Below are positions 1 through 64,000 of a DNA stretch of 64,000 bases, piece after piece. The position numbers were made by a program, and so were the translations under genes. The DNA is taken from assembly GCF_021405525.1 (NCBI RefSeq), contig NZ_JAGQAG010000001.1, positions 3,224,001-3,288,000 on the forward strand. The letters are read 5' to 3'. A model generated the notes under the pieces. The model did not search any database. It was not told where the DNA came from and saw nothing but the letters and a program-made list of their open reading frames with translations. Numbering within the stretch: the stretch's first letter is position 1; each line of letters opens with the position of its first letter. The stretch is from Ruegeria pomeroyi (GTDB taxonomy: Bacteria; Pseudomonadota; Alphaproteobacteria; Rhodobacterales; Rhodobacteraceae).

Positions 1-2
1 GG

Positions 3-2540
3 CTGACCGGAAACGGCGCACCTCTGTCGGGTAGCTTCGACTTCGTGCTGGATGTCGAGGGGCGCGACCTGAAGACCGGCATGGCCGAGGCCGATCCCCT
101 GCTGGTTGGCACCAGTCGCCTGCATCTGGACGCGCTGCGCGACGACACCGGCATGACGGTGCGCGCGCTGACCCTCGACTCCGCAGCGGGACAAATCGAG
201 GCCGAGGCAAAGGTGACCCAGCCCGACGGCATTCTTGCGCTGGACGGCAACCTGCGGATCGACACGCCCGACCTTGCCCCCTTCTCGGGACTGGCCGGGC
301 GCCCGCTGAGCGGCGCCGTGGTGGCCGAGATCACCGGCAGCGCCACCCGGCTGGGCGAGGAGTTCGACCTGACCGTTGATCTGAGTGGCCGGGGCCTCTC
401 CAGTGGCATGGCTGATATCGACCCACTGCTGACTGGCGCGATCCGGATGAACCTCGACGCGCGCCGCGCCGGCGACGACCTGAGCCTGCGCCGATTCACG
501 CTTGACGCGCCGGTGCTCAGCACCGAGGTGCAGGGCGAGGTGACCGGGTTGACCGGCGCACCGGCCTTTGACGGCACCGCACGCATCACGGCCCCCGATC
601 TCGCGCCCTTCTCTGGGCTTGCCGGTCTGGAGCTTGGCGGGCAGATCCGCGCCGGGCTGGAGGGGCGCACCGCACTGAACGGCGAGAGCTTTGATCTGAG
701 CCTCGCGCTCGATGGTGTCGACCTGCGCACCGGCATTGCCCAGGCCGACGCGCTGATCGCAGGACAAACCCGGCTGGAATTCGACGGCAGCCGCGATGCG
801 GGCGGAATGGATATCCGCCATTTCGACCTGGACGGCAGTGCGCTCAGCGCCGAGGCCTCGGGCGCTTTTCGCGGCACCGGCAGCAACCTGCGCTTCGCCG
901 CCCGGCTGGATGATCTCTCGCGGGTGACGCCCTCTGTCTCGGGGCCGCTCAAGCTCAGCGGCACCCTGTCACCCACCGAAACCGGCCTGCGCAGCGATAT
1001 CGAGTTGCTGGGCCCCGACAGTTCCTTTGCCCGGCTGAACGGTACGGTCGATACGAATGGCGCCGCCGATCTGGAATTTGACGCCGAACTGGCGCGGCTG
1101 GAGCGCTTTGTCCCAGAACTGGCCGGGGCGTTGAAAGCGGTCGGAACCGCCACCCGCACGGGCGGCATCTGGACGGTCAACGGCAACGCGCGTGGCCCCG
1201 CCGGGATCACGGCGGATGTGGCCGGCACATTCGACGAGGGGCAAGGTACGGCAGACATGACCGCGCAGGGTCAGCTCAGCCTGGGCGCCGCCAACAGGGC
1301 GCTGGCCCCCAACAAGATCGACGGCACCGCGCGGTTCGATCTGGCGCTGCGCGGCAAGCCGGGACTGGGGGCGCTGAGCGGCACCATAACCACTGCCGAC
1401 TCGGCGCTTGCGATCCCCGGTCTTGGCCAGACCATCACCGGCATCGGCGGTACTGTCACCCTTGCCAACAGTGCCGCCCGGATCGACATCCGTGGCGGCG
1501 TCCGCGCCGGGGGCGGTTTTACCGTCACCGGTCCTGTCTCGCTGCTGCCGCCCTTTGACGGGCAGATCGCGGTACGGCTGAACGATCTGGTGATGACCGA
1601 CAACCTCTCCTTTGAGAGCGTGTTGGGCGGGCAGATCACCCTGTCCGGGCCGCTCACCGGCAACAGCCGGCTGGCCGGGCAGATCGAGGTGGGCGAAACC
1701 AATATCAACCTCAACACCGCCTCGGGCGCAGTCGGTGCCGCTCCGATCCCGGAAGGCATGGCACATCTCGGAGAACCGGCCGCGGTATACGCAACGCGCC
1801 AGCGGGCAAAGCTGGTCGATACCGGCAATGGCGGTGGCGGCAGTTCGACCATGACGCTGGACATCGCCATCAACGCGCCCGGCAAGGTCTATGCCCGTGG
1901 CCGGGGTCTGAATGCCGAAATGGGCGGGCGCATCCATATTGGCGGAACCAGCGCGGCGGTGGTTCCCTCGGGCCAGATCGCGCTGATCCGGGGCGATTTC
2001 AACATTCTTGGTCGTCGTCTGAAACTGACCAAGGGCGTTGTCACCCTGCAAGGCGATCTGACACCGTTTGTCGAGTTCGCCTCGACCGCCACCACCTCCG
2101 AAGGTCAGGCCACGCTCAGGATCATCGGACCGCTGGACCAACCCGAAGTCCGGGTGACAGCCGATCCCGACCGCCCCTCGGAAGAGGCGCTGGCGATGCT
2201 GCTCTTTGGCAACCAGTTCTCGCAGCTCTCACCCTTTGTCATCGCGCAGATGGCCGCCTCGCTGGCGACATTGTCCGGCCATGGAGGCGACGTCGCCAAA
2301 GGCGCAAGGGAAAAGACAGGTACAGACACGATCGAAATCGGCACGGACGCGGGCGGGGTTGGACGTCTGGGCGCCGGGGCCTATCTGAGTGACAATCTCT
2401 ACACCGATTTCACCGTCAATATCGAGGGCGATACCGAGGTGAACCTGAACCTGGACGTGACCGACAACCTGACTCTCAAGGGTATGGTCGACAATTCCGG
2501 CGACACCTCGCTGGGCATCTTCTTCGAGCGCGATTACTGA
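3..2540 (+). CDS. tamB: TamB-type translocation and assembly module protein, 3' part (5' end outside window)
   Basis: This is the C-terminal 845 residues of a very large beta-rich protein; the reading frame is open to the left edge, so the start lies outside the window. TamB proteins are anchored in the inner membrane, span the periplasm and work with the Omp85 protein TamA in outer-membrane biogenesis and lipid transport. Visible here are AsmA-like repeats with a period of about 109 residues (PDLAPFSGLAG recurs at 267 and 594) and the typical DUF490 C-terminus: a glycine-rich stretch, a segment including LIRGDFNILGRRLKLTKG, then EEALAMLLFG and a beta-rich end finishing in phenylalanine-containing FFERDY. 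The next gene begins 3 bases after the stop, so the two are probably co-transcribed. The family call is firm; the exact lipid-transport role is known only from homologues. Confidence 0.9.
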   Translation: MTGNGAPLSGSFDFVLDVEGRDLKTGMAEADPLLVGTSRLHLDALRDDTGMTVRALTLDSAAGQIEAEAKVTQPDGILALDGNLRIDTPDLAPFSGLAGRPLSGAVVAEITGSATRLGEEFDLTVDLSGRGLSSGMADIDPLLTGAIRMNLDARRAGDDLSLRRFTLDAPVLSTEVQGEVTGLTGAPAFDGTARITAPDLAPFSGLAGLELGGQIRAGLEGRTALNGESFDLSLALDGVDLRTGIAQADALIAGQTRLEFDGSRDAGGMDIRHFDLDGSALSAEASGAFRGTGSNLRFAARLDDLSRVTPSVSGPLKLSGTLSPTETGLRSDIELLGPDSSFARLNGTVDTNGAADLEFDAELARLERFVPELAGALKAVGTATRTGGIWTVNGNARGPAGITADVAGTFDEGQGTADMTAQGQLSLGAANRALAPNKIDGTARFDLALRGKPGLGALSGTITTADSALAIPGLGQTITGIGGTVTLANSAARIDIRGGVRAGGGFTVTGPVSLLPPFDGQIAVRLNDLVMTDNLSFESVLGGQITLSGPLTGNSRLAGQIEVGETNINLNTASGAVGAAPIPEGMAHLGEPAAVYATRQRAKLVDTGNGGGGSSTMTLDIAINAPGKVYARGRGLNAEMGGRIHIGGTSAAVVPSGQIALIRGDFNILGRRLKLTKGVVTLQGDLTPFVEFASTATTSEGQATLRIIGPLDQPEVRVTADPDRPSEEALAMLLFGNQFSQLSPFVIAQMAASLATLSGHGGDVAKGAREKTGTDTIEIGTDAGGVGRLGAGAYLSDNLYTDFTVNIEGDTEVNLNLDVTDNLTLKGMVDNSGDTSLGIFFERDY

Positions 2541-2543
2541 GCG

Positions 2544-4334
2544 ATGCGGTTTACCACCCGGCCCGAGATCGCAGGCACCTTTGCGGTTGCCACCTCGACC
2601 CACTGGATTGCCTCGGCGGTCGGCATGGGGGTGCTGGAACGCGGCGGCAACGCCTTTGATGCGGCGGCGGCAATGGGGTTTGTCCTGCAAGTGGTCGAAC
2701 CGCATCTGAACGGCCCGCTGGGTGACATGCCGATGCTGATCAAGCCGGCAGGCGATGTGGTGCCCACCATGGTCTGCGGCCAGGGCACCGCGCCTGCCGG
2801 GGCCACCATCGCGCATTACCGGTCCGAAGGGCTGACGCGCATCCCCGGTTCGGGCCTTTTGGCCACCGTGATCCCCGGTGCCTTCGACGCCTGGATGCTG
2901 ATGCTGCGCGACTATGGCACGCTGCCGCTGCGCGACATTGTGGAACCGGCCATCCACTATGCCCGGGCCGGGCATCCCGCCCTGCCCCGGGTCGCGGCCA
3001 CCATCGCCGGTCTGGCGGAGTTCTTTCGCGAAGAATGGCCCAGCTCTTACGAGACCTGGTTGCCGGGCGGCAATGCCCCGCGCGCCGGGGCGCTGATGAA
3101 GAACCCGGCCCTGGCCGACAGCTGGACCCGCCTTTTGACCGAGGCCGAAACGGCGCGCGGTCGCGAAGCGCAGATCGAGGCGGCGCGGGCGGCCTTCTAT
3201 CGCGGCTTCGTGGCCGAGAGCATCGACCGCTATATGCGCCATGCCTGCGTGATGGATGCCGCCGGTGGCCGCCGCAAAGGGGTGCTGACCGGCGAGGACA
3301 TGGCCAACTGGCAGGCCAGCTACGAGGCGCCGATCTCGACCCGATACAAGGACTGGACCGTGTGGAAGGGTGGCCCCTGGACCCAAGGCCCGGCGCTGCT
3401 GCAATCTCTGCATCTGCTCGACGGGTTCGATCTGGACGCGCTCGACCTCAATGGCGCCGAGTTCGTACATCTGGTGACCGAGGCGATGAAGCTCTCTTTT
3501 GCCGATCGCGAGGCCTATTACGGCGACCCCGAGCACAGCGAGATTCCCATGTCGACCCTGCTGTCGACCCGTTATGGCGAGGCCCGTCGCGGCCTGATCG
3601 GCACGCAGGCCTCGACGGAACAGCGCCCGGGGCTGGTGGAGGGATATGAGGGCTGGGTGGCGGCCGCGCTGCGCCATGCGCAGGAAATCTATATCTCGGC
3701 CGGGGGAACCGGCGCGGGAGAACCGACCATGGCGCATCTGAGCCAGCGCAAGGGCGACACGGTGCATCTGGATGTGATCGACCGCTGGGGCAACATGGTC
3801 TCGGCCACGCCCTCGGGCGGCTGGTTGCAAAGCGCGCCGGTGGTGCCGGGGCTCGGGATGCCGCTGAACAGCCGGGCACAGATGTTCTGGCTGGACGAGG
3901 GACTGCCAACCTCGCTGGCGCCGGGACGCCGCCCGCGCACCACACTGTCGCCTTCGATGGCGCGGGGACCGGACGGGACCGAGTTGGCCTTTGGCACGCC
4001 GGGCGGCGACCAGCAGGACCAGTGGCAGTTGATCTATCTGTTGCGGCTGGTGCATGGCGGGCTGAACCTGCAAGAGGCAATTGACGCACCCTTGTTTCAT
4101 ACTGGTCATTTCCAGAGCTCGTTCTACCCGCGCGAGGTTCAACCCGGGCATCTGATGGTGGAACCAACCCTGGGCGAGGCGGCAATTGCCGAGCTGCGCA
4201 AACGGGGGCACCGGGTCGAGGTGGCCGAACCCTGGAGCGTCGGCCGCCTCACCGCTGCCAGCCGCCTGTCAGACGGCACGCTGCGCGCGGCGGCAACCCC
4301 CCGCCTGATGCAGGCCTATGCAATCGGACGCTGA
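2544..4334 (+). CDS. Gamma-glutamyltransferase-family protein
   Basis: The 596-residue product matches the Ntn-hydrolase gamma-glutamyltranspeptidase family, which self-cleaves before a threonine and then hydrolyses or transfers gamma-glutamyl groups. The N-terminus has the family start (ASTHWIASAVGMGVLERGGNAFDAAAA-type region at residues 14-40, where GGNAFDAA is the diagnostic core). The candidate nucleophile is Thr406 in GDTVHLDVIDRWGNMVS, and the C-terminal GTPGGDQQDQW region is the oxyanion segment. No clear signal peptide is present, unlike periplasmic E. coli Ggt, so this is more likely a cytoplasmic Ggt-like acylase of the kind common in Rhodobacteraceae. The substrate cannot be read from the sequence. 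It starts at ATG 3 bases after the TamB stop and ends at a strong convergent terminator. Confidence 0.85.
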   Translation: MRFTTRPEIAGTFAVATSTHWIASAVGMGVLERGGNAFDAAAAMGFVLQVVEPHLNGPLGDMPMLIKPAGDVVPTMVCGQGTAPAGATIAHYRSEGLTRIPGSGLLATVIPGAFDAWMLMLRDYGTLPLRDIVEPAIHYARAGHPALPRVAATIAGLAEFFREEWPSSYETWLPGGNAPRAGALMKNPALADSWTRLLTEAETARGREAQIEAARAAFYRGFVAESIDRYMRHACVMDAAGGRRKGVLTGEDMANWQASYEAPISTRYKDWTVWKGGPWTQGPALLQSLHLLDGFDLDALDLNGAEFVHLVTEAMKLSFADREAYYGDPEHSEIPMSTLLSTRYGEARRGLIGTQASTEQRPGLVEGYEGWVAAALRHAQEIYISAGGTGAGEPTMAHLSQRKGDTVHLDVIDRWGNMVSATPSGGWLQSAPVVPGLGMPLNSRAQMFWLDEGLPTSLAPGRRPRTTLSPSMARGPDGTELAFGTPGGDQQDQWQLIYLLRLVHGGLNLQEAIDAPLFHTGHFQSSFYPREVQPGHLMVEPTLGEAAIAELRKRGHRVEVAEPWSVGRLTAASRLSDGTLRAAATPRLMQAYAIGR

Positions 4335-4337
4335 GCG

Positions 4338-4384
4338 CCGGAATTCTGCAAGAATTCCGGGCCGTTTTCCGGGCCGGAAAACGG
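4338..4384. terminator. Bidirectional double-hairpin terminator
   Basis: Two consecutive perfect hairpins lie between convergent genes. The first pairs CCGGAATTCT (4338-4347) with AGAATTCCGG (4351-4360) around a 3-base loop. The second pairs CCGTTTTCC (4362-4370) with GGAAAACGG (4376-4384) around a 5-base loop. The position, between stops at 4334 (+) and 4392 (-), fits termination of both transcripts. Confidence 0.7.
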
Positions 4385-4391
4385 TGCCGCG

Positions 4392-5378
4392 CTAGGCGCG
4401 GCGGGGCGTGCCCGCTGCATAGATCGCGTCGATCACCTCCTGCACCCTGCGCGACATCTCCAGCGGAAATACTTCGCCCGCACCCCGGGTCGCCCGGACG
4501 AAAGCATCCACCTGCGCCTCGTACTGGTTGATACCCGGAAAGCGAAACACCTGCCGCGACCCTGCTTTCTGATCGTGCAGCACCACCTCGTCAAACCCGT
4601 AGAGACCAGCGTTGAACGGGGTTGGCACGTCGATCCAGCCGATCTCGCCAAAGAAGCGCATCGACTGATAGGCGGCCATCTGGGTCGCCACATGGAAATC
4701 CAGATCGAACCCGTCAAAGCCAACCGTGGCGCGGGCAAGGATATCGGTGCCGAATTCTGGCGAGTATTCGACCCGTGCCGCGGCCCGGCGCATCTCTGCC
4801 CCGGTTGCCAAGAGGGTCGTCACCACCGGATAGACGCCGATATCGGGTAGCGCGCCACCTCCCAATTCGGGCCGGTTGCGCATGTTGTCCGGGTCCGTGT
4901 TGTGATAGGAAAACCCGCCGGTGACCTGCCGCAGCGGGCCGATGGCGCCGCTGGCGATCAGGTCGCGTACCTTGTGCCATTGCGGGTGATACCAGACCAT
5001 GAAGGCCTCGGACACCACCCGGCCCGAGGCATCGCGGGCCGCGATGACCCGGTCGATCTGCTCGGCCCTCAACGCGATGGGCTTCTCGCAGAGCACGTGT
5101 TTGCCCGCCTCGACCGCGCGGATCGCCCATTCAACGTGCTGGGCGGTGGGCAGCGGGATATAGACCCCGTCCACATCCGGATCGGACAGCAGCGCATCGT
5201 AAGCGTCATACCAGCGCGCGGCCGAGAACCGTGCCGCCTGTGCCTGCGCCCGGCCCGCGTCGCGGCTGGCGATGGCGTGGATCACGCCGGTTTCTGATCG
5301 GGCTATGGCGGGCATCACCTGTTCGCGCGCGATCTTGGCCGTCGACAGGATGCCCCATCGGAACAAGGGGTCGGTCAT
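4392..5378 (-). CDS. Gfo/Idh/MocA-family sugar oxidoreductase
   Basis: This is a 328-residue NAD(P)-dependent oxidoreductase. The N-terminal Rossmann strand is FRWGILSTAKIAREQVMPAI, and the hallmark EKP motif appears as LCEKPIALRA (around residue 95), where the lysine is catalytic. The FRWGILSTAKIA type of start is shared with dimeric dihydrodiol dehydrogenases and NADP-dependent D-xylose dehydrogenases of this superfamily. It is the last gene of the xylose transporter operon and overlaps the upstream glucokinase stop by ATGA, so a role in oxidising xylose or another imported aldose is a reasonable inference. The substrate is not proved by the sequence. Confidence 0.85.
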   Translation of the reverse strand: MTDPLFRWGILSTAKIAREQVMPAIARSETGVIHAIASRDAGRAQAQAARFSAARWYDAYDALLSDPDVDGVYIPLPTAQHVEWAIRAVEAGKHVLCEKPIALRAEQIDRVIAARDASGRVVSEAFMVWYHPQWHKVRDLIASGAIGPLRQVTGGFSYHNTDPDNMRNRPELGGGALPDIGVYPVVTTLLATGAEMRRAAARVEYSPEFGTDILARATVGFDGFDLDFHVATQMAAYQSMRFFGEIGWIDVPTPFNAGLYGFDEVVLHDQKAGSRQVFRFPGINQYEAQVDAFVRATRGAGEVFPLEMSRRVQEVIDAIYAAGTPRRA

Positions 5379-6298
5379 GCGCTTTCCTCCATCAGCCGGG
5401 CCGCGCCGCTAAGCGCCGCGGCATCGTCGGCGATCAGACGCACCGGCACCCGGTCAAGGTGGTCGGCAAAACGCCCGTCCGCCTCGAAGGCCGACAGGAA
5501 TTCCGTCCGGGCCGCCGAGCCAAGGATACCGCGCGCAGCACCACCTGCGAAGTGGATGCCCCGGAACGGCAGATACTGGAACACCAGCTCTCGTGCGAAA
5601 AGCCCCAGCAACCGCGCGGTCAGCGTCACCGTGGCCGCCGCCTGCGGGTCGCCGCCGGTGGCATAGTCCGCCAGGATGTCCTGTCCGCGCCGCTCCTGTC
5701 CTGACAGGATCTGGTGCAACCGCGACAGGCCCCGACCCGAGAACAGGCATTCGTTGGTGCGAAACCCGCCCGCCGCATCGCCAATCTGCGCGCGCAGTTC
5801 CTCGGCGATGGCCAGCGGCAGGCTGGCATGGCCCAGTTCGGCCTCGACCACCGCGCCGCCCTTGAGCAGGCAGGTGTTGAAACCGGTGCCAAGCCCCGCC
5901 ACCAGCGCCTGATCGTTCGAGGGCTGCGCCGCACCGGCGCGGATCACGTCAAGCTGCGCCGCCGTCAGCCCCGGCAGCGCATGGCCCAGCGCCACCAGAT
6001 CGTTGATCAGCCGCGCCGGAATACCCCCCTGCCCCGGCAATGGCGCGGCCAGCTCTGCCGCGTCGAAATGCCAGTTCCGGTTGGTCAACTCGGCCCGTCC
6101 ACCCGCTACGGGTCCGGCCACCGCAACACAGACACCGCGCAGGCCCGGCAAGGTGCGGCCCCGCGCATAGGCGTCCAGAACCTCGGCGAAAGAGCCATAG
6201 GCATCGTTGGCGAACCGGGTCAGATGCACCAACTGCCCGGCGCTGGCCAGCGCGACGCGGGTATTGGTGCCCCCCACATCTGCCACCAGAACCGTCAT
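5375..6298 (-). CDS. glk: Glucokinase (Glk family)
   Basis: The 307-residue product is an ATP-dependent hexose kinase of the bacterial glucokinase family. It shows phosphate loop VADVGGTNTR at the N-terminus, the VAVAGPVAGG and LTNRNWHFD substrate-side motifs, LINDLVALGHAL (the catalytic Asp region) and a second ATP-binding segment VAGLGTGFNTCLL. The ATG at 6298 is preferred because a GAGG ribosome-binding site lies 7 bases upstream; a GTG at 6304 that overlaps the transporter ATPase stop is the alternative. Its place inside a xylose ABC-transporter operon suggests the transporter also brings in glucose, or that glucose enters the same regulon. Confidence 0.85.
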   Translation of the reverse strand: MTVLVADVGGTNTRVALASAGQLVHLTRFANDAYGSFAEVLDAYARGRTLPGLRGVCVAVAGPVAGGRAELTNRNWHFDAAELAAPLPGQGGIPARLINDLVALGHALPGLTAAQLDVIRAGAAQPSNDQALVAGLGTGFNTCLLKGGAVVEAELGHASLPLAIAEELRAQIGDAAGGFRTNECLFSGRGLSRLHQILSGQERRGQDILADYATGGDPQAAATVTLTARLLGLFARELVFQYLPFRGIHFAGGAARGILGSAARTEFLSAFEADGRFADHLDRVPVRLIADDAAALSGAARLMEESA

Positions 6299-6300
6299 GG

Positions 6301-7067
<767 letters not shown>

Positions 7068-7068
<1 letters not shown>

Positions 7069-8366
7069 CACCGTGCCCCCGTCTTTCTGCGATAGAGAAT
7101 GTCGATCAGAACCGCCAGTACCAGAACCGCGCCCACGACGATGTTCTGCAAGGGCGCGTCGACCCCGACCATGGCCATGCCCGATTGCAGCGACTGCATG
7201 ATCAGCGCGCCCAGGATGGCCCCGTGGATGGTGCCGAACCCGCCCGCCAGCGCGGTGCCGCCGATCACGGCCGCCGCGATCACGCGCAGCTCGTCCAGCG
7301 TGCCGATGTCGTTGGAATGGTTGGTCAGGCGGGCCGAGGCCACCACCGCCGAGATGGCACAGAGCGCACCCATCAGGGCGAAAATCTTGACCGTCAGCAA
7401 CCGCGTGTTGATGCCGCTCAGTTCCGCCGCATCGGGGTTGCCGCCAGCGGCAAAGATATAGCGGCCAAGCCGGGTGCGCCGCGCCAGCATGGTCATGCCG
7501 ACCGCGATAAAGATCAACAGCAGCACCGAGATCGGGATGCCATAGGCCTCGGTATAGCCTTCGGGCAGGGTCAGGCCCTGTGCCTCGAAATCGCGCTTGA
7601 GCCGGGCCAGCGGCACCTCATAGGCGTTCAGGATGGCGACAAAGCCAAGGATCGCGCCCGAGATCAGTGCCGCCAGAACCCCCTCGGCCCAGAGCGGCTT
7701 GACCGGGAAGCCATGACGGAGCTTGTTCTTGCGGCTGGCCCACAGCCCGTAGAGCGCGGCGGCCAGCGCCAGCAGACCGGCAACCCAGGACCAGGTGGCA
7801 CCCAGCGTGCCATTGATGCCGCCGAACTTCATGAAGGTCGGGTCCAGCGGGCCGATGGTCTTGCCGCTGGTCATGTACCAGCCGACATTGCGCCAGATCA
7901 GCAGGCCGCCCAGCGTCACGATAAAGGCGGGGATGGTCAGATAACCCACCAGCCAGCCGTGAAAGGCGCCGATCAGCGTACCGACGAGGATGCCAAAGAC
8001 AATCGTCACCCAGGGGATCAGCGGATGGCCCAACCCCAGGCCCAGCATGTTGGGCAGGATCTCGGTCTGGGTCATCGCCATCACCGCCGAGCAGGTCGCC
8101 AGAAGCGCGCCGACGCTCAGGTCGATATGACGGGTGACGATGACGAACACCATGCCGGTGGCCATGATCGCGACCGAAACGGTCTGGATGGTCAGGTTGA
8201 AGATGTTGCGCGGTGTCAGGAAACGGCCGCCGGTCACAAGGTCGAAGCCGATGCACAGGATCGCGAAGGCACCGATCATGCCGAGAAGGCGCAGATCAAG
8301 TTCCAGCGTCTGAACAAAGGATTTCTTGGGATGTGCCGGGGACAGCTCCGCCTCGGAATGAGTCAT
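7068..8366 (-). CDS. xylH: Xylose-type ABC transporter permease
   Basis: The 432-residue, highly hydrophobic protein belongs to the ribose/xylose permease family (BPD_transp_2). The segments [35 protein letters not shown] and [19 protein letters not shown] are typical of it, and about ten membrane segments can be counted. A long hydrophilic stretch around residues 210-270 (SRKNKLRHG... [12 protein letters not shown]) lies between membrane helices, as in XylH proteins. It forms the channel of the importer with the XylF-like binding protein 66 bases upstream and the overlapping ATPase gene. Confidence 0.92.
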
Positions 8367-8432
8367 GGGATGTCCTGCGATTTTGGGGGTCTCACCCCAA
8401 AGCAGGGTGAGACCGGTCGTGTTGGGAAAGGA

Positions 8433-9461
8433 TCAGTTGCAGGGTGCGGGACCGTTGGTCACGCCCTGGCACAGGGTTTCCTGGGAGATCCAGCCAGCGT
8501 CGACAACAACCGACAGGTTGTCCTTGGTGATCGGCAGCGGTTCGAGGAACATGGCGTTCATCTTGGTGCCACCCGGCGAGGTCCAGTCGTCGGCGCCACC
8601 GATGGCGTTCATCTTGGTGCCTTCGGCCAGCGACACGGCGATGCGCGCAGCGGCGCGGCCCAGATCGCGGGCATCCTTCCAGACCGAAACGGTCTGGGTG
8701 CCCTTGGCCACCCGGTTCAGTGCGGCATGATCGCCGTCCTGACCCGAGACCGGCAGCCCTTCCATGCCTTGCGCGGTCAGCGCGGCCACAACGCCGCCGG
8801 CGGTGCCGTCGTTCGAGGCGACAACCGCGTCGACACCGTTGTCGGTGGCGGTCAGGATCTGTTCCATGTTGCGCTGTGCGTTGGCGGGAAGCCAGCCGTC
8901 GGTATAGGCCTCGCCCACGATGGTGATGTCACCCTTGTCGATGGCGGCTTGCAGCACTTCCTGCTGGCCACCACGCAGGAAATCCGCGTTCGGGTCAGTG
9001 GGCGAGCCCTTGATCATCACGTAGCGGCCGGTGGGCGCTGCCTCCAGCACGGCGCGGGCCTGCATCCGGCCTACCTCGACGTTGTCGAAGGTCAGGTAGA
9101 AGGCGCGGCTGTCCTCGATCAGGCGGTCATAGCCCACGACCGGGATGCCCTCGTCGGCTGCGGCCTGCACCGCGGGGCCGATGGCCTGCGCGTCCTGCGC
9201 AAGAATGATCAGCGCGGTCGCGCCTTGCGCGATCAGGCTCTCCACGTCCGACAGCTGCTTGGCCGAAGAGCTTTGCGCATCCGCCGAGATATACTTGGCG
9301 CCCTTGGATTCCAGCTCGGCCTTGATCGCGGCCTCGTCGGTCTTCCAGCGCTCCTCCTGGAAGTTTGACCAACTGACGCCCACGACGACATCGGCCGCCA
9401 TGGCCACGGTTCCCAGCATGGCGCTGACGATCACCGCGGATGCGGTTGCATAGAGTTTCAT
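8433..9461 (-). CDS. xylF: Xylose-type ABC transporter periplasmic binding protein
   Basis: This 342-residue periplasmic sugar-binding protein is the first gene of the transporter operon. The start at ATG 9461 is chosen over an upstream in-frame start because it gives a clean signal peptide (MKLYATASAVIVSAMLGTVA, cleavage near AMAAD) and has a GGGAGGAC ribosome-binding site. The mature protein begins VVVGVSWSNFQEERWK, as in XylF proteins, and carries periplasmic-binding-protein features such as ALIILAQDAQAIGPAV and VVASNDGTAGGVVAAL. The long gap to xylH (66 bases) is usual for a highly expressed binding protein. A palindromic operator lies 77-99 bases upstream. Confidence 0.92.
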   Translation of the reverse strand: MKLYATASAVIVSAMLGTVAMAADVVVGVSWSNFQEERWKTDEAAIKAELESKGAKYISADAQSSSAKQLSDVESLIAQGATALIILAQDAQAIGPAVQAAADEGIPVVGYDRLIEDSRAFYLTFDNVEVGRMQARAVLEAAPTGRYVMIKGSPTDPNADFLRGGQQEVLQAAIDKGDITIVGEAYTDGWLPANAQRNMEQILTATDNGVDAVVASNDGTAGGVVAALTAQGMEGLPVSGQDGDHAALNRVAKGTQTVSVWKDARDLGRAAARIAVSLAEGTKMNAIGGADDWTSPGGTKMNAMFLEPLPITKDNLSVVVDAGWISQETLCQGVTNGPAPCN

Positions 9462-9537
9462 TCTGTCCTCCCAAATCGGTTGCAGCCGCACGCCATTCCT
9501 TGCCTCGGGCGGGGCCGGTGCAAGGATCGTGTGTCAT

Positions 9538-9560
9538 TTTAATTTGAATGTCAAATTAAA
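9538..9560. promoter_or_regulatory. Operator-like palindrome over the -35 of the xylF promoter
   Basis: A perfect 10-bp inverted repeat, TTTAATTTGA (9538-9547) and TCAAATTAAA (9551-9560), is separated by 3 bases. On the minus strand the element contains TTGACA (complement of 9549-9554), a consensus -35 directed towards xylF; the -10 seventeen bases on is weak. A second copy lies at 17493-17515 in front of xylB. The site sits between xylF and the divergent ROK regulator, so it is the likely binding site of that repressor (inference). Confidence 0.75.
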
Positions 9561-9669
9561 TAAGTTAGGCTTGAGGCTCAGGACCTGTCGCAAAGGGCTT
9601 GGCCCGGCATCGTCCGCTGGCTAGGATCCCGAAACCGGTGACGGGAAAAGACAGGAAGGACACGTATAA

Positions 9670-10875
9670 ATGGCTGTGATGCAAAGGGAATATGGTCGCC
9701 GCACCCTGCTGCGCCAGATCCGGCACGCGGGTCGTATCCCCCGGATCGAACTGTCCGACCTGACCGGCATCAGCCGCGCGACGGTCACCACCATCACCGC
9801 CGAATTGCTGTCGCATGGCCTGATCGAAGAGGTTCAGCGCGACGAGGCCGGACCGGATTCCCGCCGGGGTCGCCCGCGCGTCGATCTCAAGATTCGCGGC
9901 GCCGCGCATCTGGTGGCGGGGGTCAAGGTCTCGCATCATAAACTGTCGCTGGTGCTTCTGGATTTCGAAGGCGAACAGCTTGCTGCCGAAGAATGTGACC
10001 TGCCCGCCCCCGTCAACGCCCCCGAGGTGCTGGCCGAGGCAATCCGGGATGCGGTCAGCCATCTGGCAACCGTCGCCGGACGCCGCGCGGACGAGGTTTC
10101 AGGCGTCGGCATCGGCATCGCCGGCATCGTCGAGGCGACCGACGGGTTTGTGCACTGGTCACCGTCTCTCTCGACCCGCAATGTCGATTTCGGCGCGCTG
10201 CTGACACGGACACTCGGCACCCCTTGTTTCATCGACAACGACGCCAATCTGGTGGCGGTGGCCGAACAGACCTTTGGCCTGGGGCGCGAGCACAAGGATT
10301 TTCTGGTCGTCACCATCGAAAGCGGCGTCGGCCTGGGCATGGTGATCGGCGGCGCGCTTTATCGCGGCACGCGCGGCTGTGGCGCCGAATTCGGCCATAC
10401 CAAGGTGCAATTGAACGGCGCGCTTTGCCGTTGTGGCCAGCGCGGCTGTCTCGAGGCCTATGTCGCCGATTACGCGCTGTTGCGCGAGGCGACGCTGGTC
10501 AGCGGTCTCTCGGCCGAGGGTGACGCAGGAACACGGGTCGAGACCCTGTTGAATGCCGCCCGAACGGGTGACGCCACCGCGCGCAGCATTCTGGACCGCG
10601 CAGGCCAGATCTTTGCCATGGGGCTGGCCAATCTGGTCAACATCTTCGACCCCGAACTGATCATCCTTGCCGGTGAACAGATGCAGCTCGACCATCTCTA
10701 TGCCGATGCGGTGATCGATGCGATGCGCAAATCCATCGTGCAGGTGGACAAGGCCCCGCCCGAGGTGGTGGTGCATAAATGGGGCGATCTGATGTGGGCG
10801 CGCGGGGCGGCGGCCTATGCGCTGGAGCAGGTTTCGGAACTGGCGCTGGATCGGCTGGACAAAGATGCGGCTTGA
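9670..10875 (+). CDS. xylR: ROK-family transcriptional repressor (XylR type)
   Basis: The 401-residue regulator has an N-terminal winged helix-turn-helix (IELSDLTGISRATVTTITAE, about residues 23-50) and a C-terminal ROK sugar-kinase-like domain. The ROK part shows GVGIGIAGIV, the FIDNDANLVAVAE segment, the AEFGHTKV motif and the zinc-binding CRCGQRGCLE cluster. ROK regulators of this build repress xylose or N-acetylglucosamine genes until sugar binds. It is divergent from xylF with an operator palindrome between them, and its position between the two xylose blocks supports control of both. An AGGAAGGA ribosome-binding site precedes the ATG. Confidence 0.9.
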   Translation: MAVMQREYGRRTLLRQIRHAGRIPRIELSDLTGISRATVTTITAELLSHGLIEEVQRDEAGPDSRRGRPRVDLKIRGAAHLVAGVKVSHHKLSLVLLDFEGEQLAAEECDLPAPVNAPEVLAEAIRDAVSHLATVAGRRADEVSGVGIGIAGIVEATDGFVHWSPSLSTRNVDFGALLTRTLGTPCFIDNDANLVAVAEQTFGLGREHKDFLVVTIESGVGLGMVIGGALYRGTRGCGAEFGHTKVQLNGALCRCGQRGCLEAYVADYALLREATLVSGLSAEGDAGTRVETLLNAARTGDATARSILDRAGQIFAMGLANLVNIFDPELIILAGEQMQLDHLYADAVIDAMRKSIVQVDKAPPEVVVHKWGDLMWARGAAAYALEQVSELALDRLDKDAA

Positions 10876-12397
10876 ACTCCTCGCGCTGTTTCTCGCTGCC
10901 GCCCCCGCGCTGGCCGACCCGGTGTTCCGCCCTGTGCTGGTACCCGAGCATATCTATGCGGGCGGATGGGAGCATTTCGTCGGCGGTGGGCTGGCGGTGT
11001 TCGACTGCGACGGCGATGGTCTGCCGGAACTGCTGGCAGCGGGTGGCGAAAACGCGGCCACCCTGTTGCGCAACCGTTCTGACAACACGGCATTGCGGTT
11101 CGAGGCGGACACCCCCGAGGCGCTGGCCGAACCGGGCATGATCGGCGCCTATCCCCTGGATATCGACAGCGACGGCTACATCGACCTCGCGGTGCTGCGG
11201 GTGGGTCCGAACCAACTGTTGCGCGGCGGTCCCGAGTGCAGCTTTGCCCCGTTCGAGGGGTTGGGTTTCACCAGCGGTGACCGCTGGACCACTGCCTTTT
11301 CCGCCACATGGGAGGCGGGGCAGAGCCTGCCGACGCTGGCCTTTGGCAATTATGTCGACCGCAGCAACCCAAACGGCCCGTTCGGCACCTGCGACGTAAA
11401 CCTCCTCTACCGGCCCGAGGGCGACCACTATGGCCCGCCCCAAGTGCTGGAGCCGGGGTATTGCCCGCTCTCGATGCTGTTCAGCGACTGGGCGCAGCAG
11501 GGCCGGACCGACCTGCGGGTCAGCAACGACCGGCACTATTATGTCTCGGAGGGCGAGGAACAGATGTGGGCGATGGGGTCCACGCCCCGCCTGCTCGGCC
11601 CCGCCGACGGCTGGATCAGCCACAAACTCTGGGGCATGGGCATCGCCCAGCGCGATCTGGACCGCGATGGGAACCAAGAGGTGTTCCTGTCCTCTATGGG
11701 CGACCAGCGCCTGCAACGGAGGGCCGGGAACGGCGCGGAGTTCACGGATGTGCCCTATGCCATGGGCACCACCGCCCACCGGCCCTATACCGGCGGCGAC
11801 GGGCGGCCCTCGACCGGCTGGCAGATCGGTTTCGGCGATGTGCAGAATGACGGGTTGGACGATATCTTCATCACCAAGGGCAATGTCGAACAGATGCCCG
11901 ATGCGGCGATGGAGGATCCCAACAACCTGCTGATCCAGCAACCCGACGGCACCTTTGCCGAAGCCGGAGAGCGCGCCGGTATCGCCAGCCTGCATCGCGG
12001 GCGCGGCGGGGCGTTGGTCGATCTGAACGGCGACGGGCGGCTCGACATTGCGGTGGTCAACCGCCGCGCACCGCTGGAGGTCTGGCAGAATGTCACCGCT
12101 GACACCGGCCACTGGCTGGCGCTGGCGCTGGAACAGCCCGGCCCCAACCGCGACGCCATCGGCGCCTGGATCGAGGTCGCGGCCGGTTCGGCCCCGCCGC
12201 AGTTGCGCGAGATCACCGTAGGCGGCGGTCATGCCGGTGGTGCGGCGGGGTTCCAGCATTTCGGGTTGGCCGATGCGCAAGACATCTCAATTCGGGTGAT
12301 CTGGACCGATGGCACCCAATCCGCCCCCCTTGAGGTCGCATCGGACCAATCCTTGACCCTGATCCGCGACAGCGCCGCGCTCAGGGCACGGCCCTAG
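10865..12397 (+). CDS. Exported FG-GAP/VCBS repeat protein with ASPIC/UnbV domain
   Basis: The 510-residue protein starts at ATG 10865, inside the end of the regulator gene; this start gives a proper signal peptide (MRLELLALFLAAAPALAD). The body carries repeated calcium-binding-like FG-GAP/VCBS loops such as VFDCDGDGLPELL, DIDSDGYIDLAVL, DRDGNQEVFL and DLNGDGRLDIAV, which build a beta-propeller. The C-terminus (about residues 430-500) fits the ASPIC/UnbV domain found in CRTAC1-like proteins, including REITVGGGHAGG and IRVIWTDGTQ. It is probably periplasmic or extracellular. Its function is unknown; translational coupling to the ROK regulator suggests expression with the sugar regulon. Confidence 0.82.
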   Translation: MRLELLALFLAAAPALADPVFRPVLVPEHIYAGGWEHFVGGGLAVFDCDGDGLPELLAAGGENAATLLRNRSDNTALRFEADTPEALAEPGMIGAYPLDIDSDGYIDLAVLRVGPNQLLRGGPECSFAPFEGLGFTSGDRWTTAFSATWEAGQSLPTLAFGNYVDRSNPNGPFGTCDVNLLYRPEGDHYGPPQVLEPGYCPLSMLFSDWAQQGRTDLRVSNDRHYYVSEGEEQMWAMGSTPRLLGPADGWISHKLWGMGIAQRDLDRDGNQEVFLSSMGDQRLQRRAGNGAEFTDVPYAMGTTAHRPYTGGDGRPSTGWQIGFGDVQNDGLDDIFITKGNVEQMPDAAMEDPNNLLIQQPDGTFAEAGERAGIASLHRGRGGALVDLNGDGRLDIAVVNRRAPLEVWQNVTADTGHWLALALEQPGPNRDAIGAWIEVAAGSAPPQLREITVGGGHAGGAAGFQHFGLADAQDISIRVIWTDGTQSAPLEVASDQSLTLIRDSAALRARP

Positions 12398-12433
12398 TCC
12401 CTTCATTTCGCCAAAAATACTCCCGCCGGAGGC

Positions 12434-12458
12434 ATAGATTTTTCGTCGAAAAATCTAT
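12434..12458. terminator. Bidirectional hairpin terminator
   Basis: A perfect 12-bp hairpin pairs ATAGATTTTTCG (12434-12445) with CGAAAAATCTAT (12447-12458) and runs into the stop codon of the minus-strand peroxidase gene. Convergent stops at 12397 (+) and 12455 (-) fit a shared terminator. Confidence 0.7.
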
Positions 12459-13753
12459 CGCGGCACCTTGAGACCGCTGGGGACCTTGTCCGGAATGCCA
12501 AGGCGCCCAGTCAAGGCCACCGGATCGGTCAGCGTATCGAGAAAGGCCAGCAGGGCATCGACCTCCGCTTCGGTCAGCCTGATCGGCTCCAACCGGTTCG
12601 CGTCGGCAATCGCCGTCATCTCGACCGGATCGTCCAGCACTACCCGGTCGCTGGCAAAACCGCCCCCCGGCAAGAGCGCCGACGCAATATCATAGGCCTC
12701 TAGACTGGCCACCGGATCCAGATGGTGTTCGACCACCGCGCGCAGGCTGGCATAGGCGCCGCTATGCCCATAGGGCGCGGTTGCGGTCACGTTGCGCAGC
12801 GAGGGCGTGCGGAAGGCATAAGCGTCGGCCGGATCGCCCGTCACCCGCATCCGCCCGATATCGCGATTGTGGCGCTCGAACCGGGCCGCCTTGCCCGGAC
12901 CGATCTGCGGCATGGCGATGGCGTGAAACCCGTGATCGGTCTGGAATTGGCCCGCATGGCAGGTCGCGCATTGCGCCTTGCCATAGAAGAGGTCCATGCC
13001 CGTTTGGGCCGCCTCGGACAGGTCCCCCTGCCCGCGCAGATAGCGGTCAAAGGGGCTGTCATCGGCGCGCCATTCGAACACCATGAAATCGGCGATCACA
13101 TTGGCGATATCGGCAAATGTCACCGGTCGCGGCCCGATCACCATGTCAAAGGCACTCCGATACTCCGGGATCGCCTCGATGCGCGCCGCTAGGATCGCCC
13201 AGGCCCCGCCCGGGCCGGTGAGCCTGCCTTGCCGCACCGCCTGGGCCACGTCGTTTTCCGAGTAATGCCCGGCCATCTCGTCGCCCGACAGCACCGGGAA
13301 CATCGCCTGTGCGGCCAGCGCCGAGGCAAAGCCCTGCTCCATATCCGCGCCCAGCGGCGTGCGGATGCCCGAGGGGCGGGTTGGGTCGCTTTCCAGCCGG
13401 CCATCGTGAAAGAAATGCGTGAACTCTTCGGCACCGAGGTTGAACAGCGCCGGCGCGTTGCGCGGGATGCGCTGTTCCGGCGGGTTCTCCGGGTCGAGGC
13501 GCATCTCCGGGCCAATCCCCAGCGCGCCATCGCCGAGGCCCAGCGACACCCCGTCCGAGGTGCCAAAGCGCGGGTGGTGGCAACTGGCGCAGGCGACAGA
13601 CCGGTTGCCGCTGAGGATGGGGTCATAGAACAGAAGCTGCCCCAGCCGTACCGCCTCCATCCCGGGTTCGGCAAACACCGCATCGGCGCGCGGCAGCGGA
13701 TCGGCCAGCAGCGGACCGGCCGCGATGGTCAGCAGCGCGATCAGCCGTCTCAT
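12455..13753 (-). CDS. Dihaem cytochrome c peroxidase / MauG-family protein
   Basis: This 432-residue periplasmic protein starts with a signal peptide ([18 protein letters not shown]). It has two c-type haem sites, CASCHH (Cys55, Cys58, His59) and CATCHAG (about residues 261-265), spaced as in bacterial cytochrome c peroxidases and MauG. The family reduces hydrogen peroxide with cytochrome electrons or oxidises partner proteins. It is about 80 residues longer than typical CcpA, with an extra segment between the haem domains. Its ATG overlaps the galM stop (ATGA), so it is the last gene of the xylB-xylA-galM operon; why a peroxidase is coupled to xylose catabolism is unclear. Confidence 0.87.
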   Translation of the reverse strand: MRRLIALLTIAAGPLLADPLPRADAVFAEPGMEAVRLGQLLFYDPILSGNRSVACASCHHPRFGTSDGVSLGLGDGALGIGPEMRLDPENPPEQRIPRNAPALFNLGAEEFTHFFHDGRLESDPTRPSGIRTPLGADMEQGFASALAAQAMFPVLSGDEMAGHYSENDVAQAVRQGRLTGPGGAWAILAARIEAIPEYRSAFDMVIGPRPVTFADIANVIADFMVFEWRADDSPFDRYLRGQGDLSEAAQTGMDLFYGKAQCATCHAGQFQTDHGFHAIAMPQIGPGKAARFERHNRDIGRMRVTGDPADAYAFRTPSLRNVTATAPYGHSGAYASLRAVVEHHLDPVASLEAYDIASALLPGGGFASDRVVLDDPVEMTAIADANRLEPIRLTEAEVDALLAFLDTLTDPVALTGRLGIPDKVPSGLKVPR

Positions 13754-14715
13754 GTGGCGTCCTCCTGGTAAATGCGTGCTGTCGTGCGCTGGTGATAGGG
13801 TTGGTCCGGCGTCACCAGCGGGCAGGGAAAACCCGGCGTGTTCACCGCGTTGGGATAGCCCTGTGGTTCCAGGCAGAGGCCCGCAAAAGGTGCGTGGCGC
13901 TGGCCCGGCAGCGGGGTGTGCTCTGCGGTCAGGTACTGGCCGGTATAGAGTTGCAGGCAGGGCTGATCGGTCTCGATCTCCAGCGCCAGCCCGTTACCGG
14001 TCACCCGCGCCTGCCCCCGGTCGAGCACGAAATTCATGTCCAGCCCCTGCCCCTCCGGGTCCGCCTCGGAGATGCGCCGCCCGTTGCGGAAATCGAAAGG
14101 TTGCCCCGTCGTCGGAGCGATCTCTCCGGTCGGGATCTTGGCCGCATCGTTGACGGTATGGCGGCTGGCGGGCAGGGTCACGTGGAAATCGCGGCAGGTC
14201 TCGGCCCCCAGCGAATAATAGGAATGCTGTGCCAGGTTCAGCAAGGTCGGCCGGTCGCTGGTCGCCGCCATGTCATAGATGAGCGCGTCCCCCTCCAGAC
14301 GGATGGTCACCGTCAGGTCGAGCCGCCCGGGGTATCCGCCTTCGCCATGTGGGGACACAAGCTTCAGCCGTACCGCGCGGGGGCCGTCCGCCTCCATGTC
14401 CCACAGGCGCGCATGCAGCCCCTGAGGCCCGCCGTGGATATGGTTCGGCGCCTCGTTGGCGGGCAGGTCATAGCGCGCCCCGCCCAGCGTGAAGCCCGCG
14501 CCCGAAATGCGGTTGGCCACCCGGCCCGCGATGATCCCCAGGCTGCGGGGGTTCCGCGCATAGTCCGCAGGGTCGGCATAGCCCAGCACCACCGGCACCC
14601 GGGTGCCGCGCAGCGGCACCTGCCAGTCCTGGGTGATGCAGCCCCGGTTCAGGATCGCGACCGAAACATCGCCCTCCTCCAGCGCGTGCCGACGGATGCC
14701 GCCCCTGTCAGACAA
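13750..14715 (-). CDS. galM: Aldose 1-epimerase
   Basis: The 321-residue product belongs to the galactose mutarotase family, which interconverts alpha and beta anomers of aldoses before kinase or isomerase steps. Diagnostic segments are [26 protein letters not shown] (catalytic His region), [11 protein letters not shown] (second His) and [13 protein letters not shown] (catalytic Glu region). No ATG or GTG is available; a TTG at 14715, overlapping the xylA stop region, is the most likely start. The position directly after xylA indicates mutarotation of xylose. Confidence 0.85.
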
Positions 14716-16012
14716 AGCGGTTCACGTGGTTTTCCAGCCTCTCCTGCCGGCCCGAGCGGGGGTGCGGGTCGATCTCGCCCGCCAGCACGCGGGCAAAGAG
14801 GCTGTCCAGATCGCTCTCCAAAATGCCCTGACCATGGTCGCTGTCCCACCCGGCATAGCGGTCGCGCAGCGCGGCCTCCAGCCCGCCATCCTCGATCATC
14901 GCGGCGGCAGCTTTCAGCCCGCGCGCGCAGATGTCCATGCCGCCCACATGGGCCGCGATCAGGTCGGTTGCATCGAGCGACTGGCGCCGCAGCTTGGCGT
15001 CGAAATTGGTGCCGCCGGTGGTGAACCCGCCCGCCCGCAGGATGTGGTAATAGCACAGCGCCACCTCGGGCACGTTGTTGGGGAACTGGTCGGTGTCCCA
15101 GCCCGACTGGTAATCGTTGCGGTTCATGTCGATGGAGCCCAGCATGCCCTCGGAGGCGGCCACCGCAATCTCGTGTTCGAACGAATGCCCGGCCAGGATC
15201 GCATGACCCTGTTCCAGGTTCAGCTTCACCTCGCCCTCAAGCCCGTATTTGCGCAGGAAGCCGATGCAGGTGGCGGCGTCGAAATCGTACTGGTGTTTCG
15301 AGGGTTCCTGCGGTTTCGGCTCAACCAGGATCGCGCCCTTGAAGCCGATCTTGTGCTTGTAATCCACGACCATATTGAGGAACCGGCCCATATGGTCCAG
15401 CTCGCGCCCCATATCGGTGTTGAGCAGCGTCTCATACCCCTCGCGCCCGCCCCAGAGGACATAGTTCTGCCCGCCCATCCGGTGGGTGGCGTCCAAACAG
15501 GTTTTGACCGTCGCGGCGGCATAGGCAAAGACGTCCGGGTCGGGGTTGGTCGAAGCCCCCGCCATCCAGCGGCGGTGGCTGAACATGTTGGCGGTGCCCC
15601 ATAGCAGCCGGGTCTTGCGGCTTTCCATTTTCGCAAGGAAATAGTCGATGATTTCCTCGAATTTCCTCAAGCTTTCGGCAAATGTCGCTGCTTCGGGACG
15701 GATATCGGCATCGTGCCAGCAGAAATAGGGCACGCCCAGAATGTCGAACATCTCAAATGCGGCATCGGCCTTGACCTTGGCGCGCGCCATGTCGTCTTGT
15801 GGCTGCCAGGGGCGGATCAGGGTCTGGCCACCGAACGGGTCGTTCCCCTCCCAGGCGAAGGAATGCCAATAGGCCACGGCAAAGCGCAGGTGATCCTCCA
15901 TCCGCTTGCCCATGACGATTTCGTCGGGGTCATAATGGCGAAAGGCCAGCGGGTTGGCGCTGTCCGGTCCTTCGAAACAGACGGGGGCGATATCGGCGAA
16001 GAACTCGGTCAT
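14708..16012 (-). CDS. xylA: Xylose isomerase
   Basis: The 434-residue enzyme converts D-xylose to D-xylulose and has the length of class II xylose isomerases. Recognisable elements are [14 protein letters not shown] at the N-terminus, [23 protein letters not shown] (containing the catalytic His), [35 protein letters not shown] (metal ligands Glu and catalytic Lys) and GSIDMNRND. The start at ATG 16012 overlaps the xylB stop as ATGA; a longer in-frame reading upstream is only a shadow of xylB. It works with XylB and GalM in the same transcript. Confidence 0.96.
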
Positions 16013-17457
16013 GGCATGGCTTTCAGCTTGGGGTAAGAGGCGGCGAAATCGGCATGGGCCTGAGCATAGGCCTCCAGCAGGTCGGCGCGGGGGTCGATGG
16101 TTTCGGCGATGGGTGGGCGGGTCATCACCTGTTCCGGGTCGGTCCCGGTGACGCCGCAAATGGCCAGCCGCGCCGCGCCCAGCGCGGCGCCGTTCTCGCC
16201 CTGTTGGGCGAGGTCGAGCGGCAGGCCCAGCACGGTAGCCAAGAGTTCCACCCAATAGCGTGAGCGGGTGCCACCGCCGATCGCCAGAAGGCGCGGCAGG
16301 TCTGCCCCTGTGGCGCGCAGCGCGTCGAGACTGTCGCGCAGGGCAAAACTCACGCCTTCGACAACCGCGCGGGTCAGGTCGGTGCGGGTCTGGGCGATGT
16401 CGAGACCCAGGAAGGCGCCGCGTATGGCGGCATCGTTGTGCGGGGTCCGCTCGCCGGAGAGATAGGGAAGGAACCGCATGGGACCGGGCGCGTCCAGCGC
16501 GCCCAACTCGGCGGTCAAGGTCGCGGGCTCGGCGCCGGTGATCCGGGCCAGCCAGTTCAGGCTGTCGGTCGCGGCCAGGATCACGCCCATCTGGTACCAG
16601 CGCCCCGGCACCGCGTGGCAGAAGGTATGCACCGCGCTGGCAGGGTCCGGGTAAAACCCGTTTCGCGCCGCCAGCAGAACGCCAGAGGTGCCCAGCGAGA
16701 CAAAGCCGTCACCTTCGGCCAATGCGCCCACGCCGCAGGCGGCGGCGGCATTGTCGGCCCCGCCCGCCACCACCTGCACGCCACCGGGCAGGCCCAGATC
16801 TGCGGCGAGGTCACGGCGCACCGGCCCGACAATCCCGGTCCCCTCGCGCAGGTCCGGCATCTGGTCGCGGCGCATGCCGCCCGCCTCGAGCAACCGGTCG
16901 GACCAGGCGCGCGCGCCCACATCCAGCCAGGCGGTGCCGGCGGCGTCGGACATCTCGGTGCCGATGTCGCCTGTCAGCCAATAGGCCAGATAATCCTTGG
17001 GCAGCAGCACCTTGGCTATGCGGGCGAAAGAAGGTGGCTCATGCCGAGCGAGCCAGGCCAGCTTAGGCGCGGTGAAGCCGGGAAAGACGATATTGCCGGA
17101 CAGGTTCCGTACCGCCTCCGCCGCGTCCAGCGCGGCCGCCTCGACAAAGCTGCGGCTGTCATTCCACAGGATCGCGGGCCGGATCACCGCGCCCGTCTCA
17201 TCCAGCAGCACCGCGCCATGCATCTGCCCCGATAGGCCCAACCCTTCGACCCGCTCCATCGCAAGCGGATGGCGCTGCGCCAGCGAAACCAGCGCCGAAC
17301 GCGCCGCCGCGACCCAGTCGGCGGGCGCTTGCTCGCTATAACCCGGATACGGGTGACTGGCCTGCAATCCGGCCTCGGCACTCTCCAGCACGCTGCCATC
17401 CGGTCGCACCAGTACCGCGCGCACCCCCGATGTGCCCAGATCGAGCCCTATGAACAT
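16009..17457 (-). CDS. xylB: Xylulokinase
   Basis: The 482-residue FGGY-family kinase phosphorylates D-xylulose to xylulose 5-phosphate. It shows the phosphate-binding start [15 protein letters not shown], the [14 protein letters not shown] motif and ILWNDSR (catalytic and sugar-binding region), and the adenosine motif [17 protein letters not shown]. The ATG at 17457 has a GGGAGG ribosome-binding site. It is the first gene of the xylB-xylA-galM-peroxidase operon, and a copy of the ROK operator lies 36-58 bases upstream. Confidence 0.95.
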
Positions 17458-17492
17458 GTCGCCTCCCCAGCTGTTGCCAGAGCTTTGCGTGA

Positions 17493-17515
17493 TTTAATTT
17501 AGGTGTCAAATTAAA
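17493..17515. promoter_or_regulatory. Second copy of the xylose-regulon operator, upstream of xylB
   Basis: The left arm TTTAATTT (17493-17500) and right arm TCAAATTAAA (17506-17515) match the element at 9538-9560 at 20 of 23 positions. As there, TTGACA (complement of 17504-17509) lies at the same place in the element and points to the minus-strand gene, here xylB. Two near-identical sites 8 kb apart tie both blocks to one regulator. Confidence 0.75.
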
Positions 17516-17671
17516 AACAGCGCCCCCTGCCCCGGATTGGTCACAGTCGCGTCGCAAAACCGTACCCCGGCAGCGGTATCGAGGCGAAACGAGAGATTTT
17601 CACTCCCCAGTCCCGGTCCCCATGCTAGGACAGGGCAATCCGCGCGGATCAGACCAAGGAGAGCAGACCCG

Positions 17672-18751
17672 GTGCGCATCACGTTTCTCAGCCCACGCTC
17701 GAATCTTTCGGGCGGCCTGCGCGTGATTGCGATCTATGCCCGCATGCTGCAAGCGCGCGGACATGAGGTGACCATCGTCACCCCGGCCCGGGCACAGCCA
17801 AGCCGCCGGCAGAAACTGCGCGCGCTGTTGCGCGGACAGACCCCCAACCCGCCAGAGCCACCCGGCCATCTCGACACGCTGAACCTGCCGGTGATCGAAA
17901 CCGCGCGGGCCGATTTCCATATCGACCCGGATGAGATCCCGGATGCGGACGCGATCGTGGCGACCTGGTGGGAGACCGCCTTTGCCGCCGCCGCGATGCC
18001 GCCCGAAAAGGGGCGCAAGTTCTATCTGATCCAGCATCACGAGGTGCATGATTTCCTGCCTTGGCAGATCTCGCGCGCCACCTATTACCTGCCGCTGACC
18101 CCTATCGTGATCTCGAACTGGCTGGACGGGATTCTGCGCCGAACTTATGGCCGCAGCGACGCGCGGCTGGTGCCCAATGGCATCGACCTGACCCAGTTCA
18201 ACGCGCCCGAACGGGGCAAGGCGACCCGCCCCACGGTCGGGTTTCTCTACAGCCCACATCCGATCAAGGGGTCGGATACCGCGCTGGCCGCGATTGCCCT
18301 GCTGCGGCAACGCTTCCCCGACCTGCATGTGGTGGCCTTTGGCGCCGAACCGGTGGCGCCGGATATGCCGCTCCCCCCTGGTGCTGACTATCACTTGCGC
18401 CCCGCGCAGGACCGGATCCGCGACATCTATGCCGCCTGCGACGTGTTCCTCTGTGCCAGCACCGCCGAAGGGTTCTTTCTGCCGCTGCTCGAGGCGATGG
18501 CCTGCCGCACGCCGCTGGTTTCAACCCGCGTGGGCGCCGCCGAGGACCTGATCGAGCCGGGGGTGACCGGCTATCTGGCCGATGTGGGGGATGCCGCTGC
18601 CCTGGCCGAGGGGGCCGCACATATCCTGTCGCTGCCCGATGGCGAATGGCGCGCAATGTCCGCGCGCAATCACCAGATTGCCCAGGGGCAAAGCTGGGAC
18701 CATGCCTGCGACCTGCTGGAAGCGGTGCTGAGCGGCGAGGGCCTGTCATGA
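17672..18751 (+). CDS. Glycosyltransferase, GT4 family
   Basis: The 359-residue protein is a GT-B fold glycosyltransferase. The N-terminus MRITFLSPRSNLSGGLRVI contains the usual GG nucleotide-side loop. The C-terminal domain shows VGFLYSPHPIKGSDTAL, DVFLCASTAEGFFLPLLEAM (the E-x7-E-like GT4 motif) and TPLVSTRVGAAEDLI. The GTG at 17672 is chosen because an AAGGAG ribosome-binding site precedes it; the extra 45 codons upstream look non-coding. It opens the polysaccharide locus and overlaps the next glycosyltransferase by 4 bases. Donor and acceptor are unknown. Confidence 0.87.
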   Translation: MRITFLSPRSNLSGGLRVIAIYARMLQARGHEVTIVTPARAQPSRRQKLRALLRGQTPNPPEPPGHLDTLNLPVIETARADFHIDPDEIPDADAIVATWWETAFAAAAMPPEKGRKFYLIQHHEVHDFLPWQISRATYYLPLTPIVISNWLDGILRRTYGRSDARLVPNGIDLTQFNAPERGKATRPTVGFLYSPHPIKGSDTALAAIALLRQRFPDLHVVAFGAEPVAPDMPLPPGADYHLRPAQDRIRDIYAACDVFLCASTAEGFFLPLLEAMACRTPLVSTRVGAAEDLIEPGVTGYLADVGDAAALAEGAAHILSLPDGEWRAMSARNHQIAQGQSWDHACDLLEAVLSGEGLS

Positions 18752-19713
18752 GTGTCGATCTGGTTCTCATCGGCCGTAACGAGGGCGACCGGCTGCTCCG
18801 CGCCCTGCGCGCCGCACGCGGTCAGGCGCGGCGCCTCATCTATGTGGACTCGGGCTCGACCGATGGCAGCGTCGCCGCCGCCCGCGCCGCGGGCGCCTTG
18901 GTGGTGGAACTGGACATGTCCATCCCCTTCAGCGCCGCCCGCGCCCGCAATGCGGGGTTTGAGGCCGCACAGGCAACGGACCCGGCCCCCTTTGTACAGT
19001 TCATCGACGGCGATTGCGCGCTGGTCCCCGGCTGGCTGGCCGCCGCCGAAGCACGGCTGAGCCAGGACGACACGCTGGGCCTTGTCACCGGCTGGCGCTC
19101 GGAAATCGCGCCCGAGGCGAGCCTTTACAACCGCATCTGCGACCATGAATGGCGCCGCCCCGCCGGGCCGATCGTGGCCTGCGGCGGCGACATGATGGTC
19201 CGGGCAAAGGCCTTTGCGCAAGCAGGCGGGTTCGACCCCACGGTGATCGCCGCCGAGGATGACGATTTCTGCCTCAGGCTGGCGCGGGCCGGCTGGCAGC
19301 TGGAACGCCTGCCGCTGGAGATGACGCGGCATGACGCCGCCATGACCCGCTTTGCGCAATGGTGGCGACGTGCCGTTCGTGCAGGCCATGGCTTTGCACA
19401 AGTTGGCCTACGCCACCCCGGACATTTTCGTACCGAACAACGCCGGGTGCTGGCCTGGGGCCTTGTCCTGCCGGTGATTGCGCTGGTTGGCGCCGCCAAG
19501 GGCCCGGCGGTGCCGGTGCTGGTGGCGCTGCTCTATGCGCTGTCGTGGCTGCGCAGCGCCAGGGGCTTGCGCGCCGAGGGGATGCCCGCCACCGAGGCCC
19601 GCAAACAGGCGCTGCTGCTGACCCTGTCGAAGTTCCCCAACCTGATCGGCATGGGCAAATACTGGCTGACGCATCTTGCGCGCCGCCGCCCCCGGATCAT
19701 CGAGTATCAGTGA
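18748..19713 (+). CDS. Glycosyltransferase, GT2 family
   Basis: The 321-residue inverting transferase has the GT-A start VDLVLIGRNEGDRL, the donor motif VDSGSTDGSV, the DxD-like segment FVQFIDGDCALVPGW and acceptor-side CGGDMMVRAKAF and EDDDFCLRLARAGW. A membrane-associated segment near residues 230-270 (AWGLVLPVIALVGAAKG...) follows. The start overlaps the preceding glycosyltransferase stop (ATGA), so the pair are translated together. Substrates cannot be read from the sequence. Confidence 0.87.
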   Translation: MSVDLVLIGRNEGDRLLRALRAARGQARRLIYVDSGSTDGSVAAARAAGALVVELDMSIPFSAARARNAGFEAAQATDPAPFVQFIDGDCALVPGWLAAAEARLSQDDTLGLVTGWRSEIAPEASLYNRICDHEWRRPAGPIVACGGDMMVRAKAFAQAGGFDPTVIAAEDDDFCLRLARAGWQLERLPLEMTRHDAAMTRFAQWWRRAVRAGHGFAQVGLRHPGHFRTEQRRVLAWGLVLPVIALVGAAKGPAVPVLVALLYALSWLRSARGLRAEGMPATEARKQALLLTLSKFPNLIGMGKYWLTHLARRRPRIIEYQ

Positions 19714-19720
19714 GAGTGTC

Positions 19721-21820
19721 ATGACCACGTCCCCCCTCCGCATCGGACTGATCGGCGCCGGTTATATCGCCGCCTGGCACGCGGATGCCTTGCGCGCGGT
19801 GCCGGGTGTCGAACTGACTGCCGTCTGCGACCCCAATCTGGACCTGGCCGAGGGGTTGGCCGCCGCCCATGGCGCGCGTGCCTTCGGCGATCTGGACGAC
19901 CTGATCGGCGCTGGTCTGTGCGACGGGGTGCATATCCTGACGCCGCCCGACCTGCATCACCCGCTGGCGCTGCAAAGCCTGCGCGCGGGCCTGCATGTTC
20001 TGGTCGAGAAACCGGTGGCGCTGAACGCCGCTCAGACGCAAGAGATCGAGGATGCCGCGCGCGCCGCGAACCGCCGCTTTCACGCGGGCCACAACTTCCT
20101 TGGCCTGCCGTCGTACACACGGCTGAAACGCGAGATCCGGCGTGGCGCGCTGGGCCGCGTCTCGGGCGCTGAAATCCGCTGGTGCTATCCGTTCGGCCCC
20201 CTGCGCGCGGGCCCCTTCGGCATCTGGCCGCTGCGCGACACCCGCAACCTGATGCTGGAATTCGGCCCGCATCTGATCAGCCTGGTAATCGACCTGTTCG
20301 GCCTGCCCGAGATCGAACATGTGGCGCTGTCCAAACCGGTGGCGCTGCCCGGCGCGGGCACCCGGCCGCAGGGCTGGCGTATCCTGGCACGGGCGGGCGA
20401 GGTCGAACTGGTGCTGATCCTGTCACTGGTCGAGACCGCCGATGACCGCTCGGTGACGATCCGCGGGTCCTCGGCGCGGGCGCGGCTGGACCTGGCCGCC
20501 GACACGCTGATCATCGACGCCGAGAACACCGCCGATCTGGTGGCGAACCCGCTGCTGCGCCAGCTGTCGCTGGCCGGTCAGCACCTGACCCAGGGCAGCA
20601 CAAACGCGGCCCGACAACTGACCTCGTTCAATCGCAAATCGCCTTACGCACTCAGCTTTCGTGGCCTCGCCCAGGGCATCTGGGAGCCGGTAGCGCGAAA
20701 TGCCCCCGCCGATCCGCGCTGGTCGGGCAGTTCCGCCGTGGCGGTGATGACAGCACTTGATGCGGTGCTGGCAAAGGTGGACTGGCCCGCGCCGGTGCCC
20801 GCCAAACCCAGCCGCAAACCGGCGCCCAGCGCGATGGTGATCGGTGGCACCGGCTTCATCGGCCGGGCGCTGACCCGCGAACTGGTGGCGCGCGGCAACG
20901 ATGTGCGGGTGATCTCGCGCGGGCGGCAGGGGCCGTTTGCCGATCTGCCCGATCAGGTCGAGACGGTCTCGCTATCGCTCCGCGACACAGACGGGCTGGC
21001 CCGGGCGATGGCGGGAATCGACACGGTCTATAACCTTGCGCGCTCCACCGACAGCAGTTGGGAGGATTGCCTGCAAAACGACGTCGCCGTGGCCGAGGGT
21101 ATCGGCAAGGCGGCGCTGTCGGCAGGGGTGCGGCGGCTGGTCTATACCGGCACCATCGCCAGTTTCGACATGTCCGATCCGGCGGTGACGATCACCGATG
21201 CCACACCGCTGCCGGGCGAGATGGAGGACCGCAACCTCTACGCCCGTTCCAAGGCCGAATGCGAACGGCGCCTGATGGCACTGCACCGCAAAAGCGGCCT
21301 GCCGCTGGTGATCGCGCGGCCCGGTATCGTGCTGGGCGCGGGCGGGCCGCTGCAACATTGGGGTATCGGGCGCTGGCACGGCGCCGGGGCGGTGCGGCTG
21401 TGGGGCAACGGGCGCAACCCGCTGCCCTTTGTGCTGATCGGCGATTGTGTCGACGGGCTGATCCGCTGCGCCGAGGCAGAGGGGATCGAAGGCCGCGCCT
21501 TCAACCTGGTCGGCCCGCCGATCCTGAGCGCGCGCGACTATTTCGACGCCATCCATGACCGGCTGGGTGCCCGCATCCGGGTGAGCGGCGGCAACCTGTC
21601 GCTGATGTATGCCGCCGACTGGGTCAAGTTCCAGCTCAAGACCCGGGTTCTGGGGCGCAGCGGGCTGACCCGCCCCTCGCGCGCCGACTGGCTGTCGCGC
21701 GCGCATCAAAGCCGGTTCGACATCTCGGGCGCACAAGCCGCGCTGGGCTGGCAGCCGGTCAGCGACGCCGACACATTCCTGACAGGTGCTGTGGACCGGG
21801 CCGGGCTGCTGGGGTTCTGA
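19721..21820 (+). CDS. Fusion of Gfo/Idh oxidoreductase and NAD-dependent epimerase/dehydratase
   Basis: The 699-residue product joins two sugar-nucleotide-type enzymes. Residues 1 to about 350 are a Gfo/Idh/MocA oxidoreductase (IGLIGAGYIAAWHADAL, then VEKPVALNAAQ with the catalytic lysine). From Met372 a second Rossmann fold begins (VIGGTGFIGRALTRELV), with the extended-SDR catalytic pair Tyr507 and Lys511 in LYARSKAECE and a TGTIASF serine strand. A proline-rich linker (PAPVPAKPSRKPAPS) separates them. It lies 8 bases after a glycosyltransferase, so it probably makes or modifies a sugar for the polysaccharide. Each half is confident; the fusion is real because a single frame covers both with no stop. 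Confidence 0.85.
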   Translation: MTTSPLRIGLIGAGYIAAWHADALRAVPGVELTAVCDPNLDLAEGLAAAHGARAFGDLDDLIGAGLCDGVHILTPPDLHHPLALQSLRAGLHVLVEKPVALNAAQTQEIEDAARAANRRFHAGHNFLGLPSYTRLKREIRRGALGRVSGAEIRWCYPFGPLRAGPFGIWPLRDTRNLMLEFGPHLISLVIDLFGLPEIEHVALSKPVALPGAGTRPQGWRILARAGEVELVLILSLVETADDRSVTIRGSSARARLDLAADTLIIDAENTADLVANPLLRQLSLAGQHLTQGSTNAARQLTSFNRKSPYALSFRGLAQGIWEPVARNAPADPRWSGSSAVAVMTALDAVLAKVDWPAPVPAKPSRKPAPSAMVIGGTGFIGRALTRELVARGNDVRVISRGRQGPFADLPDQVETVSLSLRDTDGLARAMAGIDTVYNLARSTDSSWEDCLQNDVAVAEGIGKAALSAGVRRLVYTGTIASFDMSDPAVTITDATPLPGEMEDRNLYARSKAECERRLMALHRKSGLPLVIARPGIVLGAGGPLQHWGIGRWHGAGAVRLWGNGRNPLPFVLIGDCVDGLIRCAEAEGIEGRAFNLVGPPILSARDYFDAIHDRLGARIRVSGGNLSLMYAADWVKFQLKTRVLGRSGLTRPSRADWLSRAHQSRFDISGAQAALGWQPVSDADTFLTGAVDRAGLLGF

Positions 21821-21822
21821 GT

Positions 21823-22575
21823 CTAGCGCCCGCGCAACCGCAGCGCCCGCACCATGTGACCGGGCAGAATCGCCGCGCAACGCGCGTAGCGCGGCGCAAG
21901 GCGCAGCGGATCGGTCAACATCCGCCACAGCCATTCCAGCGCCAGCTTCCGCATCCACAGCGGCGCCCGGCGCTGGTGACCGCCCAGGAAATCAAGCCCC
22001 GCCCCCACCGAGGCAAAGCCAACGCCCGGCGCCAGGGCCCGACCGCGCAGCGCCAGCCGTTCCTGTCGGGGGGCGCCCAGTGCCAGGAAACACAGGCCGA
22101 TACGCCGCGTGGCCAGTTCCTTCAGGATCGCCTCTGCCGCCGCACCCTCGGGGTCGAACCCGTATTCGGGGGCATGGGTCCAGGCGATGTCCAGCCCAGG
22201 CGTCTCGGCCTCGAGTACGCGCTTGGCATCCCCCAGTGCCACCTCAGAACTGCCCACAAGCGCCACTGGCACCCGCTCGGCCGCAGCCAGCGCGCAGAGC
22301 GGGCGCACCAGGTCCGAGCCCGGCATCAGTTCGACCGGGCGCTGCGCCAACCGCGCCAGCGCCACGATGGGCCGGCCATCGGCCACCACCAGATCCTGCC
22401 CGGCATAGGCGCGGGCAAAGACAGGGTCGCTGCCAAGCTTGACCAGATGATCGAGGTTGATCGTCGCCAGCGCAAACCCCTCGCCCGCGCGAAACCGGCG
22501 CCCCACCTCGCCCATCAGGGCGTCGCGGGTCGGCATGTTGACCGTCACCCTGTCCTCGCCAAAACTGAATTCCAT
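21823..22575 (-). CDS. WecG/TagA/CpsF-family glycosyltransferase (GT26)
   Basis: The 250-residue product matches the WecG/TagA family that adds a (N-acetyl)mannosamine-type or glucosyl residue to a lipid-linked sugar. Conserved segments are LATINLDHLVKLG, VADGRPIVALARL, VALVGSSEVALGDA, LALGAPRQERLA (the GAPRQE signature) and GAGLDFLGGHQRRAP followed by LEWLWRMLTDPLR. It is transcribed against its neighbours, with its stop 2 bases from the convergent epimerase fusion. It probably adds the second sugar of the repeat unit. Confidence 0.88.
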   Translation of the reverse strand: MEFSFGEDRVTVNMPTRDALMGEVGRRFRAGEGFALATINLDHLVKLGSDPVFARAYAGQDLVVADGRPIVALARLAQRPVELMPGSDLVRPLCALAAAERVPVALVGSSEVALGDAKRVLEAETPGLDIAWTHAPEYGFDPEGAAAEAILKELATRRIGLCFLALGAPRQERLALRGRALAPGVGFASVGAGLDFLGGHQRRAPLWMRKLALEWLWRMLTDPLRLAPRYARCAAILPGHMVRALRLRGR

Positions 22576-22755
22576 CGACCTGCCTCCGACTGCCCCCGCC
22601 TTGACTAGCCGCCGACGCGTCCTCAGGCCAGCCCCTGCTGCGAAAGCGAACCGATCCTGCCACCGGATCGCCGCATTCGCGCGCTACCCCCGGGACAAGC
22701 GGGCCGAGCCCTGATAGGCTTGCCCATCCACATGCGACCCACAAGGCAGGAGCAG

Positions 22756-24216
22756 ATGCCCAATCCCGTCGCCTATCTGATGCTGATGCTGTGGCCGATT
22801 GCCTGCGCGTTCCTGTTCACGCGCCTGCCGCTGCAACGCGCAATCATCTGGGGTATTCTGGGGGGCTATCTTATTCTGCCCCCGGTGGCCGAGTTCGACC
22901 TGCCCCTGGTGCCGTCGATGAACAAGGATTCCATCGCCTCGGTCGCCACCTTCCTCGCCTGTCTTTTTGTCGCGCGCAAACGGATACCGCTTCTGCCCGA
23001 CAGTTGGCCGGTAAGGGTATTGCTTTTCAGCTTTGTCCTGTGTGCGGTGCCTACAGTGCTGACCAATCGCGAACCGCTGATCTTTGAGATGGCGCTGCAG
23101 GCCGGGCCGATACGGTTCTTTACCAACTACGTGCCAGGCATGGGGCTACGCGACATCTTGTCGATTATTCTAAGCCAGTTGATCATCTTGTTGCCGTTCT
23201 TCCTAGGACGCGCGCATCTGGCGGACGAGGCCGGGTTACGCAATCTCGTGCTGGCCATGGCGGCAGCAGGACTGGCCTATTCGCTACCGTCGATCTTCGA
23301 GATTATCTTCGCCCCGGTGCTGAACATCTACGTCTACGGCTTCTTCCAGCACGACTTTAACCAGATGATCCGCGAAGGTGGTTTCCGTCCAATCGTGTTC
23401 CTGCCCCACGGGCTTTGGTTGGCCTTCTTCATGACGACCGCCGTGCTATCTGCCACGGCACTGACACGGCACGGTCACGGCAAGAACCGCGAGCGCTGGA
23501 CCGCCGCGCTGGTCTATTTGCTGCTGGTTCTCAACGCCTGCAAGAGCCTCGCGGCGCTGGGCTATGGTCTGGCGTTGTCGCCGGTCCTGCTGTTCCTACG
23601 TCACAACACGGTGCTGCGCATCGCGCTAGGAATTGCCGCGCTGGCGATCGCCTATCCGGCGCTGCGCAATATCGGAGCGATACCGCTGGATGCCATTCTT
23701 GAACGCGCAGCCGCGATCAGCACCGAGCGCGCACAATCTCTGGAGTTCCGCTTCACCAACGAGGAGCAGTTGTTGGAGCGGGCGCATCTGAAACCTTGGT
23801 TCGGATGGGGAGGTTGGAATCGAAATCTGGTCCTGGATAGCCAGACCGGGCAGATAGTCAGCATTCCTGACGGCGCATGGATCATCGCCTTCGGGACCTT
23901 TGGCTGGGTCGGGTATATTGCAAAGATGGGCCTTCTTGCCGCACCAATTATCATGATGGCCAGGCAATCTCGCAAGACAAACTCTGCCGAGATCTCGGAT
24001 TTCGCCGCACCGCTGGTCTTGATTCTAGCCGCCACGATGACCGACATGCTGCTGAATGACACTCTGACACCCTTCACTTGGCTCTGCGCTGGGGCGGTGC
24101 TGGGGTACGTAGAACAATTGCGGCGCCCGCTAAAGCGACCTTTGCCTAGCCCGAGAGAGAATGCGACGGTCTTTGGCGGGCATATGCCTGCTGATGAAGC
24201 TCGGCCCGTGTTGTGA
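22756..24216 (+). CDS. O-antigen polymerase/ligase-like membrane protein (candidate Wzy)
   Basis: The 486-residue protein is hydrophobic throughout, with about ten predicted membrane segments. A large loop contains ERAHLKPWFGWGGWNRN, then SIPDGAWIIAFGTFGWVGYI, the arrangement of O-antigen polymerase-like proteins where GWG and the later D-x-x-W motif are conserved. No other polymerase is visible in the locus, so this is the best candidate for the repeat-unit polymerase. The ATG at 22756 follows GGCAGGAG closely; ATG 22720 and 22732 are in-frame alternatives. Codon use is slightly less G/C-rich than in the glycosyltransferase genes around it. Confidence 0.72.
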   Translation: MPNPVAYLMLMLWPIACAFLFTRLPLQRAIIWGILGGYLILPPVAEFDLPLVPSMNKDSIASVATFLACLFVARKRIPLLPDSWPVRVLLFSFVLCAVPTVLTNREPLIFEMALQAGPIRFFTNYVPGMGLRDILSIILSQLIILLPFFLGRAHLADEAGLRNLVLAMAAAGLAYSLPSIFEIIFAPVLNIYVYGFFQHDFNQMIREGGFRPIVFLPHGLWLAFFMTTAVLSATALTRHGHGKNRERWTAALVYLLLVLNACKSLAALGYGLALSPVLLFLRHNTVLRIALGIAALAIAYPALRNIGAIPLDAILERAAAISTERAQSLEFRFTNEEQLLERAHLKPWFGWGGWNRNLVLDSQTGQIVSIPDGAWIIAFGTFGWVGYIAKMGLLAAPIIMMARQSRKTNSAEISDFAAPLVLILAATMTDMLLNDTLTPFTWLCAGAVLGYVEQLRRPLKRPLPSPRENATVFGGHMPADEARPVL

Positions 24217-24477
24217 CAGACCCGATCGGTGGTTCCGCCTCAATTGATCAACAATCGTCCTCATTCAGGCCACAAAAACCAGAAAGAAACGGGTTTGTTC
24301 GCAAAGCTGCAGCAAACACATTCGAAACCCGTTAAAGTTTGTGTCACAAATACAGATGGTTAAGCATAACTCAGGTAAGAAAAGTAAAATTCGAGGCTTT
24401 CGACCCCAAACCGCTCTCTCTAAGTTGAGCGCGGGTAGGCGGGCTGAAATGAACGAACGGGATCGTTTGGTCTGGCC
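24217..24477. promoter_or_regulatory. AT-rich leader of the PKS gene with two inverted repeats
   Basis: This 261-base gap is clearly AT-richer than its flanks and is the likely promoter region of the PKS operon. It holds a 9-bp inverted repeat AACGGGTTT (24288-24296) with AAACCCGTT (24325-24333), and a short palindrome TTTGTGTCACAAA at 24338-24350. No recognisable -35/-10 pair stands out, and the factor that might bind is unknown. Confidence 0.4.
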
Positions 24478-27400
24478 ATGGCAACGCGTGAAGTAAAGTT
24501 CGAACAGGATGACATAGCCATTGTCGGCATGTCCGTCCATGTTCCCGGCGCCCAGTCGGCGGCAGAATTCTGGCGCAATCTTAGGGCGGGGATCGAGTCG
24601 ATCCAACCGCTTGATGACGAGGCGCTGCTAGAAGCGGGCGAGCGCGCCGACCGGTTGGCTGACCCAAACTATGTCCGCGCCGCAGCCCTGCTGGACGGGT
24701 TTGACCGGTTCGACGCCGATTTCTTTGGCTTCTCACCGAAAGAGGCGGCCATCCTTGATCCCCAGCACCGGCAATTCCTGGAAACCGCCTGGGAGGCGAT
24801 GGAGGATGCCGGCCACCCGCCCGAGACCATCGCCGGGCCGATCGGCGTCTATGCCGGCTGCGGCATGGGCAGCTATTTCTATTTCAACATCTGCTCGAAC
24901 CCCGGCCTGGTCGACGATGTGGGCATGTTCCTGCTGCGCCACACCGGCAACGACAAGGATTTCCTGTCTACCCGCGTGAGCCATGTGTTCGACCTGCACG
25001 GGCCGAGCGTGAACGTGCAGACTGCCTGTTCCACCTCGCTGGTCGCGATCCACTATGCCTGCAAGGCGCTGCGCGAGGGCGAATGCGACATGGCGCTGGC
25101 GGGCGGGTCCACCATCGAACTGCCGCAGGGGCGCGGGTACCTTTACAAGGAAAACGAAATCCTCAGCCCCGATGGCCATTGCCATGCCTTCGACCACCGG
25201 GCGCAGGGCACCGTGTTCGGCTCGGGCGCGGGCGTGGTCGCGCTGCGACGGCTCAAGGACGCGCTGGCCGATGGCGACCATATCTGGGCGGTGATCAAGG
25301 GCAGTGCCATCAACAATGATGGTGCCGACAAGGCCGGATATCTGGCCCCCTCGGTCGGCGGTCAAGCGCAGGCGATCAGCGCCGCGCTGAAGGCGGCGGA
25401 TGTGCCCGCCGAGACCATCGACTATGTCGAATGCCACGGGACCGGCACCTATCTGGGCGACCCGATCGAGGTCTCGGCCCTGACCCAGGCCTATCGCGAA
25501 CAGACCGCCGAAAGCGGGTTTTGCAAGATCGGCTCGGTCAAGACCAATATCGGCCATCTCGACACCGCCGCCGGGGTTGCGGGCTTTGCCAAGACCGCGC
25601 TGGCGCTGCATCACAAACAGATCCCGCCCTCGCTGGGCTATGAGGCGCCGAACCCGGCGATTGATTTCGACACCAGCCCGTTCCGCGTCAACGACCGGCT
25701 GACCGACTGGACGCCGCACAAGGGGCCGCGCCGGGGCGCGGTGAACAGCCTTGGCGTGGGCGGCACCAACGCGCATGTCATCCTGGAGGAGGCGCCCGAG
25801 CGCGCCGCCTCGGACGAAAGCGAGTTTCCGTTCCAGATCCTGTGCCTGTCGGCCCGGTCACGCGCCGCGCTCGATGGAAATGCCAAGGCGTTGGCAGGCT
25901 GGCTGCGCGCCAATCCGGACGTCAATCTGGCCGATGTGGCCTATACGCTGAAAGAGGGTCGTCGCGGATTCGAGAAACGCCGCGTGCTGGTGGCCGAAAC
26001 CGCGCTTGAAGCCGCCGACCTGCTGGAGCAGGGCGATCCGCGCCGGGTGTTCACCCATGACGCGCTGGGGGCCGGGGCCGATGTGGTGTTCATGTTCCCC
26101 GGTGGCGGGGCGCAATATGCGGGCATGGCGCGCGACCTTTACGAGGTCGAGCCGGTCTTTGCCGAATGGATGGACCGGGGGCTGGAGCATCTGCAAAAGA
26201 GCCTCGACTACGATATCCGCGCCATCTGGCTGCCCGACGGCGATACCGCCGAAGCAGACGCCCGGCTGCAACAGCCCTCGGTGCAGCTGCCGCTGATCAT
26301 GATCGTGGAATATGCGCTGGCGCAGCTGTGGCTCAGCTGGGGCGTGCGGCCCGCAGCGCTGGTGGGCCATTCGATGGGCGAGAATACCGCCGCCTGTCTG
26401 GCCGGTGTGATCGGGTTCGAGGATTGCATCGACCTGGTGCTGCTGCGCGGACGGCTGTTTGACACCGTGGCGCCGGGCGGCATGCTGTCGATCTCGCTGC
26501 CGCTGGACGAGGTACAGGCGCTGATCGGCGAGGAACTGGACATTGCCAGCGTCAATGCCCCCCGCCTGACCGCTGTCAGCGGCCCGCAAGCGGCGCTGGA
26601 CCGGCTGTCCGAGGCGCTGCGCGCCCGCGAGGTCGAGTATCAGCGCATCCAGATCGACATTGCCGCCCATTCGCGGATGCTGGAGCCGATCCTGAAGGAG
26701 TACGGCGATTTCCTGCGCGGCCTGACGCTGAGCGCGCCGCAAATCCCGATCCAGTCCAACCGCACCGGCGCGGTGCTGACCGAGGCAGAGGCCACCAGCC
26801 CCGACTACTGGGTCGCACAGCTGCGCAACACCGTCCATTTCGCCGATTGCATCGACGCCCTGTCCGAGGGTCGCGACCGGGTGTTTCTGGAGGTCGGTCC
26901 CGGCAAGGCGCTGAGCTCGCTGGCACAGATGTCGCCCGGCGTGTCGCCCGGCCAGGTGCTGAGCAGCCTGCGCCACCCCGATCAGGACATTGCCGATGAT
27001 GCCTATTTCCTGGGCGTGATCGGTCGGCTCTGGGCCTGCGGGGTCGAGGCCGATTGGCCCCAGATCTGGGGCGAGGCGCTTCGCCACCGCCTGCCCCTGC
27101 CGACCTATGCCTTTCAGCGCAGCCGCTATTTCATCGAGCCCGGCACCCGGCAGGCCGAGGCGCCGCGCGCCCTGCCCGCGCGCAGCGACGACCTTGCCCA
27201 GTGGGGCTGGCGTCCGGTCTGGCGCCCGCGTCTGGCCGATTGCGACATCGACACCGCGACCGAGCTGGCCGAGGCCGCGCCGCGCAACTGGCTGTTCTTC
27301 ATGGACGAGACCGGGCTGGCCGAGGCCGCCGCGCAAAGGCTGGAGGGTGTCGGGCATCATGTCACCCGCATCCGCTCGGGCGACAGTTATGCCCGTCTAA

Positions 27401-30400
27401 CCGATGGCAGCTATACGCTCGCGCCCGAACAGGGGCGGATGGGCTATGACCTGCTGTTGCGTGATCTGGCCGAGCAGCAGCGGCTGCCCGACCGGATCGG
27501 CCATTTCTGGCTGGTGACCGAGGACGAGCGGTTCCGCCCCGGCTCCAGCTTTCATGACCGCAACATGGAACACGGTTTCTTTGCCCTGACCTGGCTGGCG
27601 CAGGCGCTGGGGCAGGTGGACCTGCCCGGACCGCTGCACATCACCACCTTTACCTCGGGCGCGGCGCGGCTGCGCGACGAGGGGCTGACCTATCCCGAAA
27701 AGGCCACCATCGCCGGGCCGATGGGGGTGCTGCCGCATGAAATGCCGGGACTGACCTGTGCGACCGTCGATATCGAACTGCCCGCCCGTCTGCGCCCACC
27801 GCTTTGGGCGCGACTGCGCGGTGCGGCACCCGAACAGGACGAGGACCTGACCCCGGCGGTGCTCGAAGAGTTGTTGGCTGAACCCGGAAACACCATCGCT
27901 GCCCGGCGCGATGGTAAGCGGTTTGGCCGCAGTTACCGCCCGGCGCCGCTGACTGACGCAGGACCTGCCTTCCGAGACGGTGGAACCTATCTGATCACCG
28001 GCGGTTTCGGCGGTATCGGCCTGACGCTGGCCCGTCACCTGATGGACCAGCACGGCGCCAACGTGATCCTGCTGGGGCGTGATCCGCTGCCCGCCGACCG
28101 CGCCTCCTGGCTGTCCGGGCACAGCCCCGCCGACCGTACCAGCCGTCGCATCCGTGCCCTGGCCGAGTTGGAGGCGCTGGAACGTGGCGAGGTGATGGCG
28201 ATTGCCGCCGATGTGGCCAATATCGACCAGATGCGCCGTGCCTTGGGCGAGGCCGAGGACCGGTTCGGCGCGCTTACCGGCGTGATCCATGCCGCGGGCC
28301 ATATTGCGGACGGCCCCGCATTGGCCAAGACCGAGACCGATCTGCACCGTGTCCTGTCGCCCAAGATGACCGGGCTGCGGGTGCTGGACCAGCTCTTCCC
28401 CGACGGGGTGCTGGAACTGATGGTGCTCTGTGCCTCGTCCTCGACCGCCAGCCGCCCGGCGGGTCAGGTCGATTACGTGGCCGCCAACGAGTATCTCAAC
28501 GCCTTTGCCGACAGCCGGCAGAGCGGCGCAACCCGCGTGGTCGCGGTCAACTGGGGCGTCTGGGCCGATATCGGCATGGCCGCCGATGCCCGCGCCGCCC
28601 GGCTGGGCGCCGGTCACGACACCGAGCGCAGCCCGACCGGGCTGCCGCTGCTGCACGAGGTCGGGTTTGACGAGGCGGGCAACCGCCTGTTCGTCTCGCG
28701 GCTGAGCGCCGAGGATTGGGTATTCGACGAACACCGCACCGCCGGTGGCACCGCGCTGCTACCCGGCACCGGCTATCTGGAACTGGCTGCGCAGGCGCTG
28801 CACGCGCAGGGCATCACCCACCCCTATGACATCCGCGATCTCTATTTCTTCCGCCCGCTCAGGGTGAACGGCACCCCGCGCGAGGTGGTGGTCCGGCTGG
28901 AGGACGCGCCGGACGGCGTCGCCTTTTCCGTCTGGAGCGCGCTGCCCGGTGGCGGCTACGCCCAGAACGCGCAGGCCCGGCTGGTGCCCGCGCCCGAGGC
29001 ACAGGCCGAACCGCTCGACCTGGCCGCCATCGCCAGCCGCTGCCCCGAGGCAGAGGGTGCCGCGCCCGATACGGTGCTGCACAGTCCGCAGGAACGGCAC
29101 CTGCAATTCGGCCCTCGCTGGCAGGTGCTGCGCGCCACCGCGCGCGGTACGGGTGAGGGGCTGGCCCGGCTTGCCCTGCCCGAAGCCTATCGCGGCGATC
29201 TCGACAAAGGCTACCGGATGCATCCCGGCCTGCTCGACCTGGCCACCGGCTGGGCCATCAAGCTGTCCGCCGGCTATGATGGCGAAACGCTCTGGGTACC
29301 GGTGTCCTACCGCGCGATCCGGGTTCATGCGCCGCTGACGGCCGAAATCCGCAGCTGGATGCGCCTGACGCCCGATCAGGCCGCGGTGGCGGGGCATGCC
29401 TCCTTCGACATCACCCTGACCGATCCCTCGGGCGCCGTTCTGGTCGAGATCGAAGGGTTCCAGATGCAGCGCACGACGGGCACCATCGACCTGAGCGATC
29501 CCGAACGCCCTGACGCGGAGGCCGCCACGCTGGGGCTGGAGCCCGCACGGAAATCGACGCCGCTCTCGCCCGAGGAACAGCGCCTGCACCACAACATCGC
29601 CCAGGGCATCCGAGCCGAGGAAGGCGCCGAGGCGCTGGTGCGCGCATTGGGCACCGGGCTGCCGCAACTGGTGGTCAGCTCGCTTGACCTGTCCCGGCTG
29701 ATCGCCGAGGCCGATCAGGTCGCAGCCCCGGCGGAAACCGGGCAGAGCTTTGACCGGCCCGAGCTGGACACCGATTATGTGGCGCCCGCGACCGAGACGG
29801 AAAAGACCTTGGCCGGGTTCTTCGAAACCCTTCTGGGGGTCAGCAAGGTCGGCACCCAGGACAGTTTCTTTGACCTTGGCGGCCATTCCCTGATCGCGGT
29901 GCGCCTCTTTGCCCAGATCAACCGCGCCTTTGCGGTGGAATTCCCGATCTCGCTGCTGTTCGAGGCACCCAGCGTCGCCGCCATTGCCGAGCGGATCGAC
30001 GCACGGCTGGGCCGCAGCAGCGCGGGCGATACCCCGGAAACAGCCGAGGCAGCCGCACCCAAGCTGACCCATGTGGTGCCGCTGCATCAGGCGGCGGCTG
30101 GCCATGCCAGCCCGTTCTTCGTGGTGGCCGGCATGTTCGGCAATGTGCTCAACCTGCGCCATCTGGCGCTGATGCTGGGCCGCGACCGGACGGTCTATGG
30201 CCTTCAGGCGCGCGGGCTGGTGGGCGAGGATGCCCCGCATGAAACCATCCCCGAGGCGGCGCGCGACTATATCGCCGAGATGCGGCAGGTACAGCCGCAT
30301 GGCCCCTATCTGCTGGGCGGTTTCTCGGGCGGCGGCATCATCGCCTATGAGATCGCGCAACAGCTGCGTGACGCGGGCGAAGAGGTGGCGCTGCTCGTAC

Positions 30401-30903
30401 TGCTCGACACCCCGCTGCCGCAGCGCCCACCCCTTGGCCGCCGCGACAAGGCGTTGATCAAGCTGCAACAGTTCCGCCAGCGCGGACCACGCTACCTGGT
30501 CGATTGGGTCAAGGCGCGTTTTGCCTGGGAAGTGCAGCGCAGGCGCGGCCCGGTTCAGGACGGCGGCGCCGGTGCCTTCAACAACACGCGGATCGAGGCC
30601 GCCTTTCTGCGCTCGGCTGCGGGTTACGCACTGCGGCCATGGGAGGGTGCGACAGTACTGTTCCGGCCGCCGCTGGAACGGCTCTGGCAGGTGTCGGGCG
30701 GCAACTGGGTCAATCATGAGCGTCACTATGTCTATCCCGACAACGACTGGGGCCGCTGGATCGCGGAACTCGAGGTGATCGAGGTGCCCGGTGACCATGA
30801 CAGCATGGTGCTGGTGCCCAATGTCTCGGTCCTGGCCGAGCATCTGCGCGGCCAGCTCAACGCCATCGACAGCGCCGGCGCCCTGCCGCATGCGGCGGAG
30901 TGA
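24478..30903 (+). CDS. Type I polyketide synthase, KS-AT-KR-DH-ACP-TE
   Basis: The 2141-residue enzyme is a single polyketide module with its own release domain. KS (about 10-440) has the Cys184-His320-His360 triad in TACSTSL, CHGTGT and TNIGHL. AT (about 530-850) has the nucleophile Ser632 in GHSMGE and His731 in AAHSRML, which is neither the malonyl HAFH nor methylmalonyl YASH signature. KR (about 905-1390) has TGGFGGIGL and the catalytic set Ser1320, Tyr1333, Asn1337. A DH-like double hotdog follows KR (His1419; Asp1587 in HPGLLD). ACP carries Ser1804 in DLGGHSL. TE (about 2110 end) has Ser1950 in GFSGG, Asp1977 and His2107. It sits 5 bases before a glycosyltransferase and one gene from an NRPS, inside a polysaccharide locus. 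The domain assignments are firm; the product is not known. Confidence 0.93.
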   Translation: MATREVKFEQDDIAIVGMSVHVPGAQSAAEFWRNLRAGIESIQPLDDEALLEAGERADRLADPNYVRAAALLDGFDRFDADFFGFSPKEAAILDPQHRQFLETAWEAMEDAGHPPETIAGPIGVYAGCGMGSYFYFNICSNPGLVDDVGMFLLRHTGNDKDFLSTRVSHVFDLHGPSVNVQTACSTSLVAIHYACKALREGECDMALAGGSTIELPQGRGYLYKENEILSPDGHCHAFDHRAQGTVFGSGAGVVALRRLKDALADGDHIWAVIKGSAINNDGADKAGYLAPSVGGQAQAISAALKAADVPAETIDYVECHGTGTYLGDPIEVSALTQAYREQTAESGFCKIGSVKTNIGHLDTAAGVAGFAKTALALHHKQIPPSLGYEAPNPAIDFDTSPFRVNDRLTDWTPHKGPRRGAVNSLGVGGTNAHVILEEAPERAASDESEFPFQILCLSARSRAALDGNAKALAGWLRANPDVNLADVAYTLKEGRRGFEKRRVLVAETALEAADLLEQGDPRRVFTHDALGAGADVVFMFPGGGAQYAGMARDLYEVEPVFAEWMDRGLEHLQKSLDYDIRAIWLPDGDTAEADARLQQPSVQLPLIMIVEYALAQLWLSWGVRPAALVGHSMGENTAACLAGVIGFEDCIDLVLLRGRLFDTVAPGGMLSISLPLDEVQALIGEELDIASVNAPRLTAVSGPQAALDRLSEALRAREVEYQRIQIDIAAHSRMLEPILKEYGDFLRGLTLSAPQIPIQSNRTGAVLTEAEATSPDYWVAQLRNTVHFADCIDALSEGRDRVFLEVGPGKALSSLAQMSPGVSPGQVLSSLRHPDQDIADDAYFLGVIGRLWACGVEADWPQIWGEALRHRLPLPTYAFQRSRYFIEPGTRQAEAPRALPARSDDLAQWGWRPVWRPRLADCDIDTATELAEAAPRNWLFFMDETGLAEAAAQRLEGVGHHVTRIRSGDSYARLTDGSYTLAPEQGRMGYDLLLRDLAEQQRLPDRIGHFWLVTEDERFRPGSSFHDRNMEHGFFALTWLAQALGQVDLPGPLHITTFTSGAARLRDEGLTYPEKATIAGPMGVLPHEMPGLTCATVDIELPARLRPPLWARLRGAAPEQDEDLTPAVLEELLAEPGNTIAARRDGKRFGRSYRPAPLTDAGPAFRDGGTYLITGGFGGIGLTLARHLMDQHGANVILLGRDPLPADRASWLSGHSPADRTSRRIRALAELEALERGEVMAIAADVANIDQMRRALGEAEDRFGALTGVIHAAGHIADGPALAKTETDLHRVLSPKMTGLRVLDQLFPDGVLELMVLCASSSTASRPAGQVDYVAANEYLNAFADSRQSGATRVVAVNWGVWADIGMAADARAARLGAGHDTERSPTGLPLLHEVGFDEAGNRLFVSRLSAEDWVFDEHRTAGGTALLPGTGYLELAAQALHAQGITHPYDIRDLYFFRPLRVNGTPREVVVRLEDAPDGVAFSVWSALPGGGYAQNAQARLVPAPEAQAEPLDLAAIASRCPEAEGAAPDTVLHSPQERHLQFGPRWQVLRATARGTGEGLARLALPEAYRGDLDKGYRMHPGLLDLATGWAIKLSAGYDGETLWVPVSYRAIRVHAPLTAEIRSWMRLTPDQAAVAGHASFDITLTDPSGAVLVEIEGFQMQRTTGTIDLSDPERPDAEAATLGLEPARKSTPLSPEEQRLHHNIAQGIRAEEGAEALVRALGTGLPQLVVSSLDLSRLIAEADQVAAPAETGQSFDRPELDTDYVAPATETEKTLAGFFETLLGVSKVGTQDSFFDLGGHSLIAVRLFAQINRAFAVEFPISLLFEAPSVAAIAERIDARLGRSSAGDTPETAEAAAPKLTHVVPLHQAAAGHASPFFVVAGMFGNVLNLRHLALMLGRDRTVYGLQARGLVGEDAPHETIPEAARDYIAEMRQVQPHGPYLLGGFSGGGIIAYEIAQQLRDAGEEVALLVLLDTPLPQRPPLGRRDKALIKLQQFRQRGPRYLVDWVKARFAWEVQRRRGPVQDGGAGAFNNTRIEAAFLRSAAGYALRPWEGATVLFRPPLERLWQVSGGNWVNHERHYVYPDNDWGRWIAELEVIEVPGDHDSMVLVPNVSVLAEHLRGQLNAIDSAGALPHAAE

Positions 30904-30907
30904 TCCC

Positions 30908-31915
30908 ATGACCAGCGCAACAGTCTTGACCGTCATCCTGAACTACCGCACGCCCGACCTGACGATCAGCGCCTGCGAAGCCGCCATGCGCGAGATGCAG
31001 GATCTGCCCGGCGAGATCGTGGTGGTCGACAATGCCTCGGGCGATGGCTCGTTCGAGAAGCTTTCCAAGGCCGCTACCGACTATGGCTGGCTGGCCAGCG
31101 GCAAGCTGCGGCTGGTGCAAAGCGGGCGCAATGGCGGCTTTGGCGCCGGGATGAACGTGGGCATGAACGCGGGTCTGTCGAACGGGGCCGCACCCGATTT
31201 CTATTACCTCTTGAACTCGGATGCCTGGCCCGATCCTGGCTGCATCCGGGGCCTGCGCGATTTCCTGCTGGAAACCCCCGATGCCGGTCTGGCCGCCAGC
31301 GCCGTGCGCGGCATCGACGACGATCCGCACCGCACCGCCTTTCGCTTTCCCACCGCCGCGGGCGAGTTCGAGGCCGCCGCCCGCACCGGCCCGCTGAGCC
31401 GCCTGCTGCGCGGCCATATCATCGCGCCCCCCCTGCCCGCGCGGCGCACAAGGGTCGACTGGGCCTCGGGCGCCAGCCTGATGATCCGGCGCGAGGTGAT
31501 CGCGGCGACCGGTGGGTTCGACGAGCGATTCTTTCTTTATTTCGAGGAAACCGACCTGTGCCGCCGTGCCCAGGCCGAGGGCTGGAGCACGCATTACCTG
31601 CCTGACGTGGGTGTGGTGCATATCGGCTCGGCCAGCACCGGCATGAAAAGCTGGAACCGCACCCCGCAATACTGGTTCGATTCCCGGCTTCACTATTACC
31701 TCAAGACCCATGGGCGGGCCTATGCGGCGGGTGCCACGCTGGCGCTGGTGACCGGTGCCGCGATCTGGCGCCTGCGCCGTCTGGTACAGGCCAAGCCGCA
31801 GGCCGACCCCGACCGTTTCCTGACCGATCTGGTCAGCCATGCCTTGCGCGCCGCTTTGGGCCGGTCACGTACCGCCCCCGCCCCAGTTACCGCCATCCCG
31901 GAGGATAGCAGATGA
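30908..31915 (+). CDS. Glycosyltransferase, GT2 family (rhamnosyltransferase-like)
   Basis: The 335-residue transferase has TVILNYRTPDLTISAC at the N-terminus, VVVDNASGDGS, SGRNGGFGAGMNVG, the DxD-like YLLNSDAWPDPG and WASGASLMIRREVI followed by GGFDERFFLYFEETDLCRRA, a set typical of WbbL/rhamnosyltransferase-like GT2 enzymes. The ATG at 30908 gives the canonical start. It lies between the PKS (4-base gap) and the NRPS (4-base overlap), so it probably glycosylates the assembly-line product or an intermediate; equally it could serve the polysaccharide. Confidence 0.88.
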   Translation: MTSATVLTVILNYRTPDLTISACEAAMREMQDLPGEIVVVDNASGDGSFEKLSKAATDYGWLASGKLRLVQSGRNGGFGAGMNVGMNAGLSNGAAPDFYYLLNSDAWPDPGCIRGLRDFLLETPDAGLAASAVRGIDDDPHRTAFRFPTAAGEFEAAARTGPLSRLLRGHIIAPPLPARRTRVDWASGASLMIRREVIAATGGFDERFFLYFEETDLCRRAQAEGWSTHYLPDVGVVHIGSASTGMKSWNRTPQYWFDSRLHYYLKTHGRAYAAGATLALVTGAAIWRLRRLVQAKPQADPDRFLTDLVSHALRAALGRSRTAPAPVTAIPEDSR

Positions 31916-34900
31916 GCCTGACCCATGTCGTGATCGGAAACGAATCCCTGTTGATCGGTTGCAGCGAGATGCTGCTCGACCGCGGGCACCAGATCGCCGC
32001 CGTCGTTTCCACCGATGCCGAAATCGCCACCTGGGCGCGGGGCAAGGGCCTCGCCCATATGCGCGAGATCTCGGAGCTGGAGCCGCATCTCGCGGGCGCC
32101 GGGTTCGACTGGTTGCTGTCGATCGCCAATCTCCGGGTGATCCCGCAGGCGGTGCTGGCCCTGCCGCGCCGGGGGGCCGTGAACTTTCACGACGGACCGC
32201 TGCCGCGCTATGCCGGGCTGAACACGCCGGCATGGGCGCTGATGGCGGGCGAAACCCGCTATGGCGTGACCTGGCATCTGATCGAAGGCGGCATCGACGA
32301 GGGCGACATCCTGGCGCAACAGATGTTCGACATCGCCGAGGATGACACCGCGTTTTCGCTGAACTCCAAGTGCTATGGCGCGGCGCTTGACAGTTTCGCA
32401 CGGGTGGCCGACCAGCTGGAACAGGGGCTCGAACGGCAAGCGCAGGATCTGAGCCAGCGCAGCTATTTCGGACGCGACGCCCGGCCCGCCGCCGCCGGGC
32501 GGCTGGACTTCACCAAACCCGCCACGACGCTGGCCGCGCTGGTGCGCGCGCTTGATTTCGGCGACTATGCCAACCCGCTGACCTGCGCCAAGATCGTGGC
32601 TGGCGGGCGGGTGCTGGCTGTTGGTCAGGCCCGGGCCGAAGGCCGCTCGGGCGCCCTGCCCGGAACCGTTCTTTCCACAACTGCCGACAGCCTCCTCCTG
32701 GCCTGTGGCGAAGGCGATCTGATGCTGGGTGCGCTGCGCGCTCTGGACGGCTTGCCGGTCGATCTGGCCGAACTTGCCCCCAAGGGGCAGCGCCTGCCCG
32801 CATTCTCTGCAACCGAGGGCGAGGCTCTGGGCCGCGCGCTGGCTGCCGCCCTGCCCGCCGAACGACACTGGCATGTCGCCCTCACTGCGATGCGGCCGCT
32901 GCCGGTGCCGCTGGCCATCGGTAACACGGCCGGCACACCCGCGCCGCACCGTCTTTCGGTTCCACACGGCCTGGGCGAAGCCGCTCTGATGGCCTCGGTC
33001 GTCGTCTGGGCCTTGCGGAGCAGCGGTGAGGACTACGGCGATCTGGCCTTGACCACTGGCGCCATGCAGCAGGCCGCCGCAAACGGCTATGTCAGCGGTT
33101 GGGTGCCTTTGCAGGCGGCGCTGACCTCGACCCGCGCCGACCTGATCGGCTGGGTCGAACAGACGGCCCAAGCCGCCCGCGCCACGGGCGCGCCCCCCGC
33201 CGACCTGATGCTGCGCGACCCGCGCATTTCCCACAGGACCATACCACAAGTGGCGCTGGCGCTGGATGGCGCCGGGCCGGTTCCGGGGGCGGTACTGACC
33301 GTGGCGCTGGACCAGGGGCAGGCCACGCTTTTTGCCGATGCCGCGCGGCTCGACCCGCGCCAGACCGAGATCCTGGCCCGGCGGCTGGAAACCGCGATGC
33401 ATGCGATGGGCCGCGCGCGCGACACCGATACCGTCTCCGCGTTGCCGGTTCTGCCGGCGTCGGAACGCTCGACCATGATCAGCGACTGGAACCGTAGCGC
33501 CCGCGATTACGACCGGGCGTTGACCATACACCATGCTTTCGAGGATCAGGCCGCCCGCACACCCGAGGCCCCGGCGCTGGTCTTTGAGGGGCAAACGCTC
33601 AGCTACGCCGCCCTCAATGCCCGCGCCAATGCGGTGGCCGCCCGCCTGTGTGAAATGGGCGCCGGTCCGGGCAGCCATATCGGCATCTATCTCGACCGCG
33701 GCCCCGAATTGCTGATTGCGGCGCTGGCCGCGCTCAAGGCGGGCGGCGCCTATGTGCCGCTCGACCCCGCCTATCCGGCCGACCGCATCGCCCATTATGT
33801 CAGCGACAGCCGCGCCGCGATCATCGTGACCAATGGCGCCCGCGCACAAAGCCTGCCCGACACGCAGGCGCAGATCCTCGACCTTGGCCCGTTGGCAGAT
33901 GCCAGACAACCCGAGAATGCCGATGGCGGTGCCAGCGCCGACGATCTGGCCTATGTGATCTACACGTCAGGTTCGACTGGCACGCCCAAGGGGGTGATGG
34001 TCGAACACCGCAATGTGGCCAATTTCTTTGCCGGGATGGACGACCGCATCGACCATGCCAATGGCGGCGTCTGGCTGGCGGTCACCTCGCTGAGCTTTGA
34101 TATCTCGGTGCTGGAACTGTTCTGGACGCTGGCGCGCGGCTTCAAGGTGGTGCTGAGTTCCGACGAGAACCGCGCCGAAGTCTCGAAAGGCCCAATCGCG
34201 GTCAGTGACCGGCCGATCGACTTCAACCTGATGTATTGGGGCAATGACGACGGGCCGGGGCCGAAGAAATACGAACTGCTGCTCGAAGGCGCGAAATTCG
34301 CCGACGCGCACGGGTTCAACGCGGTCTGGACGCCGGAACGGCATTTCCACGCCTTTGGCGGCCCCTATCCGAACCCCTCGGTGACCGGCGCGGCGGTGGC
34401 TGCGGTGACAAAAAATCTCAGCGTGCGCGCCGGGTCCTGCGTGGCCCCGCTGCACCATCCCTCCCGCATCGCCGAGGAATGGGCAGTGATCGACAACCTG
34501 ACCGGCGGGCGCGCGGCGCTTGGCATCGCCTCGGGCTGGCAGCCTGACGATTTCATCCTGCGCCCGGAAAACACCCCGCCGCGCAACAAGCCCGCCATGT
34601 TCGAAACCATCGAAACCCTGCGCAAGCTCTGGCGCGGCGAGGCGGTGGAGTTCGCCAAGGCCGATGGCACCATGCATTCGGTCGTCACCCAGCCGCGCCC
34701 GGTGTCCAAGGAACTGCCGCTCTGGGTCACCACGGCGGGCAACCCGGAGACCTGGCGCGAGGCCGGGGCCATCGGCGCCAACGTGCTGACCCACCTTCTG
34801 GGGCAGAGCATCGACGAGGTGGCCGACAAGATCCGCATCTATCACGCCGCCCTGCGCGAGGCGGGCCATGACCCGGCCGATTTCAAGGTGACGCTGATGC

Positions 34901-36516
34901 TGCACACCTATCTGGCCGACACCCGCGAAGAGGCCGCGCGCATCGCGCGCGAGCCGATGAAGGATTACCTGCGCTCGGCCGCCGGGCTGATCAAGCAATA
35001 TGCCTGGGCCTTCCCCGCCTTCAAGAAACCCAAAGGGGTGACCAACGCCTTTGAAATGGATCTGGGCGTGCTGAGCGGCGACGAGCTGGAAGCGATCCTC
35101 GATTTCGCCTTCGAGCGGTATTTCGAGGACTCGGGGCTGTTCGGCACCATCAACGATGCCGTGGCCCGCGTCGAACAGCTCAAACGCATCGGCGTGGACG
35201 AGGTGGCTTGCCTCATCGACTATGGCATCGACCCTGCGGTCGTGCTCGAAGGGCTGAAACCCCTGGCCGAGGTCCTGAAACGGGTGCGCGCGCCCAGCGC
35301 GCTGGCCGAGGATGATTTCTCGCTGGCCGCCCAGATCGTGCGCCATGGGGTGACGCATATTCAATGCACGCCCTCGATGGCGCGGATGATCGCCATGAAC
35401 GACGAGGCGCGCATGGCGCTTGGCCGGGTCAAACACCTGCTGCTGGGGGGCGAGGCCCTGCCCGGCGATCTGGTCGAGGATCTGCGCGAGGCGACCGGCG
35501 CCCGCATTCTCAACATGTACGGGCCGACCGAGACCACGATCTGGTCCACCTGTGCGCTGGTGCCGCCCCGGACCGAGGGCACGGTCGATATCGGCCAGCC
35601 CATCGCCAATACCACCGTTTATGTGCTGGACGGCAGCGGACAACCCTGCCCCATCGGCGTGCCCGGAGAGCTGCATATCGGCGGCGAGGGGGTGACACGC
35701 GGCTATTGGCAGCGCCCCGAACTGACCGCCGAGCGGTTCCCGCGCGATCCGTTTGCCGCCGAGGCCGGGCTCACGGTGACCGCCGCGCCGCAGATGTACC
35801 GCACCGGCGATCTGGTACGCTGGCGGGCGGACGGGCAGCTCGATTTCCTGGGGCGCAGCGACCATCAGGTCAAGATCCGCGGCCAGCGGATCGAGTTGGG
35901 CGAGATCGAGGCGGCGATGGCCTCTTATCCCGGTGTCACCGGCGCGGTGGTGATTGCGCGTGAGATGGGCGGCGACACAAGGCTGGTGGGCTATGTCACC
36001 ACCGGCGGGCCGGTCTCGGATGTTGCCCTGCGCGCGCATCTGGCCGCGCGCCTGACCGAGGTGATGGTGCCCGCACATATCGTGACGCTCGACGCGTTTC
36101 CGCTGACGCCCAACAAGAAGATCGACCGCAAGGCCCTGCCCGAACCGGTGCAGCAGCGCGCCGCACCCAGCGCCCCCTCGGAACCCGTCAGCGGCGCCGC
36201 GGCGCAGATCGCCGCGATCTGGTCGCGTATCCTGGGCGTCGGTGACATCCGGGCCGATGACAACTTCTTTACCCTTGGCGGGCATTCCCTGCTGGCGGTG
36301 CAGGCCCATCGCGAGATCCGCGCGGCGCTGAACGTGCCGGCCCTGCCCATCACCGACATCTTCCGCTTTCCCACCCTGGGCGGGCTGGCCGCGCATTTGT
36401 CAAAAGGCGATGCTCCCGATGAACCGACGCCACCTGCCGTCGACAGCGAGGAACGCGCCAGCACCATGTCGCGCCGGCGGGCGATGCGGGCCAACCGGCA
36501 GGAACGGGTGCGGTGA
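31912..36516 (+). CDS. NRPS: formyltransferase, C-like remnant, adenylation domain with inserted luciferase-like monooxygenase, PCP
   Basis: The 1534-residue protein begins with a methionyl-tRNA-formyltransferase-like domain (1 to about 300) with the Asn91-His93-Asp129 catalytic set in NFHDGPLPRY and GGIDEGDIL. Residues about 330-530 resemble the end of a condensation domain (LPASERSTMISDWN) but no HHxxxDG is present. The adenylation domain starts near 541, with YTSGSTGTPKG at about 684. Between FDISVLELFW (730-739) and HIQCTPS (1149-1155) a roughly 370-residue FMN-dependent luciferase-like monooxygenase of the MupA/Atu3671 type is inserted. The adenylation domain then resumes (NMYGPTETTIW at 1201, YRTGDLVRW, PNKKIDRKAL) and a PCP with Ser1459 in LGGHSLL ends it. 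The specificity residues read D-I-L-Q-L-G-M-I-W-K, one change from the glycine code. There is no TE, so the chain must pass to the PKS. Confidence 0.92.
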   Translation: MSLTHVVIGNESLLIGCSEMLLDRGHQIAAVVSTDAEIATWARGKGLAHMREISELEPHLAGAGFDWLLSIANLRVIPQAVLALPRRGAVNFHDGPLPRYAGLNTPAWALMAGETRYGVTWHLIEGGIDEGDILAQQMFDIAEDDTAFSLNSKCYGAALDSFARVADQLEQGLERQAQDLSQRSYFGRDARPAAAGRLDFTKPATTLAALVRALDFGDYANPLTCAKIVAGGRVLAVGQARAEGRSGALPGTVLSTTADSLLLACGEGDLMLGALRALDGLPVDLAELAPKGQRLPAFSATEGEALGRALAAALPAERHWHVALTAMRPLPVPLAIGNTAGTPAPHRLSVPHGLGEAALMASVVVWALRSSGEDYGDLALTTGAMQQAAANGYVSGWVPLQAALTSTRADLIGWVEQTAQAARATGAPPADLMLRDPRISHRTIPQVALALDGAGPVPGAVLTVALDQGQATLFADAARLDPRQTEILARRLETAMHAMGRARDTDTVSALPVLPASERSTMISDWNRSARDYDRALTIHHAFEDQAARTPEAPALVFEGQTLSYAALNARANAVAARLCEMGAGPGSHIGIYLDRGPELLIAALAALKAGGAYVPLDPAYPADRIAHYVSDSRAAIIVTNGARAQSLPDTQAQILDLGPLADARQPENADGGASADDLAYVIYTSGSTGTPKGVMVEHRNVANFFAGMDDRIDHANGGVWLAVTSLSFDISVLELFWTLARGFKVVLSSDENRAEVSKGPIAVSDRPIDFNLMYWGNDDGPGPKKYELLLEGAKFADAHGFNAVWTPERHFHAFGGPYPNPSVTGAAVAAVTKNLSVRAGSCVAPLHHPSRIAEEWAVIDNLTGGRAALGIASGWQPDDFILRPENTPPRNKPAMFETIETLRKLWRGEAVEFAKADGTMHSVVTQPRPVSKELPLWVTTAGNPETWREAGAIGANVLTHLLGQSIDEVADKIRIYHAALREAGHDPADFKVTLMLHTYLADTREEAARIAREPMKDYLRSAAGLIKQYAWAFPAFKKPKGVTNAFEMDLGVLSGDELEAILDFAFERYFEDSGLFGTINDAVARVEQLKRIGVDEVACLIDYGIDPAVVLEGLKPLAEVLKRVRAPSALAEDDFSLAAQIVRHGVTHIQCTPSMARMIAMNDEARMALGRVKHLLLGGEALPGDLVEDLREATGARILNMYGPTETTIWSTCALVPPRTEGTVDIGQPIANTTVYVLDGSGQPCPIGVPGELHIGGEGVTRGYWQRPELTAERFPRDPFAAEAGLTVTAAPQMYRTGDLVRWRADGQLDFLGRSDHQVKIRGQRIELGEIEAAMASYPGVTGAVVIAREMGGDTRLVGYVTTGGPVSDVALRAHLAARLTEVMVPAHIVTLDAFPLTPNKKIDRKALPEPVQQRAAPSAPSEPVSGAAAQIAAIWSRILGVGDIRADDNFFTLGGHSLLAVQAHREIRAALNVPALPITDIFRFPTLGGLAAHLSKGDAPDEPTPPAVDSEERASTMSRRRAMRANRQERVR

Positions 36517-37184
36517 CAGGGGCGGCGGCCACCGGGGCGCTGATGCTGGCGGCGCCGCTGCTGGATACGCGCGTGGCGCTGGCCGCGACCGACCCCGCCG
36601 GGCCGCATCAGGCCTATCCCGAAGAACTGGCCGCCCTGTCCCGCGCCACCACCAAACGGCAGCGTGAATTTGCCGCCGGGCGCGCCGCCGCCCGCCTCTC
36701 GCTGCGCGAACTGGGCGCCCCGGCTTTGGCGATCCCGATGGGAACCGACCGGGCGCCGGTCTGGCCGCCGGGGCTGCTGGGTAGCATCACCCATACCGAC
36801 ACCGCCTGTCTGGCCGCCACCGCATGGGAGGGCGAGATTCGCCTCCTCGGCCTGGACATGGAACCCGACACGCCACTGGATACAGACCTGATGGAGACCA
36901 TCTGCATCCCCGCCGAACGCGACTGGCTGGCCAGGCAGGACATGGCCGGGCACTGGGCCAAGCTGATCTTTTCGGCCAAGGAATGCGCCTACAAGGCGCA
37001 ATACCGGCTGAGCCGCGCCCTGATCGGGTTCGACGCCATCGCGATCAGGCCCGATCCCGTCAGCCAGAGCTTTGCCGCCACATTTCAGGCCGACATACCG
37101 CCCTTTTCCAGGGGTGAGACACTGCACGGGCGTTTTGCGCGCGGGGGCGGGCTGATTATCACTGTGCTGGCCGTTGCCGCGTGA
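36513..37184 (+). CDS. 4'-phosphopantetheinyl transferase (EntD/Sfp superfamily)
   Basis: The 223-residue enzyme attaches the phosphopantetheine arm of coenzyme A to carrier-protein serines. It shows QREFAAGRAAARLSLRELG (the family's RxxxGRxxAR-like block), GSITHTDTACLAAT (the SHT-like block), LGLDMEP (metal-binding Asp) and FSAKECAYKAQY (the conserved W/FSxKEsxyKa motif). The GTG at 36513 overlaps the NRPS stop by 4 bases. It would activate the ACP at Ser1804 of the PKS and the PCP at Ser1459 of the NRPS. The N-terminal stretch is short and alanine-rich. Confidence 0.9.
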   Translation: MTGAAATGALMLAAPLLDTRVALAATDPAGPHQAYPEELAALSRATTKRQREFAAGRAAARLSLRELGAPALAIPMGTDRAPVWPPGLLGSITHTDTACLAATAWEGEIRLLGLDMEPDTPLDTDLMETICIPAERDWLARQDMAGHWAKLIFSAKECAYKAQYRLSRALIGFDAIAIRPDPVSQSFAATFQADIPPFSRGETLHGRFARGGGLIITVLAVAA

Positions 37185-37215
37185 AATCTGAATGAGGTTA
37201 CGCTAGAAAGCCCCC

Positions 37216-38163
37216 ATGTTGCGCGCTGTTCTGCCCACCCTCCTGATCCTAGCGATTCTGATGGCCGGTCTCTGGTGGGGCTGGCTGCGCCCGCGCCCGC
37301 CCGACAGCGCCGTGGTGGATGCCGCCTATGCCCGACCGCTGCCACCGCCCGCGGGTGCGATGGCGGTGTTTCACCTCGGTCACAGCCTGGTGGGACAGGA
37401 CATGCCGGCGATGCTGCAACAGTTGTCCCCAATCGGGCACGACTATGCCAGCCAGCTGGGATGGGGCACCACGCTCAAGGCGCATTGGGAGCCGGATGAG
37501 GGGATCAATGGCTTTGAGCAGATGAACGATCATCCCCGCTATCGCCCCGCCGATATCGCGCTGCGCTCGGGTGACTATGACGCGGTGATCCTGACCGAAA
37601 TGGTCGAGCTAACCGACGCGATCAAGTATTTCGAAAGCGACCGCTATTTCAGCAAATGGGCCGAACTTGCACGTGAGGCACGGCCCGATACGCGGGTGTT
37701 CTTGTACGAAACCTGGCACTGGTTGGACGATCCCGATGGCTGGCTCAACCGGCTCGACCGTGATCTTGTCGCGCTTTGGGAAAACGAGATCCTGCTGCGC
37801 GACATGGCCCGTAACCCCGACAACCCCGCCCATGTGATCCCGGTGGGTCAGGTCCTGTCCCGCTTTGTCCGCGCTGTCGAAGCGCGTGGCGGTGTGCCTG
37901 GCATTGAAGGGCCCGAGGCGCTGTTCCACACCGACGACCAGGGACGACTCGACCCGATCCACATGGGTGATCTGGGCAACTATCTGATCGCGCTCACCCA
38001 TTACGCGGTGCTCTATCAGGCATCCCCCGTCGGCCTTCCCCACCAGTTGAACCGGGCCGATGGCAGCCCCGCCTTTGCCCCCTCGCCAGAGGCCGCGCGC
38101 CTGATGCAAGAGATCGTCTGGCAGACCGTCACCAGCTATCCCAAGACCGGAGTCCCGCAATGA
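37216..38163 (+). CDS. Membrane-anchored SGNH-hydrolase-like protein
   Basis: The 315-residue protein has one N-terminal membrane helix (about residues 5-23) and an extracytoplasmic domain. A GHS motif (Ser57 in FHLGHSLVG) takes the place of the GDSL nucleophile block, and Asp246-x-x-His249 (DPIHMGDLGNYL) matches SGNH block V. Together with YDAVILTEMVE these point to an esterase or acyltransferase fold. The next gene has the same domain at its N-terminus, with a GHSLFG block and DDIHPNDLGFY. It may remove or move acyl groups on the polysaccharide (inference). Family assignment rests on motifs only. Confidence 0.6.
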   Translation: MLRAVLPTLLILAILMAGLWWGWLRPRPPDSAVVDAAYARPLPPPAGAMAVFHLGHSLVGQDMPAMLQQLSPIGHDYASQLGWGTTLKAHWEPDEGINGFEQMNDHPRYRPADIALRSGDYDAVILTEMVELTDAIKYFESDRYFSKWAELAREARPDTRVFLYETWHWLDDPDGWLNRLDRDLVALWENEILLRDMARNPDNPAHVIPVGQVLSRFVRAVEARGGVPGIEGPEALFHTDDQGRLDPIHMGDLGNYLIALTHYAVLYQASPVGLPHQLNRADGSPAFAPSPEAARLMQEIVWQTVTSYPKTGVPQ

Positions 38164-40697
38164 GCTGGATCACCAACCTGATCGGTATCCTTTTCATTGG
38201 CCATTCGCTGTTTGGCCCGACCAACCCGCAAATGCTGTCACAGGTGCTGGAGGGGCGCGATGTGCGGGTTTCGGCGCAGATCATCAACGGCGCGCCGCTG
38301 TCATATCAATGGGACAATGGCGCCACGGCCGAAGGTGTGAACGCGCGCGAGGTGCTGCCCGGTGGTGGCTATGATGTGGTGATCCTGACCGAGGGGATCC
38401 CGCTGGCCAACCAGATGCAGTATAATGACAGCATCGGCTCGGCCCGGCGCTATTACGATCTGGCACTGTCCGCCAATCCCGACACCCGGGTGTTCCTGCA
38501 AGAGACGTGGCACGATCTCCGTTCGGGCAGCGGTGTCGACATCCCCTATGACGAGGGCGACGACCTCCCCTGGCGCGAGCGGATCGAGGCGGACCTGCCC
38601 CGGTGGCAATCCATCGTCGACGGCGTCAACACCACCCGCCCCGAGGGTGCGCCACCGATGCAGCTGTTGCCCGCCGGACAGGCGATGCTGGCGCTGACCG
38701 ATGCCATAGCGGCCGGGACGGTGCCGGGGGTCGACCGCATCGCGCTACTCTTCTCCGACGATATCCACCCCAACGATCTGGGCTTCTATTTCCTGACCAT
38801 GGTGCAATATGCCGTCGTGACCGGGGAAAGCCCGGTGGGCCTGCCCCGGCGGCTTCAGGATCGCTGGGGCAAGGCCTATGCCACCCCCGATCCGGCGCTG
38901 GCGCAACGATTGCAGGAGGTGGCCTGGACCGTGGTGCAAGGGTTCGAGGCGCCCGAGCCGCCCGCGCCGCAACCGGTGGCAACCCCGGACGAGCCCACAA
39001 GCGAACCCGCCGCCGCCGAACAGGCGGGGGAGCCGGCCGAGCCACGACAGGGCTTTGTCCCGCCGCCCGCGCCCGAGGGGCCGGTGCCGGTGGCGATCGG
39101 ACTGGCCGGGGTCAACGACTGGTCGGTGCAGCAACCCTTTCTCGACGTGTTCAAGACCGCCCGCCCCTGGATCGGCCACCTGCCCCGGCAATGGGGCGGT
39201 GTCGATCATGCCCAGCTGCAAGAGGCTGGTTACCTTGACTCGAATGGCTGGGTGATGGCGATCCCGCCCGAGCTGGGCTCGGTCGGGACGCTGATCCTGA
39301 CCGACCTGCCCGAAGAGGTGGTCTCAACCGCCGGGCGCTATGTACTGCGCTTTGCCGGACAGGGCGTGGTCGAGGTGTCGGGCCGCGCCGAAAATGTGCG
39401 CTATGGCAAGAACAGCGTCAGTTTCGATTTCACCCCCGGCCCCGGATCGGTCGATATCCGCATCCAGCGCACCCATCGCGGCGGCGATTATGTGCGCGAC
39501 ATCTCGGTGGTGAAGGAGGAGCATCTGGACGCCCACCAGGCAGGTGGCCTGTTCAACCCGCTCTGGCTGGACCGGCTGATGGGCTTTCGCGCGCTGCGCT
39601 TCATGGACTGGATGCAGACCAACGACTCGCAGCAATCGGTTTGGGCCGACCGCCCCCGTCCCGAAGAGTTCACCTGGGCGATGAAGGGCGTACCGCTCGA
39701 GGTGATGATCGAGCTTTTGAACCGCACCGGCGCAGATGGCTGGTTCAACATGCCCCATCTGGCCGATGACGACTACATCCGCCGCTTTGCCGAGAGGGTG
39801 CGCGACGATCTGTGGATCGAACAGCGCGCCTATGTCGAATTGTCCAACGAGGTCTGGAACTGGCAATTCACCCAGGCGCAATGGGCCGAGGATCAGGCCC
39901 GCGCGCGCTGGAACAAGAAAGACCATTGGGTCAGCTACTATGCCGCCCGCGCAGTCGAGATGGCCGATATCTGGACAGATGTGTTCGGCGATCAGGCCGA
40001 GGCGCGGCTGATCCGGGTGATCTCGACCCAGACCGGCTGGCTGGGGCTGGAGGAAATGATCCTCGACGCCCCCATCTGGACCGCCGAGGAGCCGGGCCGC
40101 GCCCCCCCCGCCAGCCATTTCGACGCCTATGCGGTGACCGGCTATTTCGGCGGCACGCTGGGATGGGAGGACCGGCTGCCGCTGGTGCGGCAATGGCTGG
40201 CCGACAGCCGCGCCGCAGCCGAGACACAGGCCGACGCGCAGGGGCTGAGCGGTGCTGCGCGTGACGACTATGTCGCAAAGCACCGCTATGACCTGGCCAG
40301 CGCACTGGCCTGGGCCGAGCTGCGCGACGGTGCCGCCAGCGGCAAGGTCGAGGACACGCTGCTGGGCAATCTGAAAGAGTACCTGCCCTATCACGCCGAG
40401 GTCGCGCGCCGACACGGCCTAGACCTGATCATGTACGAGGGCGGCAGCCATGTGGTGGGTAGCGGGCCGCTGGTGGATGATGCCGAACTGACCGCGTTCC
40501 TGACACATTTCAATTACACGCACGAGATGGGTGAGCTTTATACCGACCTGATCCGGGGCTGGCACGCGTTGGGCGGCGGGCTGTTCACAGCCTATGCCGA
40601 TGTATACCGGCCCAACAAATGGGGCAGCTGGGGTCACCTGCGCCATCTCGACGACGACAACCCGCGCTGGGACGCGCTGGTGGAGTTTCTGAAGTGA
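38160..40697 (+). CDS. Two-domain protein: SGNH-hydrolase-like plus glycoside-hydrolase-like
   Basis: The 845-residue protein starts with an SGNH-like domain (1 to about 255; Ser16 in FIGHSLFG, Asp200-x-x-His203 in SDDIHPNDLG) paralogous to the preceding gene product. A Pro/Ala/Glu-rich linker (about 260-310) follows, then a beta-sandwich-like stretch (about 390-450) and a C-terminal region that looks like a TIM-barrel glycoside hydrolase, with Asn563-Glu564 in YVELSNEVWNW resembling the acid/base NE of clan GH-A. No signal peptide is evident at the chosen start, which overlaps the previous stop (ATGA). It may edit acyl groups and cleave glycan. I do not recognise the whole protein, so the functions are inferred from motifs. 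Confidence 0.6.
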   Translation: MSWITNLIGILFIGHSLFGPTNPQMLSQVLEGRDVRVSAQIINGAPLSYQWDNGATAEGVNAREVLPGGGYDVVILTEGIPLANQMQYNDSIGSARRYYDLALSANPDTRVFLQETWHDLRSGSGVDIPYDEGDDLPWRERIEADLPRWQSIVDGVNTTRPEGAPPMQLLPAGQAMLALTDAIAAGTVPGVDRIALLFSDDIHPNDLGFYFLTMVQYAVVTGESPVGLPRRLQDRWGKAYATPDPALAQRLQEVAWTVVQGFEAPEPPAPQPVATPDEPTSEPAAAEQAGEPAEPRQGFVPPPAPEGPVPVAIGLAGVNDWSVQQPFLDVFKTARPWIGHLPRQWGGVDHAQLQEAGYLDSNGWVMAIPPELGSVGTLILTDLPEEVVSTAGRYVLRFAGQGVVEVSGRAENVRYGKNSVSFDFTPGPGSVDIRIQRTHRGGDYVRDISVVKEEHLDAHQAGGLFNPLWLDRLMGFRALRFMDWMQTNDSQQSVWADRPRPEEFTWAMKGVPLEVMIELLNRTGADGWFNMPHLADDDYIRRFAERVRDDLWIEQRAYVELSNEVWNWQFTQAQWAEDQARARWNKKDHWVSYYAARAVEMADIWTDVFGDQAEARLIRVISTQTGWLGLEEMILDAPIWTAEEPGRAPPASHFDAYAVTGYFGGTLGWEDRLPLVRQWLADSRAAAETQADAQGLSGAARDDYVAKHRYDLASALAWAELRDGAASGKVEDTLLGNLKEYLPYHAEVARRHGLDLIMYEGGSHVVGSGPLVDDAELTAFLTHFNYTHEMGELYTDLIRGWHALGGGLFTAYADVYRPNKWGSWGHLRHLDDDNPRWDALVEFLK

Positions 40698-41539
40698 GCC
40701 GCTGGCTGAGCGTCATCCTCCCCGCCCATGACGAGGCAGCGTGGATTGGCGATTGCGCCCGCGCGCTCCTGGCCTCGGACCCGCTGCCCGCAGGCTGGCG
40801 GTGCGAAGTGCTGGTGGTGGCCAATGGCTGCACCGACGACACCGCCTCACGCGCGCGCGGCTTTGCGGATCAGGCGGCGGCGCGCGGCTGGGACTGGCAG
40901 GTGCTGGAACTGGCCGAGGGTGGCAAACTGGGCGCGCTCACGGCCGGGGATGCGGCAGTGCGAGGCGAATTGCGCGCCTATCTGGATGCGGACGTGCGTC
41001 TGGATGCTGCATTGCTGGCACAACTGGTCGCCGCGCTCGACACCGAGGCGCCCCGCTATGCAAGTGGCGCCCCCCGCGTCGCCCCGGCAAAGAGCCAGAT
41101 CACCCGTCTTTACGCGCGGTTCTGGCAACGCCTGCCCTTTGTCGCAACCGGCGTTCCCGGCTTCGGCCTGTTTGCGGTCAATGCCGCCGGGCGCGCGCGC
41201 TGGGGGAATTGGCCCGATATCATCTCTGACGACACCTTTGTACGGCTGAGTTTCACACCGCAAGAACGCCTGCGTGTGAAGGCTGGCTATGACTGGCCCA
41301 TGGTCGAGGGTTTTGCCAATCTCGTGCGTGTACGGCGACGGCAGGATGCAGGCGTGGCCGAGGTTGCGCGGCTCTATCCGCATCTGCCGCAGAACGATGG
41401 TACACCCGGTCTGGGCATGGGCGGCCTGATCCGGCACCTGCTGCGCGACCCGCTGGGTTTCGCCGTCTATGCAACTGTGGCGATCACGGTGCGGACGCCG
41501 CTTTACCGGCCCCAGTCCCGCTGGGACCGGGGCCGGTAA
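40694..41539 (+). CDS. Glycosyltransferase, GT2 family
   Basis: The 281-residue protein starts at GTG 40694, overlapping the previous stop (GTGA); the in-frame sequence upstream belongs to the shadow of that gene. The start LSVILPAHDEAAWIGDCARA, VLVVANGCTDDTASRAR, LRAYLDADVRLD (DxD) and SDDTFVRLSF are standard GT2 features. C-terminal hydrophobicity is limited. It ends just before a strong convergent terminator. Substrates are unknown. Confidence 0.86.
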   Translation: MSRWLSVILPAHDEAAWIGDCARALLASDPLPAGWRCEVLVVANGCTDDTASRARGFADQAAARGWDWQVLELAEGGKLGALTAGDAAVRGELRAYLDADVRLDAALLAQLVAALDTEAPRYASGAPRVAPAKSQITRLYARFWQRLPFVATGVPGFGLFAVNAAGRARWGNWPDIISDDTFVRLSFTPQERLRVKAGYDWPMVEGFANLVRVRRRQDAGVAEVARLYPHLPQNDGTPGLGMGGLIRHLLRDPLGFAVYATVAITVRTPLYRPQSRWDRGR

Positions 41540-41548
41540 GGCGGCGGG

Positions 41549-41579
41549 GCGCCAGAAAATTCGACGAATTTTCTGGCGC
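41549..41579. terminator. Perfect 15-bp hairpin terminator between convergent genes
   Basis: GCGCCAGAAAATTCG (41549-41563) pairs perfectly with CGAATTTTCTGGCGC (41565-41579) around a single central base. It separates convergent stops at 41539 (+) and 41579 (-). Confidence 0.75.
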
Positions 41580-42784
41580 TACCCCTCGGAACCCGCGACC
41601 AGATCAGCCAGTTTGCGAGCCTGGTCGTCGATTGCGTGCCGCTTCAAAACACGCATGCGCCCTGCCTCGCCCATCCCTCGCAACCGCGCCACCGGTGTTT
41701 CGGCCAGCACGGCCAGCGCCTCGGCCAGCGCGGCATCGTCACCGGCGGGCACCAGCCAGCCGGTCTCGCCCGTCAGCACCAGTTCCGGCGTGCCCGCCAC
41801 ATAGGTTGCCACCACCGGCCGCGCCAGCGCCATCGCCTCCATCACCACCATGGGCAGTCCCTCGGCAAAACTGGGCATCACCAGCGCATGTGCCCGCTCA
41901 AGCGCGGCGCGCACGCCGTCCTGATCCAGCCAGCCGGTCAGCGTGATGTTGCCCTCAAGCCCGGCATCGGCGATCGCCCTTTCCAGCGCCGGGCGCATCT
42001 CGCCATCGCCAACCAGGTCCAGATGTACCTGCGGATGCTCACGCACCAGACGCGCCATGGCCCGTACCAACACCATCTGCCCCTTTTGCTCGACAAAACG
42101 GCCGATCGAGACCAGGCGCAGCGGCCCCTCGGGCACCGGCTGCGGGTCGTCAAATGCGTCGGGCTCGATCCCGCAATGGACCACATGCAACCGGTCCCAG
42201 GTTTCGAACCCAGCCCAACGGCAGAGCTGGCTGCGTCCGAATTGGCTGACCCCAACGGCAAAGCGCGCGCGATCCAGCTTCTCCCCCAGGCTGAGCGCAA
42301 CCGGCGCGTCGAATTCTTCTGGCCCGTGCACGGTAAGGGAATATCCCGGCCCTCCCAGCGCATGGGCCAGCATGGCAACGGTAGCGGAATTGGTGCCAAA
42401 ATGGGCGTGGATATGACCGACCCCTTCCGCCTGGCAACGGTTCGCGACCTCGGCCGCCTCGGCCAGATAGATCAGATGGCGCGCCCAACCACTGGACGAG
42501 GCGCGCCCGCAGCGTAGCGCCAGTCGCAGCGCGGCAAGGCCACGCCCCGGCGCACGCAGGAACCGGCGCAACAGGGCGCCGCTTAGCCCCAACACGCCCC
42601 GGTCGAGCACATAACTCGTCTCTGCCGCCTCGGCCCTGTCACGCGCATCGACCAGCGGCGCCTCGGCCCGGCGCATCGCCAGCCGCACCACCTGATGCCT
42701 CTGCCGCTCGAGCGCCTGGATCTCGCGGCGAATGAAACTGTGCGAGGGTTGCGGATAGGTGTTCAGGACATAGGCGATGATCAC
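41579..42784 (-). CDS. Glycosyltransferase, GT4 family (colanic-acid type)
   Basis: The 401-residue GT-B enzyme begins IIAYVLNTYPQPSHSFIRRE, the start seen in WcaL/AmsK-like transferases. It contains HIHAHFGTNSATVAMLA, YSLTVHGPEEFDA, VSIGRFVEQKGQMVLV, ALVMPSFAEGLPMVVMEAMA (the GT4 E-x7-E motif) and RPVVATYVAGTPELV. Start codon is GTG at 42784. It is transcribed away from the flippase gene, sharing a 215-base divergent promoter region with it. It probably adds a sugar to the lipid-linked repeat unit. Confidence 0.88.
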   Translation of the reverse strand: MIIAYVLNTYPQPSHSFIRREIQALERQRHQVVRLAMRRAEAPLVDARDRAEAAETSYVLDRGVLGLSGALLRRFLRAPGRGLAALRLALRCGRASSSGWARHLIYLAEAAEVANRCQAEGVGHIHAHFGTNSATVAMLAHALGGPGYSLTVHGPEEFDAPVALSLGEKLDRARFAVGVSQFGRSQLCRWAGFETWDRLHVVHCGIEPDAFDDPQPVPEGPLRLVSIGRFVEQKGQMVLVRAMARLVREHPQVHLDLVGDGEMRPALERAIADAGLEGNITLTGWLDQDGVRAALERAHALVMPSFAEGLPMVVMEAMALARPVVATYVAGTPELVLTGETGWLVPAGDDAALAEALAVLAETPVARLRGMGEAGRMRVLKRHAIDDQARKLADLVAGSEG

Positions 42785-42999
42785 GAGGGCGGATATCCGG
42801 CTAAGGAAGATTGCCCCAGTCCTAGCCTGCAGCGGCTCTGCTGCCTAGCGTGGGTCCTCATCGAGTACCCGGCAAGCCGCCGCCTGTGGACCCAAGGCCA
42901 CAAGCATGGCCTGGCAAGGCGCGCTCTGATTGACCCAACCGGCGCCGGTCCCTAGCGTGACGAAAACCGGCCCAGACAGGCCGCCAGCAGAGATCCCAC

Positions 43000-44358
43000 A
43001 TGTCCCGCCTTCTCTCCGCCTTTCACGGTTCCGGCCTGATGGCCCGCGTCCTGCGCAGCGCCTCGTGGCTGATGGTGGGTTATGGCGGCAGTCAGGCGCT
43101 GAGACTGGCGGCAAACCTGCTGATGACCCGGCTTCTATACCCCGAGGCCTTTGGCCTGATGACGCTGGTCACGGTGGTGGTGGTCGGGCTCAATCTGTTT
43201 TCCGATGTGGGCATCGGCCCGGCCATCGCACAGAACCCGCGCGGCGACGACCCCGATTTCCTGAACACCGCCTGGACCATCCAGGTGGGGCGCGGCATCG
43301 GGCTGTTCGCGGTGGCCTGCCTGCTGGCCCTGCCGGTGTCGCGGATTTATGACGAGCCCGATCTGACCACCTATCTGCCGGTGGCGGCACTGGCGCTGCT
43401 GATCTCGGGCTTTTTCCCGACCCGGATCGAAACCGCGCACCGGCACCTGATTGTCGGGCGTCTCACCGTACTGGACCTGATCAGCCAGTTGATCGGCATC
43501 GGCGCGATGGCGGCGCTGGCGATCGCCACACGCTCGGTCATGGCGCTGGCGCTGGGGGGCGTGATCACGTCACTGGCCAAGCTGGTCCTGACCCATTTCC
43601 TGTTGCCGGGCGCCCCCAACCGGTTCCGCTGGGAGCCGGCGGCCCGGTCCGAGCTGATGCGGTTCGGAAAATGGATCTTCCTGTCCACCGCGCTGACCTT
43701 TGTGATCAGCCAGGGCGACCGGGCGATCCTGGGCCGCTACCTGACGATGGAGATGCTGGGCATCTACAATATCGGCTATTTTCTGGGCAGTTTCCCGATC
43801 ATGCTGGGGATGGCCGTGGTCGGTCGCATCATGTTGCCGGTCTATCGCGATCATCCCCCCGATGCCGATCCGGCCAACTGGCGCCGGCTGGCACGGTTGC
43901 GGGCAGGTGTGACGCTGGGGGTCGGGCTGCCGCTGGTGGCGGTGGCGCTGGCCGGGCCGCAACTGGTCGACCTTCTTTATGACCCGCGCTACCAGCTGGC
44001 GGGGCCGATGGTGACGCTGATTTCGCTGGCCTTCATCCCGCAACTGATCGTGGTGACATATGACATCGTCGCGCTGGCCAGGGGCGACAGCCTGTCCTAT
44101 TTCGCGTTGATGCTGGTGCGGGCGCTGATGCAGGTGGGCGCGATCCTGCTGGGGATCTGGGCCTTTGGCCTGCTGGGGGCGATCCTGTCGCTGGCGGCGG
44201 CGACACTCGCCACCTATCCCGCCGTGTTGTGGCTGACCGGCAAATACGGCGCCCGCGACCTGCGCCACGACATCATTGCGATTGTGCTGGGCGGGGTCGC
44301 AGCGGCCACCGTGATCCGGTTTCACTGGACCGAGATCGCGCCGCTGGCGGCGCTCTGA
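43000..44358 (+). CDS. Polysaccharide flippase, Wzx/MOP type
   Basis: The 452-residue membrane protein belongs to the polysaccharide-transport (Wzx) branch of the MOP superfamily. About twelve hydrophobic segments are visible, and the family's N-terminal pattern is clear: SWLMVGYGGSQALRLAANLL, TRLLYPEAFGLMTLV, FSDVGIGPAIAQ. The later GKWIFLSTALTFVISQGDRAILG and MEMLGIYNIGYFLG segments are also typical. It would flip undecaprenyl-linked repeat units to the periplasm for polymerisation. The ribosome-binding site before ATG 43000 is weak. Confidence 0.88.
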   Translation: MSRLLSAFHGSGLMARVLRSASWLMVGYGGSQALRLAANLLMTRLLYPEAFGLMTLVTVVVVGLNLFSDVGIGPAIAQNPRGDDPDFLNTAWTIQVGRGIGLFAVACLLALPVSRIYDEPDLTTYLPVAALALLISGFFPTRIETAHRHLIVGRLTVLDLISQLIGIGAMAALAIATRSVMALALGGVITSLAKLVLTHFLLPGAPNRFRWEPAARSELMRFGKWIFLSTALTFVISQGDRAILGRYLTMEMLGIYNIGYFLGSFPIMLGMAVVGRIMLPVYRDHPPDADPANWRRLARLRAGVTLGVGLPLVAVALAGPQLVDLLYDPRYQLAGPMVTLISLAFIPQLIVVTYDIVALARGDSLSYFALMLVRALMQVGAILLGIWAFGLLGAILSLAAATLATYPAVLWLTGKYGARDLRHDIIAIVLGGVAAATVIRFHWTEIAPLAAL

Positions 44359-44366
44359 GGCGATGC

Positions 44367-45650
44367 CTATTCTGCCGGGGTCTGACGGCGCCGGAACAGG
44401 GACATTACCCGAGACCAGAGCGAGGGTGCCCGTCTTTCAGTATCTAGATATGGCACCGTCACCACCGGACGAAAGCCCAGTTCACGCTCCAGCTGTGCAG
44501 CGCTGCGCAGGACCGGGTGGCGCATCTCCATCAGCACGGCCAGCGCAAAGGCGACGACGAAACTGGCGGCCGCGCCAAGAATGGCTTTTTTCTTGCGGCT
44601 TTCGGTGACGGGATAATCGGGGATCGCGGCCTCTTCGATCACGGTCAGGCGTTCAGCCTGACGTTCGGCCTCTATGAGAAAGCCCATCTCGGCCTCGCTG
44701 CGGCGGGTCGAGACCTGATTCAATTGGTCCTGCAACTGCTCCAGCCGGCGATCATAGGTGCCCAGCATGCGCTCGACCTCGGGGCTGGTCTCGATCTGGC
44801 TCTCCAACTCGCGCTTGCGGTTTTCCAGTAGGTCACGCTGCGCATCCAGGGTGGCCAGCTGTTCGCGATAATCCTTTTTCATCCGCTCGGCGGTTGCCGG
44901 GCGCTCGCTCTGCTCGGCCAGTTGAATCGCACGCTCGATCTCGATCCGCTCGCGCGCGATATCGAGCAGGCCGCCGTTGATGGTGGCAATCTCGTCGCGG
45001 CGGGAATCCAGTACGCCGGGTAGCGCAAGCTGGTTGTGGCTGCGGAAATCCTCGATCTCGTTTTCAAGCGCCTCGATATCGGACTCCAGCGCCGCCGCCT
45101 GCGCATCGAAGAAGGTCAGCGTGGCGCGGGCATTCTCGATACGGGTTCGTTTACTCAGCTCGACGGTACGCTGACCGAATTCATGCGCCACCTGCTGGGC
45201 CAGGAGCGCGGTCGGCATCCGGGCGGTGATCGTCAAGACCGAGATCGTACCATCATCGGAAAACCCCTCGCGTGCGGCGGCCACGCCCTCGATCCGCACG
45301 GCAGTACGCAACATGTCCACCTTGGCCTGCGGCCTGAGCGCGGGGATATCGGCATAGATACCATATTTCTCGATAATCTCGAGCATGGTACCGCGGGTGG
45401 TTAAGACCTGCTGAATGAGTTGCAGGCGCCGTGCCGAGGACCCCTCGACCGTACTGCGCGCCAATTCGTCGGAAACCACCGGGCGTGCAATCTGAATGAC
45501 CTCATATGCCTCGTATTCGTGCTTTTGCATCGATGCGAGAGCCACTGAAAGCACAGTCCCGATCACGATGACAGCCAGCATGAGCCGCGCCCGTCTGCGG
45601 ATCATGTCTAGAATGTCGTCCAAAGAATAGATCGGCCCCATGCCTGTCAC
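44367..45650 (-). CDS. Wzz/GumC-type chain-length determinant protein
   Basis: The 427-residue protein has the polysaccharide co-polymerase layout: an N-terminal Wzz segment with a membrane helix (about residues 22-40, ARLMLAVIVIGTVLSVALAS), a long periplasmic coiled coil (about 150-345, rich in Glu, Arg, Gln and Leu) and a second membrane helix near 375-395 (KKKAILGAAASFVVAFALA). It sets chain length and links polymerisation to export. GTG 45650 and ATG 45641 are both possible starts. It follows the kinase-like ATPase gene by 116 bases on the same strand, the usual Wzc-type pair encoded as two proteins. Confidence 0.87.
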   Translation of the reverse strand: MTGMGPIYSLDDILDMIRRRARLMLAVIVIGTVLSVALASMQKHEYEAYEVIQIARPVVSDELARSTVEGSSARRLQLIQQVLTTRGTMLEIIEKYGIYADIPALRPQAKVDMLRTAVRIEGVAAAREGFSDDGTISVLTITARMPTALLAQQVAHEFGQRTVELSKRTRIENARATLTFFDAQAAALESDIEALENEIEDFRSHNQLALPGVLDSRRDEIATINGGLLDIARERIEIERAIQLAEQSERPATAERMKKDYREQLATLDAQRDLLENRKRELESQIETSPEVERMLGTYDRRLEQLQDQLNQVSTRRSEAEMGFLIEAERQAERLTVIEEAAIPDYPVTESRKKKAILGAAASFVVAFALAVLMEMRHPVLRSAAQLERELGFRPVVTVPYLDTERRAPSLWSRVMSLFRRRQTPAE

Positions 45651-45766
45651 TCAACTCGCTGCTACGACCCATGCCTCTTCTTGCAAGGAAACAGACCATG
45701 TCATGCCGACGAAAATAAGGCCGTTCCGGGCAAAAACGAAGATCGGACTATCTAGTTTTTCACACC

Positions 45767-46684
45767 CTAGCCGCGCCCACGATTCAGGATCACGCCCAAG
45801 AGCGGTGTCGTCTCTCCGATCACCTGCTGGCAGCGCCGTACCTGGTCGGCGGTAGTCTGGGTGCCGTCGGCGACCAGCAACACCCCGTCCAGCCGAGGCA
45901 TAAACGCCGCCAGATCATCATAAGCAAGGATCGCCGGAAGATCGCAAATCATCAAGTCCGGGTTCAGATCGGTCTGGATAAGGTCCAGAACCTCGGCGCT
46001 GACCGGTGCTTGCAGTATTTCCGAGGCATCGCGCGCGACACCGGCCCCAAGACCGACGGCCAGCGTCCCGCTGCACCGCACCAAATGGTCGAGATAAGAG
46101 GCATCCCCACGCAACAAGGCGCGCATATCACCTTGCGCAGGCAAACCAAGAGCCTTGGCCAGGCCGGGATCACGCATGTTCATGTCTAGCAGCACGGTCC
46201 GGCTCTCAGGGACCCGCGCGATGCTCAGTGCCAGATTGACAGCGGTAAAGCTGGCGCCACAGCCCCGGGTCGGTGCCACAACACCGATCCGGTGCCAGCC
46301 GCGCGCCTTCAGTGTCTGCAAGAGACGGGTGCGCAGGACATCAAACGCCTTCGCAGCGGGGTCAGAACGATAAAGGTTTACCAGCGGCATCTGCGCAGAC
46401 TGAGGGCACCCAAGCCCAAGAGGTATGGTCTGCAACCGTTCCCACGGTTCTGGCAAAGTGGCTGGCAGAGGCCCGGCGATTTGCGGCGCCGGCAGTGGCA
46501 GCGCTTTCGTCGAAGCCGCCGGATCAACCGTTTTCGCGCGCCGCTTTGCCGCCTCGGCCCGAAGCGCGGCCTTGCGCCGGAACGGGCGATCTGCGGCTTC
46601 GCGTTTACCGATACCGGAGGTCTGGTCGTTCATCAAAGCAGCCGTTTCGGTTTCCGGAGCCAGGTCTCTATCATGATATGCCAT
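45767..46684 (-). CDS. CpsD/CapB-like tyrosine-kinase-type ATPase with altered Walker A
   Basis: The 305-residue cytoplasmic protein matches the ATPase partner of Wzz-type co-polymerases. It has a basic, unstructured N-terminus (about 1-110), the Walker A region VVAPTRGCGASFTAVNLALS, the Walker A' VLLDMNMRDPGLAKALGL and a Walker B-like LMICDLPAIL. The P-loop reads GCGAS, so the lysine that normally contacts ATP is replaced by alanine, and the C-terminus (GVILNRGRG) lacks the tyrosine cluster that BY-kinases autophosphorylate. It may therefore bind nucleotide poorly and act as a regulator or scaffold (inference). It lies between the sugar-transferase gene and wzz on the minus strand. Confidence 0.8.
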   Translation of the reverse strand: MAYHDRDLAPETETAALMNDQTSGIGKREAADRPFRRKAALRAEAAKRRAKTVDPAASTKALPLPAPQIAGPLPATLPEPWERLQTIPLGLGCPQSAQMPLVNLYRSDPAAKAFDVLRTRLLQTLKARGWHRIGVVAPTRGCGASFTAVNLALSIARVPESRTVLLDMNMRDPGLAKALGLPAQGDMRALLRGDASYLDHLVRCSGTLAVGLGAGVARDASEILQAPVSAEVLDLIQTDLNPDLMICDLPAILAYDDLAAFMPRLDGVLLVADGTQTTADQVRRCQQVIGETTPLLGVILNRGRG

Positions 46685-46719
46685 ATTTTGACACCTAACC
46701 TATGAATCAACAAATAAAC

Positions 46720-47478
46720 TCAACAGCCCGTCCGGCGAACCACCACCGATGTGGTCCGCAGCAGCAGCGAGAGATCTCCGATCAGACTGACAGTACGCGC
46801 ATAGTCTGCATCGACTTTTGACCGGTAGTCGAAACGAGAGTTGTTCCGTTCGGAGACCTGCCACAGGCCCGTGATCCCTGGCCGCAGCGCAAAATAACTC
46901 TCGGCGGGGCCGTAAAGCGGCAGCTGGTCGGGCATCATTGGACGCGGACCGACCAGGCTCATATCGCCCGTGAGCACGTTCCAAAGCTGGGGCAGTTCAT
47001 CCAGAGAGGTGCGCCGCAGGAAGTTTCCGACAGGAGTAATCCGCGGATCGTCCTTCAGCTTTTGCGTGGCGTCCCATTCGGCTCGCATTACCGGGTCCTC
47101 TGCCAGCATCTTTTCCAGCTGGGCATCGGCGTCCATAACCATCGTTCGCAACTTGAGAATGTAAAACAGCTTGCCGTCGCGCCCCAGCCTCGGCTGCCGA
47201 TAAAAGGCATCTCCGCCTTCAAGCCGGAGCGCCAACGCGCAAAAGGCGATGATTAGCAAAGAAACCGGAAGCGAAAGGACAATGAAGGCTACATCTAGGA
47301 ACCGCTTGCCAACGGCAGCGTAAATACCGTTTGCCGGAGAAACGTCACCCCCCAGCTTCTCCGGCGGCGCGATTGTATTTGCAGGCAACAACGCTGTTTC
47401 CAGCATGCCCTTTGCCTGATCGGCTTGGCCAGACGCCACTGGCACCGCCAGTGAAGCAGTATAGATGTAGTCCTTCAT
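46720..47478 (-). CDS. Initiating sugar-phosphate transferase (ExoY/WcaJ-type)
   Basis: The 252-residue protein belongs to the bacterial sugar transferase family that moves a sugar 1-phosphate from a nucleotide sugar to undecaprenyl phosphate, the first step of repeat-unit assembly. After a 45-residue polar N-terminus comes AAVGKRFLDVAFIVLSLPVSLLI (single re-entrant membrane helix), then RLGRDGKLFYILKLRTMV, TPVGNFLRRTSLDELPQLWNVL, MSLVGPRPMM and RPGITGLWQVS, all hallmark motifs. The ribosome-binding site is a run of G. It opens the minus-strand exoY-cpsD-wzz group. Confidence 0.92.
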   Translation of the reverse strand: MKDYIYTASLAVPVASGQADQAKGMLETALLPANTIAPPEKLGGDVSPANGIYAAVGKRFLDVAFIVLSLPVSLLIIAFCALALRLEGGDAFYRQPRLGRDGKLFYILKLRTMVMDADAQLEKMLAEDPVMRAEWDATQKLKDDPRITPVGNFLRRTSLDELPQLWNVLTGDMSLVGPRPMMPDQLPLYGPAESYFALRPGITGLWQVSERNNSRFDYRSKVDADYARTVSLIGDLSLLLRTTSVVVRRTGC

Positions 47479-48031
47479 GTCCCCCCCTACGCGGGATACC
47501 TGAGGCTAAGCCTTGGCACTGACCCCCAGCACATTGGCCTCGCAATCACTCTTCACACACACAAGACCAAGCAGCCGGCCCTGCATCTTTCGGCGGTGCT
47601 TACCCTGGCGAACCGCGCCCTACACGCAGTCTTGCCGGGCATGAATGTGGCTAACTTCCGCCATAGTTCTGCCACGTTCGACCCTATCAGCTACCTAGAG
47701 AATTTTAAGAAATTCCGCGTCAACAGATTGTTTCCGTATGCAACCACTTAGAATTTCGCAAATTTCCAGAAAAAGCGTGAACCAAACCAATCAACTGAGC
47801 AGTGATTGTTTCCAAACCCGCAACCGTGCAAAACTGGGAATCGGGTAAACAGTCTGCTTGTTCCAACTCTATCAAATCCGCGAGAGATTGTGTCTAAAAC
47901 ATGGCGAGGAGTTGTCGCTCTCGTCTATCTCCCGGCTCATACCTGTATTCTGACCGTGTCGACGAACGCTGACTCAAAAACGCCGGTGATGTTTGCGATT
48001 TTTCTGCCGGCGAAATGACGTAGCCATCTTC
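47479..48031. promoter_or_regulatory. AT-rich intergenic region upstream of the sugar-transferase gene, with a direct repeat
   Basis: This 553-base gap contains no convincing gene. It is AT-rich compared with the flanks and is the likely promoter region of the minus-strand sugar-transferase operon. An imperfect direct repeat, ATTGTTTCC then GCAACC, occurs at 47727-47745 (4-base gap) and again at 47805-47825 (6-base gap), 78 bases apart. No known factor site was recognised. Confidence 0.35.
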
Positions 48032-49264
48032 TTAGCCTGCCTGTTCCATCCGCAGCAGCTGGTGGCAAGCAGCAATGGCAGCCTCCGTTTCGCCTGTTTC
48101 CAGAAAATTCAGGAGGCGCTCCAGCACCTCTGGACGGCAAATTGGGTCGAGCACACCTAACGGACCCGGAAAGGCACGACGCCGAATCGAGAAAGAGGCA
48201 ACTTTCTTCAGCTCTGCGCCTATGTCGAAATTTCCCAACTGGCGGGCATGGCAGAAATCATAGGTCTCATAGCCTTGGTCGATAGCCCAGCCGATTGCCT
48301 GGGAAGTCAGCAGCAGACCGACATCGTCGCTTGTCACCACCTGGCCCCTGCCCGCTACGATGAGATGAACACGCTTCATCCGCGGATCGAGGATATGACC
48401 AAGTGCGCCGATCACCTGCCCATCGCGCCGAACGACCGGCAGATAAAGCAGGCCGAGCCGACTGGCCGCCGTCAGGAGCCGCAGGGTATTCATCGCCAAC
48501 TGGCGCGCAGTCGCCGCCCCCATGGTTGAAGCGTGTTCACGCATCCACAGCCGCAGCAGCACACCCATATCGGATTTGAGCGAGGCGCCAGCGGTATGAC
48601 TCAACCTGTACAGGCCGTTGTTCAAATAGCGTCGGGTGACGCGGCGGATTCTCTGGCGGGTGTCCGTACTCGGACCGGTGGACAGCCAGGCTTCATATTC
48701 ATCGGGTAAATCAATACGGGGGCAGATCAGTTTATCAGCCTCGCCCTTGTTGGCGCCACGCTCATCCGACCGCACCGAATAGGTGGCCTCGGGAAAGGCG
48801 GCCACAAACTTGGTCGCCCGGTAGCGCGAGCTCTCGGATTGCAAGGACAGTCGCACCCAAGGGATCTGCTTCAACGTCTCAGCCAGTGCTGCAATCACAA
48901 GATCCTCGTACCGCGGTTCGCAAAGGAACCCGGTATATTCACTCCATAGAAGACGGCCACCTGCCTCGATCTCGGTCTGGAATTCCTTCCGGTTTCGGCT
49001 CCAGTTTGCGTTGTGTTTCAATGGCAGAACACCGACCAGACGCGGCCCGTGATAGACCACGATCACCCGCCAGCGCCCCGGATTGACAGCAAATGCCTGC
49101 GCCAGCCAGTCCCATGACAGAAACACCGTGCCCTCAGGATCGCGCGCCTCGAGCGCGCGCCAGCTGTCACGCAGGGCGGAGAATGCCCCCCATGCCGAGA
49201 CCGGCTCAACCCGGAGCCTGCCACTGGCCAAAACGCTGGCCTCGAAATCCGGTACTTCGCTCAT
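48032..49264 (-). CDS. GNAT-fold acyltransferase of the CelD/BcsL type
   Basis: The 410-residue protein resembles the acetyltransferase-like CelD/BcsL proteins linked to polysaccharide synthesis. The N-terminal WRALEARDPEGTVFLSWDWL, the VVYHGPRLVGVLPL strand, MREHASTMGAA and the GNAT-like core GQVIGALGHILDPRMKRVHLIV followed by GLLLTSQAIGWAIDQGYETYDFCH are characteristic. It probably acylates a sugar or amino sugar. It lies 2 bases after the preceding minus-strand kinase-fold gene, so the two form an operon. Base composition is less G/C-rich than in the window's core genes. Confidence 0.78.
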   Translation of the reverse strand: MSEVPDFEASVLASGRLRVEPVSAWGAFSALRDSWRALEARDPEGTVFLSWDWLAQAFAVNPGRWRVIVVYHGPRLVGVLPLKHNANWSRNRKEFQTEIEAGGRLLWSEYTGFLCEPRYEDLVIAALAETLKQIPWVRLSLQSESSRYRATKFVAAFPEATYSVRSDERGANKGEADKLICPRIDLPDEYEAWLSTGPSTDTRQRIRRVTRRYLNNGLYRLSHTAGASLKSDMGVLLRLWMREHASTMGAATARQLAMNTLRLLTAASRLGLLYLPVVRRDGQVIGALGHILDPRMKRVHLIVAGRGQVVTSDDVGLLLTSQAIGWAIDQGYETYDFCHARQLGNFDIGAELKKVASFSIRRRAFPGPLGVLDPICRPEVLERLLNFLETGETEAAIAACHQLLRMEQAG

Positions 49265-49266
49265 GG

Positions 49267-50337
49267 TTACGCACTTTTGAGCGAGCGTCCGTCCCTGAGG
49301 ATCGCTTCAAAGCTGTCGACAGCACCGTCGAAGTTGCGTGTCAGCGGCGCGGTGATCGGCGATTGGGCCGCAAAATAGGCCCCCACCCTGCAAATCTGCA
49401 TCGCGAATTCAGGATGAACGCCGGCATCGTCGTATTTGCGTACGCGTTCCTTGGATAGCCAGCCGCGTTTCCTGGCCTCTTTCACGATCAACTTGAATCG
49501 CTGCACACAATGAAAGGTCAGGTAGACCGAGAGATAGTCTAGATAGTCGTCGATCCGGTAGCCACATCCGGGATCAAAGGCGTCGATCATCACATCGACC
49601 ATTTTGTCGGGCGCGATTGGCCAAGCTTCGTCCCCAATGAGCCAAGCGAAGTCCTCGGCCCCGTGGCGCAGGCCGGAATACTCGAAATCGAACCATCTGA
49701 GACGGCCCGCTCGGTCCAGCGCTGCATTGCCAGACCGGCAATCCCATTTCACGAATTGGCGGCCCGGATTTGCCAGGCGTTCGGCGGCCGCTGCGCGGTC
49801 GAACCGGTTGTCGATCCCCATCGAATAGGGTTGCAGGGTGTCCACCCCCTCGACAAGGTTGGTCACCCAGGCGTTGCTGTCACCCAGAACAGGTAGCATA
49901 TGCTGGAACTCGGTACGCCGCGCCGCGCTTTGCAAGCGAAAGATCGCAGCAACCGCCTGCGCGGCCAAATCCAGCTGGCTGCTGTCGGCGTGACGCACGA
50001 TCTCCTGGTTCAGACGTCGACGGCCCACATCCGACTGGAACAAGACCTCGCCGACCACGCCCAGGCATTTAGGCAGGTCATCGCTATGCAGGCGCAGCCG
50101 TTCCAGCACAAAAGCTTCAAGATGGGTGCGGCGAACAGTAGGGCGCAGGGTGGCGATGACATCCATGTCGCCGAAATGCAGCCGAAAGCTGGAGCGTCCC
50201 TCGCCACCGGGCGCGGTCACCTTCTGGACCGGGCGCCCAAAACGGGTCTGGGCAGCTTCAACAATACGGGTCAACCTGTCCCAATTGCCTCTGCCTGCCA
50301 TAACCCTCGCTCCCGTTCCAAAATGCGATCGGTGCAT
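49267..50337 (-). CDS. Phosphotransferase of the aminoglycoside-phosphotransferase (APH) fold
   Basis: The 356-residue protein has the C-lobe motifs of the APH/choline-kinase fold: FVKWDCRSGNAAL (Asp and Asn of the usual HxDxxxxN catalytic loop, with the His replaced by Lys-Trp) and RLRWFDFEYSG (the metal-binding Asp). The N-lobe includes GGEGRSSFRLHFGDMDVIATLRP. Such proteins phosphorylate small molecules such as sugars, choline or homoserine. The ATG at 50337 is chosen for a GAGAGG site 7 bases upstream; ATG 50301 is the main alternative. It is the first gene of a pair with the CelD-like acyltransferase. The substrate is unknown; a sugar or polysaccharide-decoration role is inferred from context. 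Confidence 0.75.
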   Translation of the reverse strand: MHRSHFGTGARVMAGRGNWDRLTRIVEAAQTRFGRPVQKVTAPGGEGRSSFRLHFGDMDVIATLRPTVRRTHLEAFVLERLRLHSDDLPKCLGVVGEVLFQSDVGRRRLNQEIVRHADSSQLDLAAQAVAAIFRLQSAARRTEFQHMLPVLGDSNAWVTNLVEGVDTLQPYSMGIDNRFDRAAAAERLANPGRQFVKWDCRSGNAALDRAGRLRWFDFEYSGLRHGAEDFAWLIGDEAWPIAPDKMVDVMIDAFDPGCGYRIDDYLDYLSVYLTFHCVQRFKLIVKEARKRGWLSKERVRKYDDAGVHPEFAMQICRVGAYFAAQSPITAPLTRNFDGAVDSFEAILRDGRSLKSA

Positions 50338-50801
50338 CTTCGCGCCTCTCAAAGGCGCGTCAGCCCTCTCTGCTCGATAGCATGAAGAGCGATTCGCTCG
50401 CAGGGTACGACCGTTTGATTGCCGGATTGCACACCGGCCGAAGGTCAATCACAGGGCAATGCCGGCATTGTTCACTGACTGCGGCGAAAGGTGCGAAATC
50501 GACCCCGCACCGGCCCCCGCTAAGCCCGATCGCAAGTCGCTCTTTGCACTGACAGATATCGGGCCAACGAAGGCATTCAGTGTTTCAAACATTACGATGG
50601 TCATCGATCCGACCGGGATCGCGATCCGCGCTTGCCGGATGTCATGGATGAAGGCGAGAGGAACAAAGACATCTGAGCTCAGCGTCTTGAGAAACAAAGG
50701 AAACGAAGGGGCCGTGACCGGGATGACCGAAGGAAAAGCCCGAAGAGGCACGGTGCAGGGGCACAAGCAAAGGGCTAGTCCGTCCGGAACTCGTTATCCC
50801 G
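50338..50801. other. Intergenic stretch without a recognised gene
   Basis: The 464 bases between the kinase-fold gene and the thioesterase gene contain only short overlapping open frames on both strands, with no recognised domain or family-like start. The region probably marks the edge of the polysaccharide locus and holds promoters for the flanking minus-strand genes on one side only. I see no repeat or hairpin of note. Confidence 0.4.
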
Positions 50802-51317
50802 TTACCGTCGAATTCCCAGCGCCGCGCCGATGGCCGGGTGAGCCGGTATTGTCTCATGTTTCACCTGCATTCGGGCAAGCCGGGCCTGCGCCCAGTCAGG
50901 AAACGGCGCGCCGCGCCCGGTTTCCTGACTGACATTCATGATCAGTGCTTCCTGGCTGGCACAGAGCACGCCGTCTCGGTCGGCATACATCTCAGCGAAG
51001 TAGACAATCCTCTTCGCATCGTGGTCGAGCAGTCGAAAATGCAGGTGAAACCCCTCACCTTCCAGTATCTCGCGCCGGAACTGGACATGCGATTGCAGGA
51101 TATAGGGGCCGGCCCCGGCGGTTTCGACATAGGTCTTGCCAAGCCCCAGTTGCTCTTCGAGCATCACGTCCAGCGCCTTGTCAAAGGCGACGCCGTAATA
51201 GCCCACATTCATGTGCCCGTTATAGTCGATCCATTCAGGACGCACCGTGAAACCACGCACTTCGACCGGGGCGGGATAGGGGCCGTCATGGCCGCTCTGC
51301 GGGGTCTTTTCCACCAT
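50802..51317 (-). CDS. Hotdog-fold acyl-CoA thioesterase (4HBT-like)
   Basis: The 171-residue protein has the 4HBT-like signature WIDYNGHMNVGYYGVAFDKA, in which the Asp and the HMN segment form the active site, followed by HVQFRREILEGEGFHLHFRL. These enzymes hydrolyse acyl-CoA thioesters. The ATG at 51317 is preferred because the longer in-frame reading overlaps the upstream cyclase gene out of phase. It is 5 bases after that gene, so the two form an operon. The acyl-CoA substrate is unknown. Confidence 0.82.
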   Translation of the reverse strand: MVEKTPQSGHDGPYPAPVEVRGFTVRPEWIDYNGHMNVGYYGVAFDKALDVMLEEQLGLGKTYVETAGAGPYILQSHVQFRREILEGEGFHLHFRLLDHDAKRIVYFAEMYADRDGVLCASQEALIMNVSQETGRGAPFPDWAQARLARMQVKHETIPAHPAIGAALGIRR

Positions 51318-51322
51318 CGCGC

Positions 51323-52099
51323 TCAATCCTCGAATATCGCCACCGCGCGGGTGAACCCCGCGCTTGCGCCTTTGATCTTGAACGGAAAACAGGAAATGGT
51401 GAAGCCCGTGGGCGGCAACTGGTCCAGGTTCGCCAGCTTTTCCATGTGGCAATAGCCGATCTCCATCGAGGCGCGGTGCCCCTCCCAGATGATCGCCGCA
51501 TCGCCACTTTCGGCATAGACGCGCGCGGTCAGCGGAAAGGGCGCATCCCAGGACCAGGCATCCGTGCCGGTTACCCGCACGCCGCGTTCAGTCAGATAGA
51601 GCGTTGCCGCGCGCCCCATGCCGCAGCCCTTGATCAGATAATCCGGCTGACCATAGCGCGCCCCGGCCGAGGTATTGACCACCACGATATCGAGCGGTTG
51701 AAGCACATGCCCGATGCGTTCCAGCTCGGCCTCGACATCTTCGGCGCTGACAACGTAACCATCCGGGAAATGGCGAAAATCCAGTTTCACGCCCGGATTG
51801 AAGCACCACTCTAGCGGCACCTCGTCGATGGTGATCGCCCGTTCGCCGTTGTTCATCGTCGAATGGTGGTGATAGGGCGCGTCCAGATGGGTGCCATTAT
51901 GGGTCGCCACGCTGAGCCGCTCCACCGCCCAGCCCTCGCCACCCGGCAGATCCTCGCGTTTGAGCCCGGGGAAAAAGGACATCACCTGTTCGGCGGTCTG
52001 CTCATGCGTCAGATACTCGATCTGGGGCAGCATGATCGGCGGGTCGGAGACGATCCCGGTTTCCAGCGGAACGGAAAGATCAACAAAACGGCGGGCCAT
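51323..52099 (-). CDS. Cyclase-family metal-dependent hydrolase (kynurenine-formamidase-like)
   Basis: The 258-residue enzyme carries the full cyclase-family motif HxGTHxDAPxH as His67, His71, Asp73 and His77 in THNGTHLDAPYHHHS, which binds divalent metal. The family includes bacterial kynurenine formamidase and other amide or lactone hydrolases. The start at ATG 52099 has AAAGGA 6 bases upstream; two further in-frame codons upstream are possible. It is paired with a thioesterase. The substrate cannot be told from sequence. Confidence 0.85.
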   Translation of the reverse strand: MARRFVDLSVPLETGIVSDPPIMLPQIEYLTHEQTAEQVMSFFPGLKREDLPGGEGWAVERLSVATHNGTHLDAPYHHHSTMNNGERAITIDEVPLEWCFNPGVKLDFRHFPDGYVVSAEDVEAELERIGHVLQPLDIVVVNTSAGARYGQPDYLIKGCGMGRAATLYLTERGVRVTGTDAWSWDAPFPLTARVYAESGDAAIIWEGHRASMEIGYCHMEKLANLDQLPPTGFTISCFPFKIKGASAGFTRAVAIFED

Positions 52100-52198
52100 G
52101 GGCATTCCTTTGCGCAACTTGCGCAGAGGTTAAAAGCGCCCGCCCAGCCCGGCAAGACGCAAAGGAGGCGCTGCCCCCTCGGCCCTGCGGGCCTCACC

Positions 52199-52268
52199 CC
52201 CGGAGGTATTTTTGACCAGAAAGAAGCATATGCGCGGTGCTGCTTCTTTCTGGTTCAAAATACTCCGG
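52199..52268. terminator. Long imperfect inverted repeat downstream of the formate dehydrogenase genes
   Basis: The arm at 52199-52228 (starting CCGGAGGTATTTTTGACC) pairs with 52241-52268 (starting TGCTTCTTTCTGGTTC) over about 28 bases with one bulge on each side and a 12-base loop. It lies just past the fdsA stop (52296, minus strand), so a transcript from that operon would form it. A related half-element, with GGAG-TATTTTTGGC, occurs near 12410-12430. Confidence 0.55.
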
Positions 52269-52295
52269 AGCGCGATGCGGAGCCTCGCAAAGGCT

Positions 52296-55073
52296 TTATT
52301 CCGCCGCCAGCACTTCGGCTTTCTCGACCCTTACTGCGGAGTATTTGAACTCTGGTATTTTTCCGTATGGGTCGAGGGCTGCGTTTGTGAGGATGTTTGC
52401 GGCGGCTTCGACATAGGCGAAGGGGAGGAAGACGTTGTCCTGTGCGATGGCGCGGTCGGCGCGGACCATGACCTGGACGCTGCCGCGCCGTGTGGTCAGC
52501 CGGATCATGTCGCCGGGCTCGATGCCCATGGCGCGCAGGGTGGCGGGGTGCATCGAGCAGTTGGCCTCGGGCTCGACCGCGTCGAGCACGGTGGCCCGCC
52601 GGGTCATCGAGCCGGTGTGCCAGTGTTCCAGCTGCCGCCCGGTGATCAGCACGAAGGGATAGTCCGCATCGGGGCGCTCGTCGGGTTCGACGATCCTGGC
52701 CGGGGTGAAGCGGGCCCGCTTGTTGGCGCGCGGGAAGCCGTCGCCAAAGACGATGGCCTGGCCCGGATCCTCGGGGCTGAGCGAGGGATAGGTGACCGCC
52801 TCGCCCTCGAGCCGCTCCCAGGTGATGTTGTCGAGCGATTTCATGTTCCGCTTCATCTCGGCAAAGACCTGGCTGGGGTGGGTGTAATCCCAGTCGAGGC
52901 CCAGGCGCCTGGCCAGTTCCACCTCGATCCACCAGTCTTCGCGCGCCTCGCCCGGGGGCGCCACGGCGGGGCGGCCCATCTGCACCTGGCGGTTGGTATT
53001 GGTCACGGTTCCGGTCTTTTCCGCCCAGGCGCTGGCGGGCAGGATCACGTCGGCATAGTTCGCCGTTTCCGTCAGGAAGATATCCTGCACCACCAGGTGG
53101 TCGAGCATCGCCAGCGCGGCGCGGGCGTGGTCCACATCGGGGTCCGACATGGCCGGGTTCTCGCCCAGGATATACATGCCCCTGATGTCGCCATGGTGGA
53201 TCGCATGCATGATCTCGACCACGGTCAGCCCCTTCTGGTTCGAGAAGTCGCCCGAGTTCCAGACAGAGGTAAAGGCCGAGCGCACGCCATCATCGGTGAC
53301 CGACTGGTAATCGGGCAAAAACATCGGGATCAGCCCCGCATCGGACGCGCCCTGCACGTTGTTCTGACCGCGCAGGGGGTGCAGGCCCGCGCCGGGCTTG
53401 CCCACATTGCCGGTCATCAGCGCCAGGGAGATCAGGCAGCGCGAGTTGTCGGTGCCATGGATATGCTGGCTGACGCCCATGCCCCAGAAGATCATGCCCG
53501 CCTTGCCCGCCGCGAATGTGCGCGCCGCGTCGCGCAGATCACCGGCCGCGATGCCGCAGATGGGCTCCATCTTCTCGGGGCTGTACTCGGCCAGATGCGC
53601 CTTCATCTCCTCCCAGTTCTCGGTGAACTGGTCGATATAGGCCTGGTCATACAGCCCCTCTTCGACGATCACGTTCATCATCGCGTTCAGCATCGACACA
53701 TCCGCGCCCGGCTTGAACTGCAACCGGTGGGTGGCAAAGCGGCCCATGCCGACGCCGCGCGGGTCGCAGACGATCAGCTTGCCGCCGCGTTTGGTGAACT
53801 GCTTGAAATAGGTCGCCGCCACGGGATGGTTCTCGATCGGGTTGCAGCCGATCACGATGGCCACATCCGCGTTCTCGATCTCGTTGAAGGTCGCGGTCAC
53901 CGCGCCCGAGCCGACATTCTCGAGCAGCGCCGAGACCGAGGAGGCATGGCAGAGCCGGGTGCAATGGTCGACATTGTTATGGCCAAAGCCCTGGCGGATC
54001 AGCTTCTGGAACAGATAGGCCTCTTCGTTCGAGCATTTGGCGCTGCCGAACCCCGCCACATAGCTGCCCTTCTGCGCGCGCAGGTCGGCCAGGCCGCGGG
54101 CGGCAAAATCCAGCGCCTCGTCCCAGCTCGCCTCGCGGAAATGGCTCAGCGGATTGCCCGGGTCGACGTTCAGCCCCTTGGGCGCGCCCTCCCGCCGGAT
54201 CAGCGGTTTGGTCAGCCGGTGCGGGTGGTCGATATAGTCAAAGCCGAACCGCCCCTTGACGCAGAGCCGGCTTTCATTGGCCGGACCGTCGACGCCGGTC
54301 ACGTATTTGATCTTGTTGTCCTTGACCTTGAAGCTCAGCTGGCAGCCCACGCCGCAGAACGGGCAGACGGATGTCACCTCGCGGTCGTAATCGGCGCTGT
54401 CGCCATGCTGATAGCTGTCCAGCACGGTCGCCGGCATCAGCGCGCCGGTCGGACAGGCCTGCACGCATTCGCCACAGGCCACGCAGGTCGAGGCGCCCAT
54501 CGGGTCGTTCTGGTCGAACACCACCTGCGCCCCGGCGCCGCGCCCGGCCATGCCGATCACGTCGTTCACCTGCACCTCGCGACAGGCGCGCACGCAGAGA
54601 TTGCAGTTGATGCAGGCATCCAGATTGACCCGCATCGCCACATGGCTGTCGTCGAGCAGCGGCACATGCGCCGCGTCGCGGGCCGGAAAGCGGCTCTCGC
54701 TCACCCCGTTCAGACCGGCCATGGCGTGGAAATGGCTGGACGCGTCATGCGCCACCTCGGGCTGGTCGGCCAGCAACAGCTCGACCACCATCTTGCGGGC
54801 GCCCTCGGCGCGGGCGCTGTCGGTGGTGACCACCATGCCCTCGGCCACCGGCCGGATGCAGGAGGCCACCAGCGTGCGCTCGCCCGCGACCTCGACCATG
54901 CAGGCGCGGCAATTGCCGTCCGGGCGATAGCCGGGGTCGGGCTTGTGGCAGAGATGCGGGATCACCAGGCCGCGGCCATGCGCCGCCTCCCAGATAGTCA
55001 GCCCCTCGGGCACGGTGACCTCTTCGCCGTTGAGGGTGAAGCTCACCATCTCGACATGTGCGCCGTCGGCCAT
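52296..55073 (-). CDS. fdsA: NAD-dependent formate dehydrogenase, molybdenum catalytic subunit
   Basis: The 925-residue protein oxidises formate to CO2 at a bis-molybdopterin centre and passes electrons along Fe-S clusters. In order: a 2Fe-2S domain (Cys42, Cys55, Cys58, Cys72); two 4Fe-4S sites (Cys154/157/160/164 and Cys197/200/203/207); the 4Fe-4S site near the cofactor (Cys237, Cys240, Cys244, Cys271); and the molybdopterin domains. The metal ligand is Cys375, next to His376 in TRLCHASSV, so this is the cysteine form rather than selenocysteine. Length and layout match FdsA/FdhF of Rhodobacter. It follows the diaphorase gene by 1 base. No fdhD or fdsD-like gene follows in this window. Confidence 0.94.
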   Translation of the reverse strand: MADGAHVEMVSFTLNGEEVTVPEGLTIWEAAHGRGLVIPHLCHKPDPGYRPDGNCRACMVEVAGERTLVASCIRPVAEGMVVTTDSARAEGARKMVVELLLADQPEVAHDASSHFHAMAGLNGVSESRFPARDAAHVPLLDDSHVAMRVNLDACINCNLCVRACREVQVNDVIGMAGRGAGAQVVFDQNDPMGASTCVACGECVQACPTGALMPATVLDSYQHGDSADYDREVTSVCPFCGVGCQLSFKVKDNKIKYVTGVDGPANESRLCVKGRFGFDYIDHPHRLTKPLIRREGAPKGLNVDPGNPLSHFREASWDEALDFAARGLADLRAQKGSYVAGFGSAKCSNEEAYLFQKLIRQGFGHNNVDHCTRLCHASSVSALLENVGSGAVTATFNEIENADVAIVIGCNPIENHPVAATYFKQFTKRGGKLIVCDPRGVGMGRFATHRLQFKPGADVSMLNAMMNVIVEEGLYDQAYIDQFTENWEEMKAHLAEYSPEKMEPICGIAAGDLRDAARTFAAGKAGMIFWGMGVSQHIHGTDNSRCLISLALMTGNVGKPGAGLHPLRGQNNVQGASDAGLIPMFLPDYQSVTDDGVRSAFTSVWNSGDFSNQKGLTVVEIMHAIHHGDIRGMYILGENPAMSDPDVDHARAALAMLDHLVVQDIFLTETANYADVILPASAWAEKTGTVTNTNRQVQMGRPAVAPPGEAREDWWIEVELARRLGLDWDYTHPSQVFAEMKRNMKSLDNITWERLEGEAVTYPSLSPEDPGQAIVFGDGFPRANKRARFTPARIVEPDERPDADYPFVLITGRQLEHWHTGSMTRRATVLDAVEPEANCSMHPATLRAMGIEPGDMIRLTTRRGSVQVMVRADRAIAQDNVFLPFAYVEAAANILTNAALDPYGKIPEFKYSAVRVEKAEVLAAE

Positions 55074-55074
55074 C

Positions 55075-56776
55075 TCAGATCTCCTCCGCGAAGTGTTTCA
55101 TGGTCAGCCGGATCGGGTTCGGCGCCGCCTGGCCCAGACCGCAGATCGAGGCATCCGCCATCACCTGGCACAGCTCTTCCAGCAGCGGCCGGTCCCAGTG
55201 TTCGGCCTGCATCAGCTTGACCGCCTTTTCGCAGCCCGCCCGGCAGGGGGTGCACTGGCCACAGCTCTCGTCCTCGAAAAAGCGCAGCATGTTCAGCGCC
55301 GCGTCGCGCGCGCTGTCCTGCTGGCTCAGCACCACCACCGCCGCCGAGCCGATGAAGCTGCCATGCGGCTGCAACGTGTCGAAGTCGAGCGGGATGTCAT
55401 CCATGCTCGCCGGCAGCAGGCCCGAGGACGGACCGCCCGGCTGATAGGCCTTGAACACATGGCCCGCCGCCATGCCGCCCGCCGCCGCGATCACGTCGCG
55501 GATGGTCGAGCCCGCCGGCAGCAGATGCACCCCGGGCTTCGCCACCCGGCCCGAGACCGAATAGCTGCGCAGGCCCTTGCGGCCGTTCTTCTCGACCGCA
55601 TTCAGAACCTCGGGTCCCTCGCGGCAGATCCGCGCAACCCAATGCAATGTCTCGATATTATGGACCAGCGTCGGACGGTCGAACAGACCTACCTGCGCCA
55701 CAAAGGGTGGCCGGTGCCGGGGCAGCCCGCGCTTGCCCTCGATGCTCTCGATCATCGCGCTTTCTTCGCCGCAGATATAGGCGCCCGCGCCCCGGCGCAG
55801 GTCGATATAGCCTTTGGCCACGATCCCGGCCGCCTCCAGCGCCGCGATCTCGGCGGCCAGGATCTCCAGCACGGCGGGGTATTCGTCGCGCATGTAGATA
55901 TAGCAGGTCTCGGCCTCGACCGCCCAGGCCGCGATCAGCATGCCCTCGAGGAACAGATGCGGCACCCGCTCCAGGTAGTAGCGGTCCTTGAAGGTGCCCG
56001 GCTCGCCCTCGTCACCATTCACCGCCAGATAGCGCGGACCCGGATTGGCCCGCACAAAGCCCCATTTGCGCCCCGAGGAAACCCGCGCCGCCCAGACCGC
56101 GCAGGCCCGCCGCCAGCACGCTGTCCTGCACCGCTTCCCAGTCGCCGCCCGCGCGCAGGCCCTTGAGCACCGCGTAACCGCCCGCCGCCGCATAGGCGTC
56201 GAACCCCTCGTAATCGGGCAGATGCGCATGGGTATCGCCCGCCGCGATCGCCGCCCGCACCTTCTCCGGCGTGGCGTGATCGATATGGTTATGGCCCAGC
56301 TCCAGCACCGGCGCCGTGTCGCAGCGCCCCATGCAGGGCGCCCGCAACACCCGCACCTGGCCCGGATCGAGCCCCTCTTCCAGCGCCGCGCGCAGCTGCT
56401 CGGCCCCGGCCAGCTCGCAGCTCAGCGAATCGCAGACCCGGATCGTCAGCGCCGGCGGCGGTGTCTCGCCCTCCTTCACCACGTCAAAATGCGCGTAAAA
56501 GGTTGCGGTCTCGTAAACCTCCGCCTGCCCCAGCTTCATCTCGAACGCCAAGGCCGCAAGATGATCCGCCGACAGATGACCGTAAGCGTCCTGGATCAGG
56601 TGCAGAAACTCGATCAGCAAATCCCGCCGCCGCGGACGATCCCCCAGCAAAGCCCGTACAGCCGCCAAACCCTCATCGCTGTAAACACGACCCTTCGGCA
56701 ACCGACGCCCTCGACCACGACCACTCTTCCATACGCCCGGTTCGCCGCCTGATGATTTGCTGTCCAATGGTGCCAT
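55075..56776 (-). pseudogene. fdsB: Fused NuoE-NuoF-like formate dehydrogenase diaphorase subunit, frameshifted
   Basis: Two overlapping minus-strand frames together encode one diaphorase. The first frame (from 56776) has the NuoE-like part: CDSLSCELAGA and CMGRCDTAPVL for a 2Fe-2S cluster, then the start of the NuoF-like part up to GLRGLGGAGF. The second frame continues with SGRKWGFVRANPGPRYLAVN, NGDEGEPGTFKDR (FMN), GAYICGEESAMIESIEGKRG (NADH) and ESCGQCTPCRAGC (4Fe-4S). The expected Phe-Pro-Ser-Gly is split at about 56076-56083; a run of C appears two bases short (or one long). An intact protein would have about 567 residues and would transfer electrons from FdsA to NAD. This is either a sequencing error or a real inactivating mutation. 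Confidence 0.82.
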
Positions 56777-56860
56777 GTCGCCCTCCGATCAGAGCCCGTC
56801 TCTCATCAGAATATGATATCGTCAAATCGCATCTTTCGAACGCACGATAACGACGCCTTA

Positions 56861-57742
56861 TCACCGCAATGAGGCAACCACCTGCCGCAAGGCCGTCACC
56901 GTCGGCAGTTCCGGATCGCGGTCCAGCGTGGCCAGCGCAATGGGTTTGGACACAACCGGGTCGATCAGCGGCAACACTTTTGTGCCGCGCAGATCGCCCA
57001 GCGCCCGGACCAGAACACGCGGCACCACGGCGGCCGCCAGCCCCTCACGCGCCATTACCATCGCGGCGGTAAAGCCGCTGGTCTCGGCCACGATGCGCGG
57101 ATGCAGACCCTGTTCGGCGAATATCCGGTCCAGGATGCGCCGGTTCTGCATCTGTGGCTCCAGCAGGCACAGCGGAAACTCGGCCACCCGCGCCCAGGGG
57201 ATCGGCCCGGTCACCTCGGTCAGATGTGCGGGCACCAGCAGCACATAGGTTTCCTCGTAGAGTGGCTGCACATGGCGCAGATCGGTGCCGATACTGTCGC
57301 CATAGGTGATGCCCGCGTCAATCGTGCCTTCGTCCAGCCCCTGCTGGATCGCGGTCGAGGACATCGAATCGATCCGCGCCACGATCCGCGGATGCGCCTG
57401 ATGCAGCCGCCGCACCAGCCGCCCGGTAAAGGCCAGCGCGGTCGGGATCACTCCCAGGATCAGCGCACCCGAAATCTCGCCCCGGACCGCCGCCACCTCT
57501 TGTTCCAGCGCCTTGGCATCGCCCAGGATGCGACGGGCGCGGCGCACGATCATCTCGCCTTCTTCGGTCAGGCCCTGAAACCGGTTGGCCCGGCGCACGA
57601 TGGTCACGCCCAGCCGCTCTTCGAGATTGCGGATCCGCATCGAAAAGGCCGGTTGCGAGATTCCGCAATCCTCGGCCGCCTTGGCAAAGTGTCGATGCCG
57701 CGCCAGGGCGCTGAGCAATTGCAGGTCGCGCAGTTCGATCAA
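56861..57742 (-). CDS. LysR-family transcriptional regulator
   Basis: The 293-residue protein has the LysR winged helix-turn-helix at its N-terminus (LRDLQLLSALARHRHFAKAA, ISQPAFSMRIRNLEERLG, about residues 3-60) and a periplasmic-binding-like effector domain after it (GALILGVIPTALAFTGRLV, LYEETYVLLVPAHL, GLAAAVVPRVLV). The start is taken as TTG 57742, giving the normal Leu-Arg-Asp-Leu beginning; the longer reading adds an unlikely 39 residues. It is divergent from the molybdenum-hydroxylase operon and probably controls it in response to an aromatic substrate. Confidence 0.87.
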   Translation of the reverse strand: MIELRDLQLLSALARHRHFAKAAEDCGISQPAFSMRIRNLEERLGVTIVRRANRFQGLTEEGEMIVRRARRILGDAKALEQEVAAVRGEISGALILGVIPTALAFTGRLVRRLHQAHPRIVARIDSMSSTAIQQGLDEGTIDAGITYGDSIGTDLRHVQPLYEETYVLLVPAHLTEVTGPIPWARVAEFPLCLLEPQMQNRRILDRIFAEQGLHPRIVAETSGFTAAMVMAREGLAAAVVPRVLVRALGDLRGTKVLPLIDPVVSKPIALATLDRDPELPTVTALRQVVASLR

Positions 57743-57800
57743 ATCTCTGTTCCCGGTCCGCTCCGTGCGCCACAATAGACCAGACGGCCCGCAACAACAG

Positions 57801-57849
57801 CCCGGTTTCCAACAAGCGGTTGACACGAATCGAAACCGGGAAATACCGT
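57801..57849. promoter_or_regulatory. Candidate promoter and dyad for the molybdenum-hydroxylase operon
   Basis: A 9-bp inverted repeat, CCCGGTTTC (57801-57809) and GAAACCGGG (57832-57840), brackets a consensus -35 TTGACA (57820-57825). A possible -10 (TACCGT, 57844-57849) lies 18 bases downstream, directed to the CoxM-like gene. This is a good place for binding of the divergent LysR protein, but the match is unproved. Confidence 0.45.
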
Positions 57850-57891
57850 TAGCGTACAAATGAAATTCACCGGACGGACGAGACCACGCTC

Positions 57892-58719
57892 ATGGCCTAT
57901 CACGCCCCTGCCTCACTGAAGGAGGCGCTCGACCGCCTTGCCGAGAGGGACATGCGCGTTGTCGCCGGCGGCACCGATGTCTATCCGGCGCAAGGGGCGG
58001 CACCGTTCGGCGGGGATATCCTTGACCTGACGCGGATCGCGGCTCTTCAGGGTATCAGCCGGGCGGCTGAGGGTTGGCGCATCGGCGCCACCACCACATG
58101 GACCCAGATCGCCCGGGCCGACCTGCCGCCCGCCTTTGACGGCTTGCGCGCCGCTGCGCGCGAGGTGGGCAGCATCCAGATCCAGAATGCGGGCACGGTT
58201 GCGGGCAACCTGTGCAATGCCTCTCCCGCCGCCGATGGGGTGCCGCCGCTGCTGACGCTTGAGGCGCGGGTCGAGCTGACCTCGACCACCGGCCAGCGGG
58301 TGCTGCCGCTGGCGGAGTTTCTGACCGGTGTCCGCCGCACCGCCCTGCAACCGGGAGAGCTGGTCAGTGCCCTTCTGCTGCCCAATCCGCCCGCCCATGC
58401 GCGCGGCGCCTTCGACAAGCTGGGAGCGCGACGCTATCTGGTGATTTCCATCGCCATGGTGGCGGTGGTGATCGGATGCGACGCGCAGGGGCGGATCGAC
58501 CATGCCTGCGTCGCGGTGGGCGCCTGTTCGCCGGTGGCGCAGCGGCTGAGCGCGCTGGAATGCGACCTGATCGGCCAGCGACCCGAACAGGTGGCCGTCA
58601 CCCCGGATCACCTCGCCCCGCTCTCGCCCATCGACGATATTCGTGGCAGCGCCGGGTACCGGCGCGACGCGGTGGCCGAACAGATCGCCCGTGCCATCCG
58701 CACCGCAGGAGGACAGTGA
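57892..58719 (+). CDS. Molybdenum-hydroxylase FAD-binding subunit (CoxM/XdhB-like)
   Basis: The 275-residue subunit carries FAD in xanthine-dehydrogenase-family hydroxylases. It has the start AYHAPASLKEALDRL, the FAD motif VVAGGTDVYPAQ, SIQIQNAGTVAGNLCNASPAAD (pyrophosphate contacts) and FDKLGARRYLVISIAMV. ATG 57892 follows a promoter-like region. The next gene supplies both the 2Fe-2S and the molybdopterin parts and overlaps by one base (TGATG). Confidence 0.9.
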   Translation: MAYHAPASLKEALDRLAERDMRVVAGGTDVYPAQGAAPFGGDILDLTRIAALQGISRAAEGWRIGATTTWTQIARADLPPAFDGLRAAAREVGSIQIQNAGTVAGNLCNASPAADGVPPLLTLEARVELTSTTGQRVLPLAEFLTGVRRTALQPGELVSALLLPNPPAHARGAFDKLGARRYLVISIAMVAVVIGCDAQGRIDHACVAVGACSPVAQRLSALECDLIGQRPEQVAVTPDHLAPLSPIDDIRGSAGYRRDAVAEQIARAIRTAGGQ

Positions 58720-61463
58720 TGGACCGTCCCGCGACCCCAGTCACCGAGTTCACCCTGAACGGCACATCCGCGCGCGCCACCCCGCAACCGGGCGAACGCC
58801 TCTCGCGGATGCTGCGCGAGCGTTGCGGCGCGCGCGAGGTCAAGGTGGGCTGCGACGCGGGCGACTGCGGCGCCTGCACCGTGCTGGTCGACGGCGCCCC
58901 CGTCTGCGCCTGCCTGACGCCCGCGCATCAGGTGGCAGGCCGCCGGGTGGACACGCTCAAGGGGCTGGCCTCCGACCCGATGACGCAGAAGCTCAGCGAC
59001 AGTTTCCTCGCCCATGGCGCGGCGCAATGCGGCATCTGCACGCCCGGCATGATGGTAGCCGCCACCGCGCTCTTGCGCGAGACACCGGCACCCACCGAGG
59101 CGCAGGTTCAGGACACGCTTGGCGGCGTGCTCTGCCGCTGCACCGGCTATCGCAAGATCATCCAGGCGGTCATGCAAGCGGGCGCCCCCCTGCCCACCCC
59201 CGTTCAGGGCGACGGACATTCCGGCGCGGCCATTCCCCGGCTCGACGGCGCGGGCAAGGTGGCGGGGACCGAGGCCTATGGCGACGATGTCGCCCCCATC
59301 GGCACGCTGGAAATCCTGCTGGTCGGCGCGCCCTACCCCCGCGCAAGCTTTACGCTGGGCGATATCGAGAGTTGGCACAGCGCCAATCCCGGCGTGGTGG
59401 CGGTGCTGACCGCCGCCGACGTGCCGGGCCGCAACCGGTTCGGCGTGATGCCGGGCTTCGAGGATCAGCCTGTGTTTGCCGAAACGGAGACCCGGTTTCG
59501 CGGCGAACCGGTTGCAGCCATCGTTGCTCCGCCCGAGGTCGCCGCGACACTCGACCTTTCCCTCTTCCCGGTGACATGGACCCGGCTCGACGCGGTGGAA
59601 AACGTCGCGGACGCCACCGCCCCCGGCGCGCCGCTGCTGCACCCGGACCGCGCGGGCAATGTCATGGTCACCGGTTTTGTCGCCTGCGGCGATGCCGAGG
59701 CGGCGCTTGCTGCCTCGGACGTGGTGGTCGAGGGGCGCTATGCCACCCCCTTTGTCGAACATGCCTATATCGAGCCCGAGGCTGGCTATGCCCATCTCGA
59801 CGGCGACAAGGTGGTGGTGCATGCCTGCACTCAGGCCCCGGTGCTGGACCGCGACGGGCTCCAGATGGTGCTGGGGCTCAGTCCTGATCGCATCCGCATC
59901 ATCCCCACCGGCGTCGGCGGCGGTTTCGGCTCGAAACTCGACATGTCGGTACAGCCCTATCTGGCGATAGCGGCGCTGAAGACCGGACAGCCGGTGCGGC
60001 TGGCCTATAGCCGGGTGCAGTCGATGCAGATGAGCACCAAGCGCCACCCCTCCGAGCTGTACCTGCGCATCGGCGCCAGTGCCGACGGGCGGCTCAAGGG
60101 GTTCGCGCTGCAAGGCCGCTTCAATACCGGTGCCTATGCCAGCTGGGGCCCGACCGTGGCCAACCGGGTGCCGGTGCATGGCTCGGGCCCCTATTTCATC
60201 CGCGATTACCGGGCCGAGGCGCAGGGTATCCATACCCATTGCCCACCCTCGGGTGCGTTTCGCGGCTTTGGCGTGCCGCAGGCCGCCATCGCGCAGGAAA
60301 CCCTGTTCGACGAGCTTGCCGAAAAACTGGGGATGGACCCGCTGGAGTTCCGCCTGAAAAACGCGCTGAACACCGGCCAGCCCACCGTCTGCGGCCAGGT
60401 GTTCACCCAGGGCGTCGGCATCCGCGCCTGCCTGGAAGCGCTGAAACCCGACTGGAGCCGCGAACGCGCGGCGACCGAGGCGTTCAATGCCGAAAACACG
60501 GTCCTGAAACGCGGCGTCGGCATCGCGGCGGGCTGGTATGGCTGCGGCAACACCTCGCTGCCCAACCCCTCGACCATCAAATGCGGCATCCGCGCCGATG
60601 GCACACTCGTGCTGCATCAGGGCGCGATGGATATCGGCCAGGGCGCCAATACCGTCATCACCCAGCTTTTTGCCACCGCGCTTGGCATCCCGACCCACCG
60701 GATCGAACTGATCGGCCCCGATACCGACCTGACCCCCGACGCGGGCAAGACCTCGGCCTCGCGCCAGACCTTTGTGACCGGCAATGCGGCAAGGCTGGCG
60801 GGGGCGGCGCTGCGCGCCGCGATCCTGACCCGCGTCAATGCCGGACCCGAGGCCACGTTGACGCTGGGCCAGGGCCGGATCCACGTCACCGACAATGGCC
60901 GCGCCCATGTGATCGACCTCTCTGACCTGCCCACGGACGCCGACGGCTATGTCCTCGGCGCCTCCGAGACCTATGACCCGCCCACCAAACCGCTCGACAA
61001 GAACGGCCAGGGGGTGCCTTACGCCCAGTTCGGCTATGCCGCCCATCTGGCGGTGGTCGAGATCGACACACGGCTGGGCACAATCCGCCCGCTCCGCTTT
61101 ACCGCCGCCCATGACGTGGGCCACGCGGTCAACCCCGCCCTGGTCGAAGGCCAGGTCGAGGGCGGCATCGCCCAGGGTCTCGGCATGGCGCTGATGGAGG
61201 AATACATCCCCGGCCGCACCGACAACCTGCACGACTACCTGATCCCCACCATCGGCGACGTGCCCCCGATCGAAACCCTGATCATCGAGGACCCGGACGA
61301 ACACGGCCCCTATGGTGCCAAGGGCTTGGGCGAACACGCCCTGATCCCGACCGCGCCTGCACTGCTGAACGCGATCCGCCACGCCACCGGCGTTGCCATC
61401 CGCCAGACCCCCGTCACCCCCGCCCGCCTGCGCGCCGCGCTGAAGGAAGCCGGACATGACTGA
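58719..61463 (+). CDS. Molybdenum hydroxylase: fused 2Fe-2S (CoxS) and molybdopterin (CoxL) subunits
   Basis: The 914-residue product joins two subunits that are usually separate. Residues 1 to about 155 hold two 2Fe-2S clusters (Cys45, Cys50, Cys53, Cys65; and Cys104, Cys107, Cys139, Cys141). The rest is the large subunit, with GVGGGFGSKLD, GAFRGFGVPQA, AMDIGQGANTV and the C-terminal catalytic Glu in AKGLGEHALIP. Members hydroxylate xanthine, aldehydes, nicotinate and other N-heterocycles using water. A following 6-hydroxynicotinate reductase-like gene makes nicotinate or a relative the best substrate guess. The substrate pocket cannot be read reliably. Confidence 0.9.
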   Translation: MDRPATPVTEFTLNGTSARATPQPGERLSRMLRERCGAREVKVGCDAGDCGACTVLVDGAPVCACLTPAHQVAGRRVDTLKGLASDPMTQKLSDSFLAHGAAQCGICTPGMMVAATALLRETPAPTEAQVQDTLGGVLCRCTGYRKIIQAVMQAGAPLPTPVQGDGHSGAAIPRLDGAGKVAGTEAYGDDVAPIGTLEILLVGAPYPRASFTLGDIESWHSANPGVVAVLTAADVPGRNRFGVMPGFEDQPVFAETETRFRGEPVAAIVAPPEVAATLDLSLFPVTWTRLDAVENVADATAPGAPLLHPDRAGNVMVTGFVACGDAEAALAASDVVVEGRYATPFVEHAYIEPEAGYAHLDGDKVVVHACTQAPVLDRDGLQMVLGLSPDRIRIIPTGVGGGFGSKLDMSVQPYLAIAALKTGQPVRLAYSRVQSMQMSTKRHPSELYLRIGASADGRLKGFALQGRFNTGAYASWGPTVANRVPVHGSGPYFIRDYRAEAQGIHTHCPPSGAFRGFGVPQAAIAQETLFDELAEKLGMDPLEFRLKNALNTGQPTVCGQVFTQGVGIRACLEALKPDWSRERAATEAFNAENTVLKRGVGIAAGWYGCGNTSLPNPSTIKCGIRADGTLVLHQGAMDIGQGANTVITQLFATALGIPTHRIELIGPDTDLTPDAGKTSASRQTFVTGNAARLAGAALRAAILTRVNAGPEATLTLGQGRIHVTDNGRAHVIDLSDLPTDADGYVLGASETYDPPTKPLDKNGQGVPYAQFGYAAHLAVVEIDTRLGTIRPLRFTAAHDVGHAVNPALVEGQVEGGIAQGLGMALMEEYIPGRTDNLHDYLIPTIGDVPPIETLIIEDPDEHGPYGAKGLGEHALIPTAPALLNAIRHATGVAIRQTPVTPARLRAALKEAGHD

Positions 61464-62949
61464 CCGTATCCGCCCCGAGAAAATCCGCTGCGACGCCTGC
61501 CCGGTGCTCTGCTACATCGCCGATGGCAAATCCGGCGCCTGCGACCGCTATGCCAACCATGGCGGCGAACTGGTCCGCCTCGATGCGCTCACCGTGATCG
61601 AAAGCGGCAGCACCCGCGTCGTGCCCTTCCTCAAGGATGCGCAGACAGGCGATGACTGGGACGGTAACATCGTCCAGCAGAACCGCGCCTTTGTCACCGC
61701 CGTCGGTGCCGGCACCACCTATCCCGATTACAAACCCGCCCCCTTCATCGTCAGCCAACAGGTCGAGGGCGTCGACATGGTCACCGTGGTGACCGAGGGC
61801 ATCTTCTCCTATTGCGGCGTCAAGGTGAAGATCGACACCGACCGCCATATCGGCCACGAATGCGACGTGGTGCGGGTCGATGGCGAACCGATCGGCCATG
61901 TGATGACCAGCGAATACGGCTCCAAGATGCTGTCGCTGGGCGGTGTCGAGCACCTGACCGGCGGCTCCAAGAAAGAGGGCCGCGTCACCTGTGACGCGCT
62001 CCTGCGCCTGTGCAATTGCGAAGCGGTCGAGATGGTGATCGGCGAACCGGGCCATGAAACCACGCTGATCGTGCAGGCGGGCCGCGCCCCCATCATCAAC
62101 GGGGCCGAGGAAAAGCTGATGCGCGTCGGCTGCGGTTCTGCCGCCATCGGCATGTTCGCGAAACAATGGCTGGGCCATGCCGATGACGTGGTGGTGGTCG
62201 ACGACCACATCACCGGCGTGCTCAGCGAGCATCAGGCGGGCAAGATGCTCGACGTGCCGCCCACCGGCATCCGCATCAAGGGCCGCCGCTCCACCCCGGG
62301 CCGCTATTTCCAGGTGGCCGATCCAGGCACCGGCTGGGGCGGCACCGATGTCGAGGACCCGCTGGTCATCCTTGATAAATTCAAGCCCGACACAGCCTGG
62401 CCCGGCCTGCGGTTGATGATGGTCTCCACCACGGGCGAGCAATTCGCCTATTACGAGCTGGACGCCGATCTGGTGCCGCAGCCGGTACCGATCCCCGAGA
62501 AACTGCGCGCCTCGGCGGAACTGATCGCGGAAAACTGCGAACCCTCGGTCTGTTCGGTCCTGTTCATGGGCGGCGCGGGCGGCTCCTTGCGCGCGGGCGT
62601 GACAGAGAACCCGGTGCGGCTGACCAAATCGGTGAAATCCTCGCTCACCCATGTGTCCTGCGGCGGGGCGGCGGCCTATGTCTGGCCCGGCGGCGGCATC
62701 ACCGTGATGGTTGACGTGACCGAGATGCCCTCGAATTCCTTCGGTTATGTGCCCACGCCCGCGCTGGTGGCCCCCATCGAGTTTACCATGCGGGTCAGCG
62801 ATTACGGCACGCTCGGCGGCCATGTCAGCGAAATCAAACCGGTGGCCCAAGTGGTTTCGGAACGCGACCGCAAGCTGGGCAAGCGCGACACCCAGCCGGA
62901 CCCCAACGCGCGCGAGAATTACCGCTGGTCGCGGGGGGAGGACGAATGA
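61456..62949 (+). CDS. 6-hydroxynicotinate reductase-like iron-sulfur protein
   Basis: The 497-residue protein starts with a cysteine-rich ferredoxin-like segment (CDACPVLCYIADGKSGACDR, residues 9-28), fit for a 4Fe-4S cluster. The rest, with VTVVTEGIFSYCGVKVKID, GSKKEGRVTCDALL and GCGSAAIGMFAKQWLGHADD, resembles proteins annotated as 6-hydroxynicotinate reductase, which reduces 6-hydroxynicotinate to a tetrahydro product in nicotinate fermentation. Here an aerobic alphaproteobacterial version follows a hydroxylase gene with an 8-base overlap. The family call rests on memory of annotated homologues, so the reaction is inferred. Confidence 0.72.
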   Translation: MTDRIRPEKIRCDACPVLCYIADGKSGACDRYANHGGELVRLDALTVIESGSTRVVPFLKDAQTGDDWDGNIVQQNRAFVTAVGAGTTYPDYKPAPFIVSQQVEGVDMVTVVTEGIFSYCGVKVKIDTDRHIGHECDVVRVDGEPIGHVMTSEYGSKMLSLGGVEHLTGGSKKEGRVTCDALLRLCNCEAVEMVIGEPGHETTLIVQAGRAPIINGAEEKLMRVGCGSAAIGMFAKQWLGHADDVVVVDDHITGVLSEHQAGKMLDVPPTGIRIKGRRSTPGRYFQVADPGTGWGGTDVEDPLVILDKFKPDTAWPGLRLMMVSTTGEQFAYYELDADLVPQPVPIPEKLRASAELIAENCEPSVCSVLFMGGAGGSLRAGVTENPVRLTKSVKSSLTHVSCGGAAAYVWPGGGITVMVDVTEMPSNSFGYVPTPALVAPIEFTMRVSDYGTLGGHVSEIKPVAQVVSERDRKLGKRDTQPDPNARENYRWSRGEDE

Positions 62950-63815
62950 CCGGAGCTGTCGCCGCCCTGCTGCCCGATGGCAAACGGCTGCATTTGCAGC
63001 ACGGGCCCATTGACCTGATCATCGGGGCCGAGGGCGGACCGGGCGCGCGAAAGGCCGCGTTTGCCGCCGCAACCGCGCGGTTCCAGACGGTGCTGGAGGA
63101 ACTGGTCGGTGAACTGCCGCTCCTGAAAACCGAACTCACCCCCGATGCGCCCCTGCCCCGTGGCCCGGTGGCCCGGCGCATGGACGCCACCTGCCGCCCG
63201 CTGATGGCGTTGCGCCTCACCCGCATGGCCGCCGTTGCCGGTGGTGTGGCCGACGAGGTGCTGGCCGCGATGCTGGCCGCCGCGCCGCTGATCCGCGCCT
63301 ATGTGAACAACGGCGGCGATATCGCCCTGCACCTGAGGGGCGAGGCTCGTTTCACCCTCGCCATAGCCACGCCCGACGGGCACGACCTTGGCCGCATCTC
63401 GGTCGGCGCCAGCGACGGGATCGGCGGCATCGCCACCTCGGGTCTGGGTGGCCGCAGCCTCAGCCTCGGCATCGCCGAGAGCGTCACGGTTCTGGCCCGT
63501 AGCGCCGCCGCCGCCGATGCCGCCGCGACGCTGATCGCCAACGCGACCGACCTGCCCGGCCACCCCGCGATCCGCCGCGCACCAGCCAAAACGGTGAAGG
63601 ACGACAGCGATCTGGGCCACCGCCCCGTTGTCACCCATTGCGGCGCCCTTGCCCGCAACGAGGTCTTGCATGCCCTTGAAAACGGGCAGAAACTGGCAAG
63701 TGAATTGATCGCCGCCGGACACATTCGTGCCGCCCATCTGTCCTTGCGCGGACAGGCCCGCCATGCCGGCGCCATCCCCGTGACCGCCCCTGAAAGGAGC
63801 CTTGCCCTTGCCTGA
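62946..63815 (+). CDS. UPF0280-family protein (ApbE-like)
   Basis: The 289-residue protein begins GAVAALLPDGKRLHLQHGPIDLII and contains the family segment GIGGIATSGLGGRSLSLGIAESVTV, which resembles the flavin-binding TSG region of ApbE. The biochemical role is not established. It overlaps the preceding gene by ATGA and precedes a DUF1185 gene, an arrangement I recognise as common in Rhodobacteraceae next to molybdenum-hydroxylase genes. Confidence 0.78.
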   Translation: MTGAVAALLPDGKRLHLQHGPIDLIIGAEGGPGARKAAFAAATARFQTVLEELVGELPLLKTELTPDAPLPRGPVARRMDATCRPLMALRLTRMAAVAGGVADEVLAAMLAAAPLIRAYVNNGGDIALHLRGEARFTLAIATPDGHDLGRISVGASDGIGGIATSGLGGRSLSLGIAESVTVLARSAAAADAAATLIANATDLPGHPAIRRAPAKTVKDDSDLGHRPVVTHCGALARNEVLHALENGQKLASELIAAGHIRAAHLSLRGQARHAGAIPVTAPERSLALA

Positions 63816-64000
63816 CCTGATCCTCAGAAAAACCGTCTCGGCACTGGAAGAGATCTGGCACGAGGGCGGCCCGGTGGCCGCAACCCCGCTGCGCCGGGCC
63901 TCGGTCATGAGCATCCTCAAGAACCCCTTTGCCGGGCGGTATGAACCCGAGATCCAGGGGTTCATGGAGGATCTCAAACCCCTAGGCCTGAGCATGGCGC
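63808..64000 (+). CDS. DUF1185 (amino acid synthesis family) protein, 5' part
   Basis: The first 64 residues of a gene that runs off the right edge. The start is TTG 63808, 8 bases after AAGGAG, overlapping the UPF0280 stop by 8 bases. The beginning (LILRKTVSALEEIWHEGG and SVMSILKNPFAGRYEP) matches proteins annotated as amino acid synthesis family/DUF1185. Function is unknown; it is probably the next gene of the heterocycle operon. Confidence 0.72.
   Translation, partial: MPDLILRKTVSALEEIWHEGGPVAATPLRRASVMSILKNPFAGRYEPEIQGFMEDLKPLGLSMA

Follow-up and report, generated by a model that had tools for sequence, protein, structure and literature searches.

We found that, in the window (the whole 64,000-nucleotide stretch of Ruegeria pomeroyi DNA that we analysed), genes for a polyketide synthase (PKS), a family 2 glycosyltransferase (GT2), a nonribosomal peptide synthetase (NRPS) and a 4'-phosphopantetheinyl transferase (PPTase) form one tight + strand group (24478-37184) inside a Wzx/Wzy-type polysaccharide locus. 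The two synthases keep their catalytic residues, and the group has a conserved place in polysaccharide loci. Our best explanation, to which we give slightly less than an even chance, is that NRPS and PKS act as a two-protein assembly line dedicated to the surface polysaccharide. This machine probably turns formylated glycine into a short acid.

The four genes are closely packed within a polysaccharide locus

The preliminary description placed these four genes close together on the + strand, and both the gene junctions and the Pfam domains agree (Table 1). The PKS frame ends at 30903 and the GT2 starts with an ATG at 30908, and there are 4-base overlaps between GT2 (end 31915) and NRPS (start 31912) and between NRPS (end 36516) and PPTase (start 36513). 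The order PKS-GT2-NRPS-PPTase is kept in 73 of 80 close relatives (best 80 of 583 matches), so the arrangement exceeds chance. The contiguous + strand string runs on to 41539, with a second GT2 gene as its last member. Promoter and terminator scans gave results close to shuffle levels, and no GT2 fused to an NRPS or PKS was found among frames of at least 1200 aa.

Table 1. Coordinates of the assembly-line genes, their domains and the surrounding locus.
Feature	Position	Strand	Evidence or remarks
GT4 (17537), GT2 (18646), Gfo/Idh-epimerase fusion	17537-21820	+	Pfam
WecG/TagA/CpsF glycosyltransferase	21823-22575	-	Pfam
O-antigen polymerase (Wzy)-like membrane protein	22720-24216	+	Wzy_C 20.1 bits, below cut-off 31.7
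PKS, 2141 aa	24478-30903	+	Pfam: KS-AT-KR-DH-ACP-TE
PKS KS	24508-25797	+	Pfam
PKS AT	26083-26967	+	Pfam
PKS KR	27973-28587	+	Pfam
PKS DH	28645-29517	+	Pfam
PKS ACP	29800-30012	+	Pfam
PKS TE	30100-30852	+	Pfam
GT2 between PKS and NRPS	30908-31915	+	Pfam; start ATG 30908, GTG 30791 less likely
NRPS, 1534 aa	31912-36516	+	formyltransferase, condensation remnant, adenylation interrupted by monooxygenase, PCP
Condensation remnant (C-terminal half of domain), residues 301-530	32812-33501	+	hhalign
Luciferase-like FMN monooxygenase (MupA/Atu3671 family) in A domain, residues 771-1121	34219-35271	+	PF00296, TIGR04020
PPTase	36513-37184	+	Pfam 4PPT_N, ACPS
SGNH-hydrolase-fold protein (DUF4886-like)	37216-38163	+	same gene string; hydrophobic N-terminal helix
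845-aa protein	38160-40697	+	no Pfam match; N-terminal GHSL motif, like preceding SGNH-fold gene
GT2	40694-41539	+	Pfam; start GTG 40694
EpsE-like GT4	41579-42784	-	
Wzx-type flippase	43000-44358	+	Pfam
Wzz-like chain-length protein (44367), CpsD-kinase-like P-loop protein, sugar transferase Bac_transf (46720)	44367-47478	-	Pfam

The flippase, sugar transferase and chain-length protein mark the surroundings as a Wzx/Wzy-type locus, whose left edge would be formed by the genes at 17537-21820. The genes at 44367-47478 belong to its right part. The CpsD-kinase-like protein has a weak Pfam match and shows kinase homology, and 25 of the 30 sampled loci contain a homologue of the WecG/TagA/CpsF glycosyltransferase. 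Rhodobacterales Wzx/Wzy exopolysaccharide loci share the sugar transferase, flippase, chain-length protein, WecG/TagA and EpsE-like glycosyltransferases with the window, where, unlike in those loci, a dedicated NRPS-PKS line lies between the polysaccharide genes.

The NRPS is a predicted formylating module with an inserted monooxygenase

Pfam detects formyltransferase (F), adenylation (A) and PCP domains in the NRPS, which bears out the earlier reading of a formyltransferase-NRPS module without a thioesterase (TE); a complete condensation (C) domain is likewise absent. Two elements had been overlooked. Between F and A, residues 301-530 match an alignment of three condensation domains (hhalign probability 95.9, E 5.8e-9), and in the relative G1067 a full-length C domain replaces F. 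Within A, which is matched on both sides of the insertion, lies a monooxygenase that scores 471.9 bits against TIGR04020 (curated cut-off 244.45) and matches the PuwE monooxygenase 6ket with E 3e-99. With both elements in place, the NRPS reads F-[C remnant]-A(MOx)-PCP.

To follow individual residues we used 124 loci, from which 123 NRPSs and 112 PKSs passed a length filter. In the F domain, which also aligns to LgrA, N91 and D129 are kept in 122/123 NRPSs and H93 in 121/123. The A-domain code read from the alignment, D-I-L-Q-x-G-M-I-W-K (GrsA numbering), is invariant in 123/123 except at position 299, which is variable, and position 330 (I in 120, V in 3). We take this to be a Gly-type code, and on that assumption the alignment supports the earlier suggestion that glycine is the likely substrate. 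A basic tail at the NRPS C-terminus also recurs in relatives.

No other NRPS domain is as well conserved as the monooxygenase, whose identity to the window averages 78% across 122 relatives. Since it shares the module with the glycine-type A domain, the plain 'formyl-glycyl-ketide' proposed in the preliminary description is not supported as the product. In myxothiazol biosynthesis, MtaG carries a luciferase-like monooxygenase inserted inside its A domain, and this inserted domain carries out glycine alpha-hydroxylation. The window differs from both MtaG and PuwE in that its monooxygenase sits in a formylating starter module adjoining a one-module PKS. The PuwE domain, of the same family as the window's, is proposed in excerpts of its description to cooperate with an aminotransferase in forming a 3-amino-2-hydroxy acyl chain (PMC4219810). 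These precedents, together with the strong conservation, speak for a reading in which the monooxygenase takes formylglycine through alpha-hydroxyglycine to an aldehyde or acyl-imine, so that the finished group would be a reactive cross-linker on the polysaccharide; the F domain may instead stabilise the intermediate, and we regard the cross-linker as very improbable.

F-A(Gly)-PCP starters that feed a PKS are described for CongA (conglobatin), OzmO (oxazolomycin) and PtxE (phthoxazolin) in portions of earlier accounts (PMC4504003, PMC5764310). As far as those portions go, the window NRPS resembles them in having a formyltransferase with N-H-D kept, followed by A and PCP, and in presumably feeding a PKS, and differs in the monooxygenase within A, the condensation remnant between F and A, the single PKS module and the polysaccharide setting. 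No OzmP/CongE-like ATP-pyrophosphatase was found, judged by Pfam, among the scanned genes of the locus (17.5-47.5 kb).

The PKS is a single reducing module that would act after the NRPS

Pfam confirms a PKS module with its own TE. Residues KS C184/H320/H360, AT S632/H731, KR K1296/S1320/Y1333/N1337, DH H1419/D1587, ACP S1804 and TE S1950/D1977/H2107, which we take to be catalytic, are invariant in 112/112 full-length PKSs (window included), and with KS, AT and ACP so kept the protein is a cis-AT type I PKS. There is no enoylreductase domain by Pfam, and no coiled-coil docking element was seen by eye at the N-terminus.

Relatives point to the order NRPS (starter) to PKS suggested earlier. The NRPS lies directly upstream of the PKS in four of them (L035, L039, G287, G346), and in L035 the same KS-AT-KR-DH-ACP is colinear and runs on into C-A-PCP-TE, which argues that the PKS module may be used once. 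The three best PDB matches of the PKS include 8xju_A and 8xjy_A, with the same chain present in 8xjz; this last entry also contains a peptide synthetase chain, the sixth-ranked PDB match of the NRPS.

The placement of KR before DH, in a single reducing module with its own TE, is compatible with an iterative mode, in which a longer lipid-like or polyene chain built from formylglycine would anchor or cap the polysaccharide; for the KS-AT region, the PDB relatives include MAS and Pks13 of mycobacteria. Against this stand the colinear line of L035, the PKS chains solved together with a peptide synthetase and the lack of an enoylreductase, and we consider iteration improbable.

The cluster is retained in polysaccharide loci

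Searches gave 583 places at E <= 1e-3, which is not a count of the cluster because the search patterns also match other monooxygenase-bearing NRPSs. Among the best 80 of these 583 in named genomes, the PKS is present in 80, the GT2 in 79 and a detectable PPTase in 74. At least two further polysaccharide genes lie in the fetched flanks of 75 of the 80, but in none of 20 control stretches, which were each 20 kb long and placed by hand in 16 of the sampled family genomes (relatives' loci up to 26.9 kb). A chance neighbourhood is thereby rejected; the query proteins came from polysaccharide loci, so this contrast holds for such genes only. The same was found in 29 of 30 loci hand-picked, non-randomly, down the ranking of 145 genomes. 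Thus the polysaccharide link holds beyond control level. The NRPS is found in 145/394 family genomes and 5/5 genus genomes (own genome counted in both).

A tree of 65 tips places 56 of them, nearly all from polysaccharide loci, in one clade (support 0.996). Of loci L040-L099 one in every four entered the tree, those numbered L100-L119 did not, and a single Streptomyces sequence was chosen as the root; G1033 and the Nostoc locus L248 gave no usable frame and were left out. In the sister group, the module of 4 of 6 tips (L035, S_L215, G346, G1044) is the same but belongs to ordinary NRPS-PKS clusters with no adjoining polysaccharide genes, as far as searched. The preliminary description would have been contradicted by homologues occurring widely without polysaccharide genes; within the clade the fetched loci leave the link standing, although the four sister tips just named lie outside polysaccharide loci in the searches made.

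The cluster genes are also kept among polysaccharide genes in four Rhizobiales plasmids (for plasmid records, 11 of 17 with 80% coverage were fetched, plus three lower ones) and two Hydrogenophaga genomes. In a Deinococcus capsule locus the set is similar but split, and the 21 kb fetched showed no PPTase. The PKS of this locus has no TE by Pfam; its last domain is of the condensation family and bears motifs like those for epimerisation (seen by eye), so release there differs.

The Roseobacter PKS/glycosyltransferase/NRPS/PPTase cluster reportedly has its source in Martens et al. It has the same four adjacent genes as the window, which belongs to the same Roseobacter/Rhodobacterales lineage in which the cluster is conserved, and is described, in the relevant excerpts, as a conserved orphan with unknown product (PMC4337385, PMC5014874); the strain of the latter, Leisingera sp. 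JC1, is among our loci (L048). Going by the annotation in PMC4062626, Phaeobacter inhibens may carry the cluster as well. In those excerpts a polysaccharide locus, a glycine-type formylating starter, the inserted monooxygenase and the Rhizobiales, Hydrogenophaga and Deinococcus relatives go unmentioned. The earlier expectation that such a system would be unusual needs revising, as the cluster is common, being reported in 28/57 Roseobacter genomes (PMC4337385, in excerpt) besides the NRPS count given above. The linkage of the cluster to polysaccharide loci is a new addition of the present analysis; none is reported in the open-licence literature searched.

Discussion

The retention of the cluster in polysaccharide loci of most relatives suggests that its product is either a chemical component of the polysaccharide or a partner to it. 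In the pathway we propose, the PPTase would arm both carriers, the A domain would load glycine onto the PCP, the F domain would formylate its nitrogen and the inserted monooxygenase would oxidise the tethered glycine at its alpha carbon. The KS would then take the starter from the NRPS, one malonate would be added, and KR and DH would convert the keto group to a double bond, after which the TE would release a small acid or hand it to an acceptor. Candidate acids are approximately 4-formamidobut-2-enoic acid (computed mass 129.04 Da) or a hydroxylated form (145.04 Da), and 4-oxobut-2-enoic acid (100.02 Da) may arise as a breakdown product.

The acyl group would end on a sugar of the polysaccharide, with the TE itself or the SGNH-fold protein as candidate enzymes. 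The latter, whose N-terminal helix may be a membrane anchor, is possibly an acyl esterase or acyltransferase. Its Ser57, D246 and H249 are invariant in 23/23, and its model (pLDDT 93.4) matches 4i8i with Z 20.0 and rmsd 2.9 over 218 aligned residues. SGNH-like genes occur within the fetched flank in 39 of the best 80 of 583 matches, where the 845-aa protein has homologues in 31, and in 10 of the 30 sampled loci. A GNAT/FemAB-like gene at 48032 was rejected as a conserved acyl transferase, as GNAT genes lie nearby in 2/32 samples. Thus no dedicated acyl-transfer enzyme is conserved in these samples, which counts against attachment to the polysaccharide. The GT2 between PKS and NRPS, once suggested to attach the ketide, is not an obligatory partner: it is missing in L108, and neither the four plasmid loci of Rhizobiales nor the sister-clade loci have it between NRPS and PKS. 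Attachment by this enzyme is therefore not supported, and it more likely builds the repeat unit.

The main competitor, which we consider possible though clearly less so than a polysaccharide-dedicated line, is a free small molecule (an antibacterial, a signal or a cue for adhesion) produced alongside the polysaccharide, for instance in biofilms, with the GT2 belonging to the polysaccharide or glycosylating the small molecule. The usual outcome of a TE is a free acid, and the terminal TE here suggests a released acid or lactone. The four sister-clade tips have the same chemistry outside polysaccharide loci, and earlier authors, in the excerpts cited above, class the cluster as one for a secondary metabolite. 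However, co-regulation alone hardly explains why the genes stay among changing polysaccharide genes in nearly all Rhodobacterales loci examined and also in the Rhizobiales plasmids, the Hydrogenophaga genomes and the Deinococcus capsule locus, and in the string 24478-41539, where two genes lack any match, Pfam detects neither a transporter nor a resistance gene.

The fixed place of the cluster in polysaccharide loci means that the product should be sought in the matrix, besides the culture extract. It is conceivable, if unlikely, that the exopolysaccharide repeat unit bears a formylglycine-ketide made reactive by glycine alpha-oxidation, which would cross-link or glue the matrix across Rhodobacterales and Rhizobiales and again in the Deinococcus capsule locus. 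Should the product belong to the polysaccharide, decoration of surface polymers by NRPS-PKS chemistry would be widespread in marine and root-associated bacteria, which would matter for biofilms and for new biopolymers.

The assembly line and its surroundings

The PKS, GT2, NRPS and PPTase genes that the preliminary description had placed on the plus strand of the window (G000:C1:3224001-3288000, in a genome of 4.51 Mb) were all borne out at that place. The PPTase gene is followed in the same string by three more genes, and the junctions between them are overlaps or short gaps. The left flank holds a GT4, a GT2, a Gfo/Idh-epimerase fusion, WecG/TagA and a Wzy-like protein, and the right flank holds an EpsE-like GT4, Wzx, Wzz and a sugar transferase. 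On its right side, the polysaccharide locus appears to stop near 47.5-51 kb.

Features of the window (positions in the window)
Feature	Position	Strand	Remark
Gfo/Idh/MocA oxidoreductase fused to NAD-dependent epimerase	19676-21820		Homologous matches in 20/80 close relatives and 10/30 samples
PKS	24478-30903	+	
GT2	30908-31915	+	ATG at 30908
NRPS	31912-36516	+	
PPTase	36513-37184	+	
SGNH-fold protein	37216-38163	+	
845-aa protein	38160-40697	+	No Pfam match; GHSL motif at start, long C-terminal part; homologue in 31/80 close relatives
Second GT2	40694-41539	+	
Putative cyclase, formate-dehydrogenase-like and xanthine-dehydrogenase-like genes	51323-61463		To the right of the locus for the polysaccharide

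The four-gene cluster has been recorded in 28 of 57 Roseobacter genomes (PMC4337385) and in Leisingera sp. JC1 (PMC5014874), with its product described as uncharacterised and not identified, respectively. In P. inhibens, a PKS (Inhi_1972) and an NRPS (Inhi_1974) lie two locus tags apart and, judged from the annotation, may be the same cluster (PMC4062626). Among the open-licence literature searched, we found no paper placing the cluster in polysaccharide biosynthesis. The four genes are thus already known; the present analysis adds the link to a polysaccharide locus, the anatomy of the starter and the wider spread.

Polysaccharide genes accompany the cluster in most relatives examined

Among the best 80 of 583 places matched at E <= 1e-3, the PKS is present in 80/80 loci, the GT2 in 79/80 and the PPTase in 74/80. 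Of these loci, 77 have one or more further polysaccharide genes, 75 have two or more and 67 have three or more; of 20 control stretches of 20 kb each from genomes of the same family, 2 contain at least one such gene and 0 contain at least two. Three of the 80 loci have no further polysaccharide gene: L048 lies on a contig of just 9.9 kb, L116 has its PKS side cut off and no polysaccharide gene in 10 kb on the other side, and L064 is accompanied by an acyltransferase and a protein resembling mannose-1-phosphate guanylyltransferase. When we chose 30 loci down the family ranking, at least two polysaccharide genes were found in 29, all four core genes in 24 and a WecG/TagA homologue in 25; the sole exception, locus S_L215, resembles an ordinary NRPS-PKS cluster.

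In four Rhizobiales plasmid loci (Aminobacter, Shinella, Rhizobium, Neorhizobium) and in two genomes of the same class (G1007 and G904), the NRPS and PKS are likewise kept among polysaccharide genes, with the PKS orientation reversed and no GT2 between them. On a Rhizobium sp. BG6 plasmid (L037:13159-19000), the PKS matched in two pieces and has no frame longer than 1586 aa. An extra NRPS gene occurs in each of the two Paracoccus polysaccharide loci retrieved (L033:668-4546 and L034:1-3620); in L033 it encodes a separate 1292-aa protein with the domains C-A-PCP-TE, and the assembly line in these loci may be longer.

With the own genome included in each count, the NRPS is found in 5/5 genomes of the genus, 145/394 of the family, nearly all from different genera (E <= 1e-150), 8/385 drawn from the class (E <= 1e-150) and 16/398 drawn from the phylum (E <= 1e-200). 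Two genomes have two full-length copies, G517 (contigs C142 and C72) and G511 (C6 and C47). The best 80 places in the named-genome scan comprise two titled Hydrogenophaga and 78 with titles that we take to be Rhodobacterales.

Relationships among the NRPSs

A tree built from 65 NRPS sequences places 56 tips in one clade (support 0.996). Almost every tip in this clade comes from a polysaccharide locus; L048 and L064, where no such genes were found, also belong to it. Its sister clade has six tips (support 1.0). In four of these (L035, S_L215, G346 and G1044), our searches found no adjoining polysaccharide genes, and in the other two (L039 and G287) glycosyltransferases or sugar-nucleotide enzymes are nearby. 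Around the L035 cluster, glycosyltransferases are annotated at distances above 16 kb, and an exosortase gene lies no more than 5 kb away. The gene order in L035, the NRPS and then KS-AT-KR-DH-ACP-C-A-PCP-TE, argues for an NRPS that would act first and a PKS module that would be used for one round.

A capsule locus on a Deinococcus actinosclerus plasmid (L249:6723-20570) falls outside both clades. It encodes a separate formyltransferase, a protein of A-monooxygenase-PCP architecture with 47% identity over 1031 residues, and a PKS whose last domain belongs to the condensation family and has epimerisation-like motifs; no TE was found in this PKS. This set adjoins capsule genes (PGA_cap and Polysacc_synt_2, with CapK and UDP-glucose dehydrogenase as annotated); a FemAB/GNAT-like gene is also present. 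Another relative (L264:14-14621) has C-A-monooxygenase-methyltransferase-PCP and a divergent KS-AT-KR-DH-ACP-TE, adjoining an SGNH-like protein and a family 3 acyltransferase.

Domain anatomy

The PKS domain order is KS-AT-KR-DH-ACP-TE, and the residues that we take to be catalytic are invariant in 112/112 full-length PKSs. The NRPS comprises a formyltransferase, about 230 poorly conserved residues, an A domain with an inserted luciferase-like FMN monooxygenase, and a PCP. The poorly conserved stretch is the C-terminal half of a condensation domain: profile comparison matched it to three condensation domains (probability 95.9, E 5.8e-9), and in one relative (G1067) that position is occupied by a full-length condensation domain, with no formyltransferase. 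Formyltransferase residues N91 and D129 are kept in 122/123 NRPSs and H93 in 121/123. The A-domain code, D-I-L-Q-x-G-M-I-W-K, presumably specifies glycine; apart from the variable position 299 and position 330 (I in 120, V in 3), it is invariant in 123/123. Among the NRPS domains, the monooxygenase shows the highest mean identity to the window (78%); among the PKS domains, the KS does (76%).

Proposed pathway

From established domain roles, the PPTase would arm the carriers, A would load glycine, F would formylate it, the monooxygenase would oxidise the alpha carbon, and the KS would add one malonate extension with KR and DH processing. We liken the F domain to those for which action on Gly-S-PCP is proposed in conglobatin (PMC4504003) and phthoxazolin (PMC5764310) biosynthesis; for puwainaphycin, a related monooxygenase is proposed to assist hydroxyl installation (PMC4219810). 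The SGNH-fold protein has a hydrophobic N-terminal helix and, by fold comparison, carbohydrate-esterase relatives (best 4i8i, Z 20.0); it is not universal, being found in 39/80 loci within the fetched flank and in 10/30 samples. We infer that the TE would release a small formamido-ketide acid or pass the product to an acceptor and that the acyl group would end on a polysaccharide sugar, with the SGNH-fold protein a candidate for handling it outside the membrane.
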